A stretch of 50,881 nt of DNA from a virus, in the IMG/VR virus record IMGVR_UViG_3300017782_000027, positions 1 through 50,881 of that record. The stretch is one strand, 5' to 3'. Every line of letters starts with the position of its first letter. The stretch's first letter is position 1. Positions 1 through 50,881 of the stretch are shown one piece after another. The notes under the pieces are model-generated. The model was not told the DNA's origin. It searched no databases and saw nothing but the letters and a program-made list of their open reading frames with translations. The position numbers were made by a program, and so were the translations under genes.

Positions 1-3000
1 CTTTTGGTGTTATGTTCTTAGCAATAATTCTTTGTGAAGTCTTATCGGTAGAAAGAGCTTTGTCAACTTCTGACTGACTAATTTTTTTTGGAGTAGTTTT
101 CTGTAGCAAAACTAAAGTCTCCTGTGGTTGTACTTCTTTTAATTGTGTTGCAGGTTGCCCACCCATCGCAGCTCTTGCAGCATTTGCTTTTTTTCTTTCT
201 CCTATTGGAGTCTGACTGCCTGTTTTGGGAACAAATCCTGGTGCAACTTTTCTTACATCATACGCTTCATTAAAGACCATTATAGGAGCACCTTTAAGAA
301 CGAATGGATATGATGGATGAGTCTTTACCTCTGTTGTTGTTCTACTATCTATAATAGGACTATCCTTATCAAACTGTATAGCTGAAATCACATCACCATT
401 TCCAACATTTTTTAATGCAGGATCATTAACAAACTCACTCATTGTAATGCCATGCAAAGAGTTTCTGTTCACTACCGTTTTACCAAAATCAAATCTAGGA
501 ATACCAGCATTCTTTTCCATACCAGCATTAAATAGTTTATCATAAAACTTGTTTCTAGATAAATAATTAGTGGCATTTGGACCAGTGTATGGAAATAATG
601 TCTCTAAGTCTTTTATTGTATTTATAGATGTCGGTAGTTTCTTTTTAGATAAGTATTCAGCAAAAGATATTTTCTTTTTACTGTCCATGCTAGATTTAAG
701 AACTTCATTAACTCTATCTACTATGAACTGAGTATCTGCCCCATTGTTTACAGCATTAAATATTTCTTTTAAAGCATATTGTTGGAATGAATTACTACCT
801 AGTATACCAGTATTAGCTTGACTCATAACAAGTCCAACTCCATCAGTCTCCTTTGCTTTGTTTAAAACTTTCCTAGCATTTGCTTCATCCGTAAATGCCC
901 ATGCTCCTTGACCGAGGTATGGATATAAAAACCCACCCATAAAGTCATGCTCAACTCCAGTAGGCGACATAATTCTTCCGACTACTGCTTGATCTGCGGC
1001 AAACACAAATGCTTTCGCACCATCTAAATCTTTTATTGTACCACGTTGTATTTTATCTGTATCGACTCCAAGCCTATTTACAAGTTGTAAGTTTATTTTT
1101 CTACCGCTAGGCTCAACCTCTCCAGAAACACGAATACTTCCAAAGTCCGCTCCTTGCTCTACGTCCTCACCGTTTATAAACTTATCAAGGTTCTTCGTGT
1201 TTAAAGAAAGAACTTCTTTTGTAGATATCTTCTTCCCCTGATACACTTTACTAGATAATGTATTAAGTAGACTTTTTATTTCAGCATCCTTTATGTCTTT
1301 GTCAGCATACAAACTACCAACTCCTAACCTTTCTGCTGTTTTATTTAGCCATAACTTTATTTTTTGTCTTGTGCTTGGTTTAAATTTATCTTGCGATGCA
1401 GAAAACTCAGCAAACAATTGAGTGAGCTTCTCTTCATTCTGCATGTTTTCATCATAGTTTTCAGCGAACTCCTGTATTTTTTGTGCGAGTGCGGTGCCCT
1501 GAATGTCTGGAAGTACTGCATCAAGCAGCTCTTTCACACTACTATTTAAAACATCACCATTAGCTGCATTTCTAAGCAATGCATGAAAAGTTTCGTGAGC
1601 AACCGTAGTGTCATTTGCTTTACTCACATTAATATGTATAGTGTTTTGATCTGGAACAAAACCTCCACCAGCCTCTGACTCTTGACCTATCGCTTCTACG
1701 AAAGACTCATTAGTTTTGTGAAACACATAATTAACATTAGGAAGTATATTTGATATTGCCTCCATAGCTTTAGTGGCCTGTGCCAGTAAGCTTGTTTGAT
1801 CAGAGTCAGGAGAGCCATCTAACTCTTCCTTGTATTTCTGAAACTGAGTATCATCTGACAGGTCTATACCGTTGCCATAATAATACATAGGCTTTTTTGT
1901 ATTAGGGTCTTCCTGAGTTACCTTCTCCCCTTTTTCTCTAACAAATTCTTGCGTTTGACCAGATTTTGAATCATAACCATATGATTTTATTAGATCACTT
2001 ATAGATGCGGCTCGCTCTTTAAATTGTTTTTCTAACGCATCTATTACTTGCTCCTTTTGTTCTTCAGTAAGATTCTTAGAGTTAATTACATTTATTAGTT
2101 GATTGTTCAGTCCAACCTGTTCTTTATACAATTGCTTGATTTTATCAACTGCTTCTTGTGGTAGTAATTTAGCTAACTCGTCTACTTGCTGATTTATAGA
2201 TCTAACTTCTTCAACGTAAGCATTTCTAGTCTGCTTCATTGCAGATTTTTCTTCAGTACTAAAATGTGGCTTTGTAAGTTGATCCTCTATGCTTTTTATT
2301 TCTGATACTAATTCTTCTACTCTGTTTGCTTGTTCATCAGTCTTAACAGCAGTAATATAATCATATCCATTTTTAAGAGTACTCATTGAAAACCCTCCTG
2401 CCAGACCTTGATACAAAGCTTCTCTAGCTTCTTTACTAACCATGTACTTGCCTATTATCTCACCGACATCACCAGGGTTTCTTTTAGCTAGAAGCTCATT
2501 TACCTTTTCAAGTATGGCTTGACTGTATTCAGTTGCACCCTCTACAGTTGATGAAACGACTCCATCTACAAGTTTTTTTACAGCTCCAGGTGGAAGATTC
2601 CTAAATAAAGTAGGATTTAATACTTCATCTATACCTAATTTTTCTAATCCATATGATAGAGCACCAACAACAATTCCAGGTAACATCTCATGTTGATTAG
2701 TTTCATACAGCTCTCTAGAGCTTATACCTAAATCCTCTGCTTTTGATTCATTATATAAGTCTATACCTCTAGCAATTAAATCAGTAGCTAACCCCACACC
2801 ACCAGTAAGCCTAGCTTGTGCTGCGGATGCCATAAAAGAAGTTGTTGCATTAAAGAAACCTGCAACAAATTTACCTGCGTTATCTAAAGTTGGCTCTGGC
2901 ACATCCATAAGTTGCATGCTACCTCCCACCATTATAGGCATTTTCATTGTAGTCATATCAGTAAATCCTAGTGTAGGACCTACATAAGACTTCATCTTTT

Positions 3001-3826
3001 CTTTCCTAGCATTTTGTTCTGCAAAGTATACATCGCTATCAATACCAGTTATATCTTTGAACTCATCTTTTATACCTAGTCCTTCAACTTCTTTCAAAAC
3101 TAAAGACATAGTCCATTGTGCCCAAGATTCAGTTCCTATAATCTGATTTAATCCGTTACCTAAACTTGTTAATGCTGAATCTGCTAAAGAAATTTCTTCT
3201 TCACCTAAAGCTACTCTCTTGAGCCTTTCTTTTCTTTCTTTACGAGCTTCCATCTCTCCTTTAGAGATTCTGTACTGCTCTTCTACTTCTGTGATTTCGT
3301 TAAACTGACCTTGATCTCTAGGCTCTGGAGTTTTTCTCCCAGCTTCTTTGTTTTTTTTATCTATATATGCAGAAAATTCTTCCCAAGCTTTTCTATTATT
3401 AGCTTCAGCCTTTTTATTTGCTACATCAAAAGGGTCAGCTTCTGGTGAATCTGAATTGGAACTTCCATCCTCTGATGCTCCAAGACCATTCTCTGCTGTA
3501 ACGTCTGGATTTTTTTTTTCAACCGTCTTGTCTAGGCCCATTTGCGTTTGGAACTGTTCCACTGTTCCACTATAGCCGCCAGAGACCGCTATTTCATAAG
3601 CATCGTTACAAGCTTCATCATTTTCACACAACAACTGATAAAAATCATTTTTGTCACCATCGTACCCTCGATTAAAAAATTCAGAGTACAAGTCGTTAAA
3701 AAAATTATCTTCTCTTTTTAGAAGGACATCACCAGAAAAATTAGGATTAATAGCATTGTTATCTACTGGCTGCTCTTTCTCTTTTCCAGGATCTACTTGA
3801 CCTTTTAAAATTTGTTCTTCGACCAT
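1..3826 (-). CDS. Large internal-virion-like protein with HExxH motif, 3' end beyond the window
   Basis: An open frame of 1275 codons runs from the ATG at 3826 off the left edge without a stop, so the C-terminus is missing. The N-terminal ~200 residues are acidic and charged. Around residue 740 is the sequence VAHETFHALL, with an HExxH pair at H744 and H748 typical of zinc metallopeptidases; I could not identify a third ligand. A segment near residue 440 (EGATEYSQ) resembles linkers in large multidomain phage polyproteins. It is the last of three genes that follow one another with gaps of 1-4 bases, the position occupied in podoviruses by ejected internal virion proteins such as T7 gp14-16. 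Role as an ejected protein, perhaps with peptidase activity, is inferred from size, position and the motif. The gene contains an A10 run at 3510-3519 that keeps frame. Confidence 0.8.
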   Translation of the reverse strand, partial: MVEEQILKGQVDPGKEKEQPVDNNAINPNFSGDVLLKREDNFFNDLYSEFFNRGYDGDKNDFYQLLCENDEACNDAYEIAVSGGYSGTVEQFQTQMGLDKTVEKKNPDVTAENGLGASEDGSSNSDSPEADPFDVANKKAEANNRKAWEEFSAYIDKKNKEAGRKTPEPRDQGQFNEITEVEEQYRISKGEMEARKERKERLKRVALGEEEISLADSALTSLGNGLNQIIGTESWAQWTMSLVLKEVEGLGIKDEFKDITGIDSDVYFAEQNARKEKMKSYVGPTLGFTDMTTMKMPIMVGGSMQLMDVPEPTLDNAGKFVAGFFNATTSFMASAAQARLTGGVGLATDLIARGIDLYNESKAEDLGISSRELYETNQHEMLPGIVVGALSYGLEKLGIDEVLNPTLFRNLPPGAVKKLVDGVVSSTVEGATEYSQAILEKVNELLAKRNPGDVGEIIGKYMVSKEAREALYQGLAGGFSMSTLKNGYDYITAVKTDEQANRVEELVSEIKSIEDQLTKPHFSTEEKSAMKQTRNAYVEEVRSINQQVDELAKLLPQEAVDKIKQLYKEQVGLNNQLINVINSKNLTEEQKEQVIDALEKQFKERAASISDLIKSYGYDSKSGQTQEFVREKGEKVTQEDPNTKKPMYYYGNGIDLSDDTQFQKYKEELDGSPDSDQTSLLAQATKAMEAISNILPNVNYVFHKTNESFVEAIGQESEAGGGFVPDQNTIHINVSKANDTTVAHETFHALLRNAANGDVLNSSVKELLDAVLPDIQGTALAQKIQEFAENYDENMQNEEKLTQLFAEFSASQDKFKPSTRQKIKLWLNKTAERLGVGSLYADKDIKDAEIKSLLNTLSSKVYQGKKISTKEVLSLNTKNLDKFINGEDVEQGADFGSIRVSGEVEPSGRKINLQLVNRLGVDTDKIQRGTIKDLDGAKAFVFAADQAVVGRIMSPTGVEHDFMGGFLYPYLGQGAWAFTDEANARKVLNKAKETDGVGLVMSQANTGILGSNSFQQYALKEIFNAVNNGADTQFIVDRVNEVLKSSMDSKKKISFAEYLSKKKLPTSINTIKDLETLFPYTGPNATNYLSRNKFYDKLFNAGMEKNAGIPRFDFGKTVVNRNSLHGITMSEFVNDPALKNVGNGDVISAIQFDKDSPIIDSRTTTEVKTHPSYPFVLKGAPIMVFNEAYDVRKVAPGFVPKTGSQTPIGERKKANAARAAMGGQPATQLKEVQPQETLVLLQKTTPKKISQSEVDKALSTDKTSQRIIAKNITPK

Positions 3827-3827
3827 C

Positions 3828-5540
3828 TTAATCCTCTTTTTTTGGACTGTATCCGTTATACTTACCATTTTTTAACTTGTCGGCTATCCTTGCATCCATT
3901 ATTTTTTGCCAGTCTCTTGCATTAAGAGGGTTTCTACCTGTCTTAGTAAGAATAGCATTATAATCTCGCATGTTTAGAGGTTCATATTTGAATATTTTAG
4001 ATACAGTTTTAAATGCTGGTACTTCTTTATAACCACTGGAATCGGTTTCCATTGCTTGTTGTTTTTTACCTTCGCTATCAAGAATAAAGTTTCCGTTTGC
4101 ATCTTGTTGATAAACTGGAATTCGAACATCCACACCAAAACTTACTTCAGTATATCCACCTGTTATGGTACCATCCTCCTCTACTATTTTCTCTCTAAAG
4201 TCTGATAAATATTTAATGTTAGACAAAGCATCTGCACGTAAGCCACCCTCTAGTTCGTTTCCTACTTGAGCATTTATGTCGTTAAACAATTGTCTTTTTA
4301 TGTCTGAATCTTCACTTTCAACAGCTATATAGTCCATCTCTATGCCACCTGTACTTGTAGCATAATTTTCTATACCCAGCATATCTCTCTGCTCGTCTTT
4401 TGTTTTTCGTATTACCTCTGCTGGTTTAGTCAAAGGCACTTTATTAATTTCTTTTATTCCAGCAGCTCTAGCAAGTGGATCGTCATAAGGTTTAGATGAT
4501 TCTTTAGCAACCAACTCATTCATTAGTTTATTGTTTAAACCACGCTTGAGTTTATCATCAATATCTTTTTCAAGATCACCATCATATCCGAGCACTACAC
4601 TTGAATCAAGTAATACTGCATCTTTTTTCTCATCAGCACTTAGTTTTTCAAACTCAGCCGCATCAGTATAAACGCCACCTAACCTTGAGAGTGCATCTAT
4701 TTTTTCGTTTTGTGATAATCCTGCTATGGCAGTAGACATAAGTTGCTCTTGTTGATCTGAAAGCTCACGTCCGCCTTCTCCATCAAATCCAGTATATCTA
4801 GTATACTCTCTGCTACCAGCTCTATATATATCACCAGATCCCTCTAGTGCTGTGATATTACTTGTAAGTGTGTTAAGGTTAACACCTTCTTCATTAGCTA
4901 ACAAATCGTTAAACTTACTAAGAGGTATTCTTGTCGCCTTACCTAAATCTACTTTTCCATCAGGACCTGCCGCAACTTCTCCTGTTCCAGGTGTTCTTAA
5001 TTCTACGTTACCTGAAGCATCTACACCAAAAGATACGTTTTTCATCATACCTTCCATCATCTGCATTTTCAATTGATCAGCTTCTGACTCTGAACCATTC
5101 GCTTCTAACTCATCATACTTTTTCTTAAAGGCAGTTATTTTACTATAGACACCATCTTGTAAATGTTTTACTTGACCTTTCATCCTAGCATTCCTTTTAC
5201 GGAGTTCTGACTCGTCAATGTAACCCATTTCATACATCTGATTATTCATTTCATATTCAGACCTAAGTGTATCAGCAAATTTTTGTCCAGCCTCATCAAC
5301 ATCAGTTAATCCAGTATCCTCAAACTGATCATCGTATGCTATTGTATCGTAAAGATCTTGTTGCTCTTTTTTAAAAAGCTCTCTTTTTTCAGTAAACTCT
5401 TTTTGTGCTTCTTGCTCTCGAACCATCTTTCGTTCCATAGCACGACCAAAGTTCTGGCCTATTTGTGCTATACCTAAACCAAGCTGTGTGGCACTTCCGC
5501 TTCTTTGTTGTAAACCTGCTGCTAATGCTCCTTTTGCCAT
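3828..5540 (-). CDS. Putative internal virion protein, 570 aa
   Basis: I recognise no named domain. The first ~35 residues are Gly/Ala/Gln-rich (MAKGALAAGLQQRSGSATQL), followed by a highly charged, probably helical region (residues 35-170) rich in Glu, Lys and Gln with coiled-coil character. There is no membrane segment. The gene sits between the 260-residue Ala-rich protein (4-base gap) and the HExxH protein (1-base gap), so the three are almost certainly co-transcribed. In podoviruses this three-gene block after the tail genes encodes the core proteins injected with DNA, which is my inference here. Host-cell delivery or a structural core role cannot be told apart from sequence alone. Confidence 0.8.
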   Translation of the reverse strand: MAKGALAAGLQQRSGSATQLGLGIAQIGQNFGRAMERKMVREQEAQKEFTEKRELFKKEQQDLYDTIAYDDQFEDTGLTDVDEAGQKFADTLRSEYEMNNQMYEMGYIDESELRKRNARMKGQVKHLQDGVYSKITAFKKKYDELEANGSESEADQLKMQMMEGMMKNVSFGVDASGNVELRTPGTGEVAAGPDGKVDLGKATRIPLSKFNDLLANEEGVNLNTLTSNITALEGSGDIYRAGSREYTRYTGFDGEGGRELSDQQEQLMSTAIAGLSQNEKIDALSRLGGVYTDAAEFEKLSADEKKDAVLLDSSVVLGYDGDLEKDIDDKLKRGLNNKLMNELVAKESSKPYDDPLARAAGIKEINKVPLTKPAEVIRKTKDEQRDMLGIENYATSTGGIEMDYIAVESEDSDIKRQLFNDINAQVGNELEGGLRADALSNIKYLSDFREKIVEEDGTITGGYTEVSFGVDVRIPVYQQDANGNFILDSEGKKQQAMETDSSGYKEVPAFKTVSKIFKYEPLNMRDYNAILTKTGRNPLNARDWQKIMDARIADKLKNGKYNGYSPKKED

Positions 5541-5544
5541 CTCA

Positions 5545-6327
5545 CTAATATGTTAATGCGTTCTTATATTTAGGATCTACTCCTAAACCTGGAGTTCCAG
5601 TAAAACCAGCTTGAAAATTTGGAGAGATTGGCATTGGAGAATTAGCAAATTGATTAAAACTATTACCAGTTAAACTTTGTGAAGCACTATGTAAAGTAGC
5701 TTGTGATTGCTTTGCTATGTCAGATCCGAGAGTACCAGCCTGTCCTGCTTGTGATAAAAATTTAGTTTGAGCTAATTTTTTTGCACCTGCACCTTCTATT
5801 AGTGGTTTTGCATCTGGAAGAGCACCTAAAGCACCTGTTACGGATCCTGCAACTCCAGCAATACCAGCCATTGTTGCTTCCCTACCTTCAGCAAGTTCTT
5901 GTCCGAGTCCTGCAATTTCTCCTTCTTCTCTTTTCTCTTGCATCCCTCTGATATTCTGCTCTTCTTTCATCTGGATCTGCTGTATGTTAGTTTGCTGTCT
6001 ATCTAAATCAGCAGATATAGATTGCTGCACTTGTTGTTGTCCAGCCTGTAAATCTTTTGCACCACCTACAACGCCACGCACACCTCCCATACCAAGTGCT
6101 CGTACAGTATCTTTTGCTTGTCTTTGTGCTGCTAGTGTTTGCATTTCTGCACCTAACGTAGAAACTCTAAGATCTTTTGCTACGTTTTTAAGTTCTTGTC
6201 TCTTGTAATTTTCTAAAGCTTTTTTTGCTTTTCTAGCTCTTGAAGCACCACTTATAGCCTGAGCTGCACCTGCTGCTGCCGAGACACCTGCTCCAATCGC
6301 TAACGCTGTTGCTGTTGCTATTGCCAT
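5545..6327 (-). CDS. Putative internal virion protein, Ala/Gln-rich, 260 aa
   Basis: The N-terminus (MAIATATALAIGAGVSAAAG) is a hydrophobic, glycine-zipper-like stretch. It is followed by a long Ala/Gln/Lys/Glu-rich helical region (residues 30-150) and a second Gly/Ala-rich hydrophobic patch near residues 155-175. The composition and size resemble the small internal core proteins of podoviruses (T7 gp14-like), which are thought to span the outer membrane on ejection. It overlaps the acetyltransferase gene upstream by 10 bases and is followed after 4 bases by the next core-protein candidate, so translational coupling is likely. Function is inferred from position and composition; no motif proves it. 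Confidence 0.78.
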   Translation of the reverse strand: MAIATATALAIGAGVSAAAGAAQAISGASRARKAKKALENYKRQELKNVAKDLRVSTLGAEMQTLAAQRQAKDTVRALGMGGVRGVVGGAKDLQAGQQQVQQSISADLDRQQTNIQQIQMKEEQNIRGMQEKREEGEIAGLGQELAEGREATMAGIAGVAGSVTGALGALPDAKPLIEGAGAKKLAQTKFLSQAGQAGTLGSDIAKQSQATLHSASQSLTGNSFNQFANSPMPISPNFQAGFTGTPGLGVDPKYKNALTY

Positions 6328-6728
6328 ATTTTCATCATTTCTGTAACCTTCTTATCCGATACAATGTACCCAGATTCAAGATATTTATTTAATAGACTGT
6401 CGTTCTTTAATATTACGTGAGCATATTTGTAACCATTTTCATTAGCTAGTTCTAGTATACAATCAATTAAAAGTTCAATAGCTTCACTCCTATCTTTTTC
6501 TCGATACTCTTTATTAGAGACCACAAACTCAGTTAAACATACTTTACTATTCGTTAAATACAAAAACCCTGCACAAATATTTTGTTCACCCTTGCTAACC
6601 ATCAAACCACTTGTGGCATCTTCTGGTAAAAAATCTCTAGGTATAGGTTCCCATCCCCAAGCTTTCCACCACTTAACTAAGTGATTGTCGTAGTCATCAA
6701 TGTTTAACTTTCTTACATTGAATTCCAT
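6318..6728 (-). CDS. GNAT-like N-acetyltransferase, 136 aa
   Basis: The layout fits a small GNAT-fold protein: an N-terminal strand with conserved-looking acids (NIDDYDNHLVKWWKAWG), a central strand pair (GFLYLTNSKVCLTEFVVSN), a helix that would hold the acyl-CoA loop (REKDRSEAIELLIDCILELA), and a C-terminal part (HVILKNDSLLNKYLESGYI) resembling the usual N-x-x-x-x-x-Y-x-x-x-G-F end. The canonical R-x-x-G-x-G/A acetyl-CoA loop is degenerate, so activity is uncertain. Such genes are found within structural operons of several phages, where the target is unknown. A TAnnTTTG promoter box lies 6 bases upstream of the ATG, which may make this the first gene of a unit with the internal virion proteins. 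Confidence 0.72.
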   Translation of the reverse strand: MEFNVRKLNIDDYDNHLVKWWKAWGWEPIPRDFLPEDATSGLMVSKGEQNICAGFLYLTNSKVCLTEFVVSNKEYREKDRSEAIELLIDCILELANENGYKYAHVILKNDSLLNKYLESGYIVSDKKVTEMMKIWQ

Positions 6729-6733
6729 TAGTG

Positions 6734-6741
6734 CAAAGATA
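6734..6741 (-). promoter_or_regulatory. Putative Bacteroidota -7 promoter element
   Basis: The minus strand reads AATTAGTATCTTTGCACTA and then ATG. TATCTTTG matches TAnnTTTG, and the flanks AATTnG and CA are shared with the boxes before 11005 and 42898. Only five bases separate it from the start codon, so a transcript would be nearly leaderless. No clear TTTG -33 box is seen. Confidence 0.5.
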
Positions 6742-6746
6742 CTAAT

Positions 6747-7745
6747 TTAATAGGTACGGTATCTGGAGCGTATGGCATCTATGATCCATGTAGATATAAA
6801 GTATTTTTCATCTTTATTCAAACTATCAAGTTGCCATTCTGGATGTCCACACTTGTCGTGCATCCACATATAAGAAACGTAAGGAAATTTTCTTATTGCA
6901 TCATAAAGCACCTGAAGAGATTCTTGTTTGCCTGTTTTATAATTAGACCAACGCTCATCATCTTTTTCAAGTGGCCATATATCACACATGGGACCACCAT
7001 GCCAACATCTATCCCAATAAGAAGCAACTCCTACATGACTTTCAAATAGATATAGAAGATTTAATGTCATATGGAAATTTCGTCCTAAGCTGTCTATGTT
7101 GTTTTTTATAGCCTCTAATGTTAATCGTTGAAATGAAAACTCATCTCCTATATAAACTTCTTTAGTTCTAGAAGTAAATCTTTCATCATTAAGTATCTCT
7201 TGTATAATATGATTATGAGGCATAAAGTTCATCATACAATCGTTTCTAGGAAACACTGGTATGTTCTCATACCCATCATACTCTCTGTGGCTTCCTGGTA
7301 TACAATCATCTGGTTCTACTTTACTGTAGTGTGCAGTGTGAGGATCGTATGATGCACAAAAAGCATTAGACAAAGTCTTTGGACTAGGCATTTTTTGTAA
7401 AGCAATATCATCTGTGTCAACATAAGTACCACCCCATTCAGACAACAACAGTAGACGAAACAAGTCTGATCGCTCTCTTGGATGTGTATTGTTATATATT
7501 TCTTTTATTTGATCGATGTTAGAAAGGTGAGATATAGGATTATATATGTTATCATCCCACTCACGCACCAAAATTTTGTATCGTTTTTCAAATTCTTCAT
7601 CTTTTAATGAGTTTGTTATAAGATATATTGGACGCTCTGGATTCATGTACCTTGCAGAATACAAGGCATCGTCAAGAATCTTTTTCCTCTCTGGAGATAT
7701 TGGACCATCCCAGTAGAAAAATATATTGTATATATCTTTATCCAT
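6747..7745 (-). CDS. Glycosyltransferase with DXD motif (GT32-like)
   Basis: Residues 93-112 (SDLFRLLLLSEWGGTYVDTD) carry the sugar-binding DXD signature of the GT32-type family (Gly_transf_sug): R-x-x-x-L-x-x-x-GG-x-Y-x-D-x-D. The DTD at 110-112 would bind the metal and nucleotide sugar. I chose the ATG at 7745, giving 332 residues that begin right before the first strand (IYNIFFYWDG). A GTG 72 bases upstream would overlap the preceding gene by 80 bases. With the chosen start the overlap is 8 bases (ATGGATAA), fitting translational coupling. It is the last of four consecutive glycosyltransferases. Donor and acceptor are unknown; a virion protein or host envelope glycan are the main options. 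Confidence 0.85.
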   Translation of the reverse strand: MDKDIYNIFFYWDGPISPERKKILDDALYSARYMNPERPIYLITNSLKDEEFEKRYKILVREWDDNIYNPISHLSNIDQIKEIYNNTHPRERSDLFRLLLLSEWGGTYVDTDDIALQKMPSPKTLSNAFCASYDPHTAHYSKVEPDDCIPGSHREYDGYENIPVFPRNDCMMNFMPHNHIIQEILNDERFTSRTKEVYIGDEFSFQRLTLEAIKNNIDSLGRNFHMTLNLLYLFESHVGVASYWDRCWHGGPMCDIWPLEKDDERWSNYKTGKQESLQVLYDAIRKFPYVSYMWMHDKCGHPEWQLDSLNKDEKYFISTWIIDAIRSRYRTY

Positions 7746-8424
7746 TGTTTTTGTTATATTTTGCTTTGAATAGTTCTGCATCCTCAGCTTGTTGATGTCT
7801 AAATTCTCCTCTACCACTCGTAATAGATATGTCGTCTGAGTACAGGTTAAGGTTTTTAATCCACCAAGCTCCTCCTTTTACATTTTGTATAAGCCAGTCA
7901 TCACCACATGCTATTTTTAAATCTTCTGGAATAGGAACGTACATACTTTTCTTTACAAAAAACAAACATCCCCAACCCCATCCACGTTGAGTACCATCTT
8001 CTGGGTTTCTTTCTAAAACAAAGTTTTTACCTCCATCATGATTTACTTCTCCATAGAAGTTGCCTATAAACATACCTATAATTCCTAGGGTTAATTTTGA
8101 AGAGACCCATTCAAAAATAGTTAGATCATTAAAAAATATATCATCGTTCGCAATACATACATTTTCAAACTTAGCTTCTTTTACCCCTAAATTCCATGCA
8201 GGGTTAACAAATATGTTTTCTTTTAAAGAAATTGCACGAGCTTTTTTAAGGCCTCCTCTTAAACGATTAGGAGCTTCGTTAGCATTATCTATAACTAATA
8301 TCTCTCCGACCCACTCTGCCCTATCTAAATGGCTTAGAAGAGGGTGTATTCTATCCGTTTTCCACAGTGTGGGAATTATTACACTAAATTGCTGCAAGTT
8401 TGTCTTTGCTTCTGATTTGTTCAT
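7738..8424 (-). CDS. Glycosyltransferase, GT2-like (GT-A fold)
   Basis: The protein opens with a GT-A nucleotide-binding strand (FSVIIPTLWKTDRI), has a second strand EILVIDN, and a metal-binding acidic pair in CIANDDIFFND. A later WGWGCLFFVKKS and the acidic GDDWLI resemble the acceptor-side and catalytic-base regions of family 2 enzymes. I place the start at the ATG at 8424; another ATG at 8436 adds four residues (MKTI). Either start overlaps the upstream glycosyltransferase by about 40-50 bases, more than elsewhere in this cassette, and a TTG nearer the stop is also possible. Substrates are not evident. Confidence 0.75.
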   Translation of the reverse strand: MNKSEAKTNLQQFSVIIPTLWKTDRIHPLLSHLDRAEWVGEILVIDNANEAPNRLRGGLKKARAISLKENIFVNPAWNLGVKEAKFENVCIANDDIFFNDLTIFEWVSSKLTLGIIGMFIGNFYGEVNHDGGKNFVLERNPEDGTQRGWGWGCLFFVKKSMYVPIPEDLKIACGDDWLIQNVKGGAWWIKNLNLYSDDISITSGRGEFRHQQAEDAELFKAKYNKNNG

Positions 8425-9085
8425 AATAGTTTTCAATAAATTTTGGCACTAATATATACTCTCCTTTTTCTTCCATGTCTTTATCAACTCTTTCAAACAT
8501 TTCCTTTTGATCTACATCACCCATTCCAGATATATGGTAAGTGTACATTCCCCATCTATATATCATACTCATAGCGTCATACTCATGAACACTTCCATTA
8601 TGAAAAAATGTCAACCAATTATCTTCTCCGAAAGATTTGTTATCCCATTCCAGTATACCATTTATATATTTCTTAGTGTATATGTTTCCATTATTTATAG
8701 AAGAGCCTCTATCTCCGTACTCGTTATTAGAAAAAAAGTAATGTCCTTTAGACCTGTATACATCGTGATTAGGATTATTTTTTATAGCCTCAATACTATC
8801 TCTTAGAGCAAACTCTGTGAGCAAATCATCATCATCTAATCTATACATGTAATCATGAGGTGCTAGATTAAAACCAAATCTAAGTTTCTCTATAATAGAA
8901 CCAAATCGTTTGGGCACATTTATTATTGTAACATTAGGTATTGGATATAAAAGTTTATACGTTACATCTATAGCATCATTAATTACTAGCATATTACAGT
9001 CTGGTCTATTTTGTCTTAAAAAAGATTCAATAGCCTCCTCTAAAATGTGATGTCTTTTGTAAGTAAGTGTTACTACTGTTATCAT
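8384..9085 (-). CDS. Family 2 glycosyltransferase, 233 aa
   Basis: A typical GT2 N-terminus is present: TVVTLTYKRHHILEEAIESF, with the first Rossmann-like strand and helix, then LVINDA, and a DDDD tract at residues 84-87 (YRLDDDDLL) that matches the DXD metal site. The length of 233 residues is short for the family and suggests just the catalytic GT-A domain without membrane segments, so it would act in the cytoplasm of the infected cell. It overlaps the preceding glycosyltransferase by four bases (ATGA). Together with its three neighbours it forms a cassette inserted between tail genes and the internal virion genes. Confidence 0.88.
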   Translation of the reverse strand: MITVVTLTYKRHHILEEAIESFLRQNRPDCNMLVINDAIDVTYKLLYPIPNVTIINVPKRFGSIIEKLRFGFNLAPHDYMYRLDDDDLLTEFALRDSIEAIKNNPNHDVYRSKGHYFFSNNEYGDRGSSINNGNIYTKKYINGILEWDNKSFGEDNWLTFFHNGSVHEYDAMSMIYRWGMYTYHISGMGDVDQKEMFERVDKDMEEKGEYILVPKFIENYYEQIRSKDKLAAI

Positions 9086-10041
9086 ACTATTCGTGTGTTT
9101 TGCTCATCGTATACCTCTATCATATGATTTAATCCTCCTAAAGCTTTTTTTACAATTTCATAATATTTATGACCACAAGTGTTTTCTTCATACTCCCTAG
9201 TTAAATCTGGAAACGTTTCCATAAATTCTGCTTTGTAAAACTGCCTATCTTTTGAATCAGCTACTACACCTGCATTATGAAATATCGCATGCTCACCCCA
9301 ATTGTTTATACTAGATGTTGACCAAGTAAAATCCATCTCTGGCACCACCATAGTGTGCTTACCTCTTTTCCATAAGTTCCACAATACCGCCCACATATCA
9401 GAACACCATATTTGCAACTCGTGATGTGTTGGATCCGCAGCCTGCTTCTGTTGATTAAGCTCAGTAACCTCAGCAAACAATCTATTAGAATCACGCTCTA
9501 CATCCATCCAATAATATTTATCTACGTTCTTTATAAAGTATTGTGCTCCACCTGAATGCCACTGATTCTTTTTCACAGTCTCTTCATCTATTGCCATTAT
9601 ACTTAACATCTTTTCTAAAACATCACGTCCCTTTGAAAGTATATAGTCGTAACCAATATATGATATAGTGTCAGAAACGTAACAGATATCATCTCTAGAT
9701 AATTTATCCTCTGCAAGTGGTTTAACTAAAGCTATGTCACAGTCATGATAAAACACAGTGTCTGCAAACAAACTAGGGTTAGCTTCGTAATGTTTTTGTA
9801 TTATGTGAGGTCTTATACTTGAAATGTATCTCCTATCTAATCTAGTGTCTTCATAGAAAGCAAATGTAACGCCAGGATATTTACTGATCATTGTGTTAAA
9901 GTGATCGTCTACCTCACCATGTTTTGCAGAAACTATATGACAATTGTCTAAAGCTACACCTTGCTCTTTAAAAGAGTAAAGCATAACATCTATTTGCCAT
10001 GCGTAATATTTAGTGGCTGGTTGAGCACAAAGGTATTTCAT
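9082..10041 (-). CDS. Glycosyltransferase-like protein, GT-A fold
   Basis: The 319-residue product has GT-A features: an acidic YHDCDI at residues 98-103 that matches a DXD-containing strand end, a WHSGGAQYF segment of the kind that lines the donor site, and a C-terminal HNAGV strand. I do not recognise the exact family. The start at ATG 10041 lies one base after the TAA of the upstream gene (TAATATG). A longer reading with another 16 residues would overlap that gene and lacks similarity to a glycosyltransferase start. The 3' end overlaps the next glycosyltransferase by four bases. Acceptor unknown. Confidence 0.75.
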   Translation of the reverse strand: MKYLCAQPATKYYAWQIDVMLYSFKEQGVALDNCHIVSAKHGEVDDHFNTMISKYPGVTFAFYEDTRLDRRYISSIRPHIIQKHYEANPSLFADTVFYHDCDIALVKPLAEDKLSRDDICYVSDTISYIGYDYILSKGRDVLEKMLSIMAIDEETVKKNQWHSGGAQYFIKNVDKYYWMDVERDSNRLFAEVTELNQQKQAADPTHHELQIWCSDMWAVLWNLWKRGKHTMVVPEMDFTWSTSSINNWGEHAIFHNAGVVADSKDRQFYKAEFMETFPDLTREYEENTCGHKYYEIVKKALGGLNHMIEVYDEQNTRIV

Positions 10042-10042
10042 A

Positions 10043-11005
10043 TTATGGAAAGCTTTTTGAAATCTCTGAGTTGACCGCAAAGATTTCAACTGGAGATGTA
10101 CTATCGTTAACTAATTTAATATTAGCATAGTACCCTTTCAATCCATAACTTTCTGCTATTGGTGATTTAGCTCCAAAGAAAAAGTCACCTGGGTTAGGTG
10201 TAACTGTAGAGCCTCCTACCGTTAATGTTTGTGGTGTTTTAGCAGAGACAACGCCTATCTGTTGATAGGATCCTCCCTGAGCACGATATAAAGTGTCTCC
10301 TATTGAAACACTGCTTGGCACAAAATTAAATGAATAAGTTAGATTGTTGAGTAGTACTAGGTTGCCAATTCCCTGAACAGATAAAAGTTCAGTATTTGTA
10401 ATGTCTTTGTCATCACGTCTAATGTACGCATAATAAAAACCTTCTTTCTTTTTGAAAGATTCTTTGTTTACGTGTCCACTATCAAGATTAGTTGTAACTG
10501 TTATATCCCAGTCACTATTATCTCCTTCTATTTCTATTGTTTTAAATATTTTGTTTTCAGATGGTGCTGGATTAGAAACAAATCCAATCTCAGTATTATA
10601 TGCAGTTCCATAAAAAGTGTTCCTACTGCTTTCATCTGCATGATGTTTGTATAACTGACCATCCTTAAAAGTAAAAAAATCACTATTTATGTTTTGCATA
10701 AACTCAGGAACATAAGAATGAAAAGATGTCCACCCTTTGTTCATTTCATTAAATGTTATTGTGCTTTCTTGTTTATCTGATTTTTCAGGATTTACATACG
10801 CATCAGTTACAAATGGATCAGCCTCTATGGGCAAACTATAAACACCATTAGGAATGTCTGAGTTTACATCGCATTGATCCGATAAATACTTAGGTCTGTA
10901 GTCAGGATCACCAGGAACATTATTCTTTGTAATGTTTGTTGGTTTACCATTTACATACTTCCTAAGAGTTTGTACTTGTGCGTATCCTGATCTGTATTTA
11001 GCCAT
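10043..11005 (-). CDS. Structural protein of tail/neck region, crAss-like type
   Basis: The 320-residue product contains WTSFHSYVPEFMQNINSDFF followed by TFKDGQLYKHHAD and NTFYG, a combination I recall from structural proteins encoded near the muzzle gene in crAss-like and other Bacteroidota podoviruses. The rest is beta-rich with no catalytic motif. I start it at the ATG at 11005; an upstream TTG in frame adds two residues but lies inside the promoter box. The TAnnTTTG element ends three bases before the ATG, so translation may be leaderless. The four glycosyltransferases follow immediately. Exact virion position cannot be assigned. Confidence 0.72.
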   Translation of the reverse strand: MAKYRSGYAQVQTLRKYVNGKPTNITKNNVPGDPDYRPKYLSDQCDVNSDIPNGVYSLPIEADPFVTDAYVNPEKSDKQESTITFNEMNKGWTSFHSYVPEFMQNINSDFFTFKDGQLYKHHADESSRNTFYGTAYNTEIGFVSNPAPSENKIFKTIEIEGDNSDWDITVTTNLDSGHVNKESFKKKEGFYYAYIRRDDKDITNTELLSVQGIGNLVLLNNLTYSFNFVPSSVSIGDTLYRAQGGSYQQIGVVSAKTPQTLTVGGSTVTPNPGDFFFGAKSPIAESYGLKGYYANIKLVNDSTSPVEIFAVNSEISKSFP

Positions 11006-11008
11006 ATG

Positions 11009-11016
11009 CAAATATA
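11009..11016 (-). promoter_or_regulatory. Putative Bacteroidota -7 promoter element
   Basis: The minus strand reads AATTCGTATATTTGCAT and then ATG. This matches TAnnTTTG and shares the extended flank AATTCG…CA with the box at 42915. It sits in the 15-base gap between two genes, three bases from the start codon. Confidence 0.55.
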
Positions 11017-11020
11017 CGAA

Positions 11021-14000
11021 TTAACATCTATCATAATTTGGTAAGTCCTTAGCATTCCCTAACTCAGTAACAAATCCATTCTTTATATACATATAGGTGC
11101 TTTCTCTAGCTGTTTCTACTGACCAAGGCCAGTCGCCATCTGTAAATGCTTCAGTAATAGGACCCCAATCTATTCCACCCATAACATTATCTACCCAATA
11201 ATACCCATCAGGATACCCTCTACCATCTAAGTCAGCAAATATTTTCATACCGACAAGATCATTAAGTAATCTATCTTTAGGTGGAAAAGCCATCATAAAA
11301 TCTCCATACGTTGCACTCGAGAATATAGGTGCTGTACTAGCTAGATCAAAACCTAATGGCACTGGTATGGCAAAGTTGTTCTCATATGTAAGCTGTTTCC
11401 TAAACTCTTCACCATCAACGCTTGCTTGTCGTAAAAGTTTAGACCTGTCATTTGTATGATATATATCGAAATCGTAAATAAAATTCCAAGGAGCAGCAAA
11501 GGTTCGGTTTTCTACACTATCATAGTAAATGTGAAGACCAAGTTTTTCACTATTCATATAAAAAGAATAATTAGGATCGGAGGCATTTGGTTGAGTAAAT
11601 ATCCTATCTAACGTTTCATCGTGTAATATATTTATTGTTTGATTTGCGAATCCCTCAATTGTAATTGGTGTTGTTATTGTATAAACTGTTATGTCAAACA
11701 CACCATCAAACTGCACCAATTGACCACTGTTCTTAGTATAAATTATGGTAAACGCTTGATCTGATTGATACCTCATTTTTCTACACACAGTAGCTGCAGT
11801 GTACTCTAGATCATTAGGATCTACTACTATGCTAGGTGGGATTATTTCTGCAGTAGGCTCATTAGCTATTGTTGGTGCAAGTGCTTGAGGCCAAGTTGAA
11901 ACCGACCAGATGTGATTTATCAATAGCATGGGATCACCAGAAGGAGTATTGTAGTCTTCATAATAACCATTAGTAAAATAACCATATATCTCTGAGCCTT
12001 GACGTTCAGATTCTGTAACTATTACATACTCTTTAGCGACTCTCCACGAGCTTATGATATCACTAATGACTGGACTTGATGATGATTGAGAATTACTTAT
12101 CACCACCTTCCTGGCAGACTCGGTGTAAACATTTTTTCTGAACGTGTAAACAAAGTCTTCATCATCACCAGTATTAGCAATAGTTCCCCAAGTTTGTAGT
12201 CCGTAACTATCATTGTTAGGATCCTCAGCAGCCCATTCAGCAAAATCCCAGTTAACAAAATCTTTAGTCCATAACGCTTGATTCCATCTCCACGTATTGT
12301 TTGTCCCTGCTTTATTGTATTCAATACCATTAGTTTGGCGTTGGAAAAGAAATTGTTCGCCATAATGATTTTTTTGCAACGTTCCAAATTCCTCTAGTTG
12401 TGCTGCAGTCCAAGTGTTTCCTTGATTGTCTGTAAATGGTAGTGTTAATGTTGTCCAAGTAGTTCCATTATTTGTAGAAATATATATAGGCCTGTTGTCT
12501 CCGCCAGACCATCCATTGGGAGTGTAAGCATATACCGCCATAGCTTTTGAGCCAATTGCTTGTATATTTGCAACACCAAAATATCTGTTGTTATCATTTA
12601 ATAACTGACTCGTAACTTCATAATTACTCCAAGTGCTTGCGTCTCCTATTTCAGATACAGGCACAACATATGATCTACCAAGCGTTCCACCGTTAGTCCC
12701 TCTAGTATCATCCAAAAGATACATGTATCCATTTTCTATACAGCAGTTTCCGCCAACATAGAATTGCTTACTAACCGTTGCTGTATTCCAAGATACTCCA
12801 TTTCCTAAATTACTTAAATTGGATACCGATTGAAATGTTGATGCGTTTGTACTGTAATATAAATTAGAACCTCCTGAACTTTGATGTGCTAAAAAATTGT
12901 CTGTACTTCCATCGTATTCGCATATAAAATAAATAAACTGATTTGAAGTTGGAAAGGTATGTACAAGACTTTGTGAAAGCATATCGTCTGTAGATTTATG
13001 CAAAGTATTTCTTGTTGTAACCGTAGGACTATTTGGATCTACTGAAAAATACACATCATTTCCATGTGATGTTATGCTTCTAGGATAAAACCCCCAACCA
13101 GTTCCATTGGAATGTTGTTGCTGTATAGTAGCGTCAGTTTTAAAATTATAAGTAAACCAATATTGATTTTGATAAGTAGCATCAAGATCAAGCTGATAAT
13201 TTGCAAAAAAGTATGATTTACCATTTCCATAACTATTAGCACCAACATTTGCATACATTTGATTATAAGGCCCAAATGTGCTACTTGGTAAATTAGGATA
13301 CGATCCGTACACTTCTTGATCACTCCAGCTAGTACCAACTTCTCCTGTAACTAATCCTTTAGTATGATTAATAACAGGCCTCATAAGTCCATCTCTAAGA
13401 ACTTCGCCACTGTTTAAATTACTGGCATTTCTCATGTTATTGTGATTGTAATATTGAACTCCACTATACATATACAATTCACCATTGAAAGTAAAAGCTT
13501 GAGGCTCACCTTCTGGATACGTTAAATTCAAAGAGGCATTAGATGAGTGTGCTTGTGTGATTGTATAATTACTTAGATCAACTTCATATACCCAATTCAA
13601 TCCAAAATTCCATGATGCTGCGTATACTTCATCACCTGTTACTACACAAAGACCTGAAGGTTCTACTGCAAGAGATGGACCTTGGATTTGTATAAAATTA
13701 TTGACAGTACCTAAATTTGCATCGTATTCGTTAAACTCAGTATAATACTGAGTGTTAAAAGTTTTAGTAGGATTGTTGGTTCTATAAAAACGGAATGCCA
13801 ACCTTATGTCAGCTTGTGCATTACTAACACCTGTTTGACTAGGAAAGTACCTATACAACTCATACTCCTGATAAGGATATCCACTATGTTTAAATTCTTT
13901 GCATTCTATAAACAAATAATCGTGTTCTATACTTGCGTGCAAACGACCCCAATTAGTATATTTAGGATATATGTTGGCTTGACCTGTCATTTGATAACTC

Positions 14001-15376
14001 CTAAATGAATTTTTTAAATCTTCAAAACCATTATTAGTTCCATTAAAAAACTCAACTTCTGAAAATGTTTTTCCATCATCAGTTGACACACTTACTAGTA
14101 TCTGATTGTTAGCAGCACTACTAGTTTGAGGCCTATATAAAGTTAGACAATACCAAACATGTTGATTACTAGCGTTTACTCCTGCATATGCAACGTCTAA
14201 TATGCTTACATTGCCGCCAGTTTGAGAGATATAACCTCTATAAACATCAACCAAGCTATCAGTAGATGTTTGAAAAGATCTAGTTTTGTCTTCAGATCTT
14301 CTAATTATTGCGTAATTGTAAACAGTCAATATGGTTGCGTCACCTCTTTGATAACTGACCCCATAAGGCTCTATAGGCACTGCTCCTCCAGGTTTATAAG
14401 ATTCGGTATCCACTCGATGAATCCCCCATGAATATGCATTAGTAGCGGATTTTGGTATATCATAAACATTAGAACCCATGCCTCTTTGTGTTTGACCACT
14501 ATAAGCTACTAGATTTGGTTGATAACTGGCTGGTCCTCCGCCTAAAAATTCACAGGGAGCAACTTTGATAATACTAACTATACTATCTGAAACCCAAACA
14601 TTCCTATCTCCTGGCGTAGATACACATGAATCCTTATATATGACCCAATTAGCTGTTCCTCTTAAACCATTGTCAAAGATCATGCTTCCTTCTATAAAAT
14701 CTCCATTAACCACAACAGTTACTGTCCCCCAATAAATGTCTATTGAGCCACTATACACACTTGTGTTTACAGTCACTGTTTTAGAATTATTTGATGATAT
14801 TGTAAAAGGAGCTCCACCATTTATAGTGTTAGCTGAATAAAAGGTCATTGCATTTGCCTCAAGTCCTATTTGAAATGAATAAGTTGCAGTTCCTAAAGCT
14901 AAAGAGGGATACAATAATGGTTCGTATATAAAACCACTTGGAAGTGATTTAGGCCAAAACCATCCATCAAATATAGGATAATCTCCACCAGACCTGGATA
15001 CACTAAATGCTATTTGTTGTAGGCCTACATTACTAATACATCTTTCAGGAAAGTTTGCAGTAGGAAAATCTATATATGCCTCATTCATAGGCTCTTGTCG
15101 ACACTCAATATCACCTATATCATATTTTAATGTGACAATAAATGTTTGTGTTCCGTATATACCATTGCCATCACGATCAAGCCTAGAGAAGTCTGTTGCT
15201 GTATCATCATAGCTCAATACACTACCACTAGAATTGTCCCACTGACTTCCATTTATCACTAGCTCTGGAGGACCAATAAAAAGTTTACCAGAACTAGCCT
15301 TAAAACTAAATGGACCAAGCTCACCTGAACTTAATTCTCTTATAGTATAATCTTGTATGAGTACGTTGTTTGCCAT
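11021..15376 (-). CDS. Large tail protein with Asp-box (BNR) repeats, putative receptor-binding propeller
   Basis: This 1451-residue protein is rich in Tyr, Asn, Trp, Thr and Ser, as is common for secreted beta-rich adhesins and tail proteins. Asp-box motifs of the S-x-D-x-G-x-T-W/F type are seen near residue 430 (STDDGKTFSE) and residue 966 (STNNGTTWTT), with weaker ones (HKSTDD, YYSTNAST) between. Asp-boxes mark bladed beta-propellers of the sialidase/BNR type, so a glycan-binding or glycan-cleaving propeller is plausible. I cannot see a full set of sialidase catalytic residues (arginine triad), so enzyme activity is open. A double promoter box precedes the ATG. Position between the muzzle extension and a structural gene fits a receptor-binding protein. 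Confidence 0.75.
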   Translation of the reverse strand: MANNVLIQDYTIRELSSGELGPFSFKASSGKLFIGPPELVINGSQWDNSSGSVLSYDDTATDFSRLDRDGNGIYGTQTFIVTLKYDIGDIECRQEPMNEAYIDFPTANFPERCISNVGLQQIAFSVSRSGGDYPIFDGWFWPKSLPSGFIYEPLLYPSLALGTATYSFQIGLEANAMTFYSANTINGGAPFTISSNNSKTVTVNTSVYSGSIDIYWGTVTVVVNGDFIEGSMIFDNGLRGTANWVIYKDSCVSTPGDRNVWVSDSIVSIIKVAPCEFLGGGPASYQPNLVAYSGQTQRGMGSNVYDIPKSATNAYSWGIHRVDTESYKPGGAVPIEPYGVSYQRGDATILTVYNYAIIRRSEDKTRSFQTSTDSLVDVYRGYISQTGGNVSILDVAYAGVNASNQHVWYCLTLYRPQTSSAANNQILVSVSTDDGKTFSEVEFFNGTNNGFEDLKNSFRSYQMTGQANIYPKYTNWGRLHASIEHDYLFIECKEFKHSGYPYQEYELYRYFPSQTGVSNAQADIRLAFRFYRTNNPTKTFNTQYYTEFNEYDANLGTVNNFIQIQGPSLAVEPSGLCVVTGDEVYAASWNFGLNWVYEVDLSNYTITQAHSSNASLNLTYPEGEPQAFTFNGELYMYSGVQYYNHNNMRNASNLNSGEVLRDGLMRPVINHTKGLVTGEVGTSWSDQEVYGSYPNLPSSTFGPYNQMYANVGANSYGNGKSYFFANYQLDLDATYQNQYWFTYNFKTDATIQQQHSNGTGWGFYPRSITSHGNDVYFSVDPNSPTVTTRNTLHKSTDDMLSQSLVHTFPTSNQFIYFICEYDGSTDNFLAHQSSGGSNLYYSTNASTFQSVSNLSNLGNGVSWNTATVSKQFYVGGNCCIENGYMYLLDDTRGTNGGTLGRSYVVPVSEIGDASTWSNYEVTSQLLNDNNRYFGVANIQAIGSKAMAVYAYTPNGWSGGDNRPIYISTNNGTTWTTLTLPFTDNQGNTWTAAQLEEFGTLQKNHYGEQFLFQRQTNGIEYNKAGTNNTWRWNQALWTKDFVNWDFAEWAAEDPNNDSYGLQTWGTIANTGDDEDFVYTFRKNVYTESARKVVISNSQSSSSPVISDIISSWRVAKEYVIVTESERQGSEIYGYFTNGYYEDYNTPSGDPMLLINHIWSVSTWPQALAPTIANEPTAEIIPPSIVVDPNDLEYTAATVCRKMRYQSDQAFTIIYTKNSGQLVQFDGVFDITVYTITTPITIEGFANQTINILHDETLDRIFTQPNASDPNYSFYMNSEKLGLHIYYDSVENRTFAAPWNFIYDFDIYHTNDRSKLLRQASVDGEEFRKQLTYENNFAIPVPLGFDLASTAPIFSSATYGDFMMAFPPKDRLLNDLVGMKIFADLDGRGYPDGYYWVDNVMGGIDWGPITEAFTDGDWPWSVETARESTYMYIKNGFVTELGNAKDLPNYDRC

Positions 15377-15383
15377 TTATTTA

Positions 15384-15399
15384 CAAATTTACAAATTTA
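15384..15399 (-). promoter_or_regulatory. Two tandem TAnnTTTG promoter boxes
   Basis: The minus strand reads TAAATTTGTAAATTTGTAAATAA and then ATG. Both copies of TAAATTTG match the Bacteroidota -7 box. The first overlaps the TAA stop of the upstream gene. This suggests that the Asp-box protein has its own promoter. Confidence 0.45.
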
Positions 15400-18300
15400 G
15401 GTTAATGTATAGAGTGATACTGGAGTTGTTCCGTAAGCGTCAGTTAACTGTGCAACAACTGTAGCATCTTCCCATCTCACAACCACTAGGTCATCTATAG
15501 CACCTCCGCTAGAATTTATGATTGCAAAATATTTTGTAACATTTTGAGTTGGGAAACTATTTTGACCACCATTAAAATCTATATCATTAATATTTGGAAC
15601 CACACATATATTTGAACCTGGAGGCGGTGAACAATAATAACTGCTACACACGTCAAACTGAGGTCTAAAATTGTAGTAGTAAAATCCTCTTTGATCATTA
15701 GGATATTTTGCAGTTGCAAGTGGTTGATAAGTCCCAAAATACGTTTGACCTAAATCAAATATTTCTTTATCTGTTGGATAATCATCTCCCATGTTTATAA
15801 TAAAGTGATATGATTGTCTTAGCAATGTTTGTGTTAATGACTGACTAAACACTGATTTATTCATACCTCCAATGGCAGAACCATATGTTACATACAAATC
15901 GGAAGCTGCATAAACCTTAAAGAATGCATCTGAATTATATCTAGCATCTAGCGGATATTTGTCGAACTCATCATAACATCCATCATTGTCATCATCTGGA
16001 TCAAGGTGATCTGGTATACCATCGCCATCTGTATCTATAGTTGATGTAGTTGTTGTTGGGAACACTGTTGTCGTACTCGAAGTTGAGCTTGACGTTGATG
16101 TTGATGATGTCGATGACGTACTGGAAGTAGACGAAGTAGATGTTGTTGGACCTACAGGTATCGTAGTTTCAGTAGTAGACGAAGTAGATGATGTTGTTGA
16201 TGTTGCAGGAGATTCAGGACACGAAACAGTTATTACCCATGCAGTAGATGCTAATGGTGCAAATATTTGCAAGTCAAGTATCTGATAACTTTGTGGCTTG
16301 AACCATCTTATGGTCCTTTTATTAGTGGTAGTGTTTGATCCTGATATAGTTTCAGTAGCTACACCTCTATTTGTCAACTCTGTATTTAATTGAGATTGAT
16401 AACTTGGCCCACCTATATATCCAGTATCGTAAACAAGATCTCCTAAATACCTTACTATTAATTTGTCTGGTATTTGATATGTTTCAAATGTAATTGTAAC
16501 CCATCCAGTTCCTGTACCTAATATAGCTTTAGAATTACTTGGGAATGTCTGACCAGCAGAATAAGACCAATTACCTGGACAAGCTTGCTGTGGGTACGTT
16601 ATTGTCGTGGTTGGTGTTGTAGGGTTAGTTGTTGTAGATGACGTTGTTGAAGTTGGATTCGAACAGTCTCTTATATCTAACACTTCACCAGTACTTGATA
16701 TTTTTAATAACGTTTTATCTACCGTAGGACTAGTTCCATCGTTAAATTGAGATGAAGCTACAAACCAATGATAACTAACAGATTTATTCAGCGTTCCATC
16801 AAAAACAGAATGATTAAAATTCTTGACATATTCACCTATTTGAGGCAACAATCCATTCCCTGTATGTCTTTTAGCTGCTCTAAATTTAAATACATCACAT
16901 AAGAATTCTTGGAACCACTCTGTTGGTCCTCCGAATGTCTGTGCCGATTCATAATTCTCAATAGCATACCATAGGTATCCAAACCCATCGGTACCCAAGA
17001 AGAACCCTTCAGTTGGGAAAAGCGTAGTACTACTAGTGCTGCTTGTTGTTGTTGGTAATAGAGTTGTACTTGATGATGTAGATGACGATGTAGAACTACT
17101 CGTGCTAGTAGATGTTGGCGGATTTGGCTCTAAAGTTGTGGAACTTGTAGATGTACTACTAGTAGAAGTTGTAGGCTCTAGAGTCGTGCTAGAGGTTGAA
17201 CTTGAAGTGGAGCTTGATGTAGAACTAGTGCTACTTGTTGAGCTACTCGTACTAGTTGTAGAGCTACTAGTAGAACTAGACGTAGAACTTGATGTAGAAC
17301 TAGACGTAGAACTTGATGTAGAACTCGTTGGTTGCAGAGTTGTACTCGATGTTGATGATGATGTAGAAGAAGAGGTACTACTAGTTGTACTTGAAGTACT
17401 TGATGACGTACTTGTCGTGCTAGAAGACGTGCTTGATGATGTACTAGAAGATGTACTAGAAGACGTACTAGATGATGTACTAGACGAAGTACTTGAGGAC
17501 GTACTAGACGAAGTACTGGACGATGTACTAGTGGTAGGCTCTAATGTTGTTGTCGTTGTTGGACATGGACCAGCTACATTAGCACTTTGATAATATGTAA
17601 ATGCTGAAGTTGCATAATAACATAAAACATATAAACAGCTTGTGCTTCCTGCATTTAGGGTAACTATATCTCCTGGTTGATATGGAGTAGCCTCTAACGC
17701 ATTTGCCCAAACATATCCAGTACCACTTATTGTTCTTAAAAGATATACTGGATAATTATTTGTACCATCAGGATAAGATCCAGTAGGACATCCAAAAGTT
17801 GTTGTTGAACTTGTGCTAGATGTTGTTGAGCTAGATGTAGATGAACTAGTAGAACTACTTGTACTGCTTGTAGTCGTTGAACTAGACGTTGAACTAGACG
17901 TTGAGCTAGACGTAGAACTAGACGTTGAGCTACTAGTGCTACTTGTAGTTGTTGTGCTAGACGTAGAGCTAGATGTACTAGTTGTTGAGCTTGATGTACT
18001 TGTAGTTGAGCTAGATGTACTAGTTGTCGAACTAGATGTAGAGCTTGATGTCGAACTAGATGTAGAGCTTGTTGTTGTAGATGACGATGTGCTTGAAGTC
18101 GTTGTAGATGATGTAGATGTAGTTGGGCATGATGAACATATATCCATGATAGCACCCAAGTTACTTGTCCTCATTGTTAGCGGTGCAATTTTACATTGCA
18201 TCTTATCATTAGGATCAAATGAAAATCCTGAATACTGAAATACACCTGTAAAGTAAGGGATTGTTAACGCTGCATCTTGCCATATGTATCCTTGGAATGG

Positions 18301-19590
18301 AGCTAAAGTTCCAGTAAAATATAATGTTTGATTATCAAATTGAACTGCAGTTGTACACGCTGACGTACAAGTGGGTGGATTAAACGTATTACAGTGAAAC
18401 GATGCTCGATATATTGGTGTAGAAGGCGGAAGTGTTGTGCTAGTTGTTCCTAAAGTTGTCGTACTTGTGGTCGGTGCAGTCGTTGTACTAGTAGTCCCCT
18501 CAGTCGTTGTACTGGTAGTTGGTAGAGGAGCAGCAGTTGTTGAAGTTGTTGAACTTGAAGTGCTTGACGTACTAGTTGTCGATGTTGTACTACTACTTGT
18601 AGATGATGTTGTTGTGCTAGAAGTACTAGTGGTTGACGAACTTGTTGAACTTGTTGTTGTACTTGAAGTGCTTGTTGTAGAACTGCTTGTACTAGTTGTT
18701 GGTGGATTACAATCATAAATAGCAACAACATATCCGTTATTACTTACCTGAATAATTTCTTCGTAATGCGTTGTAGATAAATTAGGATTGGTTGTTGCAC
18801 CAGAATGAAACCAACAGTTTCCTCCTTGCAGCACTAAACCACTTGTTGTTCTAATTCTATCTCCTAGCTCTGGTAATGTGGTACTACCATTATGACACAT
18901 ATCAGCTAACATACGTGTTTGAACAGTACAAGCTACTGCAGGGTCTGAGTTACAATAAGGCACTGACGTACCAGTTCCTGTTCCTAAAACAAAAGGATTA
19001 CAGGTTGGTAATGTAGTAGTACTAGATGTTAATGTAGTGCTTGATGTTGTTGATGATGTCGATGATGAAGTTGTAGATGATGTCGATGACGTGGAACTAG
19101 TAGATGTTGTACTAGACGTTGTACTACTTGTAGATGAGGTTGACGTTGATGAAGTTGATGTTGTAGAAGATGTAGTGCTCGATGTGCTTGTAGTTGGATC
19201 TGGCAATGCAGTACAAGCCTGTTTATTTGTTACAACTCCATTAAATGCTATTTGTAATGCAGCCGATTGACTTTTGTAAGCATTACTGTCAGACACTGAG
19301 TACCAGCAATTAAATCCTACAAATGGTGTATATTGACCATCTATAAGCCTGTATACAGTGTCAAATATACCAGGAAGATCGTCATCTCCATTATGACAAA
19401 ATACCTCATTAAAGTAATCATACTTGTCACATGGTTTTGCTGAAGCATAGTCACTAGTGCTGCATACAAAATCTCCATTACTATCTCTACCTATATAAAA
19501 TGGTTTACAAACAAACGCTGTAGAAGTGGTGCTTGATGTACTAGTTGTTGGGCCAGGGAGAGGCTCAAGAGTAGTGGTGGTAGTGGTATC
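15397..19590 (-). CDS. Modular Cys-rich protein with mucin-like Ser/Thr linkers; probable C-terminal extension of the muzzle protein
   Basis: The frame is open from 19590, right after the T10 tract, to the stop at 15397 (1397 residues). The first in-frame start codon is a GTG at 19296, which falls inside a folded module just after a conserved NCW, so a free-standing protein from there is unlikely. The order is: Thr-rich linker; Cys module A1 (19515-19196); linker; A2 (19005-18702); linker; module YRASFHC…CSSC; linker; module GCPTG…AGPCP; long linker; A3 (17013-16654); module ACPGNW…SCPES; linker; an Asp-rich TSP3-like segment DTDGDGIPDHLDPDDDNDG (16035-15961); then a ~185-residue terminal domain. 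Linkers are almost pure Thr/Ser. The linker type matches the end of the muzzle frame upstream, which is why I join them. Likely role: exposed, flexible host-binding arms, perhaps O-glycosylated (inference). Confidence 0.75.
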   Translation of the reverse strand, partial: DTTTTTTLEPLPGPTTSTSSTTSTAFVCKPFYIGRDSNGDFVCSTSDYASAKPCDKYDYFNEVFCHNGDDDLPGIFDTVYRLIDGQYTPFVGFNCWYSVSDSNAYKSQSAALQIAFNGVVTNKQACTALPDPTTSTSSTTSSTTSTSSTSTSSTSSTTSSTTSTSSTSSTSSTTSSSTSSTTSSTTLTSSTTTLPTCNPFVLGTGTGTSVPYCNSDPAVACTVQTRMLADMCHNGSTTLPELGDRIRTTSGLVLQGGNCWFHSGATTNPNLSTTHYEEIIQVSNNGYVVAIYDCNPPTTSTSSSTTSTSSTTTSSTSSSTTSTSSTTTSSTSSSTTSTTSTSSTSSSTTSTTAAPLPTTSTTTEGTTSTTTAPTTSTTTLGTTSTTLPPSTPIYRASFHCNTFNPPTCTSACTTAVQFDNQTLYFTGTLAPFQGYIWQDAALTIPYFTGVFQYSGFSFDPNDKMQCKIAPLTMRTSNLGAIMDICSSCPTTSTSSTTTSSTSSSTTTSSTSSSTSSSTSSSTTSTSSSTTSTSSSTTSTSSSTSSTTTTSSTSSSTSSSTSSSTSSSTSSSTTTSSTSSSTSSSTSSSTTSSTSSTTTFGCPTGSYPDGTNNYPVYLLRTISGTGYVWANALEATPYQPGDIVTLNAGSTSCLYVLCYYATSAFTYYQSANVAGPCPTTTTTLEPTTSTSSSTSSSTSSSTSSSTSSSTSSSTSSSTSSSTSSSTTSTSSSTSSTTSSTSSSTSSSTSSTTLQPTSSTSSSTSSSTSSSTSSSTSSSTTSTSSSTSSTSSTSSSTSSSTSSTTLEPTTSTSSTSTSSTTLEPNPPTSTSTSSSTSSSTSSSTTLLPTTTSSTSSTTLFPTEGFFLGTDGFGYLWYAIENYESAQTFGGPTEWFQEFLCDVFKFRAAKRHTGNGLLPQIGEYVKNFNHSVFDGTLNKSVSYHWFVASSQFNDGTSPTVDKTLLKISSTGEVLDIRDCSNPTSTTSSTTTNPTTPTTTITYPQQACPGNWSYSAGQTFPSNSKAILGTGTGWVTITFETYQIPDKLIVRYLGDLVYDTGYIGGPSYQSQLNTELTNRGVATETISGSNTTTNKRTIRWFKPQSYQILDLQIFAPLASTAWVITVSCPESPATSTTSSTSSTTETTIPVGPTTSTSSTSSTSSTSSTSTSSSTSSTTTVFPTTTTSTIDTDGDGIPDHLDPDDDNDGCYDEFDKYPLDARYNSDAFFKVYAASDLYVTYGSAIGGMNKSVFSQSLTQTLLRQSYHFIINMGDDYPTDKEIFDLGQTYFGTYQPLATAKYPNDQRGFYYYNFRPQFDVCSSYYCSPPPGSNICVVPNINDIDFNGGQNSFPTQNVTKYFAIINSSGGAIDDLVVVRWEDATVVAQLTDAYGTTPVSLYTLT
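16654..17013 (-). repeat. Cys-containing protein module A3
   Basis: The encoded module runs FFLGTDGFGYLW to IRDCSNP. It is a divergent copy of A1 and A2: an LLPQIGEYV segment corresponds to LP.l.D.iR, a tryptophan follows, and it ends in STGEVLDIRDC, matching NNGYVVAIYDC in A2. Confidence 0.5.
17017..17550 (-). repeat. Ser/Thr-codon low-complexity repeat
   Basis: This stretch encodes TSSSTSSSTSST-type runs, interrupted by short TTLEPT or TTLQPT pieces. It consists of degenerate 9-12 base repeats of ACT/AGT/TCA/TCT/AGC codons. Similar tracts lie at about 16050-16215, 17800-18130, 18437-18701 and 19012-19195. Serine and threonine codons vary between repeats, which suggests selection for protein composition, though slippage and unequal crossing-over would change linker length. 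Confidence 0.85.
18702..19005 (-). repeat. Cys-containing protein module A2
   Basis: The encoded module runs CNPFVLGTG…CHNGSTTLPELGDRIR…GGNCWF…NNGYVVAIYDC. It shares C-x-PF, CHNG, LP…D..R, NCW and a terminal G-x-V…C with A1. Confidence 0.65.
19196..19515 (-). repeat. Cys-containing protein module A1
   Basis: The encoded module runs FVCKPFYIGRDSNG…FCHNGDDDLPGIFDTVYR…GFNCWYS…FNGVVTNKQAC. It aligns with A2 over its whole length. The GTG at 19296 lies within it, after NCWYS, so the module is intact only if the frame is entered from upstream. Confidence 0.65.
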
Positions 19591-22500
19591 AAAAAAAAAA
19601 GGTCGTTGATGATGACGTTGGAGGTGCTATTGTGGTTGTCGTAGACGTTGATGACGTGCTACTTGTAGATGATGTTGAAGTTGGTGGAGCATCATCGTCA
19701 TATATCAACTCACAAGTTAGAGTGTCTGGTCTCCATTCTGAATAAGACCCCTGTAAAGACACAACATACTCTCTATCATGTGGATCATACCCACCTAGTA
19801 TTCTGTATGGATCTTTATTTTTTAGTCGATCTCTAAAATAATCAACCATGCCAAAATCAGATATCTGCTCTATGCCATCTTGAGAAAGCCTACATACAGC
19901 ACCTCTTCTTTCGTCAACAAAATATAACCGCCCACCCCATAAAGAAACTGAGAATGGATGTCGTGTAACACCAAACTCTCCAGCATATGGTACGACAGTT
20001 CCTAGTATATCTGTTGAAGCTCCTACATTTCCAGAGCCATCCGCATTGAATAGTATATTTTTGTTAACAAGCACCCTTGACACTCTGTTTTCTTGGAAGC
20101 TAATAACATCTGCACCTCTTGGAACAATTCTATTTATGTCTCCATACTCGTCATCTAGATCTTTATAGTTAAGATCAGCAAGACTAAAATCATTTAATGC
20201 GTTAAATTTTGTTGATTGTTCGTATACGCCACTCCATGTAATAGAAGTAGTTCTAAAAGATTTTTTATACTCTTGTAAGTTAGTCAGAGGTTTTGTATCA
20301 AGCTTATATACTGGAGCAATAAACAAGTCTCTTATTGCTATACTTTCTATTGCATTAGCAAATCCCCATGCATTATAATACGGAACCTCCACCGTACAAG
20401 GACTCGTGCTAGATTGACTTATATCAACTACATCACCAAATTTTAAATTAAAATTTTGCGTGCCAGTAAATGTTCCTGTTCCACTTACGTAGTTAGTAGT
20501 ATCCATTGGCGAAGCTAAACTTCCAAAAGCAAATAGACTTATTCTTACACCTCCAGTTATATCGTATCTTTGATATTGATGAACTCTTAATAGTATTTTA
20601 GCACCGTTATCCTGACTTAATTCTAAGATCTTACCGCCACCATCTCCAAAACCTGCATTGCCTGGACCGACACTGTTAGAGAAATAATCTACGAATGTGT
20701 TATATGCAGCAGATGGTATCGCTAACTGAATACTAAAACTTCTAGAAGATCCTCCAGTAAATGGATTTGCACCCACACTACCAAAGTCTGTCCAGTCATC
20801 ACTAGCCACAGGATCATTAATGTTCACAATTCCAATCGTACTTACAGTACTTAGATTTGTAGAGCCTGGTGTTAACGTTTCAGTAATTTGCGGTATTTGT
20901 CCAGCTTCAGAAGCTTGCCCAGTGTGATACCCATTAGTGATATCATATGTATAAGGCGTTTCATAATACAATTCTGTTGTATCCTCAACAGGTTTTGTTT
21001 CAAAACAAAGCTCATCCGTAGAAGCTCTTTTTACTATTCTAGTTTTGTTTGCAATTTTAGCTCTAGAATCAAAATCATTATTCTGCGTACCAAGCGATCT
21101 AATTATAAGATGAATTGGTTCTGTGTTTGCTCTAGTAGATTCTAATGCTGTGCTTGTTGATCCATATACACCTCTTTCAAAAAACACTCTTGATTCTCCA
21201 AACTCAGTGTCAAAAATACCTTTTGCATTACTTTCAAAATACCATTCCTCTAAGTTTGCATAATTGCCATTAGCAGTGAACTCATACGTCCAGAACTGTG
21301 TAGATTCATTGTATTCATCGTACTCTAAGTTTATAATTGTACCTGCTCTAATAGCCTCCTCTGCAACTGGCAGGCCTTTAAATGTTGAGTAAGCTTTACT
21401 GTTTCTTGGGTAACCAGGATTAGCAGGTTTTAAGGTAGATGTATATTTATCGTTTGTGTCGTGCCCTGTGTCAGCTCCCCATTCTATTGTAATACCTGTA
21501 GTTCCTAATGCATGAGGATTACCTGGTGTCATGGTTATTCCTGTTCCTGACTGCCCAGTAGTTTGTCCATCATCTAAGAAGTCAACTGCCCATGTAAAAG
21601 TGTCGAACGTACTTATTCCGTCTCCAGTTCCATCTACAGTAACAGTTAGCCTTGCGTAAGAACTTTCACTATAAGTTCCAGCTATTGTAAGATCATTTCC
21701 TGCTGCAGATGTTGATCCATAATAAAATGGTCCAGTTGCTTTTGCAGGCAGGCTTGAGTATCCTGATAAAGGATTATCTCTATCATTACCAGTTGTATCT
21801 AAATCACTATTTTCATATAAATCATAGTCATCCAAGGTCATTCTAAAACCAACTGGCTTGATCTTCATATACACACCAGATGGTTGTGCTATTGGTGGAT
21901 CACCTGATTGTGGGTAATTAGCATCCTCTAAAAAGTTTACTTCTTTTGATTCAACCTCTAATACTTTTGTTTCTACTAATGTTGTTTTTTGCCCACCTGT
22001 ATCAGCTTTTACAATAATAAAATCATCTGCTTTTACTTTGTTTACATCTGTAGCATTAAGTAAAACATATACAAACCCTGTATCATTATCTATCCTAAAA
22101 ACTGCAGGAATTATATTATGATAACTTTGTTTTGTTTGCTTTACAAAAAACCTATATTTAGTTGCAAACTTTGGTGGCAAACTATTAATGCTTACCTGTA
22201 ATTTATTTTGACTTTTAGATAATGTTGGATCTACATATACAGAGTTTTCGGTTGAAGTAAGCACCGTTGTAGATCTACCAAACTCATCCAGATAGACAAT
22301 ACCAACTTCTAGATCTCTATTTGTTTTAAGAGATGTGTAAGCTACACCAGTTGTTTGTGGAGTGGAGTTTATAGAGGGCGTAAAGTCTATATTAATATCA
22401 TCTCCATTCCTATCTTTAAGATCAAAGTTTTCTGTATAATTAGCATACATTACACGATTGTCTACAATCGCTTGACTTCTAGCAGTTAATGGCACGTTGT

Positions 22501-23449
22501 CATAATACCTCTTTAGTTCTCTGCTGCTTAGGAGCCTATATATTTTACTATTATCAAAAGTAAATTGATATGTAGAGTTGTCAGAAATACTTTTCTTTGA
22601 CTTATCAAAACTATCTATTAGGAATATAGTATCATCACCAAATACCTTAAATACTAAATCTATTTTTGAAACTTTATCAGTACCAGTATCCATGGTAATT
22701 TGAGCAGAGTTAAACTTGTTTAACATCGACTCATTAGAAGATATTCCGTAGTCAAAAGAAAAATCAAAAGGCTGAAATGCTACTTCTGAAAAAGGAGACA
22801 AAACAGAATATTCACCACTTTGATACTCCCACCTGTAAGCGAATGAAATAAACTTTTCTTTAATGTTGTTTTCTTTAGACGTTGGTGTAGTCTGTAACAA
22901 CAATCCTGGAGGAGATAATGGCGGCTTTTTAATTACTGTTATTTCTTCTTCTAAAAAACCACTTGCGGTAAACAGCTTCGCTTTGTTGACATTTATTTTT
23001 CTAGGGTTATTTATGCCATCCGTAAAGAACAACATTATAATGTCATTATCATTATCATACAGTATGTCTGACTGTATATAATCTGACTTAGAGAAATTTA
23101 ATACGTTTTCATTACCAGCACGAGTATCTTCTAATACCATCGTGGCAACCTCATTATCTAAATCATATTCAGCTATATACGAACCATTGTCTGATCTAAT
23201 AAACCACCAAATTTTATTAAGAGAATCGTCAGCAACAGAACCAATACAAACTGCGTTAGTTCCAAAATCAAGTTCAACAGATGTTGTTACCGCTTCATTG
23301 GATAGAGAATTTTCTAATGCTCCCACACCAGATGTAGACGAACTGATAACCTTTGCGTTTAAGGCATATCTATATTCACCCTGTTGAATTAGACGCTCAT
23401 CAGCGTCTCTATTCATTTTCCCTGATGTAAATACGTTTTTAGACTCCAT
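19589..23449 (-). CDS. Muzzle/stabilization-type tail protein, crAss-like, 1286 aa before frameshift
   Basis: The N-terminus KNVFTSGKMNRDADERLIQQ with GEYRYALNAKV shortly after is the signature I recall for crAss-like 'stabilization' or muzzle proteins, the counterpart of the T7 gp12 nozzle. The body is beta-rich with SIRDLFIAPVYK and HPFSVSLWGGRLYFVDERRG segments suggesting propeller blades, and a domain near DPYRILGGYDPHDREYV. The last ~40 residues are a Ser/Thr-rich linker (STSSTSSTSSTSTTTT) ending in FFF at the T10 tract, then TGA. The gene follows the ring protein with a one-base overlap of stop and start. It closes the podovirus tail tube. A longer form including the Cys-rich modules is likely made by frameshift or slippage, giving about 2683 residues. 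Confidence 0.82.
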   Translation of the reverse strand: MESKNVFTSGKMNRDADERLIQQGEYRYALNAKVISSSTSGVGALENSLSNEAVTTSVELDFGTNAVCIGSVADDSLNKIWWFIRSDNGSYIAEYDLDNEVATMVLEDTRAGNENVLNFSKSDYIQSDILYDNDNDIIMLFFTDGINNPRKINVNKAKLFTASGFLEEEITVIKKPPLSPPGLLLQTTPTSKENNIKEKFISFAYRWEYQSGEYSVLSPFSEVAFQPFDFSFDYGISSNESMLNKFNSAQITMDTGTDKVSKIDLVFKVFGDDTIFLIDSFDKSKKSISDNSTYQFTFDNSKIYRLLSSRELKRYYDNVPLTARSQAIVDNRVMYANYTENFDLKDRNGDDINIDFTPSINSTPQTTGVAYTSLKTNRDLEVGIVYLDEFGRSTTVLTSTENSVYVDPTLSKSQNKLQVSINSLPPKFATKYRFFVKQTKQSYHNIIPAVFRIDNDTGFVYVLLNATDVNKVKADDFIIVKADTGGQKTTLVETKVLEVESKEVNFLEDANYPQSGDPPIAQPSGVYMKIKPVGFRMTLDDYDLYENSDLDTTGNDRDNPLSGYSSLPAKATGPFYYGSTSAAGNDLTIAGTYSESSYARLTVTVDGTGDGISTFDTFTWAVDFLDDGQTTGQSGTGITMTPGNPHALGTTGITIEWGADTGHDTNDKYTSTLKPANPGYPRNSKAYSTFKGLPVAEEAIRAGTIINLEYDEYNESTQFWTYEFTANGNYANLEEWYFESNAKGIFDTEFGESRVFFERGVYGSTSTALESTRANTEPIHLIIRSLGTQNNDFDSRAKIANKTRIVKRASTDELCFETKPVEDTTELYYETPYTYDITNGYHTGQASEAGQIPQITETLTPGSTNLSTVSTIGIVNINDPVASDDWTDFGSVGANPFTGGSSRSFSIQLAIPSAAYNTFVDYFSNSVGPGNAGFGDGGGKILELSQDNGAKILLRVHQYQRYDITGGVRISLFAFGSLASPMDTTNYVSGTGTFTGTQNFNLKFGDVVDISQSSTSPCTVEVPYYNAWGFANAIESIAIRDLFIAPVYKLDTKPLTNLQEYKKSFRTTSITWSGVYEQSTKFNALNDFSLADLNYKDLDDEYGDINRIVPRGADVISFQENRVSRVLVNKNILFNADGSGNVGASTDILGTVVPYAGEFGVTRHPFSVSLWGGRLYFVDERRGAVCRLSQDGIEQISDFGMVDYFRDRLKNKDPYRILGGYDPHDREYVVSLQGSYSEWRPDTLTCELIYDDDAPPTSTSSTSSTSSTSTTTTIAPPTSSSTTFFF
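19591..19600 (-). other. T10 homopolymer, candidate slippage/frameshift site
   Basis: On the minus strand the sequence is ACGACC, ten T, then GATACCACT. The upstream frame reads Thr-Thr-Phe-Phe-Phe and stops at TGA. Loss of one T, or gain of two, gives Thr-Thr-(Phe)n-Asp-Thr-Thr-Thr and keeps the same Thr-rich linker going. Homopolymers of nine or more T or A are established sites of transcriptional slippage and of replication-based phase variation. A base-calling error in the tract is the competing explanation. Confidence 0.7.
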
Positions 23450-24315
23450 TATTTAATCCACTTGTTTCGACCCTTCAAGGTTTGTACTAAATCAAAAGGA
23501 TGTATATCCATCATCCTGATCTTCATATTTTTCATAGCAGCAAAAGCTTCATTTTTATATCTACGAACTATGTACTCTTGAATGCCGAACCTGTGGCTAA
23601 CAATCTGGTGAGCTATTTGTTTGTATAAAAAGTCTTCTGTCAACTTATTGACTTGTAGCTCGTCTTCTCCAAGGTAGGATAAACCATCTGTTATATATTC
23701 TATGATGATATGCTTACCTTTTACTTCTGAGCTAAATCTTATAATACCTAAATTTTTATCTATCCTATATGTTCCATTTACATTAGACCTAGAAGTATCC
23801 AAACCAAAGCGACCACCAGTAAATTCATGACTTAAATTAGAATCAGAACTTGAGTTGTCGTCTGCTTGATTTGCAAGCTCAGTCATTTTATCTTCTAAGT
23901 AAGGAGTTCCCTCTATTGCTTCACCATCATTATTAAACAGTATGTCGTAATCACTATCTTGTAAATACGCTTTTGCAATTGTAGATTGATCATTTTGCAT
24001 AATAACATGAAGTCTCCCTCTCTCGTCTACCCAAGACAACCTAACAAGCTTCACAAAGTCTTTAGGCATCTCAACCTGTAGATCATTATCTAACTCTAAT
24101 TCTAACGCTCTAACGTCTTTTAAAGCATCATAATGAAGCTCCTGTAAAGCTCTTTTAGCATGAAATATTACATCATATCTTTTTACTGAACTCAATACTT
24201 TGTCATCCCCTACGTAAAACAAGTAGAAGTTGTTTATTACATCAGATAGCTTTACAAACTGATTGTTACCCCAGTTCGTGCTATCACCATAATATTGAAG
24301 ATCAGTTGTAGCCAT
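23449..24315 (-). CDS. Ring/head-tail connector protein, crAss-like, 288 aa
   Basis: The sequence FVKLSDVINNFYLFYVGDDK, followed by KRYDVIFHAKRALQELHYDALK, then MPKDFVKLVRLSWVDERGRL, is a pattern I associate with crAss-like ring proteins that stack beneath the portal (neck). The protein has no signal or membrane segment. It lies three bases after the other ring-like gene and its stop overlaps the muzzle start, so the three neck/tail genes form one tight unit. Its family is assigned from memory of the motif; the exact ring number is not assigned. Confidence 0.8.
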   Translation of the reverse strand: MATTDLQYYGDSTNWGNNQFVKLSDVINNFYLFYVGDDKVLSSVKRYDVIFHAKRALQELHYDALKDVRALELELDNDLQVEMPKDFVKLVRLSWVDERGRLHVIMQNDQSTIAKAYLQDSDYDILFNNDGEAIEGTPYLEDKMTELANQADDNSSSDSNLSHEFTGGRFGLDTSRSNVNGTYRIDKNLGIIRFSSEVKGKHIIIEYITDGLSYLGEDELQVNKLTEDFLYKQIAHQIVSHRFGIQEYIVRRYKNEAFAAMKNMKIRMMDIHPFDLVQTLKGRNKWIK

Positions 24316-24318
24316 CTC

Positions 24319-25008
24319 TTACATATTTTCTTTTTGAGTCTCTGTACTATCTATTGTTGTTGCTAACTGTGAAACTTCAGACTCTCTTATAGTCACACCA
24401 GCTAATTTTAATACCTCAATTGTTAATGAAGGAACATCTTCTTCTGATAGTTCAAAATCTTGATAATCTAAAGCTGATCCATTAAACAATAGATCCTCTC
24501 CAACAACTGTGTAAGTCCAATTCGGATCTCTTAATTTTCTTATATACAAAAAATCTAAGTTAGAAGTTATGGTACTTGGTAACACTGTTATAAAACTATT
24601 TACATCTACATATACTGGATACTTGTCTGTAGGTGCAGTCAAATTAGATGACTTTAAATATTTTTCATATTTCTTTTCCACCTCTTCTATTTCAATATCA
24701 CCATATCGTATAGACATTAAATGATATAGGTCAATGGGTTTTGCGTACCTTCCACCACCCTGACCAACTGCAGTAGTCTTAACTAACTTCTCTATATTTT
24801 GTCTTAATATATGCTCTCTATCAGCATACACGTCACCACCTCTACCTGATCTAGCCTGTGCATTTAGCATGTTGTATTCATCAAAATATCTTTTGAATAT
24901 AATATCCTGAGCATGCTTTGCATAGAAGTTGAATTCAGATGGAGTCAAAAACCCCCTATTTTCTTTATTCAAAACCGATAAGACAGTATTTCTAACGTGA
25001 TTTATCAT
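24319..25008 (-). CDS. Ring/tail adaptor protein, crAss-like, 229 aa
   Basis: The N-terminus INHVRNTVLSVLNKENRGFL, then TPSEFNFYAKHAQDIIFKRY, matches the adaptor-type ring protein family seen next to the other ring protein in crAss-like phages. The N-terminal half is helical and the C-terminal half beta-rich (PVYVDVNSFITVLPS). It would form part of the neck between portal and muzzle. It is the first gene after a strong terminator, and a TAACTTTG promoter box ends four bases before its ATG. This fits the tail genes being a separate transcription unit from the head genes. Confidence 0.8.
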   Translation of the reverse strand: MINHVRNTVLSVLNKENRGFLTPSEFNFYAKHAQDIIFKRYFDEYNMLNAQARSGRGGDVYADREHILRQNIEKLVKTTAVGQGGGRYAKPIDLYHLMSIRYGDIEIEEVEKKYEKYLKSSNLTAPTDKYPVYVDVNSFITVLPSTITSNLDFLYIRKLRDPNWTYTVVGEDLLFNGSALDYQDFELSEEDVPSLTIEVLKLAGVTIRESEVSQLATTIDSTETQKENM

Positions 25009-25012
25009 GCGA

Positions 25013-25020
25013 CAAAGTTA
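25013..25020 (-). promoter_or_regulatory. Putative -7 promoter element for the neck/tail genes
   Basis: The minus strand reads TGTAACTTTGTCGC and then ATG. The box follows immediately after the T tract of an intrinsic terminator, so it would restart transcription for the ring and muzzle genes. Confidence 0.5.
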
Positions 25021-25021
25021 C

Positions 25022-25053
25022 AAAAAAAGGGAGAGCACTTTTGATGCCCTCCC
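25022..25053 (-). terminator. Intrinsic terminator after the auxiliary head gene
   Basis: On the minus strand GGGAG…GCA pairs with TGC…CTCCC across a loop TCAAAAG, followed directly by seven T. It lies 25 bases after the stop of the 252-residue gene and just before the promoter box for the ring proteins. Confidence 0.8.
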
Positions 25054-25077
25054 CTAGAGTCTCATATATATTTAGTA

Positions 25078-25836
25078 TTACAGCTTTGCTGATATTCCAT
25101 GCATTGCATCTAGACCTTCGTCTGTTTTAAAATACTGTGCTAATGCTGAATATGGGTTTTCTCCAAAAGGAACTGTCATCAGTTTTGTTTTCTTTTTATC
25201 GTTCCAAGCGAATGTCCTACTATTATCATCTAGGCTTATTATAGCCATTTCAGTTGCACGAATAGCAAGGTTTCTTAGCTTTATATCCTCATCATTAGCT
25301 AAACTCATAAACTCTTCTGGATTTTGTTGTGCCCAGATTATCATATCACGTCTAATCTCATTAGACTTCATTTCATTAACTTGTGACTTTATTACACTTC
25401 TTGCAATTGCCTCCAAGTCTTCTATTTCCATTTCTTTAGCCATATTCATAGCATCCAGTACAGAGTTAATTTCAACAAGATCTTTTCCAGCATCTTTGTT
25501 AGAATCAAACTCCTTGTAATCTCTGTTTAAGGCTGGATGATACAAACTTAAAAATTGTTGTAATAGAATGTTTTCTTTAGGTACCACAAGCTTACCATCG
25601 GTAAAAGTAATTCTACCAATAATCACATCACCTTGTTGTTCATCAATAAACAAAGAGCTTTGATTTGTAGCATACCTGAGAGCACGCTGTCTAGTGCCAT
25701 CAAAATATTGTAGTGGTTTATTTCTACTATGTTTAGGGTTTAGTAGATAGTTAACAGGAGTTCCATCTGAAGTTAATACATAGGTCCTGTCTTTTACTTC
25801 CCAGCTAGTAGCTGGTTTTCTTTTTGTAGTTGCCAT
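25078..25836 (-). CDS. Putative auxiliary head protein, 252 aa
   Basis: The N-terminal ~100 residues look like a small beta domain (SWEVKDRTYVLTSDGTPVNY…GRITFTDGKLVVPKEN). The middle is a long acidic helix (LVEINSVLDAMNMAKEMEIEDLEAIARSVIKS), with a short C-terminal beta part. I do not recognise a named family, but proteins of this shape lie next to the capsid gene in related marine phages as I recall. It is transcribed right after the capsid gene and is bracketed by two terminators. Its expression therefore probably depends on read-through of the first. Head decoration, completion or assembly are the likely roles. Confidence 0.75.
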   Translation of the reverse strand: MATTKRKPATSWEVKDRTYVLTSDGTPVNYLLNPKHSRNKPLQYFDGTRQRALRYATNQSSLFIDEQQGDVIIGRITFTDGKLVVPKENILLQQFLSLYHPALNRDYKEFDSNKDAGKDLVEINSVLDAMNMAKEMEIEDLEAIARSVIKSQVNEMKSNEIRRDMIIWAQQNPEEFMSLANDEDIKLRNLAIRATEMAIISLDDNSRTFAWNDKKKTKLMTVPFGENPYSALAQYFKTDEGLDAMHGISAKL

Positions 25837-25860
25837 TTTATTAGAATTTAATTAGATTTA

Positions 25861-25895
25861 AAAAAAAGGAGGGAAACTTAAATAAGCCTCCCCCC
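25861..25895 (-). terminator. Intrinsic terminator after the major capsid gene
   Basis: On the minus strand GGGGGGAGG pairs with TTTCCCTCC (with wobble pairs), extended by CTT…AAG around an AT-rich loop, and followed by at least seven T. It lies 10 bases after the capsid stop codon. It should end most capsid transcripts. Confidence 0.85.
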
Positions 25896-25904
25896 TATTT
25901 AAAA

Positions 25905-27254
25905 TTACTTCATCATAATGAAGTTGTTAGCTCCATGTACGCATAGTGCTCTTTCTGATAAGAAGTGTACTTGCATAGCATCTAAGTCGCTAGACATAGA
26001 CGAAGCGGATCCAGCAGATCCAACAACCCAAGACTTATACTTACGATCTTCTGCTTCGTTCTTTCTAAACTTAACGTGTAGGAAAGGACGTGTAGCATTT
26101 TTACCCATTACTTGATCGTAGATAGAAGTAGTTCCAGCAGGAACAAGAACTCCATCCACAGTAGAGGTAAGACCACCAGTAGTTGGATCATTTAAGTATT
26201 TCCAATCAGTTTTATAGAAGTCGTATCCAAGATTGAATCCTTTGAATCCAAGGTTCAATGCCATGTCTTCTTCGTTGTCAAACAAACCGTAAGAAGCTGT
26301 AGACGCACCGCTATTGTTTTGAGCAGCTAGTACAGTATCAATTTCAAACGACTTAGTTCTGTTTACGAATAGAGCATTTTCTTGAATAGCTCCTTCTTTA
26401 TCCAAAATCTTTATGATTTCTTCGATATCATCTCTGCTATCAATAGATCCTGTTGCGATGTTACCTCGGTTCTCTAGTTCATAGAAAAGACCTTTAGTAC
26501 CTTTGTAACCAGCAGTGTCAGCTCCAGAAGAGGATGCTGCAGGACGACCTTCAATAAGAGAAAGTTCCATGTAGTCTTCAAATCTAAGTCTTGTTTCATG
26601 CTCAGATTTTAGATACCATAGATATCCAGTAGCACCGTTTTCAGTAGTCACTTCAATCCATCCAATTTGTGCCATATCAGAACCATTAACCTCATACTTA
26701 TCTTTAATGATAATAGGACTATTGGTTTGAATGTCTTTTGGAGCATCTAGTGAACCTGTCATACCGCTTGTACCTTTCTTGAATTCAGAACCGAACGCAT
26801 ACACTTTAAGTGCAGTTGTTGCTAGGTTAGCATCAAGGTTTGCACCAGAGTATGATGCAACAGTAAATTCAGTACCTCCTGCGTCAACAGCAGTAATGAT
26901 CGCTTTATCTTGATCACCATCTGCATCAACAATAATAACAGTTTGATTTAATCTAAAAGGGTGAGCAGCACTTGAGATTACATCACCAGATCTGGTTGCA
27001 CCAGAAACTGCTAAGTGTAGTCTTCCTTGTTCACTCCATTGAATAACATCAGAAGCAAAGGGCATTTCAGCACCTAGTTGACGTAGAAAAGAAGATACAG
27101 TACGATTACCGTACTTTTCAAATTCTTGCTCGTATACTTCTGGTAAGTACTGAGATGTAAACTCAATACTTGATCCTAAATAATTAGTCGACAATGTCGA
27201 CTTACTTGGAGCAGGGGTTAACGCACCACCGACTCCTGTCATTGTTACAGCCAT
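25905..27254 (-). CDS. Major capsid protein, crAss-like, 449 aa
   Basis: Position (after portal and scaffold) and sequence fit a HK97-fold capsid protein of the crAss-like group. Signatures I rely on are TSQYLPEVYEQEFEKYGNRT at the N-terminus, RLRFEDYMELSLIEGRPA, GTKGLFYELENRGN with DDIEEIIKILDKEG soon after, and the C-terminal ALCVHGANNFIMMK. An insertion with hydrophobic beta strands (residues 85-165) would be a surface or E-loop-associated domain. The gene is 21 bases after the scaffold gene and is followed 10 bases later by a strong intrinsic terminator, consistent with very high expression. Confidence 0.9.
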   Translation of the reverse strand: MAVTMTGVGGALTPAPSKSTLSTNYLGSSIEFTSQYLPEVYEQEFEKYGNRTVSSFLRQLGAEMPFASDVIQWSEQGRLHLAVSGATRSGDVISSAAHPFRLNQTVIIVDADGDQDKAIITAVDAGGTEFTVASYSGANLDANLATTALKVYAFGSEFKKGTSGMTGSLDAPKDIQTNSPIIIKDKYEVNGSDMAQIGWIEVTTENGATGYLWYLKSEHETRLRFEDYMELSLIEGRPAASSSGADTAGYKGTKGLFYELENRGNIATGSIDSRDDIEEIIKILDKEGAIQENALFVNRTKSFEIDTVLAAQNNSGASTASYGLFDNEEDMALNLGFKGFNLGYDFYKTDWKYLNDPTTGGLTSTVDGVLVPAGTTSIYDQVMGKNATRPFLHVKFRKNEAEDRKYKSWVVGSAGSASSMSSDLDAMQVHFLSERALCVHGANNFIMMK

Positions 27255-27275
27255 TGTAAATTTTTTAAAAGATTA

Positions 27276-28457
27276 TTAACTTCGTTTTTTAAATTTTAAT
27301 CCTCCAGAAAATTCTTCATCACTATTCAAAACTCGATATTTTAAGCCAGATTCTTCTGACACTTGGTTTTGTCTTACAGTCATGTCTATGTTTTTAGTCT
27401 CCTTAACGATGTTATTTGTAGCATCGGCTAGACCTTGCTCGTAAGCAAGTTTAGCAATAAGGTCTGGGTTTGACATTGCAAACGCTGACTTATGAAACTT
27501 ATAGGCATCACTCAGAGCACCTGTATCTTTATCTGTATATCTCGACAACATCTCATTGATGTCAGACTGAGACTGCTTTACATCATTAGGACTAGTAAGC
27601 TTGTACAACAATTTCTTTTTACCTACATTGAATTCAAAACCTTTGAACTCTTCGCTAAAAAGATTGTCTGTCTTGCTTCTAAATACGTCCTGTAAAGTTT
27701 TGTTTCGCTCTTCAGAATTCTTAGATTCTTGTTTATAATTGGAATAAAACTCTAAAGCTTCTTGTGTGTTAGCGTCCAATGGCTTACCGCTTGACTCAAG
27801 TGGGACCTTATACTTGTTGGCCAGATCTTCAAGATGCTTCTTTGCTTTATATACCTCATCTTTGTACGCAATCTTTTTGTTTTTCACAGCTCTCTCTTCA
27901 TCAACTTCCTCATCATAACCGAAACTTTCAGTAATTAGATGATTAATATCTTCAGGAGATAGATGTGGTTTTGAATCTTTGTAATATTCATACAAAACAG
28001 CAGAATCATCAAGACTAGACACATCTCTTTGTGCCATAATAAAATCTTGCATTGATCTACCAGTTTCATCTTTGAACTTTAGATAAGTTTGAATATCCTC
28101 AGACAATTCCTGTGATTGCGATTTTTGTTCATTATTTGAAAGAACTTCATCAATAGAGTTATACTCTTTTTGATGTCTGTCTTTGAGATACTGTAATACA
28201 GCTTGCTCATCAACTTCTTTTACCTGAGCCTCTGGCTCTGGTGATGCTTCTTCTGAACTAACTTCAACTGTCGGTTCTTCAGGTGCATCTACAGGATCTA
28301 CAGTACTTTCTTGTGGTTCCTGTTTATTTTCTTGCTCATCCTTAACCTCTACATTCGTAGTTGGCGTTTCTTCTGGAGCTTTTTCTTCTTTAGAGATGGG
28401 GTTGCCATCATCGTCTAGTGGAGTTAATTTCCACCCTAATTCGTTTTCTTCTGCCAT
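27276..28457 (-). CDS. Putative scaffold protein, 393 aa
   Basis: The N-terminal ~100 residues are disordered, with Glu/Pro-rich runs (EEKAPEETPTTN, EPTVEVSSEEASPEPEAQ). The rest is charged and helical, ending in a basic tail (GGLKFKKRS). Acidic-helical composition with a basic C-terminus is typical of scaffolding proteins, whose basic end contacts the capsid shell. Position directly between the portal and capsid genes supports this. There is no protease motif. A promoter box lies 36 bases before the ATG, so scaffold and capsid probably form one unit. Confidence 0.75.
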   Translation of the reverse strand: MAEENELGWKLTPLDDDGNPISKEEKAPEETPTTNVEVKDEQENKQEPQESTVDPVDAPEEPTVEVSSEEASPEPEAQVKEVDEQAVLQYLKDRHQKEYNSIDEVLSNNEQKSQSQELSEDIQTYLKFKDETGRSMQDFIMAQRDVSSLDDSAVLYEYYKDSKPHLSPEDINHLITESFGYDEEVDEERAVKNKKIAYKDEVYKAKKHLEDLANKYKVPLESSGKPLDANTQEALEFYSNYKQESKNSEERNKTLQDVFRSKTDNLFSEEFKGFEFNVGKKKLLYKLTSPNDVKQSQSDINEMLSRYTDKDTGALSDAYKFHKSAFAMSNPDLIAKLAYEQGLADATNNIVKETKNIDMTVRQNQVSEESGLKYRVLNSDEEFSGGLKFKKRS

Positions 28458-28493
28458 TTTAATAAATTTAATTTAACTGTAACTATCTGATTG

Positions 28494-28501
28494 CAAAGGT
28501 A
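28494..28501 (-). promoter_or_regulatory. Putative -7 promoter element for scaffold and capsid genes
   Basis: The minus strand reads GGTAGTACCTTTGCAATC directly after the portal stop codon. TACCTTTGCA matches the boxes at 42915 and 30989. The leader to the scaffold ATG is about 36 bases. Confidence 0.55.
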
Positions 28502-28507
28502 CTACCT

Positions 28508-30931
28508 TTATCCTCCCATAAGTCCTTGAATCCCAGATCCTAACGAATCCTGTCCATCAAAATCTATCGGATCAAGGTCTTGTTGTCGTTGCTGTATCAT
28601 CTTTGATTGCTGACTTGCTTGTTTTTCAGTACGCTTATCTTTGCGATCTTCTCTAAACATTTCTTTGCTTACCTGCGTTGCAACATCTACTCCTTGCTTA
28701 TTATTATTAATCTCACCTTGTTTTTCTAACAACGTTAACTTTGCCTGGAGTTCTTTGTCCATTCTAGCTAACTCAAATTCATTTTTCATTTGTAATATCT
28801 GAGCCTCTAGTTCTAATCTTCTAGCATCACCTTCTTGTTTCTTAGCCTCTACAGCCATTTGAGATTCTTGTTGTGCTTGTGCTTGCAGAGTTATATTCTC
28901 TTGTTGCTTTTGTTTTTCTAGCTTATCTCTTCTTTTCTTTCTAACCTTCAGTAGCTGTGATGCTATTTTTACATTTTTAATATTTCTTACATCTATAGCA
29001 TCATCTATATCAATCTTACCAGAAGATAGAGATGCTTGTATGTTTTGTTCTAACACTTGTTTTTCCTCTTCGTCAGGGTGTAACTCTATAAATATACCAA
29101 AGTCGTGTAAGTGTAGTTCTTTTATTTCTTCCATTAATTCAACACTATACTTTCCAACCGACTTTATAAAGTCTTCTTTGAAGTCAGAGTATTCTAAAAG
29201 ATCAGCAATCCTGTAAGAAACACACTCAGAAAGTCTTTGAGTTGTAAATAAAGCCGATCTTAATACATGACGTGTTGCTGTATTAGAATTTAAAGCTGCC
29301 ATTTTTTGCACTCCTACTAAACTTTTAGAGTCTGGCGTGCTACCATCTCTAGCTTCATTCAACCCAGTAACTGATCTAATCATTTCTAAGTTGTAATTAT
29401 AAACACTTATGAGGCTAGATATTTTACTATTAGCTCCACTAGATGTAAGCTCTTGTACAGGAATTTTTCCATGATTAAATTCACCCTCTTCTGTATAGCT
29501 ACGACCAATAACAGACCCTGTCTGGAAAAACAGATTAAGTGCTTCTTGAGGATTGTATGTATTACCATTGCCTAAATTTATAGAGGAAAGTCCATCTATA
29601 TCTAAATATACACCATCAGGAATCATCCTAGATGTTACTTGTTGTAATTTTAAATGATTTAACTGTATCTGATCTGCAAAAGGAATCATTCTTTTAACTA
29701 AAGAATCAACTGCTCCTCTGTACATTTTTGGAGCATTGACAACGAACGGAGCGTACACCTTCTGAACTGCAGACTTTGGTCTTACCATGTTCTTCATTAA
29801 CTCCCACTTTAGTATGTGGTGTGTGTTTAGCACAAGTACACCTTCGTACCATACGTCAATTTTTTTAGACAGTTTTTCAAATCTTGCTTGCTCTGTTTTT
29901 GGAGGATCGAATGAATCGTCTTTCTGTAAAACCTTATCAGTACCGTAAGAGTTTTGTTTCTTTTTATATACGATGTTCTTATCCGTTTTGTAACAAAAAT
30001 ATAATAATGTCGCTGTATTGCGATCAAAGTTGTCAGTGTTGTAACCACCTCTCATTCCTCTATACACATCTGATCTAGAAGAAGTTTTTGCAATCTCTTC
30101 TAGTTCTGATTGTGTAAGTGAAGGATCTATTTTCTTTAGTTCAGTTATATTAACATTCTTAACCTCACCAAAATAATAACAATCTTGAAAATTAGGATCT
30201 TCTGTTGGACTCCATATAAGATTTGCTGGATCAACATAATCAAGTTTTATGCCTTCGTGTGTATTAAAAGAATGTTTTACTGCAGATATACCTAATGTTA
30301 CTTGATCGTAATGTATTTTTTTTCTGATATGATCATAGTTGTTTGTTTTTAATACAGACTCAATAGATTTTTCTTTTGCTATTTCTATATCATCTTTATA
30401 ATCTGTGATCATATGAAGCTCAAGCTCATCATCATTCTCTGGTAATGTTTCAGCTTGATTAGTAAGCATTTTACCTCCAAGCAACTCTTCCATATCTTGG
30501 AAGTCTTCCTTGTTACGCATTTGCGTTTGTACTCTATTTTTGTAAACTGCTTTTTTATTTGATGATACTGGATCTACTGCCTCGGCTCTTATGTCATACA
30601 TTCTATCCTGCATACCATTAACAACAACATCAACAAACTTTGGTATTATTGGTACTGGTGTCCAGTCTAAATTAAGGTAAGATATGTCGCCATTTATAGC
30701 TAATTCGTTTTTGTATTTTTGAACAGATTGCTCTCCAAGAGCGTACTGCCTTAGTTTATGGTACGTCTCTCTGTTATTACTAAAACGTGAAGAGCCTGTT
30801 TCTTTTCTAAACCACTCTTCTTCAATAGCTCTTCCAACTCTTAGACCATATTCAGCTTTAGACTTTTCAGCGTCTGAAGCCAAAGTGTTTGGTAATCCAA
30901 TAGCTTTTTTTGTGTAATTTCCGTTTGCCAT
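28508..30931 (-). CDS. Portal protein, crAss-like, 807 aa
   Basis: Length near 800 and the segment LNLDWTPVPIIPKFVDVVVN in the N-terminal part match the long portal proteins of crAss-like phages. The core includes the wing/stem region around YDQVTLGISAVKHSF and DYVDPANLIWSPTEDPNF. Helical clip and stem segments follow (IPFADQIQLNHLKLQQVTSRMI; VYNYNLEMIRSVTGLNEARDG). Residues ~650-770 form a long Gln/Lys/Glu-rich coiled coil, probably the C-terminal barrel. It would form the dodecameric DNA channel at the capsid vertex. It lies 10 bases downstream of the terminase gene. Confidence 0.9.
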   Translation of the reverse strand: MANGNYTKKAIGLPNTLASDAEKSKAEYGLRVGRAIEEEWFRKETGSSRFSNNRETYHKLRQYALGEQSVQKYKNELAINGDISYLNLDWTPVPIIPKFVDVVVNGMQDRMYDIRAEAVDPVSSNKKAVYKNRVQTQMRNKEDFQDMEELLGGKMLTNQAETLPENDDELELHMITDYKDDIEIAKEKSIESVLKTNNYDHIRKKIHYDQVTLGISAVKHSFNTHEGIKLDYVDPANLIWSPTEDPNFQDCYYFGEVKNVNITELKKIDPSLTQSELEEIAKTSSRSDVYRGMRGGYNTDNFDRNTATLLYFCYKTDKNIVYKKKQNSYGTDKVLQKDDSFDPPKTEQARFEKLSKKIDVWYEGVLVLNTHHILKWELMKNMVRPKSAVQKVYAPFVVNAPKMYRGAVDSLVKRMIPFADQIQLNHLKLQQVTSRMIPDGVYLDIDGLSSINLGNGNTYNPQEALNLFFQTGSVIGRSYTEEGEFNHGKIPVQELTSSGANSKISSLISVYNYNLEMIRSVTGLNEARDGSTPDSKSLVGVQKMAALNSNTATRHVLRSALFTTQRLSECVSYRIADLLEYSDFKEDFIKSVGKYSVELMEEIKELHLHDFGIFIELHPDEEEKQVLEQNIQASLSSGKIDIDDAIDVRNIKNVKIASQLLKVRKKRRDKLEKQKQQENITLQAQAQQESQMAVEAKKQEGDARRLELEAQILQMKNEFELARMDKELQAKLTLLEKQGEINNNKQGVDVATQVSKEMFREDRKDKRTEKQASQQSKMIQQRQQDLDPIDFDGQDSLGSGIQGLMGG

Positions 30932-30941
30932 AATAAAGAGA

Positions 30942-33218
30942 TTATCCCTTTTGTATTGTGCTATTTAAGCCTGAGTTATTATACCTTGCAAAGGTAACGT
31001 TTATTTCGTTACTCTTTTTTGGTGGTTTGACCACATACCTTTGTGTAGCCATTATGGCCATACCAGAACTAACTGTTGCATCAAACTTTGTTCTATTATG
31101 AATATCGTAGTTTGCCCAATCTAAAAGTGTTCTTGTAAAATATAATTTTCCTATAGAATCTTCAGAAAAACCTACGTGCTGATTGATATAAGATTCTATT
31201 GCCTCAGCGTGTATAGAAATGACTGAAGGAGATGACGGTATCCCTCCTAACTCCCTCTCTGCTTTTGATAAATCTAATTTTGATTTGTCTGGCCTTGATA
31301 CAGAAAACTTCCTGTAACCTCTATTCTTTAAATAATAAAGCAGTCTAGGTTTGTTGTTCTCAGCAAGTATAGGCATACCATAAAAATGGATCGCCATAAG
31401 AACATCCTCAAAAAACAATTCTGCGGTCTGCGGTCTTGATATATATTCTAGAAAAAAAACATTAGAAGGTCCATCAAAATTAACTTTTGTAATTCCATGT
31501 AAAGCTCCTTTAGATCCGCCACCTCCAACAGTTCCAGATATATCATAAGAGTCACAACCAAATGCTCCTATGTGTTCATTCCCTGGTGAGAATAATCCAT
31601 TTGTTCTTGTAACATTATTTCTAAGTTCTCTTGGAGGTATCCAAGTAATGTAAAAAGGTCCATTCCTGTCAGGTGTCCATATAACCTCACCATCTCTCCT
31701 ACCATCTTTCCAAGAAAATCTACCACGCTTTACTATACGTTGCGTCTCAAGAGAATCATTATGATCTATTTGATCATATATTCTAGTCAAATTAAATATG
31801 CTATTTTGTGCTTCATCTCTAAACGCATGACTTTCAGTTCTCGGAAACTGTCTGTAAAATTCATTTAAAGCGTCTGGATCTGACTTTAAAGCTTCCGCTT
31901 CATTCTCCCAGTAATTTATAACTCCTTGGTGAATATAATCTCCCTGTATATCTGGCACTGGCTTGACTGGTGTCTTAAACACTGGATGCCCATACATATC
32001 TATAAAGCCTTCCATATTCCACTCCATAGGAATAAACAACTTATACAAACCACTCTTTGTCTGACCGTTTGCGTTTCTCTCTAATACGTTAGAATCTTCA
32101 TAAAGGCTTTTAAAGTTTTCGCCTCCTTTGTCCCTAGAGTTTACAGTGGAACCCATCATACATTTACCAACAACTCTACGACCTAAGCGTAAACATGTTT
32201 TTGTAACCCTCCAGTTGTTTAGAATATTATCAGGCTTTTCCCATTTGCCAGATTCATCGTGAACTAGCAGTGTTAGTTTCTCGCCATCATATGAGTTGTC
32301 TCCTGTATTCTTCCAGTTAATGGTGGTGTCCAATCCTGTAAGGTGTTCCCTGTGGTTCCGCTCAATACTTTTGCGAGTGAGCTTACTGGCTGGAACTCTG
32401 TAGGCAAGCTCCGTTTTGGGTTTGTCCATCCCATCCTGTATGGGCCTAAAAAAGAAGGGATAATTGTTGGATATTGGTACGACCTTATCTGTAAACATTG
32501 TCTTTGCATCCGCTCCAGATTTGGACAAAATCCCGTATCGTGAATCCATAGTAATTGTAGCTTGATGCACCGTCTCTCCTGAAGACATGTAACTAAACCC
32601 AGAGCGTCTGTTTTTAAGATAGCACATTCCATAAGACCTTTGGTCGGCCTTGCAGGCTTCCCAAAAGATGAAAAAGATTCTGTTAGCTTCCCTAAATTCT
32701 GGTTTCCCAACATCAATTTTAGTCCACTGCAAGTACATGTAATGAGAACCAGTAATGTAAGTATTAATGCCCTTATTTTTAAACCAAAACCCATGTTCTC
32801 TTTTTTCGAATTCATTCTCAATGTAATCTACCCAAGACTCTTTAAATGAGTTAGGAAACTCATTCCACTCAAATACGGTTTTAATGTTTCTAAGCTCTTT
32901 AGGATATTCAAACTCTTCCCAATACTGTTCATTTTTTTTAGTGCTTCGTTTGTATATATCCTTAGGTGGCTTAGGTAATCCTATTTTTAATCCAGACACC
33001 TCTATAACTGATCCTAGAGTACCATCTTTTGATATGATTACAGCATCTATTTGACTATTATAACCGTATGCAAATTTAGTTTTTTTTGGTATTCTTACAT
33101 CTATTGGTTTCCAGAGGTCAAGGTTTTCTAACCCTTGATTCTGCGAAACTTTGGAATCCTTTATCTTTTCCTTTACCTGTTTCAGATTTTTTCTCATCTC
33201 CGAGCTTTTCTCTTTCAT
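30942..33218 (-). CDS. terL: Terminase large subunit (packaging ATPase/nuclease)
   Basis: The 758-residue product has the expected two-domain order. The ATPase half has a Walker-A-like KNRRSGFS at residues 202-209 and a Walker B LTLLVHDESGKW at 315-326, with an acidic pair (DE) as catalytic residues. The nuclease half begins with IGAFGCDSYDISG (D556, D559), an RNase H-like first strand. GSHYMYLQWTKIDVG upstream is typical of the long N-terminal extension of crAss-like terminases. The ATG at 33218 makes the gene overlap its upstream neighbour by 101 bases; no other methionine lies near. It translocates DNA into the head and cuts it. Confidence 0.92.
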   Translation of the reverse strand: MKEKSSEMRKNLKQVKEKIKDSKVSQNQGLENLDLWKPIDVRIPKKTKFAYGYNSQIDAVIISKDGTLGSVIEVSGLKIGLPKPPKDIYKRSTKKNEQYWEEFEYPKELRNIKTVFEWNEFPNSFKESWVDYIENEFEKREHGFWFKNKGINTYITGSHYMYLQWTKIDVGKPEFREANRIFFIFWEACKADQRSYGMCYLKNRRSGFSYMSSGETVHQATITMDSRYGILSKSGADAKTMFTDKVVPISNNYPFFFRPIQDGMDKPKTELAYRVPASKLTRKSIERNHREHLTGLDTTINWKNTGDNSYDGEKLTLLVHDESGKWEKPDNILNNWRVTKTCLRLGRRVVGKCMMGSTVNSRDKGGENFKSLYEDSNVLERNANGQTKSGLYKLFIPMEWNMEGFIDMYGHPVFKTPVKPVPDIQGDYIHQGVINYWENEAEALKSDPDALNEFYRQFPRTESHAFRDEAQNSIFNLTRIYDQIDHNDSLETQRIVKRGRFSWKDGRRDGEVIWTPDRNGPFYITWIPPRELRNNVTRTNGLFSPGNEHIGAFGCDSYDISGTVGGGGSKGALHGITKVNFDGPSNVFFLEYISRPQTAELFFEDVLMAIHFYGMPILAENNKPRLLYYLKNRGYRKFSVSRPDKSKLDLSKAERELGGIPSSPSVISIHAEAIESYINQHVGFSEDSIGKLYFTRTLLDWANYDIHNRTKFDATVSSGMAIMATQRYVVKPPKKSNEINVTFARYNNSGLNSTIQKG
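30989..30996 (-). promoter_or_regulatory. Possible -7 promoter element before the portal gene
   Basis: TACCTTTGCA occurs on the minus strand inside the last codons of the terminase gene, 57 bases before the portal ATG. It is identical over ten bases to the element at 28494, but it lies in coding sequence, so chance is possible. Confidence 0.35.
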
Positions 33219-33435
33219 TTTCTATACGCTGAAGTATCTCGAAAGCATCAAATATAGCAAGCTTTTTAGTAGCTGCTGCATTCTTTAATCTATCTGCTGC
33301 TAAATCATCATCTGGGGAACCAGTGATTATTTCCTCTTCTGCGACCTTTATAAGCTCCTCTACTGCACGTTCACCTGCTGATATTACTCTGAGTATAGTC
33401 TGATCGATTTTTGTTGATTCCTGTGCTTTATCCAC
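33118..33435 (-). CDS. Small helical protein upstream of terminase, candidate terminase small subunit
   Basis: The 105-residue product is mostly helical: ILRVISAGERAVEELIKVAEEE, then SPDDDLAADRLKNAAATKKL and AIFDAFEILQRIENEREKL, ending in a Lys-rich tail. I recall similar proteins next to the terminase in marine phages. A DNA-binding small subunit would fit position and size, but I see no clear helix-turn-helix, so this is inference. Its 3' end overlaps the terminase gene by 101 bases in another frame, and its 5' end overlaps the small secreted-like gene by 52 bases. Confidence 0.65.
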   Translation of the reverse strand: MDKAQESTKIDQTILRVISAGERAVEELIKVAEEEIITGSPDDDLAADRLKNAAATKKLAIFDAFEILQRIENEREKLGDEKKSETGKGKDKGFQSFAESRVRKP

Positions 33436-33581
33436 AATATTTGAGCTTCTTTAATTGTAATTTCTTTTGATTCTAATTTTGCCTTTATTTTATTATAGAC
33501 ATATTGATCTTTTACTGACAACTCTTTAGCATTCACAAAGAGCATCATCACCACAGCAATCGCTGTCATTATCTTTTTCAT
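33384..33581 (-). CDS. Small protein with signal peptide, 65 aa
   Basis: From the ATG at 33581 the product begins MKKIMTAIAVVMMLFVNAKE: two lysines, a hydrophobic core and a likely signal-peptidase site after VNA. The mature part (~47 residues) is charged and helical. Export to the periplasm is therefore likely. The gene overlaps both neighbours in other frames (56 bases upstream, 52 downstream), so its reality rests on the clear signal peptide. An ATG 33 bases further upstream would spoil the signal peptide and is not preferred. Function unknown. Confidence 0.55.
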   Translation of the reverse strand: MKKIMTAIAVVMMLFVNAKELSVKDQYVYNKIKAKLESKEITIKEAQILWIKHRNQQKSIRLYSE

Positions 33582-33708
33582 TTTGTTTGTTCGTTTGTGC
33601 AATGTGTATTTCAATCATTGCGTCAGTTAGTTTGTCGATACTATTACGTATCTCCTTTAATTCATTTCTCAAGCCATTAGACTTTATTTTTATTTCATCT
33701 TTACTCAC
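33526..33708 (-). CDS. Small coiled-coil protein with Cys-rich tail, 60 aa
   Basis: Residues 1-42 form a charged amphipathic helix (SNGLRNELKEIRNSIDKLTDAM). The tail DSDCCGDDALCEC holds four cysteines that could bind a metal, though the spacing fits no family that I know. The gene starts six bases after the stop of the tandem GroES-like gene and overlaps the next one by 56 bases. Function is not recognised. Confidence 0.5.
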   Translation of the reverse strand: MSKDEIKIKSNGLRNELKEIRNSIDKLTDAMIEIHIAQTNKQNEKDNDSDCCGDDALCEC

Positions 33709-33714
33709 TTCTAT

Positions 33715-34257
33715 TTAGTTTAGTGTTACACAAATATCTCTGTTTCTCATTTTATATAACTTCTCATCGTCAATAACAAACTTATATTCACTGTTTTTTG
33801 AAAATCCAACTTTTGTTCCTGGCTTAAATTTGTTCGAGTATTTTACAATTCCCACATGCTCTTCTTCTTTTTCATCTGATCTATATAAAGTATCATGTTG
33901 AATATAGTCGACAGGAGAAATAAAACAATGCGATTTGTAAGCCTTCCAGTCATCTCCCTCTTTATGTAAATATATCCTTTCTGGCGGAACTAAATACATG
34001 TTGTCTCTAAAATATTCGTTACTCCTTCTTTTGTCTCCCTTCATATCATAGTATGTTCTAAATACGTTATGATGGACAACTACAATGTCTCCTTTTTGTA
34101 AGTGATTATCAGGTGAAGAAACAACTACTCCAAGTCTATTTACATAGTCAACATCTTCTATTGATGTGTTTACAAGCAGTTCAACATCACCTACTTTCTC
34201 TATGTTATTATACTCGTCACCCAAAGGCTTAATTAGAACGCCATATCTTGGTGTCAT
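33715..34257 (-). CDS. Tandem GroES-like (co-chaperonin-fold) protein, 180 aa
   Basis: Two halves each resemble a GroES (Cpn10) barrel. The first has YGVLIKPLGDEY, a loop, then RLGVVVSSPDNHLQKGDIVVVHHN and YLVPPERIYL. The second has HVGIVKYSNKFKPGTKVGFS, then YKFVIDDEKLYKMRNRDIC. Both match the GroES order of strand, mobile loop, G-x-V-x-x…K-x-GD-x-V and a terminal acidic strand with D-I. It differs from the ordinary groES in this window, which is single-domain and next to groEL. It may be a modified co-chaperonin for capsid folding (compare T4 gp31), or a barrel used in another way. It overlaps the upstream gene by four bases. Confidence 0.65.
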   Translation of the reverse strand: MTPRYGVLIKPLGDEYNNIEKVGDVELLVNTSIEDVDYVNRLGVVVSSPDNHLQKGDIVVVHHNVFRTYYDMKGDKRRSNEYFRDNMYLVPPERIYLHKEGDDWKAYKSHCFISPVDYIQHDTLYRSDEKEEEHVGIVKYSNKFKPGTKVGFSKNSEYKFVIDDEKLYKMRNRDICVTLN

Positions 34258-34472
34258 AAATCTATATTAAATTCAATTGTTATTGGAATGTTTTTAAACT
34301 CTTTCCACTGCAAAACTTCATTGTCAGCGTTTTTAATCCACACAGAATAAGTTTCAGAACTTTGTGTAATTTCACTTATAACGTATCTACCTCCTAGAGT
34401 GTCGTTACCAACTACATAATGCATTGCATCTTTATAGTTAGCTCCTATTGATATCTTTCTTATGTTCTTCAT
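34254..34472 (-). CDS. Small protein of unknown function, 72 aa
   Basis: The product is beta-rich with no membrane segment: MHYVVGNDTLGGRYVISEIT, then YSVWIKNADNEVLQWKEF. I recognise no family. The gene is three bases after the giant fibre-like gene and overlaps the GroES-like gene by four bases (ATGA), so it is co-transcribed. Such spacing in a structural operon supports a real gene. Confidence 0.65.
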   Translation of the reverse strand: MKNIRKISIGANYKDAMHYVVGNDTLGGRYVISEITQSSETYSVWIKNADNEVLQWKEFKNIPITIEFNIDL

Positions 34473-34475
34473 AAA

Positions 34476-37400
34476 TTACGCTTGTGATTCAGACCAAGAC
34501 ACTTTACCAGTAACCTGTACTGGAGTTTGGAAATCAATCCCTGCAGTATCTTGTGGTTGAACAGCTATAGTTAAAATATCAGGACCAGAAGGGAATACAC
34601 TATCACCTCCTAATATAGAATTACCTAATTCTAACAACTCACCTAAATTGATTGTGGTAGATCCTGCAGATACTTTTGTTGCAAGTATTACGGTTCCGCC
34701 CTCAAATGTATCTCCTGAGTTAAACTCAATGAGCTGTGATAAAGATGGTGCGTCAACTTTTTGGAACGATAGATTAGAAGGTTGAGGATTCAATATAACA
34801 AAGACTTCAAGGTCTCTGTTTGATGTTACCCCTGCTTCTCTTAATCCTAACTGCATTCGGTTCATAATTTCTCTTTCACCAACATCACCTGTCAAAGAAG
34901 AGTCTACTGATGGAGCGAGTCTAACAGATATCATAGGTAGAGGTCTTGATAAATCTACTGGAGTAGTTTCTCCAATATCAAAACCTTGAGGAGATATCAA
35001 CTGCGGATATGTTAATGACGAAGGTAACGTACTTGTTGCAGGATAAGATGTAAACACTTTTGTATCTGTAGTTCCTTTCACAAGCTGTGTAATATATGTA
35101 CCTTCTGGCAATTGATTACCAGCTACTGAAGCAGTAATATTCATACCTACTTTAAAATCGGTAGCGTCAGTGTTATTAAAATCTAAAGCATATACAAAGA
35201 CCCTTTGACCATTCAACGTAATCACCTCAAAGGTACTTGCATCGGTATTTGATGCTGTATTAAACGCACCGTTTGTAAATGCATGAGGCTTGGAGTTTGC
35301 GGTAAACAAATAAGCTTTGTCATCATCAAACTTACCATCCATAATAACAGAGGTACCAAAGTGAAATAGAGTTGGTGCTGCATTTGCTGCAGATCCATTC
35401 ATTATTTCATATCTACCAGGCAAGTTACCAGATCTAAAGTAAGATTCATCTAATATGTTGTTATGAATAAACTCATGCACATATTTAACATGACCTTTAC
35501 GATCTTTAAATCCAAATCTTATTTTACCAGCACCATACCACGAGTAGTCTGCATATGCCATCTGAATTCTATTTACATCAATATCGAATCCTGAAGGACC
35601 AGTTCCATCACACTTATCAATATTCCAAGTTGTTTGTGGTGCTACTTCGTCTTGCGTTAAAGTACATTTTACATTCGTTGCATCTAGACCCCTGTAAGCT
35701 GGTTGAACAACAAACCTTGTATCTGAAGATATTTCAACCACTTTATAAGACTGACCTCTAATTACTACAAAATTACCTACTGATAATTGTGTTGTGAACG
35801 AGGTTCTAGCACCAGTGACAATCTGTGAATTTCTCGTTACATTAACAGTTCCAGCTAATTGAAGTGTAGATGATCTTCTTACACACGCTAAGTTTTGCCC
35901 ATCATACTGCATGAAGAATCCATTTTGATCATCAAACATTCCTGCTCTAACAAAAGCATCATTCCAGTTCTTCCTGTAATATGTTGGGAATCCTGCAGCT
36001 TTTTCCTGATCAGGTGAATTATTCATTTCATATTCAAATGTAAATGCATCTACTACGTTTGTTACAGTAAACTCACCATTATACTCATTAGTCCCTACAC
36101 TTACTTCAGCTTTTTCTATAATTACTGTGTCTCCAGTATTTAAGTTATGTGCTTCTTGTGTTTCAATTGAAGCGGTAGTGCCATTAGATTTTATAAGGAT
36201 CCTTACAATTCTAGGAGGGTTAAAGTTTATAGCAAAAGAGTTCTGTATACCTTTACCTGACTGATAACGGAAATACTTTCTAGTCTGTCTAACAATCTTG
36301 CTGTCAGGCGAAGTTCCTGCAGTAATATTTACACCTCCATCAAAAGGTAAATGTATACCATATCCATCAGGTCTTAATATTAATTCAGTTGGAACCCAAT
36401 AATCTGCACTATTAGAAGGATTGTCAGGTGCAACAAAAAGCTCTAGTTCTGTGTTTGTTAATACTCTAGCAACGGTAAACTCTTTATTAAAAGATCCATC
36501 GTTTATGTATACTCTGTCAAACCTTTTAAACGTTTTCAAAAATTCAGTTCCGTTTCCATTAACTCCCACTTCTCCCTGTACAATGTTAACGACTCCAGGT
36601 CCTTTTTGAGATTTTACTATACTTTCAGCAATAAGTGTGTGTGGGTCTGCTGAAGTCCCACCAACATTCTGAAGTGTTATATTAAATCCTTCTTTAGCTA
36701 AAGTTTCTGATGTAGCAAATTTTAAAGCAGTATCTGAAACAGGAATAGCATAAAGATAGTTATCAGTTTCTGTTAAATCTGTCAAAAAGAAATAACTTAA
36801 ATCTTGTCTAGGGTCGTATTTTATTTTTTCTCCCAACAAGAAATTGTGAGGGTCAGTAAAACTTATGGTAGAATCGCCAGTATTAACATTAGCATTGTCA
36901 ATTGGATAAATTCTTTTTGGTATTTTAATATCAGAAGAAACCTGAAAAGATGTTGCTGTTGGAATAGCATTGATTTCGTATATTCCATCATATGCACCTT
37001 CTAACGTGCTAACTTCAAATGTTTGACCACCAGTACCACCACCTGATAATATTACGTTACCTACACCACCAGTTATTTTAAACCTAATTTCCCACCAATT
37101 AGTCATGGTTCCATGAGCAAAATTGATTCTTGATGTTGGTGCAAATGATACATTTACTAGAGATCCTGAAAGTAATGATGTTACGTTTTTAGAAACAAAT
37201 GTGCTTTCTGATCTAAATACATCAGTATCTTGTCCTCCTTGAGCACCAACAAAATAGGTGTCTCCATCAGCAAATGTCAATACAACATATTCAAATCTAC
37301 CACTAAAGTCACCTCTATATTCAATATCTGTAATAGTTACTTCAGAAGGAACTGATGGAGAAAATGGCGTTATAACATCTATTCCAATGTTATTTTGCAC

Positions 37401-40400
37401 TTGATTACTGGTAAAACCAACTTCTGTTGTTGTAGCAGTAACAATAGATGCTGATGTTAATCCAGCACTTAATCTTACGTCATTAACTCTCGTTAAGTTA
37501 TAATTATTATTGTTAGATAAACCACCAATAATAGTTCCTTTATCTTTGATGTTTATCTGACCGTACATTGAGCCATGGTTACCACATGCGTAATAAAGTG
37601 TATCTGGAACGGAACCTGGAAGAGGATCTATAACAAACGTAAGCGTACCGTTATCAACTCTACTATTGGTTACACCAGATACAAATTCTCCAACATAGCC
37701 ACCTGAACTATAACTAGATCCATCGTCAGTTGTAAGATAAAAAGGATGACCTACAGCATTTACGTTAAAAGTGTAAGTTTCGCCTCTATACAAAGTTAGA
37801 GTTGGTTCAGTTTGCTGACCATTTAATCTGCCTCCAGTAAAAACATAATCTCCTGAAGCTACATTAACAACATTATAATTTGTAAAGCCTACTTCATTCT
37901 GACCGTCTACTAGGTAAGTGGCTTCTGCATTTCCAGTTATTTTGTGATCTTGTATGTAAATTGTGTTATAAAGAGTGTTTTCTTTTGTATAACTCAATGT
38001 AAAATCAGACGGAAATTCTAGCATGTCATCCGTAAAGGGAGTTTCTAACACCTCAAGTTTTATAATGTTTCCACTAATAACATTTACTTTAGCTCTGAAT
38101 TCTTGTGGCATTATTACACCTTCACCAATACTATCAGCATACATAAAATGTTCTCCATTAACGTTATTACTAGGAGTTGTACCTGAGTTGTATACAGCGT
38201 CTGGTATTGCAATATCAACCTCAGTTAAATCGTCTATACCATGATTTGGAATGTATACAGTGTTTCTTGAATTGGTCAGTTCTCTTGCAAATACGTAAAA
38301 AGTTTCACTACTTGCATTTGTAGATGCAGACTCTCCTATGGGAGTTTCAAATGCACCATCATTAAAGGTGTTTGATAATGTTGTATTAAACAAACTTCGA
38401 ATAGTTCCAAATCTTGCTTTAGTTCTGTTATTGCTATTAGCAGCAAATGAATCTTGTGTGTTAGACCAAAAACTAGAATTTATCTTTGCACCATTAAAAG
38501 CCATTACCATTGATGGCTCGTCAATACCTAAGCCATATGTCTCTGTAATTAAATCTTTACCAGAAGAAGGAGAACTAGCCGCACCTGTTTGTTGATAGTT
38601 GACATCTATGCTATGATACATCCATCCCCAGTGATTTTTAACTTGTTGCACTCTTACCCCAGTACCACCACTAAAATGACTAGCTTGAGTATGATTTTGT
38701 GTGTAACTTCCAGTTCCATAGAACGATCCACCTCTATAACTCCAACTTCTATAACCTATAAGTCCTGATCTTCCATCTGGTGTATCTGGACTGTTTAAAT
38801 AAACATAATACCAGTAGTAGTAAAGTCCTGAAGTTGCAACTCCACCATTGTCAAGGACAACGGTATCTGGACTAGTCCATCCAGGAGCATATGTACTTAG
38901 TGCATAGTAACTTGTTCTGTTATTAGAATAAGTGTATCCTGAATAAGCTCTAACAGTACTATCTACGTTATCATCATAATGCCATCTTGTGTATTTATAA
39001 GTATTAGGATTATTATTATAAGCTCCACGCTTTACAACATTGTAAACCAATCCTAATCTAGGTTGACCATATGTCCAGTTTGCTGGAGCTGGAGTTAAAG
39101 TAACTAGCGTTAGAAGTTCTTTTTCTTCATAAAGCTGTATAGTATCAGCATCTATAACATTTACAAAATAAACTTGACCATCTTGCAAACCAAAAGACTC
39201 TTCATTCCTAAAGCTTTCTATAAGAGTCCCTTGAGCACTGTATGAATCGCTTTCAAGCGATCTCATTCTATTTTCAGTTAAAGTTTGATTTATCTGATAA
39301 TTTCTATTAATTCCATGCTTTATAAGTGGTGAATTATATAGTAAACAAAATGTGTTTTCTAAGTTATGACCTGGCCAGCTTATGCTATTAGGAACATCAA
39401 TGATGTCAGATGGTTGTAAGTATTTTGTGTATGTAGATTCCCAGTCGTAAGCAACGGTGTTATTGTATTCAGCGTTACCTCGTGAAGTGTCTCCAGCTTG
39501 TACTTGTTCACTTATACTAAAACTTGCTGTTGTGTCAACGAAAGGTCGTCCATCAGGTGCTGTACCTACAGGATCATTTACTTTTAATGTTTTAGGACCT
39601 ATTGAATTTCTTACATAAAGTTTTGTGCCTGAAGAAAATCCATGGGTTGCTTGTGTATTTACAGTTATAGTACTTTGATCTGTCTCATCAGTTAAAGCAC
39701 CGTCAGCGTTGCTTATATTTAAAGCAGCACCTTCAAAAAACTTAGCAGGTATTATAGTTGTATAAGACCCTGATATTTCTCCTGTAGTTGTTGCTGGTAA
39801 GTCTATTTCGTAAAAAAACGTAAGTGCATCAGGTGCTCCAGACACAATAAAGAATCCCTCAGACTGATAATCCGTAACACCTTGAACTGAAACAGCGTCT
39901 CCTACACTTAATCCATGTGGTGTGTTTACTTCTACTTTTATTTGTCTTGATGTTTGTAAAGATGTAACAGATGTAATTCCCTCAATAGGTATCTCACCTC
40001 CACTAGCATACAATGTAGGTACATTATTTACGGTTTGCAAAGTCTCCCATTTAGTAGATTGCAATCCATACTCAAAGTCAGTATCAATAAGGTTTTCTGG
40101 ATTCGATACTCTAAATTTACTTACAGGATCTACAAAGGTTTCTGATGGCTCTATTGAAACCTCTTTTGCATCGTAAAAAACTTGATATGAATCTGTATCT
40201 GACATAGCAGCATCATTTGCTATATCATAAGTTAAAACCAACTGAGAAGAATTATTTCTCCCACTAACACTCATTTGTCCTCCTAAGTTGTTATCATTAA
40301 ATTGATAAACTACCTTATTTGTATTTACATTTGTAATTAACAAAAGGTTTTCTAGAGGAATAACATCCTGAAATATCAAAGTGTTATTCGGTCTGTCTAC

Positions 40401-40436
40401 TTCTATTTTTGAAGAATGTAATAATTTTTTTGCCAT
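34476..40436 (-). CDS. Giant tail-fibre-like structural protein with cupredoxin-like domain, 1986 aa
   Basis: The protein is beta-rich and Thr/Ser/Asn-rich throughout, with repeated small folds of the type V-x-V-x-T-x-x-x-H-G-(L/F)-x-x-G-(D/T)-x-V (for example INVNTPHGLSVGDAVSVQGV-like segments near residues 165, 260, 1450). Around 880-965 is a cupredoxin-like domain: RGETYTFNVNAVGHPFYLTT, then YYACGNHGSMYGQI. H897, C951, H954 and M957 form the type-1 copper ligand pattern with C-x2-H-x2-M spacing. A segment near residue 1530 (WNDAFVRAGMFDDQNGFFMQ) and the following ~200 residues resemble structural proteins of marine phages. It is probably a tail fibre or tail sheath-like appendage. It begins 11 bases after the other fibre gene. 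Confidence 0.75.
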   Translation of the reverse strand: MAKKLLHSSKIEVDRPNNTLIFQDVIPLENLLLITNVNTNKVVYQFNDNNLGGQMSVSGRNNSSQLVLTYDIANDAAMSDTDSYQVFYDAKEVSIEPSETFVDPVSKFRVSNPENLIDTDFEYGLQSTKWETLQTVNNVPTLYASGGEIPIEGITSVTSLQTSRQIKVEVNTPHGLSVGDAVSVQGVTDYQSEGFFIVSGAPDALTFFYEIDLPATTTGEISGSYTTIIPAKFFEGAALNISNADGALTDETDQSTITVNTQATHGFSSGTKLYVRNSIGPKTLKVNDPVGTAPDGRPFVDTTASFSISEQVQAGDTSRGNAEYNNTVAYDWESTYTKYLQPSDIIDVPNSISWPGHNLENTFCLLYNSPLIKHGINRNYQINQTLTENRMRSLESDSYSAQGTLIESFRNEESFGLQDGQVYFVNVIDADTIQLYEEKELLTLVTLTPAPANWTYGQPRLGLVYNVVKRGAYNNNPNTYKYTRWHYDDNVDSTVRAYSGYTYSNNRTSYYALSTYAPGWTSPDTVVLDNGGVATSGLYYYWYYVYLNSPDTPDGRSGLIGYRSWSYRGGSFYGTGSYTQNHTQASHFSGGTGVRVQQVKNHWGWMYHSIDVNYQQTGAASSPSSGKDLITETYGLGIDEPSMVMAFNGAKINSSFWSNTQDSFAANSNNRTKARFGTIRSLFNTTLSNTFNDGAFETPIGESASTNASSETFYVFARELTNSRNTVYIPNHGIDDLTEVDIAIPDAVYNSGTTPSNNVNGEHFMYADSIGEGVIMPQEFRAKVNVISGNIIKLEVLETPFTDDMLEFPSDFTLSYTKENTLYNTIYIQDHKITGNAEATYLVDGQNEVGFTNYNVVNVASGDYVFTGGRLNGQQTEPTLTLYRGETYTFNVNAVGHPFYLTTDDGSSYSSGGYVGEFVSGVTNSRVDNGTLTFVIDPLPGSVPDTLYYACGNHGSMYGQINIKDKGTIIGGLSNNNNYNLTRVNDVRLSAGLTSASIVTATTTEVGFTSNQVQNNIGIDVITPFSPSVPSEVTITDIEYRGDFSGRFEYVVLTFADGDTYFVGAQGGQDTDVFRSESTFVSKNVTSLLSGSLVNVSFAPTSRINFAHGTMTNWWEIRFKITGGVGNVILSGGGTGGQTFEVSTLEGAYDGIYEINAIPTATSFQVSSDIKIPKRIYPIDNANVNTGDSTISFTDPHNFLLGEKIKYDPRQDLSYFFLTDLTETDNYLYAIPVSDTALKFATSETLAKEGFNITLQNVGGTSADPHTLIAESIVKSQKGPGVVNIVQGEVGVNGNGTEFLKTFKRFDRVYINDGSFNKEFTVARVLTNTELELFVAPDNPSNSADYWVPTELILRPDGYGIHLPFDGGVNITAGTSPDSKIVRQTRKYFRYQSGKGIQNSFAINFNPPRIVRILIKSNGTTASIETQEAHNLNTGDTVIIEKAEVSVGTNEYNGEFTVTNVVDAFTFEYEMNNSPDQEKAAGFPTYYRKNWNDAFVRAGMFDDQNGFFMQYDGQNLACVRRSSTLQLAGTVNVTRNSQIVTGARTSFTTQLSVGNFVVIRGQSYKVVEISSDTRFVVQPAYRGLDATNVKCTLTQDEVAPQTTWNIDKCDGTGPSGFDIDVNRIQMAYADYSWYGAGKIRFGFKDRKGHVKYVHEFIHNNILDESYFRSGNLPGRYEIMNGSAANAAPTLFHFGTSVIMDGKFDDDKAYLFTANSKPHAFTNGAFNTASNTDASTFEVITLNGQRVFVYALDFNNTDATDFKVGMNITASVAGNQLPEGTYITQLVKGTTDTKVFTSYPATSTLPSSLTYPQLISPQGFDIGETTPVDLSRPLPMISVRLAPSVDSSLTGDVGEREIMNRMQLGLREAGVTSNRDLEVFVILNPQPSNLSFQKVDAPSLSQLIEFNSGDTFEGGTVILATKVSAGSTTINLGELLELGNSILGGDSVFPSGPDILTIAVQPQDTAGIDFQTPVQVTGKVSWSESQA

Positions 40437-40447
40437 CGTTTTTTATT

Positions 40448-42898
40448 TTATCCTCCTAGAGCAATAGACATTGCTACTGCGAAAGAATTGTAATCCTGTA
40501 AAGTTTTGTTTTCCCAAGCTGTTGTGCTACTGTTATATTGTAATATTTGATCATTAGCTGGACTACCTATTTGAACATCTCCTAAATCTGCTAAGTTAGA
40601 TGTTCCTGCTGCCGCACCAGTTGATGAAAAAGCAACAGACCTAAATAATCCACCTTGTATTATTCTACTATTAGTTGCTGCAGATAAATCTGTAGCGGTG
40701 TTTTCCATAATCACATAACCTAAGAATATTGCTTGAGTTGCAGTATTAGTAGCTTCTGTAAATGACTCTGCATTTATTTGAGTATTAGCTTCATCAATAC
40801 TTTGATATTCGTTTCTACCGTAGTAAGAAACTAGTATATTTGGAGTCCCTGGAAAATAATAAATTCTTTGTGTAGTAAATTTATTGTTAGAAGCTGTAGC
40901 TAATGTTCCAGATCCATCATCATATTTAGTTGGATCTAATTGTACATACCCAGCACCTAAAGTTCCATCGTCTTTTACAAAACCACCACTTCCATCTTGA
41001 TAATATCTATGTATAGTTACATTTGAAGATGCTGCATCAGTCACTAAAGATGGATTTTCACTATCAGTAGTATAATTCCTTCCTATAGCAAATGCAGTAC
41101 CTGCTGACCTGTCAAGTCCCAGTCCTGTTGAGTAGGCACTTATTATGTGACCACTCTTTTTTAGTGGGCCAAATATTCTTGCAAATATTCCAAAATCTGA
41201 TTGGTTGCCATAAGCTGGAGAAGGGAATGTTTTAACAAACTTAACATTACCGTCAGAATGTACAGCACTACCTAGTACAATTTGAGACTTATATTGAGTT
41301 TCTGAAAAAGCTCCAGGCTGCTGTTGTATAGTAGATAATGCATCTACATAAAACCATTGATTTAACTGTTCAGAATTTAGAGGATCTAAATTAGCTACAG
41401 TTATAGTTTGCTGATCCCAACTCACCTCTTCAGCTCTAGGTGAACTTTTAGTATTTTGTTTATTTAAGTTTACTATGATACCTTGTCCTGCTCCTATTTG
41501 GATTTGAGTAGAATTTACAACTGTCAGCTCTCCACCATACAATATACCTGTTGTAAGGTTATTGGAATAATAATCTAAATCATATCTATAACCATTTTGA
41601 ATAAAAGACAAATACTTATCTGTAGATCCTGAAGTATAGGCATACATAGCCTCTCCATGCTGTGCATTATGACCAGTGTAAGCAGTTTGAAAATCTAGTC
41701 TACCATTAACAAACAAATCACCTTTTACCTCTACATCGTTTACATTGGCATTAACGTCAGAATATGTGCTATCTAAACCTGATATAGATGTTCTTTCGTC
41801 ATCTGTTATTATATACCCAGATCCAGTCCCATTAACATCTCTTAACTCTGTTACATCATGAATAGATAAATCAGTGACATCTGTAGGTTTATTATTTATA
41901 AATGCATCACTCCCAGTAAGACTTTCTGTCCAATCAGCTTGCACATTAACTTCTGCATTATCCTCAATACCATCTAATTTAGTTTTTAGAATATCTGTGA
42001 AATCATTAGCAGATAACCCTTTACCAACAATTTTATCCACTTTAGCGTCTAAGGAAGATTGTAGATTTGCAATATTTGAAATACCTAGAGATTCTAAAGT
42101 AGTTCTATTGAGTTTTATATAAGTAACTATTTCTTGCAACTCATCTAAAGTTACATCATCAGAAGTCAACAAGGTATTTATAGCATCAATTGCATCCTTT
42201 AATACCTTTCCTTGGTTAGCAGATAATGGTACTCCAGCGTCCGTTGACTCGACATTGTCTACAATATCAGCATGTCTAAGACCGTTTGCATATATCTCCT
42301 CATAATTTGTTCTTTCTATACTAGTGATAATATCTCCAGAGCCAGCACTAGTAACATCACCAAACTCAGTTACAGAATCGTCACTAAAATCTTGATCATT
42401 TACCGCTTGATAATTAGATAGAAAATAATTTTGATTAGGAGACATAGATCCATTTGAGTCTCTAATGGTAAGTGTATACTTTTTATAGTAAACGTTCCAG
42501 TCTTCAATAGCTGTCACCTCATATATACCAAAATTGTTGAGGTTCCCTTGTTCGCTTATTTTTATGTAATTATCTAAATTTTTATCTAGGTAAGAACTAA
42601 CATTAACACCTTCAGTATCTTTGACATGAAAGTGAATTGATGTTATAGCATTAAACGCTGTAGATAGTGTGTTTGTCCCTGTTATTGTAACGATACCTTT
42701 AGCGGTAGCAGTTATGTCTGTATTGGCAAATTTATATAAAACACCATCGAAAAGACTAACTAAATTCTCATCGTTAATTAAGTTAACAAAACTCTGTATG
42801 GCATAGTTTCTAGTAGCACCAGTCTGGCTATCTGTTCCAATCCACTGATCAGTTTTACTGACCGTTGAGTCCTGGGCAAACGTACTTATCCTTGGCAT
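40448..42898 (-). CDS. Tail fibre protein, 816 aa
   Basis: The N-terminus (MPRISTFAQDSTVSKTDQWI, then GTDSQTGATRNYAI) resembles phage fibre proteins that attach to the baseplate or tail. Residues ~240-330 are a shaft-like helix/beta region (ESTDAGVPLSANQGKVLKDA; LNRTTLESLGISNIANLQSS; KLDGIEDNAEVNVQADW), repeats common in tail fibres. The rest is beta-rich and likely holds the tip. The ATG follows a TACCTTTGCA promoter box by 16 bases, so this fibre gene likely starts a transcription unit with the giant fibre-like gene after it. Confidence 0.8.
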   Translation of the reverse strand: MPRISTFAQDSTVSKTDQWIGTDSQTGATRNYAIQSFVNLINDENLVSLFDGVLYKFANTDITATAKGIVTITGTNTLSTAFNAITSIHFHVKDTEGVNVSSYLDKNLDNYIKISEQGNLNNFGIYEVTAIEDWNVYYKKYTLTIRDSNGSMSPNQNYFLSNYQAVNDQDFSDDSVTEFGDVTSAGSGDIITSIERTNYEEIYANGLRHADIVDNVESTDAGVPLSANQGKVLKDAIDAINTLLTSDDVTLDELQEIVTYIKLNRTTLESLGISNIANLQSSLDAKVDKIVGKGLSANDFTDILKTKLDGIEDNAEVNVQADWTESLTGSDAFINNKPTDVTDLSIHDVTELRDVNGTGSGYIITDDERTSISGLDSTYSDVNANVNDVEVKGDLFVNGRLDFQTAYTGHNAQHGEAMYAYTSGSTDKYLSFIQNGYRYDLDYYSNNLTTGILYGGELTVVNSTQIQIGAGQGIIVNLNKQNTKSSPRAEEVSWDQQTITVANLDPLNSEQLNQWFYVDALSTIQQQPGAFSETQYKSQIVLGSAVHSDGNVKFVKTFPSPAYGNQSDFGIFARIFGPLKKSGHIISAYSTGLGLDRSAGTAFAIGRNYTTDSENPSLVTDAASSNVTIHRYYQDGSGGFVKDDGTLGAGYVQLDPTKYDDGSGTLATASNNKFTTQRIYYFPGTPNILVSYYGRNEYQSIDEANTQINAESFTEATNTATQAIFLGYVIMENTATDLSAATNSRIIQGGLFRSVAFSSTGAAAGTSNLADLGDVQIGSPANDQILQYNSSTTAWENKTLQDYNSFAVAMSIALGG

Positions 42899-42914
42899 AT
42901 CTATGGTATTTGTG

Positions 42915-42922
42915 CAAAGGTA
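42915..42922 (-). promoter_or_regulatory. Putative -7 promoter element for the fibre genes
   Basis: The minus strand reads AATTCGTACCTTTGCACAAA. It has the same extended form as the boxes at 11009 (AATTCGTATATTTGCA) and 6734 (AATTAGTATCTTTGCA), in a 43-base intergenic gap. The leader is about 16 bases. Confidence 0.6.
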
Positions 42923-42941
42923 CGAATTAAAACAAAGCGTT

Positions 42942-43076
42942 TTATCTGCCTTGTGACCTGTAAGCCTTGCGGTAGTTTTTAGAAGACTTTAATTTTGAAG
43001 TTTTACTCTTGGCGTGAACTCCTGGTCTTTTAGTTTTTACTCTAGCTTTATAGTTTCCTAAAACAAGTTTTGCCAT
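42942..43076 (-). CDS. Tiny basic protein, 44 aa
   Basis: The product begins MAKLVLGNYKARVKTKRPGV and continues with HAKSKTSKLKSSKNYRKAYR. It is very basic with 17 Lys/Arg in 44 residues. I recall close relatives (VKTKRPGVHAKSKTSKLKSS) from marine phage genomes, all without known function. The start overlaps the stop of the upstream membrane protein gene by one base (TAATG), a coupling arrangement repeated elsewhere in this window. Nucleic-acid or capsid-interior binding is a possibility only because of its charge. Confidence 0.72.
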   Translation of the reverse strand: MAKLVLGNYKARVKTKRPGVHAKSKTSKLKSSKNYRKAYRSQGR

Positions 43077-43339
43077 TATGTATAGTTATAAAATATTATA
43101 TATCCAATTACTAAATTTATATTCACTAAAACTAAGTTCCATTGTTTAGCAACCCACACCTGTGGTGTCATTAATACGCCTCCAATAATGTATGTGACTG
43201 CTCCTATTTTACCGTAGTTAAGTAGGTATGGACTAAGCATAATTAAAGCAGAACCCATGTAACCTAATCTAATTGATATTCTTTCGAAAGGTAAAAGCCT
43301 CCTATCCTTTACCAGTGCTCTTAGTATTTTTGACTTCAC
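43076..43339 (-). CDS. Small membrane protein, 87 aa
   Basis: After a basic N-terminus (MKSKILRALVKDRRLLPFER) there are about three hydrophobic segments: IRLGYMGSALIMLSPYLL, IGAVTYIIGGVLMTPQVWV and LVLVNINLVIGYIIFYNY. It follows the holin-like gene without a gap of more than one base. A role in lysis or membrane change is possible by position. I do not recognise a family. Confidence 0.7.
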   Translation of the reverse strand: MKSKILRALVKDRRLLPFERISIRLGYMGSALIMLSPYLLNYGKIGAVTYIIGGVLMTPQVWVAKQWNLVLVNINLVIGYIIFYNYT

Positions 43340-43720
43340 TTATTTTGTCTTCCCTTTTAATTTTTCAAACGTCCTTAGTCCACCTAATCCAAGCATACCC
43401 ATCAACACAGTAAACAAAGGTTCTGTATCCAGTTCAGGAAAATCAACGTCTGGATATATAGTTCTAACAATTGGGAATATGATAAAATGATAGGCAAAAG
43501 CCAGACTACAAACCCAACCAACACTAGGCCTCCAGCCAGCAACAAACATAGAACGGTGCTGTGCTTCAACTTCATTAATTTTGGTTTGTAATTCTAGTAT
43601 TTGATTTGGATCTAACTCCTTTCCTTTTATTGCTTCACGTAAATCTAAAGCTAGTCCTCCTATCTTACTACGTCCTCCTGAGCCACCATTACCCAGGAGG
43701 CTTAATAGCATTTTTAACAT
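43340..43720 (-). CDS. Holin-like protein (3-TM gene-transfer/phage holin type), 126 aa
   Basis: The segment FVAGWRPSVGWVCSLAFAYHF followed by IIFPIVR, with a later LFTVLMGMLGLGGLRTFEKLKG, matches the holin family with three membrane segments known from gene transfer agents and phages (GTA_holin_3TM), in which the GWRP…GW motif precedes the first membrane segment. The N-terminal part contains an amphipathic helix. It would form pores in the inner membrane for release of the endolysin. The neighbours (M15 peptidase, coiled-coil membrane protein) complete a lysis-like cassette. Confidence 0.8.
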   Translation of the reverse strand: MLKMLLSLLGNGGSGGRSKIGGLALDLREAIKGKELDPNQILELQTKINEVEAQHRSMFVAGWRPSVGWVCSLAFAYHFIIFPIVRTIYPDVDFPELDTEPLFTVLMGMLGLGGLRTFEKLKGKTK

Positions 43721-44127
43721 TACTCTTTTTCTTCTTTTAATACAAATTGTGCTCCCACTACAGATAGTTTAGATATAATCTCTCTTTGTAGTTCTATAAT
43801 CATAGCTTCTAACTGGTCATTTCTTTTTTCCATTGTGTCAGCTAAAGACTGTAACGACTCTACCTTCTGTTGTAGCTTGTTCACCTCATCTGGGTTCTTA
43901 CCTATTATGGTATAAATTACTACTGATAAACTACCAACTATCATCCCAATTATGGATACAAAAATATCCTTGTTAGATGATGGTATATCATTGTAAGCTA
44001 AAAATAGCATCAAGGCAACTACTAGGAGAAACACTCCAGCAGCACCAATATAATGTCTAACTTCTTTACTACGCATCTTGTTTTGTGTTGTTTTGTTTTG
44101 ATCTGGTCTCTTAATTAATTCGCTCAT
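43720..44127 (-). CDS. Membrane protein with coiled coil, possible lysis accessory, 135 aa
   Basis: Two membrane segments (YIGAAGVFLLVVALMLFLAY; IFVSIIGMIVGSLSVVIYTII) are followed by a helical coiled coil (NKLQQKVESLQSLADTMEKR) of about 45 residues. It lies between the M15 peptidase and the holin-like gene, overlapping the first by four bases and the second by one. Such two-TM proteins in a lysis cluster can act as holin partners or spanin-like proteins. This is inference from position. Confidence 0.7.
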   Translation of the reverse strand: MSELIKRPDQNKTTQNKMRSKEVRHYIGAAGVFLLVVALMLFLAYNDIPSSNKDIFVSIIGMIVGSLSVVIYTIIGKNPDEVNKLQQKVESLQSLADTMEKRNDQLEAMIIELQREIISKLSVVGAQFVLKEEKE

Positions 44128-44579
44128 ATCAGTTCATATTTTGTTTTACCATTCGATTTTAATGCTTTCAAACATCTATTCCTGTTCCTCTCAGAATCAA
44201 CGTAGCTCACATGAATCCAATCTGGATTTTTGTCATTTCCAAACTCCCATATTAGCTGGTCAAAATCTAAGTTATTTTTAATGTATTTAAACATCTCAGC
44301 ATTTGTGGCATGTCCATGTACATCATCTAAATCCATTGCTTGACCTCGACAATGCTGGCTTCGTTTACTCCCACCAATAGCTGTATTGAGATCTTCACAT
44401 CTAAAAAAGCTGTTTATCCTAATAGGACCATCAACCCAATTTCTAAGTGGTTGAAACACTTTCTCTGCAATTGTCTTCATGTTTTGAAGTACAAGATCTG
44501 ATGGAGTGTTTTCAATACTTAGCCTAGTAGCTGTATTACTTCTTATTGCTTCCTTGTATGTTATGTTCTCTGATATCAT
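44124..44579 (-). CDS. Endolysin-like M15 peptidase (D-Ala-D-Ala carboxypeptidase type)
   Basis: The protein contains INSFFRCEDLNTAIGGSKRS, then QHCRGQAMDLDD and DWIHVSY. The zinc ligands of the M15 family are present: H76 and D83 in S-x-H-x-x-G-x-A-x-D and H123 in W-I-H-V-S. It lacks a signal peptide, so release would need the adjacent holin. I start it at ATG 44579 (151 residues); an ATG 75 bases upstream adds a hydrophobic stretch that overlaps the preceding gene by 119 bases and is not typical of the family. Chosen start overlaps by 44 bases. It cleaves peptide crosslinks in host peptidoglycan. Confidence 0.88.
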   Translation of the reverse strand: MISENITYKEAIRSNTATRLSIENTPSDLVLQNMKTIAEKVFQPLRNWVDGPIRINSFFRCEDLNTAIGGSKRSQHCRGQAMDLDDVHGHATNAEMFKYIKNNLDFDQLIWEFGNDKNPDWIHVSYVDSERNRNRCLKALKSNGKTKYELI

Positions 44580-45294
44580 CTGTATGCGGTATATGATAAG
44601 GGCATTTTTTAGATGCCTTATAATATTCTTTAGCAGGTATAACTCTTGATGCAAAGTTAGCAGTTTTTAGGAAGTAATTTTGATCAGGTTCGTAGATAAA
44701 CTTTATTGGACCTGAAGCACTATATACGCATGCTAAAGGGTAACCTTTGCTTATCTTAATAGTTCTATTTCTAGTTTTATTTACGAACAGATTTATATTA
44801 AATCCTGTTGATCTATCTGGAACAATTGGAAGCACTCCTGGTGCAACTATAAGTTCCGTTTGTTGATCCCAATAAAAAGGCTGCGTCCATATTAAATCAA
44901 ACCTATGTTCATTACCCATAACCTGCACTGGCATTTCAATTTTAATATTCATCCAGTCAGGATTGAATGATGACCCCATTTGATTCCTAGGTGCACTTTC
45001 TTCATGAGTATGAGATATAGCTCTAGCTAAATCAGGTTCTGTTACGTAACACTCATAACCTGTAGAAGATATGTCAAATTCCATGTCACATGGTGCAAGC
45101 ATAAGATAAGATTGCTGCCATAGATATAGAAAAGAAACACAAGTTTTTACATTTTTAAAACCATCATCCTCATTAGCCTCCGCAAATGTTGGTACATCTT
45201 TATACCACTCTGGAAGTTGTTTGTTTGCTGGAACTATGAAGTCTGATAATTTACAATCGGTATGCGTTAGATGATAGAGAAGTTCATGAGCCAT
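44536..45294 (-). CDS. Conserved phage protein of unknown function, 252 aa
   Basis: The order PANKQLPEWYKDVPTF, a KTCVSFLYLWQQSYLMLAPC stretch, then PFYWDQQTELIVAPGVLPIV resembles a protein widely found in marine phages (cyanophages included) as I recall. A jelly-roll-like beta fold with conserved WY and Cys is likely. It has no catalytic motif that I can name. It is encoded between the lysis cluster and the small-protein cluster. Its start overlaps the 3' end of the small membrane protein gene by 11 bases. Confidence 0.7.
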   Translation of the reverse strand: MAHELLYHLTHTDCKLSDFIVPANKQLPEWYKDVPTFAEANEDDGFKNVKTCVSFLYLWQQSYLMLAPCDMEFDISSTGYECYVTEPDLARAISHTHEESAPRNQMGSSFNPDWMNIKIEMPVQVMGNEHRFDLIWTQPFYWDQQTELIVAPGVLPIVPDRSTGFNINLFVNKTRNRTIKISKGYPLACVYSASGPIKFIYEPDQNYFLKTANFASRVIPAKEYYKASKKCPYHIPHTDDIREHNIQGSNKK

Positions 45295-45457
45295 TTGATT
45301 TTTTTTGATTTGATTTATAAAGTATGTACCATTTATGTAAAGTATAGCCTATAGCAAATAAAGAAAGGGCGACACTAAGCACCTGATCAATGTCCATTAA
45401 GTTAACGGTTATAGCTAAACTACTCAATCCCCAGATCTTTAAATCTCCAGCGTTCAT
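45284..45457 (-). CDS. Small single-TM protein, 57 aa
   Basis: The product begins MNAGDLKIWGLSSLAITVNL, followed by MDIDQVLSVALSLFAIGYTL and a basic tail HKWYILYKSNQKK. It has one or two membrane segments. It starts on the stop codon of the 103-residue gene (TAATG) and its end overlaps the next start (ATGGCTCATGA), so it sits in a tightly coupled series. Its function is unknown. Confidence 0.7.
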   Translation of the reverse strand: MNAGDLKIWGLSSLAITVNLMDIDQVLSVALSLFAIGYTLHKWYILYKSNQKKSNGS

Positions 45458-45768
45458 TATTTCTTAGGCTTACGACCTGGTCTTTTTTTACCTGAAAAGG
45501 CTTTGGGAACATCCCCTAGCTGATTGCCAACTTCTTTGAGAGCTTGTTTAACATCAGCTAATTCACTTTTAAGTCTGGCGGTAGTTTCCGCTAGATCTTG
45601 TTTTACCTGCTGGACTTCGGATTCTAATGCGTCAGGAATCCAATCACCATCCTCATCTTTAAGATGTGATGATTTTATCCATCCCAACTTCTGCAAACTC
45701 ATTGCAACCAAGAAAACTGCTATGCTAAAAACTAAGGCAGCACCTATTATAATGACAGCATCTTTCAT
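45457..45768 (-). CDS. Membrane-anchored coiled-coil protein with basic tail, 103 aa
   Basis: One membrane segment (AVIIIGAALVFSIAVFLVAM) is followed by a short acidic linker (KDEDGDWIPDALESE), a coiled coil (VKQDLAETTARLKSELADVK) and a very basic C-terminus (GKKRPGRKPKK). Flanked on both sides by genes joined through ATGA or TAATG overlaps. No family is recognised; spanin-like or nucleic-acid-tethering roles are both conceivable. Confidence 0.68.
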   Translation of the reverse strand: MKDAVIIIGAALVFSIAVFLVAMSLQKLGWIKSSHLKDEDGDWIPDALESEVQQVKQDLAETTARLKSELADVKQALKEVGNQLGDVPKAFSGKKRPGRKPKK

Positions 45769-45872
45769 CCTCGTCTACGTTTTTTGAGAACCTTGAAATC
45801 AGACCCAGTAATCTTATTGTAAGGCTTTGCAGCTTTTGCAATTTTCTTTTGTCCTGGTGATAGTTTTTTCAT
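45765..45872 (-). CDS. Tiny basic protein, 35 aa
   Basis: The product begins MKKLSPGQKKIAKAAKPYNK and continues with ITGSDFKVLKKRRRG. Start and stop overlap the neighbours by the classic four bases (ATGA), strong support for a real gene. Sequences of the form KKLSPGQKKIAKAA-x-P are, as I recall, widely spread among marine phages. Function unknown. Its high charge suggests nucleic-acid contact. Confidence 0.78.
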   Translation of the reverse strand: MKKLSPGQKKIAKAAKPYNKITGSDFKVLKKRRRG

Positions 45873-46003
45873 GATCTTGATCCTCTTCTTTTTTTAGTTG
45901 ACTTTGGAACACAATTAGGAACCTTACGACCATTCTTCGTTTTCATTCCGATTGGCTCGTATCCTTTCCAGCAAGTGTTCTTCATTTTCTTTCTTGTGGC
46001 CAT
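45869..46003 (-). CDS. Tiny basic protein with W-K-G-Y motif, 44 aa
   Basis: The product begins MATRKKMKNTCWKGYEPIGM and continues KTKNGRKVPNCVPKSTKKRR. Two cysteines flank a C-W-K-G-Y…G-x-K…K-V-P-N-C-V-P core that I recall from many marine phages. It overlaps the next gene by four bases. No function is known. Confidence 0.78.
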   Translation of the reverse strand: MATRKKMKNTCWKGYEPIGMKTKNGRKVPNCVPKSTKKRRGSRS

Positions 46004-46017
46004 AGTGTTATCTGTTT

Positions 46018-46143
46018 TTAACCCCTACCCTGTTTTTTTCGTTTAGCTTTTAGATTCTGTGCTCTTCTTCCAGCATACTTAGACTTTCTTGGGTCGTTTG
46101 TTTTGGTTCCGTCTTTCTTAATGTACATTCCTTTTCCTGGCAT
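46018..46143 (-). CDS. Tiny basic protein, 41 aa
   Basis: The product begins MPGKGMYIKKDGTKTNDPRK and continues SKYAGRRAQNLKAKRKK. It is highly basic and polar. A gap of 14 bases separates it from the next gene, and four bases from the previous. The shared MPG start with its neighbour (46148-46246) hints at duplication or a common origin. Function unknown. Confidence 0.68.
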   Translation of the reverse strand: MPGKGMYIKKDGTKTNDPRKSKYAGRRAQNLKAKRKKQGRG

Positions 46144-46147
46144 AATT

Positions 46148-46246
46148 TTAATATTTAGATTTTTTAACTTTGGTTTTTTTAGCAATGGTTTTTGCCTTTG
46201 CTTTCTTCATTGCTTTCTTATAGCTGTTTCTTCCTACTCCTGGCAT
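46148..46246 (-). CDS. Tiny basic protein, 32 aa
   Basis: The product begins MPGVGRNSYKKAMKKAKAKT and ends IAKKTKVKKSKY, with about 13 lysines among 32 residues and no acidic residue. It begins two bases after the stop of the gene before it. Similar Lys-rich micro-proteins follow it, forming a run of five small genes. Too short to assign. Confidence 0.62.
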   Translation of the reverse strand: MPGVGRNSYKKAMKKAKAKTIAKKTKVKKSKY

Positions 46247-46248
46247 AA

Positions 46249-46407
46249 TTATTTGTTTTTATATGGAAACAATTCGTTTAATTTTTTTCTACGCTCTTCA
46301 CATCCGCAAGGTCTTCCAGTTATCTCAGTCATTTTCTTAACTGCTTTTTTGATCCCCATAATTTCAGTTAAGCCAGAAACAGTGTCCCCTAATCCTTCGT
46401 GAGCCAT
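46249..46407 (-). CDS. Small protein with C-x-C motif, 52 aa
   Basis: The product has GLGDTVSGLTEIMGIKKAVK, then GRPCGCEERRKKLNELFPYK. The pattern GLGD…GI-K-x-x-V…CGC-x-x-R-x-x-x-LN-x-x-F-P-Y is one I recall from numerous marine and Bacteroidota phages. The paired cysteines could bind a metal. It is the first gene of the minus-strand unit that starts at the divergent promoter region. Confidence 0.75.
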   Translation of the reverse strand: MAHEGLGDTVSGLTEIMGIKKAVKKMTEITGRPCGCEERRKKLNELFPYKNK

Positions 46408-46422
46408 AGTTTTTATTTTATA

Positions 46423-46430
46423 CAAAGATA
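46423..46430 (-). promoter_or_regulatory. Putative minus-strand -7 promoter element of the divergent pair
   Basis: The minus strand reads TTCTTATCTTTGTATAAAAT, with TATCTTTG 15 bases before the ATG of the 52-residue gene. It would drive the small-protein and lysis genes. It lies 16 bases from the plus-strand box. Confidence 0.5.
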
Positions 46431-46446
46431 AGAATATTTTAGTTCG

Positions 46447-46454
46447 TATATTTG
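46447..46454 (+). promoter_or_regulatory. Putative plus-strand -7 promoter element of the divergent pair
   Basis: AGTTCGTATATTTGGGG contains TATATTTG with the same TTCG flank as the minus-strand boxes at 11009 and 42915. It lies 15 bases upstream of the only plus-strand gene. The product of that gene could bind this region and control both directions (inference). Confidence 0.55.
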
Positions 46455-46469
46455 GGGTAAACCTTATAT

Positions 46470-46955
46470 ATGTTTAAAGCATTCTATGTGGAAAGAAAAC
46501 CACAAAAAACTAAAAAATACACTTCTAGAGAGAAACAAAGTAACTATTTAAAGAACTGGAGAGTAGTTCGATATTACATTCAAAAAAAATATGATCTTAA
46601 TATTAAAGAATTAGAGATTATTCTATACCTATATGACATGGGAGTTTTCACTAGAAAGGATTTAAATGAGTATGCTAGAATATGTAGTTGGGGTAATCAA
46701 GTGTCTAAGCTTTTAGTAGATCGTGATCTTATAAGACTCTGGAGAAAGGGTGAGGCAAGACAAAGAGATTTGTTTGAGCTAACACAACCTGCTAAACTGA
46801 TATGCAATCACACTTATAAGAAACTCAATGGTGAAGAAAGCATATCTGAAAACCCATATCGCAATGATATATTTAAGGGTAGCACTCAGATTGATAAAGC
46901 TTACAAAAAGCTAATTAAAAAGATGAATCAGAATCTTGTTGGAAAATCTGCATAG
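46470..46955 (+). CDS. Winged-helix (MarR-like) DNA-binding regulator, 161 aa
   Basis: The only convincing plus-strand gene. It begins MFKAFYVERKPQKTKKYTSR, followed by EKQSNYLKNWRVVRYYIQKK. The middle LNIKELEIILYLYDMGVFTR, then KDLNEYARICSWGNQVSKLL and a basic wing (RLWRKGEARQRDLFELTQPA), fits a winged helix of the MarR kind. A C-terminal KLNGEESISENPYRNDIF tail is of a type I recall in marine phage homologues. It starts 15 bases from a TATATTTG promoter. Its 3' end overlaps the opposite-strand gene by 41 bases. Likely a transcriptional regulator of the phage late or early genes. Confidence 0.82.
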   Translation: MFKAFYVERKPQKTKKYTSREKQSNYLKNWRVVRYYIQKKYDLNIKELEIILYLYDMGVFTRKDLNEYARICSWGNQVSKLLVDRDLIRLWRKGEARQRDLFELTQPAKLICNHTYKKLNGEESISENPYRNDIFKGSTQIDKAYKKLIKKMNQNLVGKSA

Positions 46956-47667
46956 CCTTTTTAATTAAGCTGTAGTCTCTAATTGATGTCATTTCTTTTA
47001 AGGCTCTCACTTTAATAGAGTCACCACTATTGGTAAGTAATTCTATGTTCTCTAGTAAGACTCTAATTTTTTGTTCTTCTCTTGTCATTTTATTAAACTC
47101 TCTAATCTTAGATTTCATAGGATCTGATATTAATCTGTTTACCGTTGATGGTGAGCAGTAAAGGTAGTCAGATATACTTTGCGAAGTAATCACAATAAGT
47201 CCATCTCTAAGGTGATCAATAGCAATCAAAACGTCTATCTCACTATATTTTTTACCTCTTCTTACTAATTGAGATGCTATAGATATTTTATCTTCTGGTG
47301 ATATAATCTTATCAGGATTAAATATCACTCGCCTATTTCTTCTACAATAAGGAGTTGCCCTTGTAAAATATATTTGCTTAATGTAGTGTTCTATCCTGCC
47401 TTTAGTGTAAGTTCTAATAGATAATCCACTATCTCTGGAACCTAGCCACTGGAAGTACCCTAGGAATATATTATAATCACAGTCAGGGTTGAGGTACAAA
47501 AACACTTCAGCATAATATGTAAGCTCCTGGAAAGAACCTACTTTTTTGGTAATCCATTTTAAAGAGTAGTGTTTTACTGGTTCATCGTAATAAACAAAGT
47601 CACACCCCTGAAAATCGTGTTTTGTTTCAAGGGTGAACTTGTCCTCTTCAAAATCAAATAAATACAC
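46915..47667 (-). CDS. Putative helix-turn-helix protein, 250 aa
   Basis: Residues 140-190 (YSEIDVLIAIDHLRDGLIVI, then TSQSISDYLYCSPSTVNRLI) contain a helix-turn-helix: SQSISDYLYCSPSTVNRLIS reads like a recognition helix of a sigma-70-region-4 or replication-initiator type HTH. The N-terminal 130 residues are beta-rich with many Tyr and Phe and no known motif. It follows groES with a one-base overlap (stop/start) and overlaps the plus-strand regulator gene at its 3' end. It may regulate transcription or take part in DNA metabolism. Confidence 0.65.
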   Translation of the reverse strand: MYLFDFEEDKFTLETKHDFQGCDFVYYDEPVKHYSLKWITKKVGSFQELTYYAEVFLYLNPDCDYNIFLGYFQWLGSRDSGLSIRTYTKGRIEHYIKQIYFTRATPYCRRNRRVIFNPDKIISPEDKISIASQLVRRGKKYSEIDVLIAIDHLRDGLIVITSQSISDYLYCSPSTVNRLISDPMKSKIREFNKMTREEQKIRVLLENIELLTNSGDSIKVRALKEMTSIRDYSLIKKAMQIFQQDSDSSF

Positions 47668-47927
47668 TATAGTTTTATAACGATGTGCTTCTCACTTATA
47701 ACTTGATACACATCATCGCCATTAACTCGGAGTCCAGAACTGGCAGCGATATCATAGTAAACGGAATCTCCAACGACTAAATCTTCTACCTCCTTGCCTA
47801 CACTTACAACCTCCGCCAGCTTGTGCCTGACTCCTTTATCTGTAACATCAGTAACTATAAGTCCTAGTTTGTCTGTTACTTCTTCTTTTTTTCTTTTAAG
47901 TACAACCCAATTACCTAATGCTTTCAT
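47667..47927 (-). CDS. groS: Co-chaperonin GroES
   Basis: The 86 residues follow the Cpn10 order: MKALGNWVVLKRKKEEVTDK as the first strand pair, LGLIVTDVTDKGVRHKLAEV with the hydrophobic mobile-loop tripeptide (LIV), then VVSVGKEVEDLVVGDSVYYD and IISEKHIVIKL-like ending (VISEKHIVIKL). It is slightly short against the bacterial 95-100 residues. It overlaps groEL by four bases (ATGA), in the order groEL-groES, opposite to the usual bacterial order. It would cap the phage GroEL to fold phage or host proteins during infection. Confidence 0.93.
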   Translation of the reverse strand: MKALGNWVVLKRKKEEVTDKLGLIVTDVTDKGVRHKLAEVVSVGKEVEDLVVGDSVYYDIAASSGLRVNGDDVYQVISEKHIVIKL

Positions 47928-49570
47928 TGTTGTGTTTGTTTTTGTTGTTCCTTAATTTCTTCGTAGATCTCTCCCTTCCAACTTGTAATAACACAATTTG
48001 TCTGCAAGAATACTTCTGCAACCGATAGTGCGTTCCTAAAAGCTGTAGTAGTAACTTTAGCAGGGTCAATGATGCCTGCTTTATACATGTCAGTTGTGGA
48101 TTTACTTATTACATCATAACCCATTTGTATTGGCTTATCTGCTAACTCTCTTAATATGTCATCTATTTCATTTCCCTTTTTACCACCATTAGACATAATG
48201 GTAGCGATAGGAGATGTTAATGCATTGTACAATATAAAAGCCGCAGCATCATGTTCCAAGTCGTCACTAGGCTCCATGTTTCCTTTGAACAAATTTATAC
48301 TCGCATGGAATAATGCAGCACCTCCACCAGGGAGAATACCTTCTTCTAAGGCTGCTCTAGTAGCACAGACAGCGTCATCAACTCTATCTCTTTTTTCTTT
48401 TAACTCCACCTCAGTATAGGCACCAACATATATAGTTGCTACACCTCCAGCTAAACGTGACAACCTATCTTTATGATGCCAATTGTTTGGGGTATCTTCG
48501 TTGTTTTCTACAATAGCTTTTACTCTAGTAACTTGATCTTTTATTTCTTTTGACTTACTACCATCCAGAGTTAATATCGTACTAGTAGATGATGAGGTAA
48601 CCTTCTTGACACTCCCAAGGTTAGATACACCCATATTAGTCCAGTCAACTCCAGTATCATCAGAAACTACGGTAGCACCTGTCATCACAGCTAAGTCCTC
48701 TAATAACTCCAGGCGATTACTGCCCACTCCCTCAGGAGCCACCACACAGATGTCAAGTGCACCACGTAGCTTATTATTATTAATGTTTACCATTACATTC
48801 TGATCTACGTCTGCAACAATAAATAATGGTTTTTTCTGGGTTATCGATGCTTCCAGATAAAATTGTATGTCTGCCCATTTCTTAACTTCCTTGTCAGATA
48901 GTAGAACGAGTGCGTCATCTTGCACACACAAACCTTTTTCTCTATCTGTTATAAGATATTGAGAGGCAAACCCTTTTTTCATTCTAGTCCCATCTACAAT
49001 CTTAACGTAGGTTTCGTAACTAGGAGAGTTCTCAATACTAACCGCTCCATCAGTTCCTACTTTATGAAATGCATCAGCAACAACAGTACCTACCTCTACG
49101 TCCCAGTTAGCTGAAATTGTAGCAACCGAGTTTAACTGCTTCTTAGTTACTTTCTTTTTGTTTTTTTCTAGATACGATAGTATGTCATTACCAATAGCTC
49201 TCATCTTATCTCTAACTATATTAGTGTTTAGATGAGGTTCTGCTTTTGTTTTCTCTGTCGCTTGTCTTATTATGTCTTGTGCTAAGACTACGGAGGTAGT
49301 TGTTCCATCTCCAGCTACTTCACCTGTCTTTACAGAAGCATCTCTAATTATAGATGATCCCATGTTTTCGACTGGGTGAAATAGTCTTATTGATTTAGCA
49401 ACGGTCACACCATCTTTAGTGACGTGTGGGTTACCAAATTCATCCTGAATAATTACTGTTTTACCTGCAGCTCCTAATGTGGTCTTAACTGCATTGCCAA
49501 GGGTGTCCATTCCCACCAATAGCTTTTCTCTGGCTGGTGAGCCAAAGTCTACGAATTTGTCTATAGGCAT
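47924..49570 (-). CDS. groL: Chaperonin GroEL, 548 aa
   Basis: Full length (548 residues, equal to E. coli GroEL). ATP-site motifs are kept: TKDGVTVAK (D53), EVAGDGTTT (D88), and the catalytic-aspartate region DRVDDAVCATRAALEEGILP. The glycine-rich PGGGAALFHA follows. The C-terminus ends in EIKEQQKQTQQ and lacks the Gly-Gly-Met tail. The N-terminal part has typical RDASVKTGEVAGDGTTTSVV spacing. It probably folds abundant virion proteins; phage-encoded GroEL has been reported in marine flavobacterial podoviruses, as I recall. Its downstream partner groES is translationally coupled. I saw no strong promoter box directly before it. Confidence 0.96.
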   Translation of the reverse strand: MPIDKFVDFGSPAREKLLVGMDTLGNAVKTTLGAAGKTVIIQDEFGNPHVTKDGVTVAKSIRLFHPVENMGSSIIRDASVKTGEVAGDGTTTSVVLAQDIIRQATEKTKAEPHLNTNIVRDKMRAIGNDILSYLEKNKKKVTKKQLNSVATISANWDVEVGTVVADAFHKVGTDGAVSIENSPSYETYVKIVDGTRMKKGFASQYLITDREKGLCVQDDALVLLSDKEVKKWADIQFYLEASITQKKPLFIVADVDQNVMVNINNNKLRGALDICVVAPEGVGSNRLELLEDLAVMTGATVVSDDTGVDWTNMGVSNLGSVKKVTSSSTSTILTLDGSKSKEIKDQVTRVKAIVENNEDTPNNWHHKDRLSRLAGGVATIYVGAYTEVELKEKRDRVDDAVCATRAALEEGILPGGGAALFHASINLFKGNMEPSDDLEHDAAAFILYNALTSPIATIMSNGGKKGNEIDDILRELADKPIQMGYDVISKSTTDMYKAGIIDPAKVTTTAFRNALSVAEVFLQTNCVITSWKGEIYEEIKEQQKQTQQ

Positions 49571-49580
49571 TTGATTTCAT

Positions 49581-49751
49581 TTAAGTTAGATTAAAAAAGT
49601 CGTTGTCGTTTTCACTCCACGATACCTCTAGGGATATCAACAGTAAATGTAAACAAAAACCATCAATCTTCCTAGTCTCTGAGTCTAAAAATACCTCGGC
49701 TCCTATCATTATTGAGTAAGGTGGTTGAAATATAAATTTAAATTGAGTCAT
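49581..49751 (-). CDS. Small protein of unknown function, 56 aa
   Basis: The product begins MTQFKFIFQPPYSIMIGAEV and continues FLDSETRKIDGFCLHLLLIS, with an acidic tail (SENDNDFFNL). It starts on the stop codon of the 96-residue gene (TAATG) and ends 10 bases before groEL. The coupling suggests a real gene. Beta-rich, no membrane segment, no family recognised. Confidence 0.65.
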   Translation of the reverse strand: MTQFKFIFQPPYSIMIGAEVFLDSETRKIDGFCLHLLLISLEVSWSENDNDFFNLT

Positions 49752-50041
49752 TAGTATTTTCCTTGTTTATTTTTCGGTGAACTTTTCTTTGATCCTCCTT
49801 TACCTGCCCATAAGTTTTTACATGCCCAGTAGCGTGCGGTCAACTTATTTGTGGCGGAGGAGCACTTGTGTCGTGCCTTAAATGATTTACGTGCGGCAGC
49901 AGAGTAGTTGTGTCCGTATCCAGAAGCACCAAAGTGTATAAGCTTCTCCTTGCCATTCTGACAAGCCTTTACCATTTTCTTTTTCCCTGGCCTAGAACTA
50001 CGTCTAGGTTTATTACAGGGCATACTACTTTTTTTTGCCAT
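49751..50041 (-). CDS. Small basic phage protein, 96 aa
   Basis: After a basic start (PCNKPRRSSRPGKKKMVKAC) the core KLIHFGASGYGHNYSAAARK with SFKARHKCSS, then KLTARYWACKNLWAGKGGSK, is a pattern I recall from marine phages and large DNA viruses of unknown function. Cysteines at several positions could be redox- or metal-linked. The N-terminus overlaps the upstream coiled-coil gene by 17 bases, the C-terminus overlaps the next start by one base. Confidence 0.75.
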   Translation of the reverse strand: MAKKSSMPCNKPRRSSRPGKKKMVKACQNGKEKLIHFGASGYGHNYSAAARKSFKARHKCSSATNKLTARYWACKNLWAGKGGSKKSSPKNKQGKY

Positions 50042-50270
50042 TCTGATATGCTTCTAATAATCCTCGCTCATACTCTAGTTGTTTCTCTATAACCAGGAGT
50101 CTATCCTCTAGTTTAGTAATAACAACTATCTTCTCATCCAGCCTTTCGTGCACTAAATGTATTTCATCTTTTAATGCTGTAAACTCAGCAAAAATTCCTC
50201 CTGCTGTAAAAACAGCTATACAGATAGAAACAACGAAAGACAGATTGTTTTTAATAAATGTATCTGCCAC
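50025..50270 (-). CDS. Membrane-anchored coiled-coil protein, 81 aa
   Basis: The N-terminal hydrophobic segment (FVVSICIAVFTAGGIFAEF) is followed by a coiled coil (LKDEIHLVHERLDEKIVVIT; KLEDRLLVIEKQLEYERGLL) and a basic tail. It begins two bases after the stop of the CDSGH-like peptide gene. Such TM-plus-coil proteins recur in this window (43720, 45457). Lysis accessory or membrane-tethering roles are possible; not established. Confidence 0.7.
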   Translation of the reverse strand: MADTFIKNNLSFVVSICIAVFTAGGIFAEFTALKDEIHLVHERLDEKIVVITKLEDRLLVIEKQLEYERGLLEAYQNGKKK

Positions 50271-50272
50271 TA

Positions 50273-50353
50273 CTAACTTTTTAAGTGAGAACCATCACAC
50301 AATCCCTGGGGGTTTTCTGTGTTACCGCACTCACATGGTTTTGTACTTTTCAT
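50273..50353 (-). CDS. Mini-protein with CDGSH-like motif, 26 aa
   Basis: The 26 residues MKSTKPCECGNTENPQGLCD plus GSHLKS hold C-x-C-x9-C-D-G-S-H, close to the CDGSH iron-sulfur motif (C-x-C-x2-S/T-x3-P-x-C-D-G-S/A/T-H), where the second and third Cys are eight residues apart. It would need a dimer or partner to bind a [2Fe-2S] cluster because the peptide is far shorter than mitoNEET-type domains. It lies in the small gene series and could be a metal-binding peptide. Coding is supported by neighbouring spacing and the conserved motif, not by length. Confidence 0.6.
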   Translation of the reverse strand: MKSTKPCECGNTENPQGLCDGSHLKS

Positions 50354-50368
50354 ATACTTATATTTAGG

Positions 50369-50446
50369 TTATTTAAAAAAGGATAGTATCCCATACCTAA
50401 TTATCTCATATGCAACTATAAATGCCAGTATGGATTGTAATCCCAT
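50369..50446 (-). CDS. Tiny membrane peptide, 25 aa
   Basis: The frame begins MGLQSILAFIVAYEIIRYGI and ends LSFFK, a single hydrophobic helix. It is the first open frame after a TAAATTTGCA promoter box, only four bases upstream of its ATG. A gene this short might also be a leader peptide or chance. The promoter spacing is the main support. Confidence 0.4.
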   Translation of the reverse strand: MGLQSILAFIVAYEIIRYGILSFFK

Positions 50447-50450
50447 ATTG

Positions 50451-50467
50451 CAAATTTACCAAATATA
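50451..50467 (-). promoter_or_regulatory. Two TAnnTTTG boxes at the start of the minus-strand block
   Basis: The minus strand reads TATATTTGGTAAATTTGCAAT and then ATG. Both TATATTTG and TAAATTTGC match the promoter element. They lie at the right-hand edge of the coding block and may drive the small genes and groEL-groES. Confidence 0.5.
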
Positions 50468-50881
50468 TAGACACACTTTCTGTGGCGTGTTTTTATGTCA
50501 TTTAAGTGTACACTATTATTATAACACTTACTTGATAAACTTTTACGCCACATTAGATATATAGAAGTTATAGGTTATATATGATTACAGACTCGCAAGG
50601 TCTCGTGGGAAATCGATCTCACAAACCCACCCACTATCTCAGAATTGTAAACCAAGTCAAATCTTTTACCTTTTTATATAGGATAACTAACCCAATAGTA
50701 CTAATTAACTACTGTATCTGTCATTCTATGTAGATAATCTACGTTTTATCTCACATACAGAACGTAAAGATTGCATCTGCTATACCACTAATATATTCTA
50801 TTCCTTAATAGGTACATACGCACACATGTGATCAGTTCATATAAAACTGTATGAAACAAGTATATGCCTGCATGCCGCATA
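50468..50881. other. Gene-free region to the right edge
   Basis: I see no credible gene on either strand in these 414 bases. The composition is AT-rich. A 13-base inverted repeat GTAGATAATCTAC lies at 50730-50742, and CACATGTG at 50823-50830. Other short dyads are present (for instance ACACAC…GCGTGT at 50470-50491, followed by T on the plus strand). tRNA-like folding was looked for around 50580-50650 and not found. Candidate control region between this block and whatever lies to the right. Confidence 0.5.

Follow-up and report, generated by a model that had tools for sequence, protein, structure and literature searches.

The extensions that frameshifting adds to the structural proteins of phages T3/T7, A2 and the Listeria phages are short. 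In the T3/T7 coat protein, lactobacillus phage A2 and Listeria phages PSA, A118 and A500, some virion subunits gain a C-terminal domain (Ig-like and other) by recoding at the end of a short ORF, the same arrangement that is proposed here, and relatives of phages with frameshifted structural proteins may encode the extension in frame, as is also found here (PMC5009743). Those phages use ribosomal -1 or +1 shifts, whereas the locus described here has a T10 tract in a muzzle protein gene, followed by a mucin-like extension of 1400 residues. Bacterial release factor 2 (RF2) shares with this locus a U-rich codon beside a UGA and entry into the +1 frame, although it has a Shine-Dalgarno (SD)-like element and a highly conserved C after the UGA and needs no long T run, while here a T10 run is present, no SD-like element is found and the base after the UGA is U (PMC5009743). 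Polymerase slippage is represented by tssM1, from the type VI secretion system of Citrobacter rodentium, in which a poly-A tract gives about 20% shifted product and both forms are needed (PMC4256274). As is proposed here, one structural protein is made in two lengths owing to a homopolymer close to a stop codon, but tssM1 is bacterial and its poly-A gains an A, whereas the phage poly-T would lose one U. In phi-crAss001 the muzzle protein gp44 forms a hexamer (structure 7qok; PMC10172136); the homology covers gp44 residues 1049-1284, and gp44 is one polypeptide, whereas here its conserved C-terminal part is encoded by a gene apart from the core, to which a putatively recoded extension is added. 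Domain-adding recoding is already known for coat and tail-tube proteins, and what differs here is the poly-T tract and the split muzzle gene; the literature searched contained no case of a muzzle gene with a conserved slippage site that adds a mucin-like stalk of about 1400 residues.

The window (the whole stretch of DNA analysed, 50,881 nucleotides, positions 1 to 50,881 of the IMG/VR virus record IMGVR_UViG_3300017782_000027) contains the features collected in the table. An earlier note on this DNA had described a T10 run between a muzzle frame ending in FFF-stop and a long Thr-rich frame, and this observation is confirmed. The core ORF ends in STSSTSTTTTIAPPTSSSTTFFF followed by TGA, with SSTTFFF-TGA lying at the T10 (19600-19591, minus strand). 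Removal of one T gives FFF-DTTTTTTLEPLPGP / FFF-DTTTTTTLEPLPGPTTSTSS, a frame that continues the same type of Ser/Thr linker and is open from its GAT codon to the end of the extension. The 98 codons without ATG, GTG or TTG reported in the earlier note are confirmed: the earliest such codon in the extension is the GTG at 19296 (codon 98), inside the first Cys module, and the earliest ATG is codon 226. The note also spoke of an adjustment of one base, to 9 or 12 T; both lengths do reach the extension frame, but the changes are -1 or +2, and insertion of one T (11 T in the window) leads to a frame that closes within a few tens of codons. Three other candidates were rejected: a -1 frameshift, whose frame closes after tens of codons; reassignment of TGA to tryptophan, the 0 frame beyond the TGA being full of other stops; and an A8 at 5576 (counted along the minus strand), which was flagged by the frame-transition scan and sits just upstream of a start codon. 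A T10 is not by itself improbable in this AT-rich genome, as 38% of codon-order shuffles of its coding sequences contain a T run of at least 10; the significance of the tract comes from its conservation, and for this reason the question was asked in relatives.

Table. Features of the muzzle cluster and of the giant structural gene in the window, with the evidence for each.
Feature	Coordinates	Strand	Evidence or remark
T10 tract (coding strand)	19591..19600	-	proposed slippage site; within the longest invariant block (15 nt) of five genotypes
0-frame TGA next to the T run, end of the short form	19589..19591	-	kept in 5/5 relatives
Muzzle core ORF (short form, 1286 aa)	19589..23449	-	PHROG 14478, E 3e-241
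Shifted-frame extension of 1397 codons (46% Ser+Thr), putatively in the long form only	15397..19590	-	third-position-biased substitutions in 10/10 genotype pairs
First Cys module, right after the first linker, holding GTG 19296	19210..19515	-	alignment A2: C28, C54, C65 and C126 invariant in five genotypes
Module also found in the muzzle extension of Cellulophaga phage phi13:2 and in jumbo phages XacN1, CM1 and RAS14	16210..16524	-	blastp 6e-5 (phi13:2), tblastn 9e-11 (XacN1)
C-terminal part: DTDGDGIPDHLDPDDDNDG, which by eye resembles a thrombospondin-type-3 Ca motif, and a terminal domain	15397..15978	-	63% identical in the closest relative
Separate 1451-aa ORF between the extension and the split-off muzzle C-terminus	11021..15376	-	the closest relative has a homologue in this position, 42% identical
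Conserved C-terminal domain of the muzzle as a gene of its own, ATG at 11005	10043..11005	-	PHROG 28748 (gp44 family), 3.7e-6
Four glycosyltransferase-like ORFs adjoining the muzzle cluster	6747..10089	-	PF00535 4e-13 and PF04488 4e-9 for two of them
In-frame coding-strand A10 where the N-domain meets the linker in the giant structural gene (2..3868)	3510..3519	-	second conserved homopolymer

The name muzzle protein, already used in the earlier note, is borne out by the family profile, which matches phi-crAss001 gp44: the alignment of fused homologues (A3) aligns with gp44 residues 1049-1284 with an hhalign probability of 94.7 (E 6e-8), the identity of gp44 being checked against PDB 7qok, and the window core alone gave no match in PDB. 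The gene order is portal, two small structural genes (PHROG 14543 and 13977) and muzzle, to be compared with the gp43 ring followed by gp44 in crAss001, and the source phage clade is related to the crAss-like phages. The conserved domain of about 240 residues that phi38:1, elemo, Gundel and contig L018 carry in frame behind the core lies 8.6 kb downstream of the core in the window and is also separate in four contigs of the clade, so that the window protein is a split homologue rather than a single polypeptide. Inserted modules break up this C-terminal domain in contigs L031, L033 and L055. In phi13:2, ctfjg026, L022, L023, L025, L028 and L054 the C-terminal domain is separate and the core continues in frame into an extension; the nearest of these is L054, with a core 50-55% identical and one ORF of 2491 codons, although its stalk is made of Asp-rich Ca-type repeats and not of Ser/Thr. 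Since these seven relatives, all outside the clade, have extensions in frame at the same place, an extension there is usual in the wider group, and what is peculiar to the window's clade is that it appears to be reached through a conserved slip.

A search of IMG/VR with the 336 C-terminal residues of the core retrieved five contigs, 68-78% identical in the core. Two of them (L007 and L008) are nearly identical and, therefore, five genotypes were counted as independent (the window and four further ones), which belong to one clade and constitute a small sample. Megablast found no DNA relatives among phages, and none were found in genome contigs or in plasmids. In 5/5 relatives the 0 frame reads NNN TTT TTT TTT TGA TAC, and the shifted frame resumes the same linker and Cys module. 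The run is ACC-T10 in the window and L006 and GA-T11 in the other four contigs, and the frame relation is unchanged, since the additional T comes from the third position of an altered codon (GAT). All members consequently carry a homopolymer of at least 8 A/T at the frame transition, the threshold for slippage sites being taken from PMC3711429, and both the run and its frame relation are conserved across the divergence. The 15 nt of TTTTTTTTTTGATAC form the longest block invariant across the five aligned genotypes and the sole one of at least 7 in a 215-column alignment around the T run, of which 40% of the columns are invariant, so that it is the nucleotides themselves that are conserved; FFF is absent elsewhere in the extensions of the aligned genotypes. 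When all of IMG/VR was scanned for the pattern T10-GAYACNACNAC, the five known contigs and no others came back, while no in-phase T9 version was found in IMG/VR (the matches, L061-L063, are unrelated and non-coding), nor any T12 copy. Substitutions in the shifted frame are third-position-biased in every one of the ten pairs (1/3/20 by codon position between L009 and L010, 19/12/50 between L008 and L009), with pN < pS over the first 105-108 codons, from which we infer that the shifted frame is translated from the T run onward. The aligned extensions have no start codon at a column common to all genotypes. The earlier note had suggested comparing fused with split forms in related genomes, and all five contigs proved to be split and in the same out-of-frame phase; a second part with its own conserved start, which would have spoken against its reading, was looked for in the homologues and is absent.

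These data make it probable that T10/T11 is a programmed, conserved recoding site at which slippage of RNA polymerase provides a short and a long form of the muzzle. Most transcripts would be copied faithfully and give the short core ending in FFF-stop; in some of them the polymerase would slip on the T run, dropping one U (or adding two), and the slipped transcript would be read as FFF-DTTT, yielding a protein of about 2680 residues whose Ser/Thr-rich stalk carries the Cys modules. The muzzle ring of the virion would then be mixed, with some bare subunits and others with long, possibly glycosylated, adhesive stalks. For E. coli RNA polymerase, deletion slippage of about 10% has been measured at T8, increasing with T length, and none at the A runs tested (PMC6260861), a figure for the E. 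coli enzyme, while a Bacteroidota or a phage polymerase may transcribe the muzzle gene. The main competing explanation, which we regard as unlikely, is a programmed +1 ribosomal frameshift, in which peptidyl-tRNA-Phe on UUU slips +1 at UUU_UGA, a slow stop, to GAU, or a -2 shift within the run. Every member has UUU UGA, that is, a slippery codon beside the 0-frame stop, and in Listeria phages a second form of tail and coat proteins arises by +1 shifts at CCC_UGA (PMC5009743); the conserved UGA beside the run is what a ribosomal shift would require, and it counts against slippage. However, UUU_UGA would suffice for such a shift, yet a fast-changing linker has retained 10-11 T with three TTT codons. 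RF2 genes rarely use UUU_U, a weaker site, and the C after their UGA is highly conserved (PMC5009743), whereas a T (U) is found here. No purine-rich SD-like element lies just 5' of the tract, where the sequence is ATCAACGACC or ACGACTACGG, and a search for conserved RNA structure found none shared at the tract (z-scores of 0.08, -2.0, -0.2, -1.0 and -0.9); ribosomal shifts usually depend on such stimulators. Slippage is preferred because the run is longer than UUU_UGA needs and is kept nonetheless, because neither an SD-like or structural stimulator nor the C after the UGA is present, and because E. coli RNA polymerase does delete a base at T8 (PMC6260861).

Of the three options left by the earlier note (slippage, phase switch and base error), it is slippage that is favoured. 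Replication-based phase variation, by which the length of the T tract in the DNA would toggle the extension on and off, is very improbable: homopolymers this long are mutable and adhesins with Ser/Thr stalks are plausible phase-variable products, but all genotypes are in the same off phase, without the differing phases among relatives that switching would produce, the T11 form occurs in two contigs from different samples and T9 or T12 copies are missing from IMG/VR. This single out-of-frame phase, together with the lack of an in-phase T9, is what disfavours switching. The same holds for two separate proteins, with the extension started at an internal codon of its own, for which the GTG at 19296 would be available, since the third-position bias and the conserved residues begin at the T run itself; the first possible starts fall at differing columns among the homologues, making an independent start unlikely, and in the window the first ATG comes only far into the extension. 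Homopolymers are also error-prone in sequencing and assembly, although a base error is excluded in practice, because independent contigs agree: the five others, which come from several samples, have the identical phase. Returning to polymerase slippage, its occurrence and rate, the presence of both forms in the virion and the binding target of the stalk are what we infer.

The extension matched no Pfam or PHROG family, and the predicted fold of its first Cys module is poor (mean pLDDT 55.6); it may contain host-binding modules. The jumbo phages XacN1, CM1 and RAS14, with which one of its modules is shared, are Xanthomonas and Stenotrophomonas phages. Its high Ser+Thr content, the adjoining glycosyltransferase-like ORFs and the restriction of PF00535 to the clade (5/5 clade genomes searched against 0/9 relatives outside it, several of those records being fragments) suggest that the stalk may be glycosylated by phage enzymes. 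These glycosyltransferase-like ORFs overlap, and several have TTG or GTG starts. The 1451-aa ORF that follows the extension is of no known family and seems to be fast-evolving, its flanking muzzle parts being 69-87% identical in the closest relative as against 42% for the ORF, and it could perhaps be a fibre.

A second homopolymer is found in the giant structural gene, which runs off the contig: its A10 lies about 116 codons from the start, after a variable N-terminal domain and before a linker, and A9-A11 runs occupy the equivalent position in 18 other sequences (19 with the window). An in-frame A10 is present in G001, G003, G005, L018, L030, L054, L055, elemoA/D, phi38:1, Calle_1 and Gundel, and an A11 in ctfjg026, whereas five isolates (Panino, phi13:2, phi18:3, phi19:3 and phi46:3) have an out-of-frame A9, and in these the annotated giant protein begins at an unlikely GTG or TTG downstream of the real N-terminal domain. 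Elsewhere the run lies at 13675 in L011, 15988 in L015 and 3007 in L057; it is absent in L022, L023, L025, L028 and crAss001. An equal A-run length arises from two different codon registers. The N-domains of Gundel (A10, in frame) and phi13:2 (A9, out of frame) are similar, while those of phi13:2 and phi18:3 are unrelated, although the giant protein, annotated as detected by MS/MS in phi18:3, is 95% identical between these two past the A9 run, an apparent module exchange at the homopolymer. The N-modules of this pair (L015 15839-16120 and L057 2810-3133) are joined exactly at the A9 run. The peptide (V/L/E)KK(K/N) is conserved in itself, including in sequences with a short run (L031, A7) or none, and, therefore, selection at the protein level may explain part of the A-run conservation. 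A homopolymer miscall could account for the A9 of the older Cellulophaga genomes, and Panino is an independent A9 case. We propose only tentatively that this phage group uses long homopolymers as seams between conserved virion proteins and exchangeable modules, where slippage would make both forms whatever the frame in which a module lands, with a base lost at T runs (muzzle extension) and a base gained at A runs (giant protein).

If this interpretation is true, gene callers miss large parts of the tail-tip proteins of crAss-like phages, which lack a start codon and are in the wrong frame, and the muzzle would be a case in which polymerase slippage sets virion composition, open to direct test. 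The A9 seam occurs in cultured Cellulophaga phages and is, hence, testable there.
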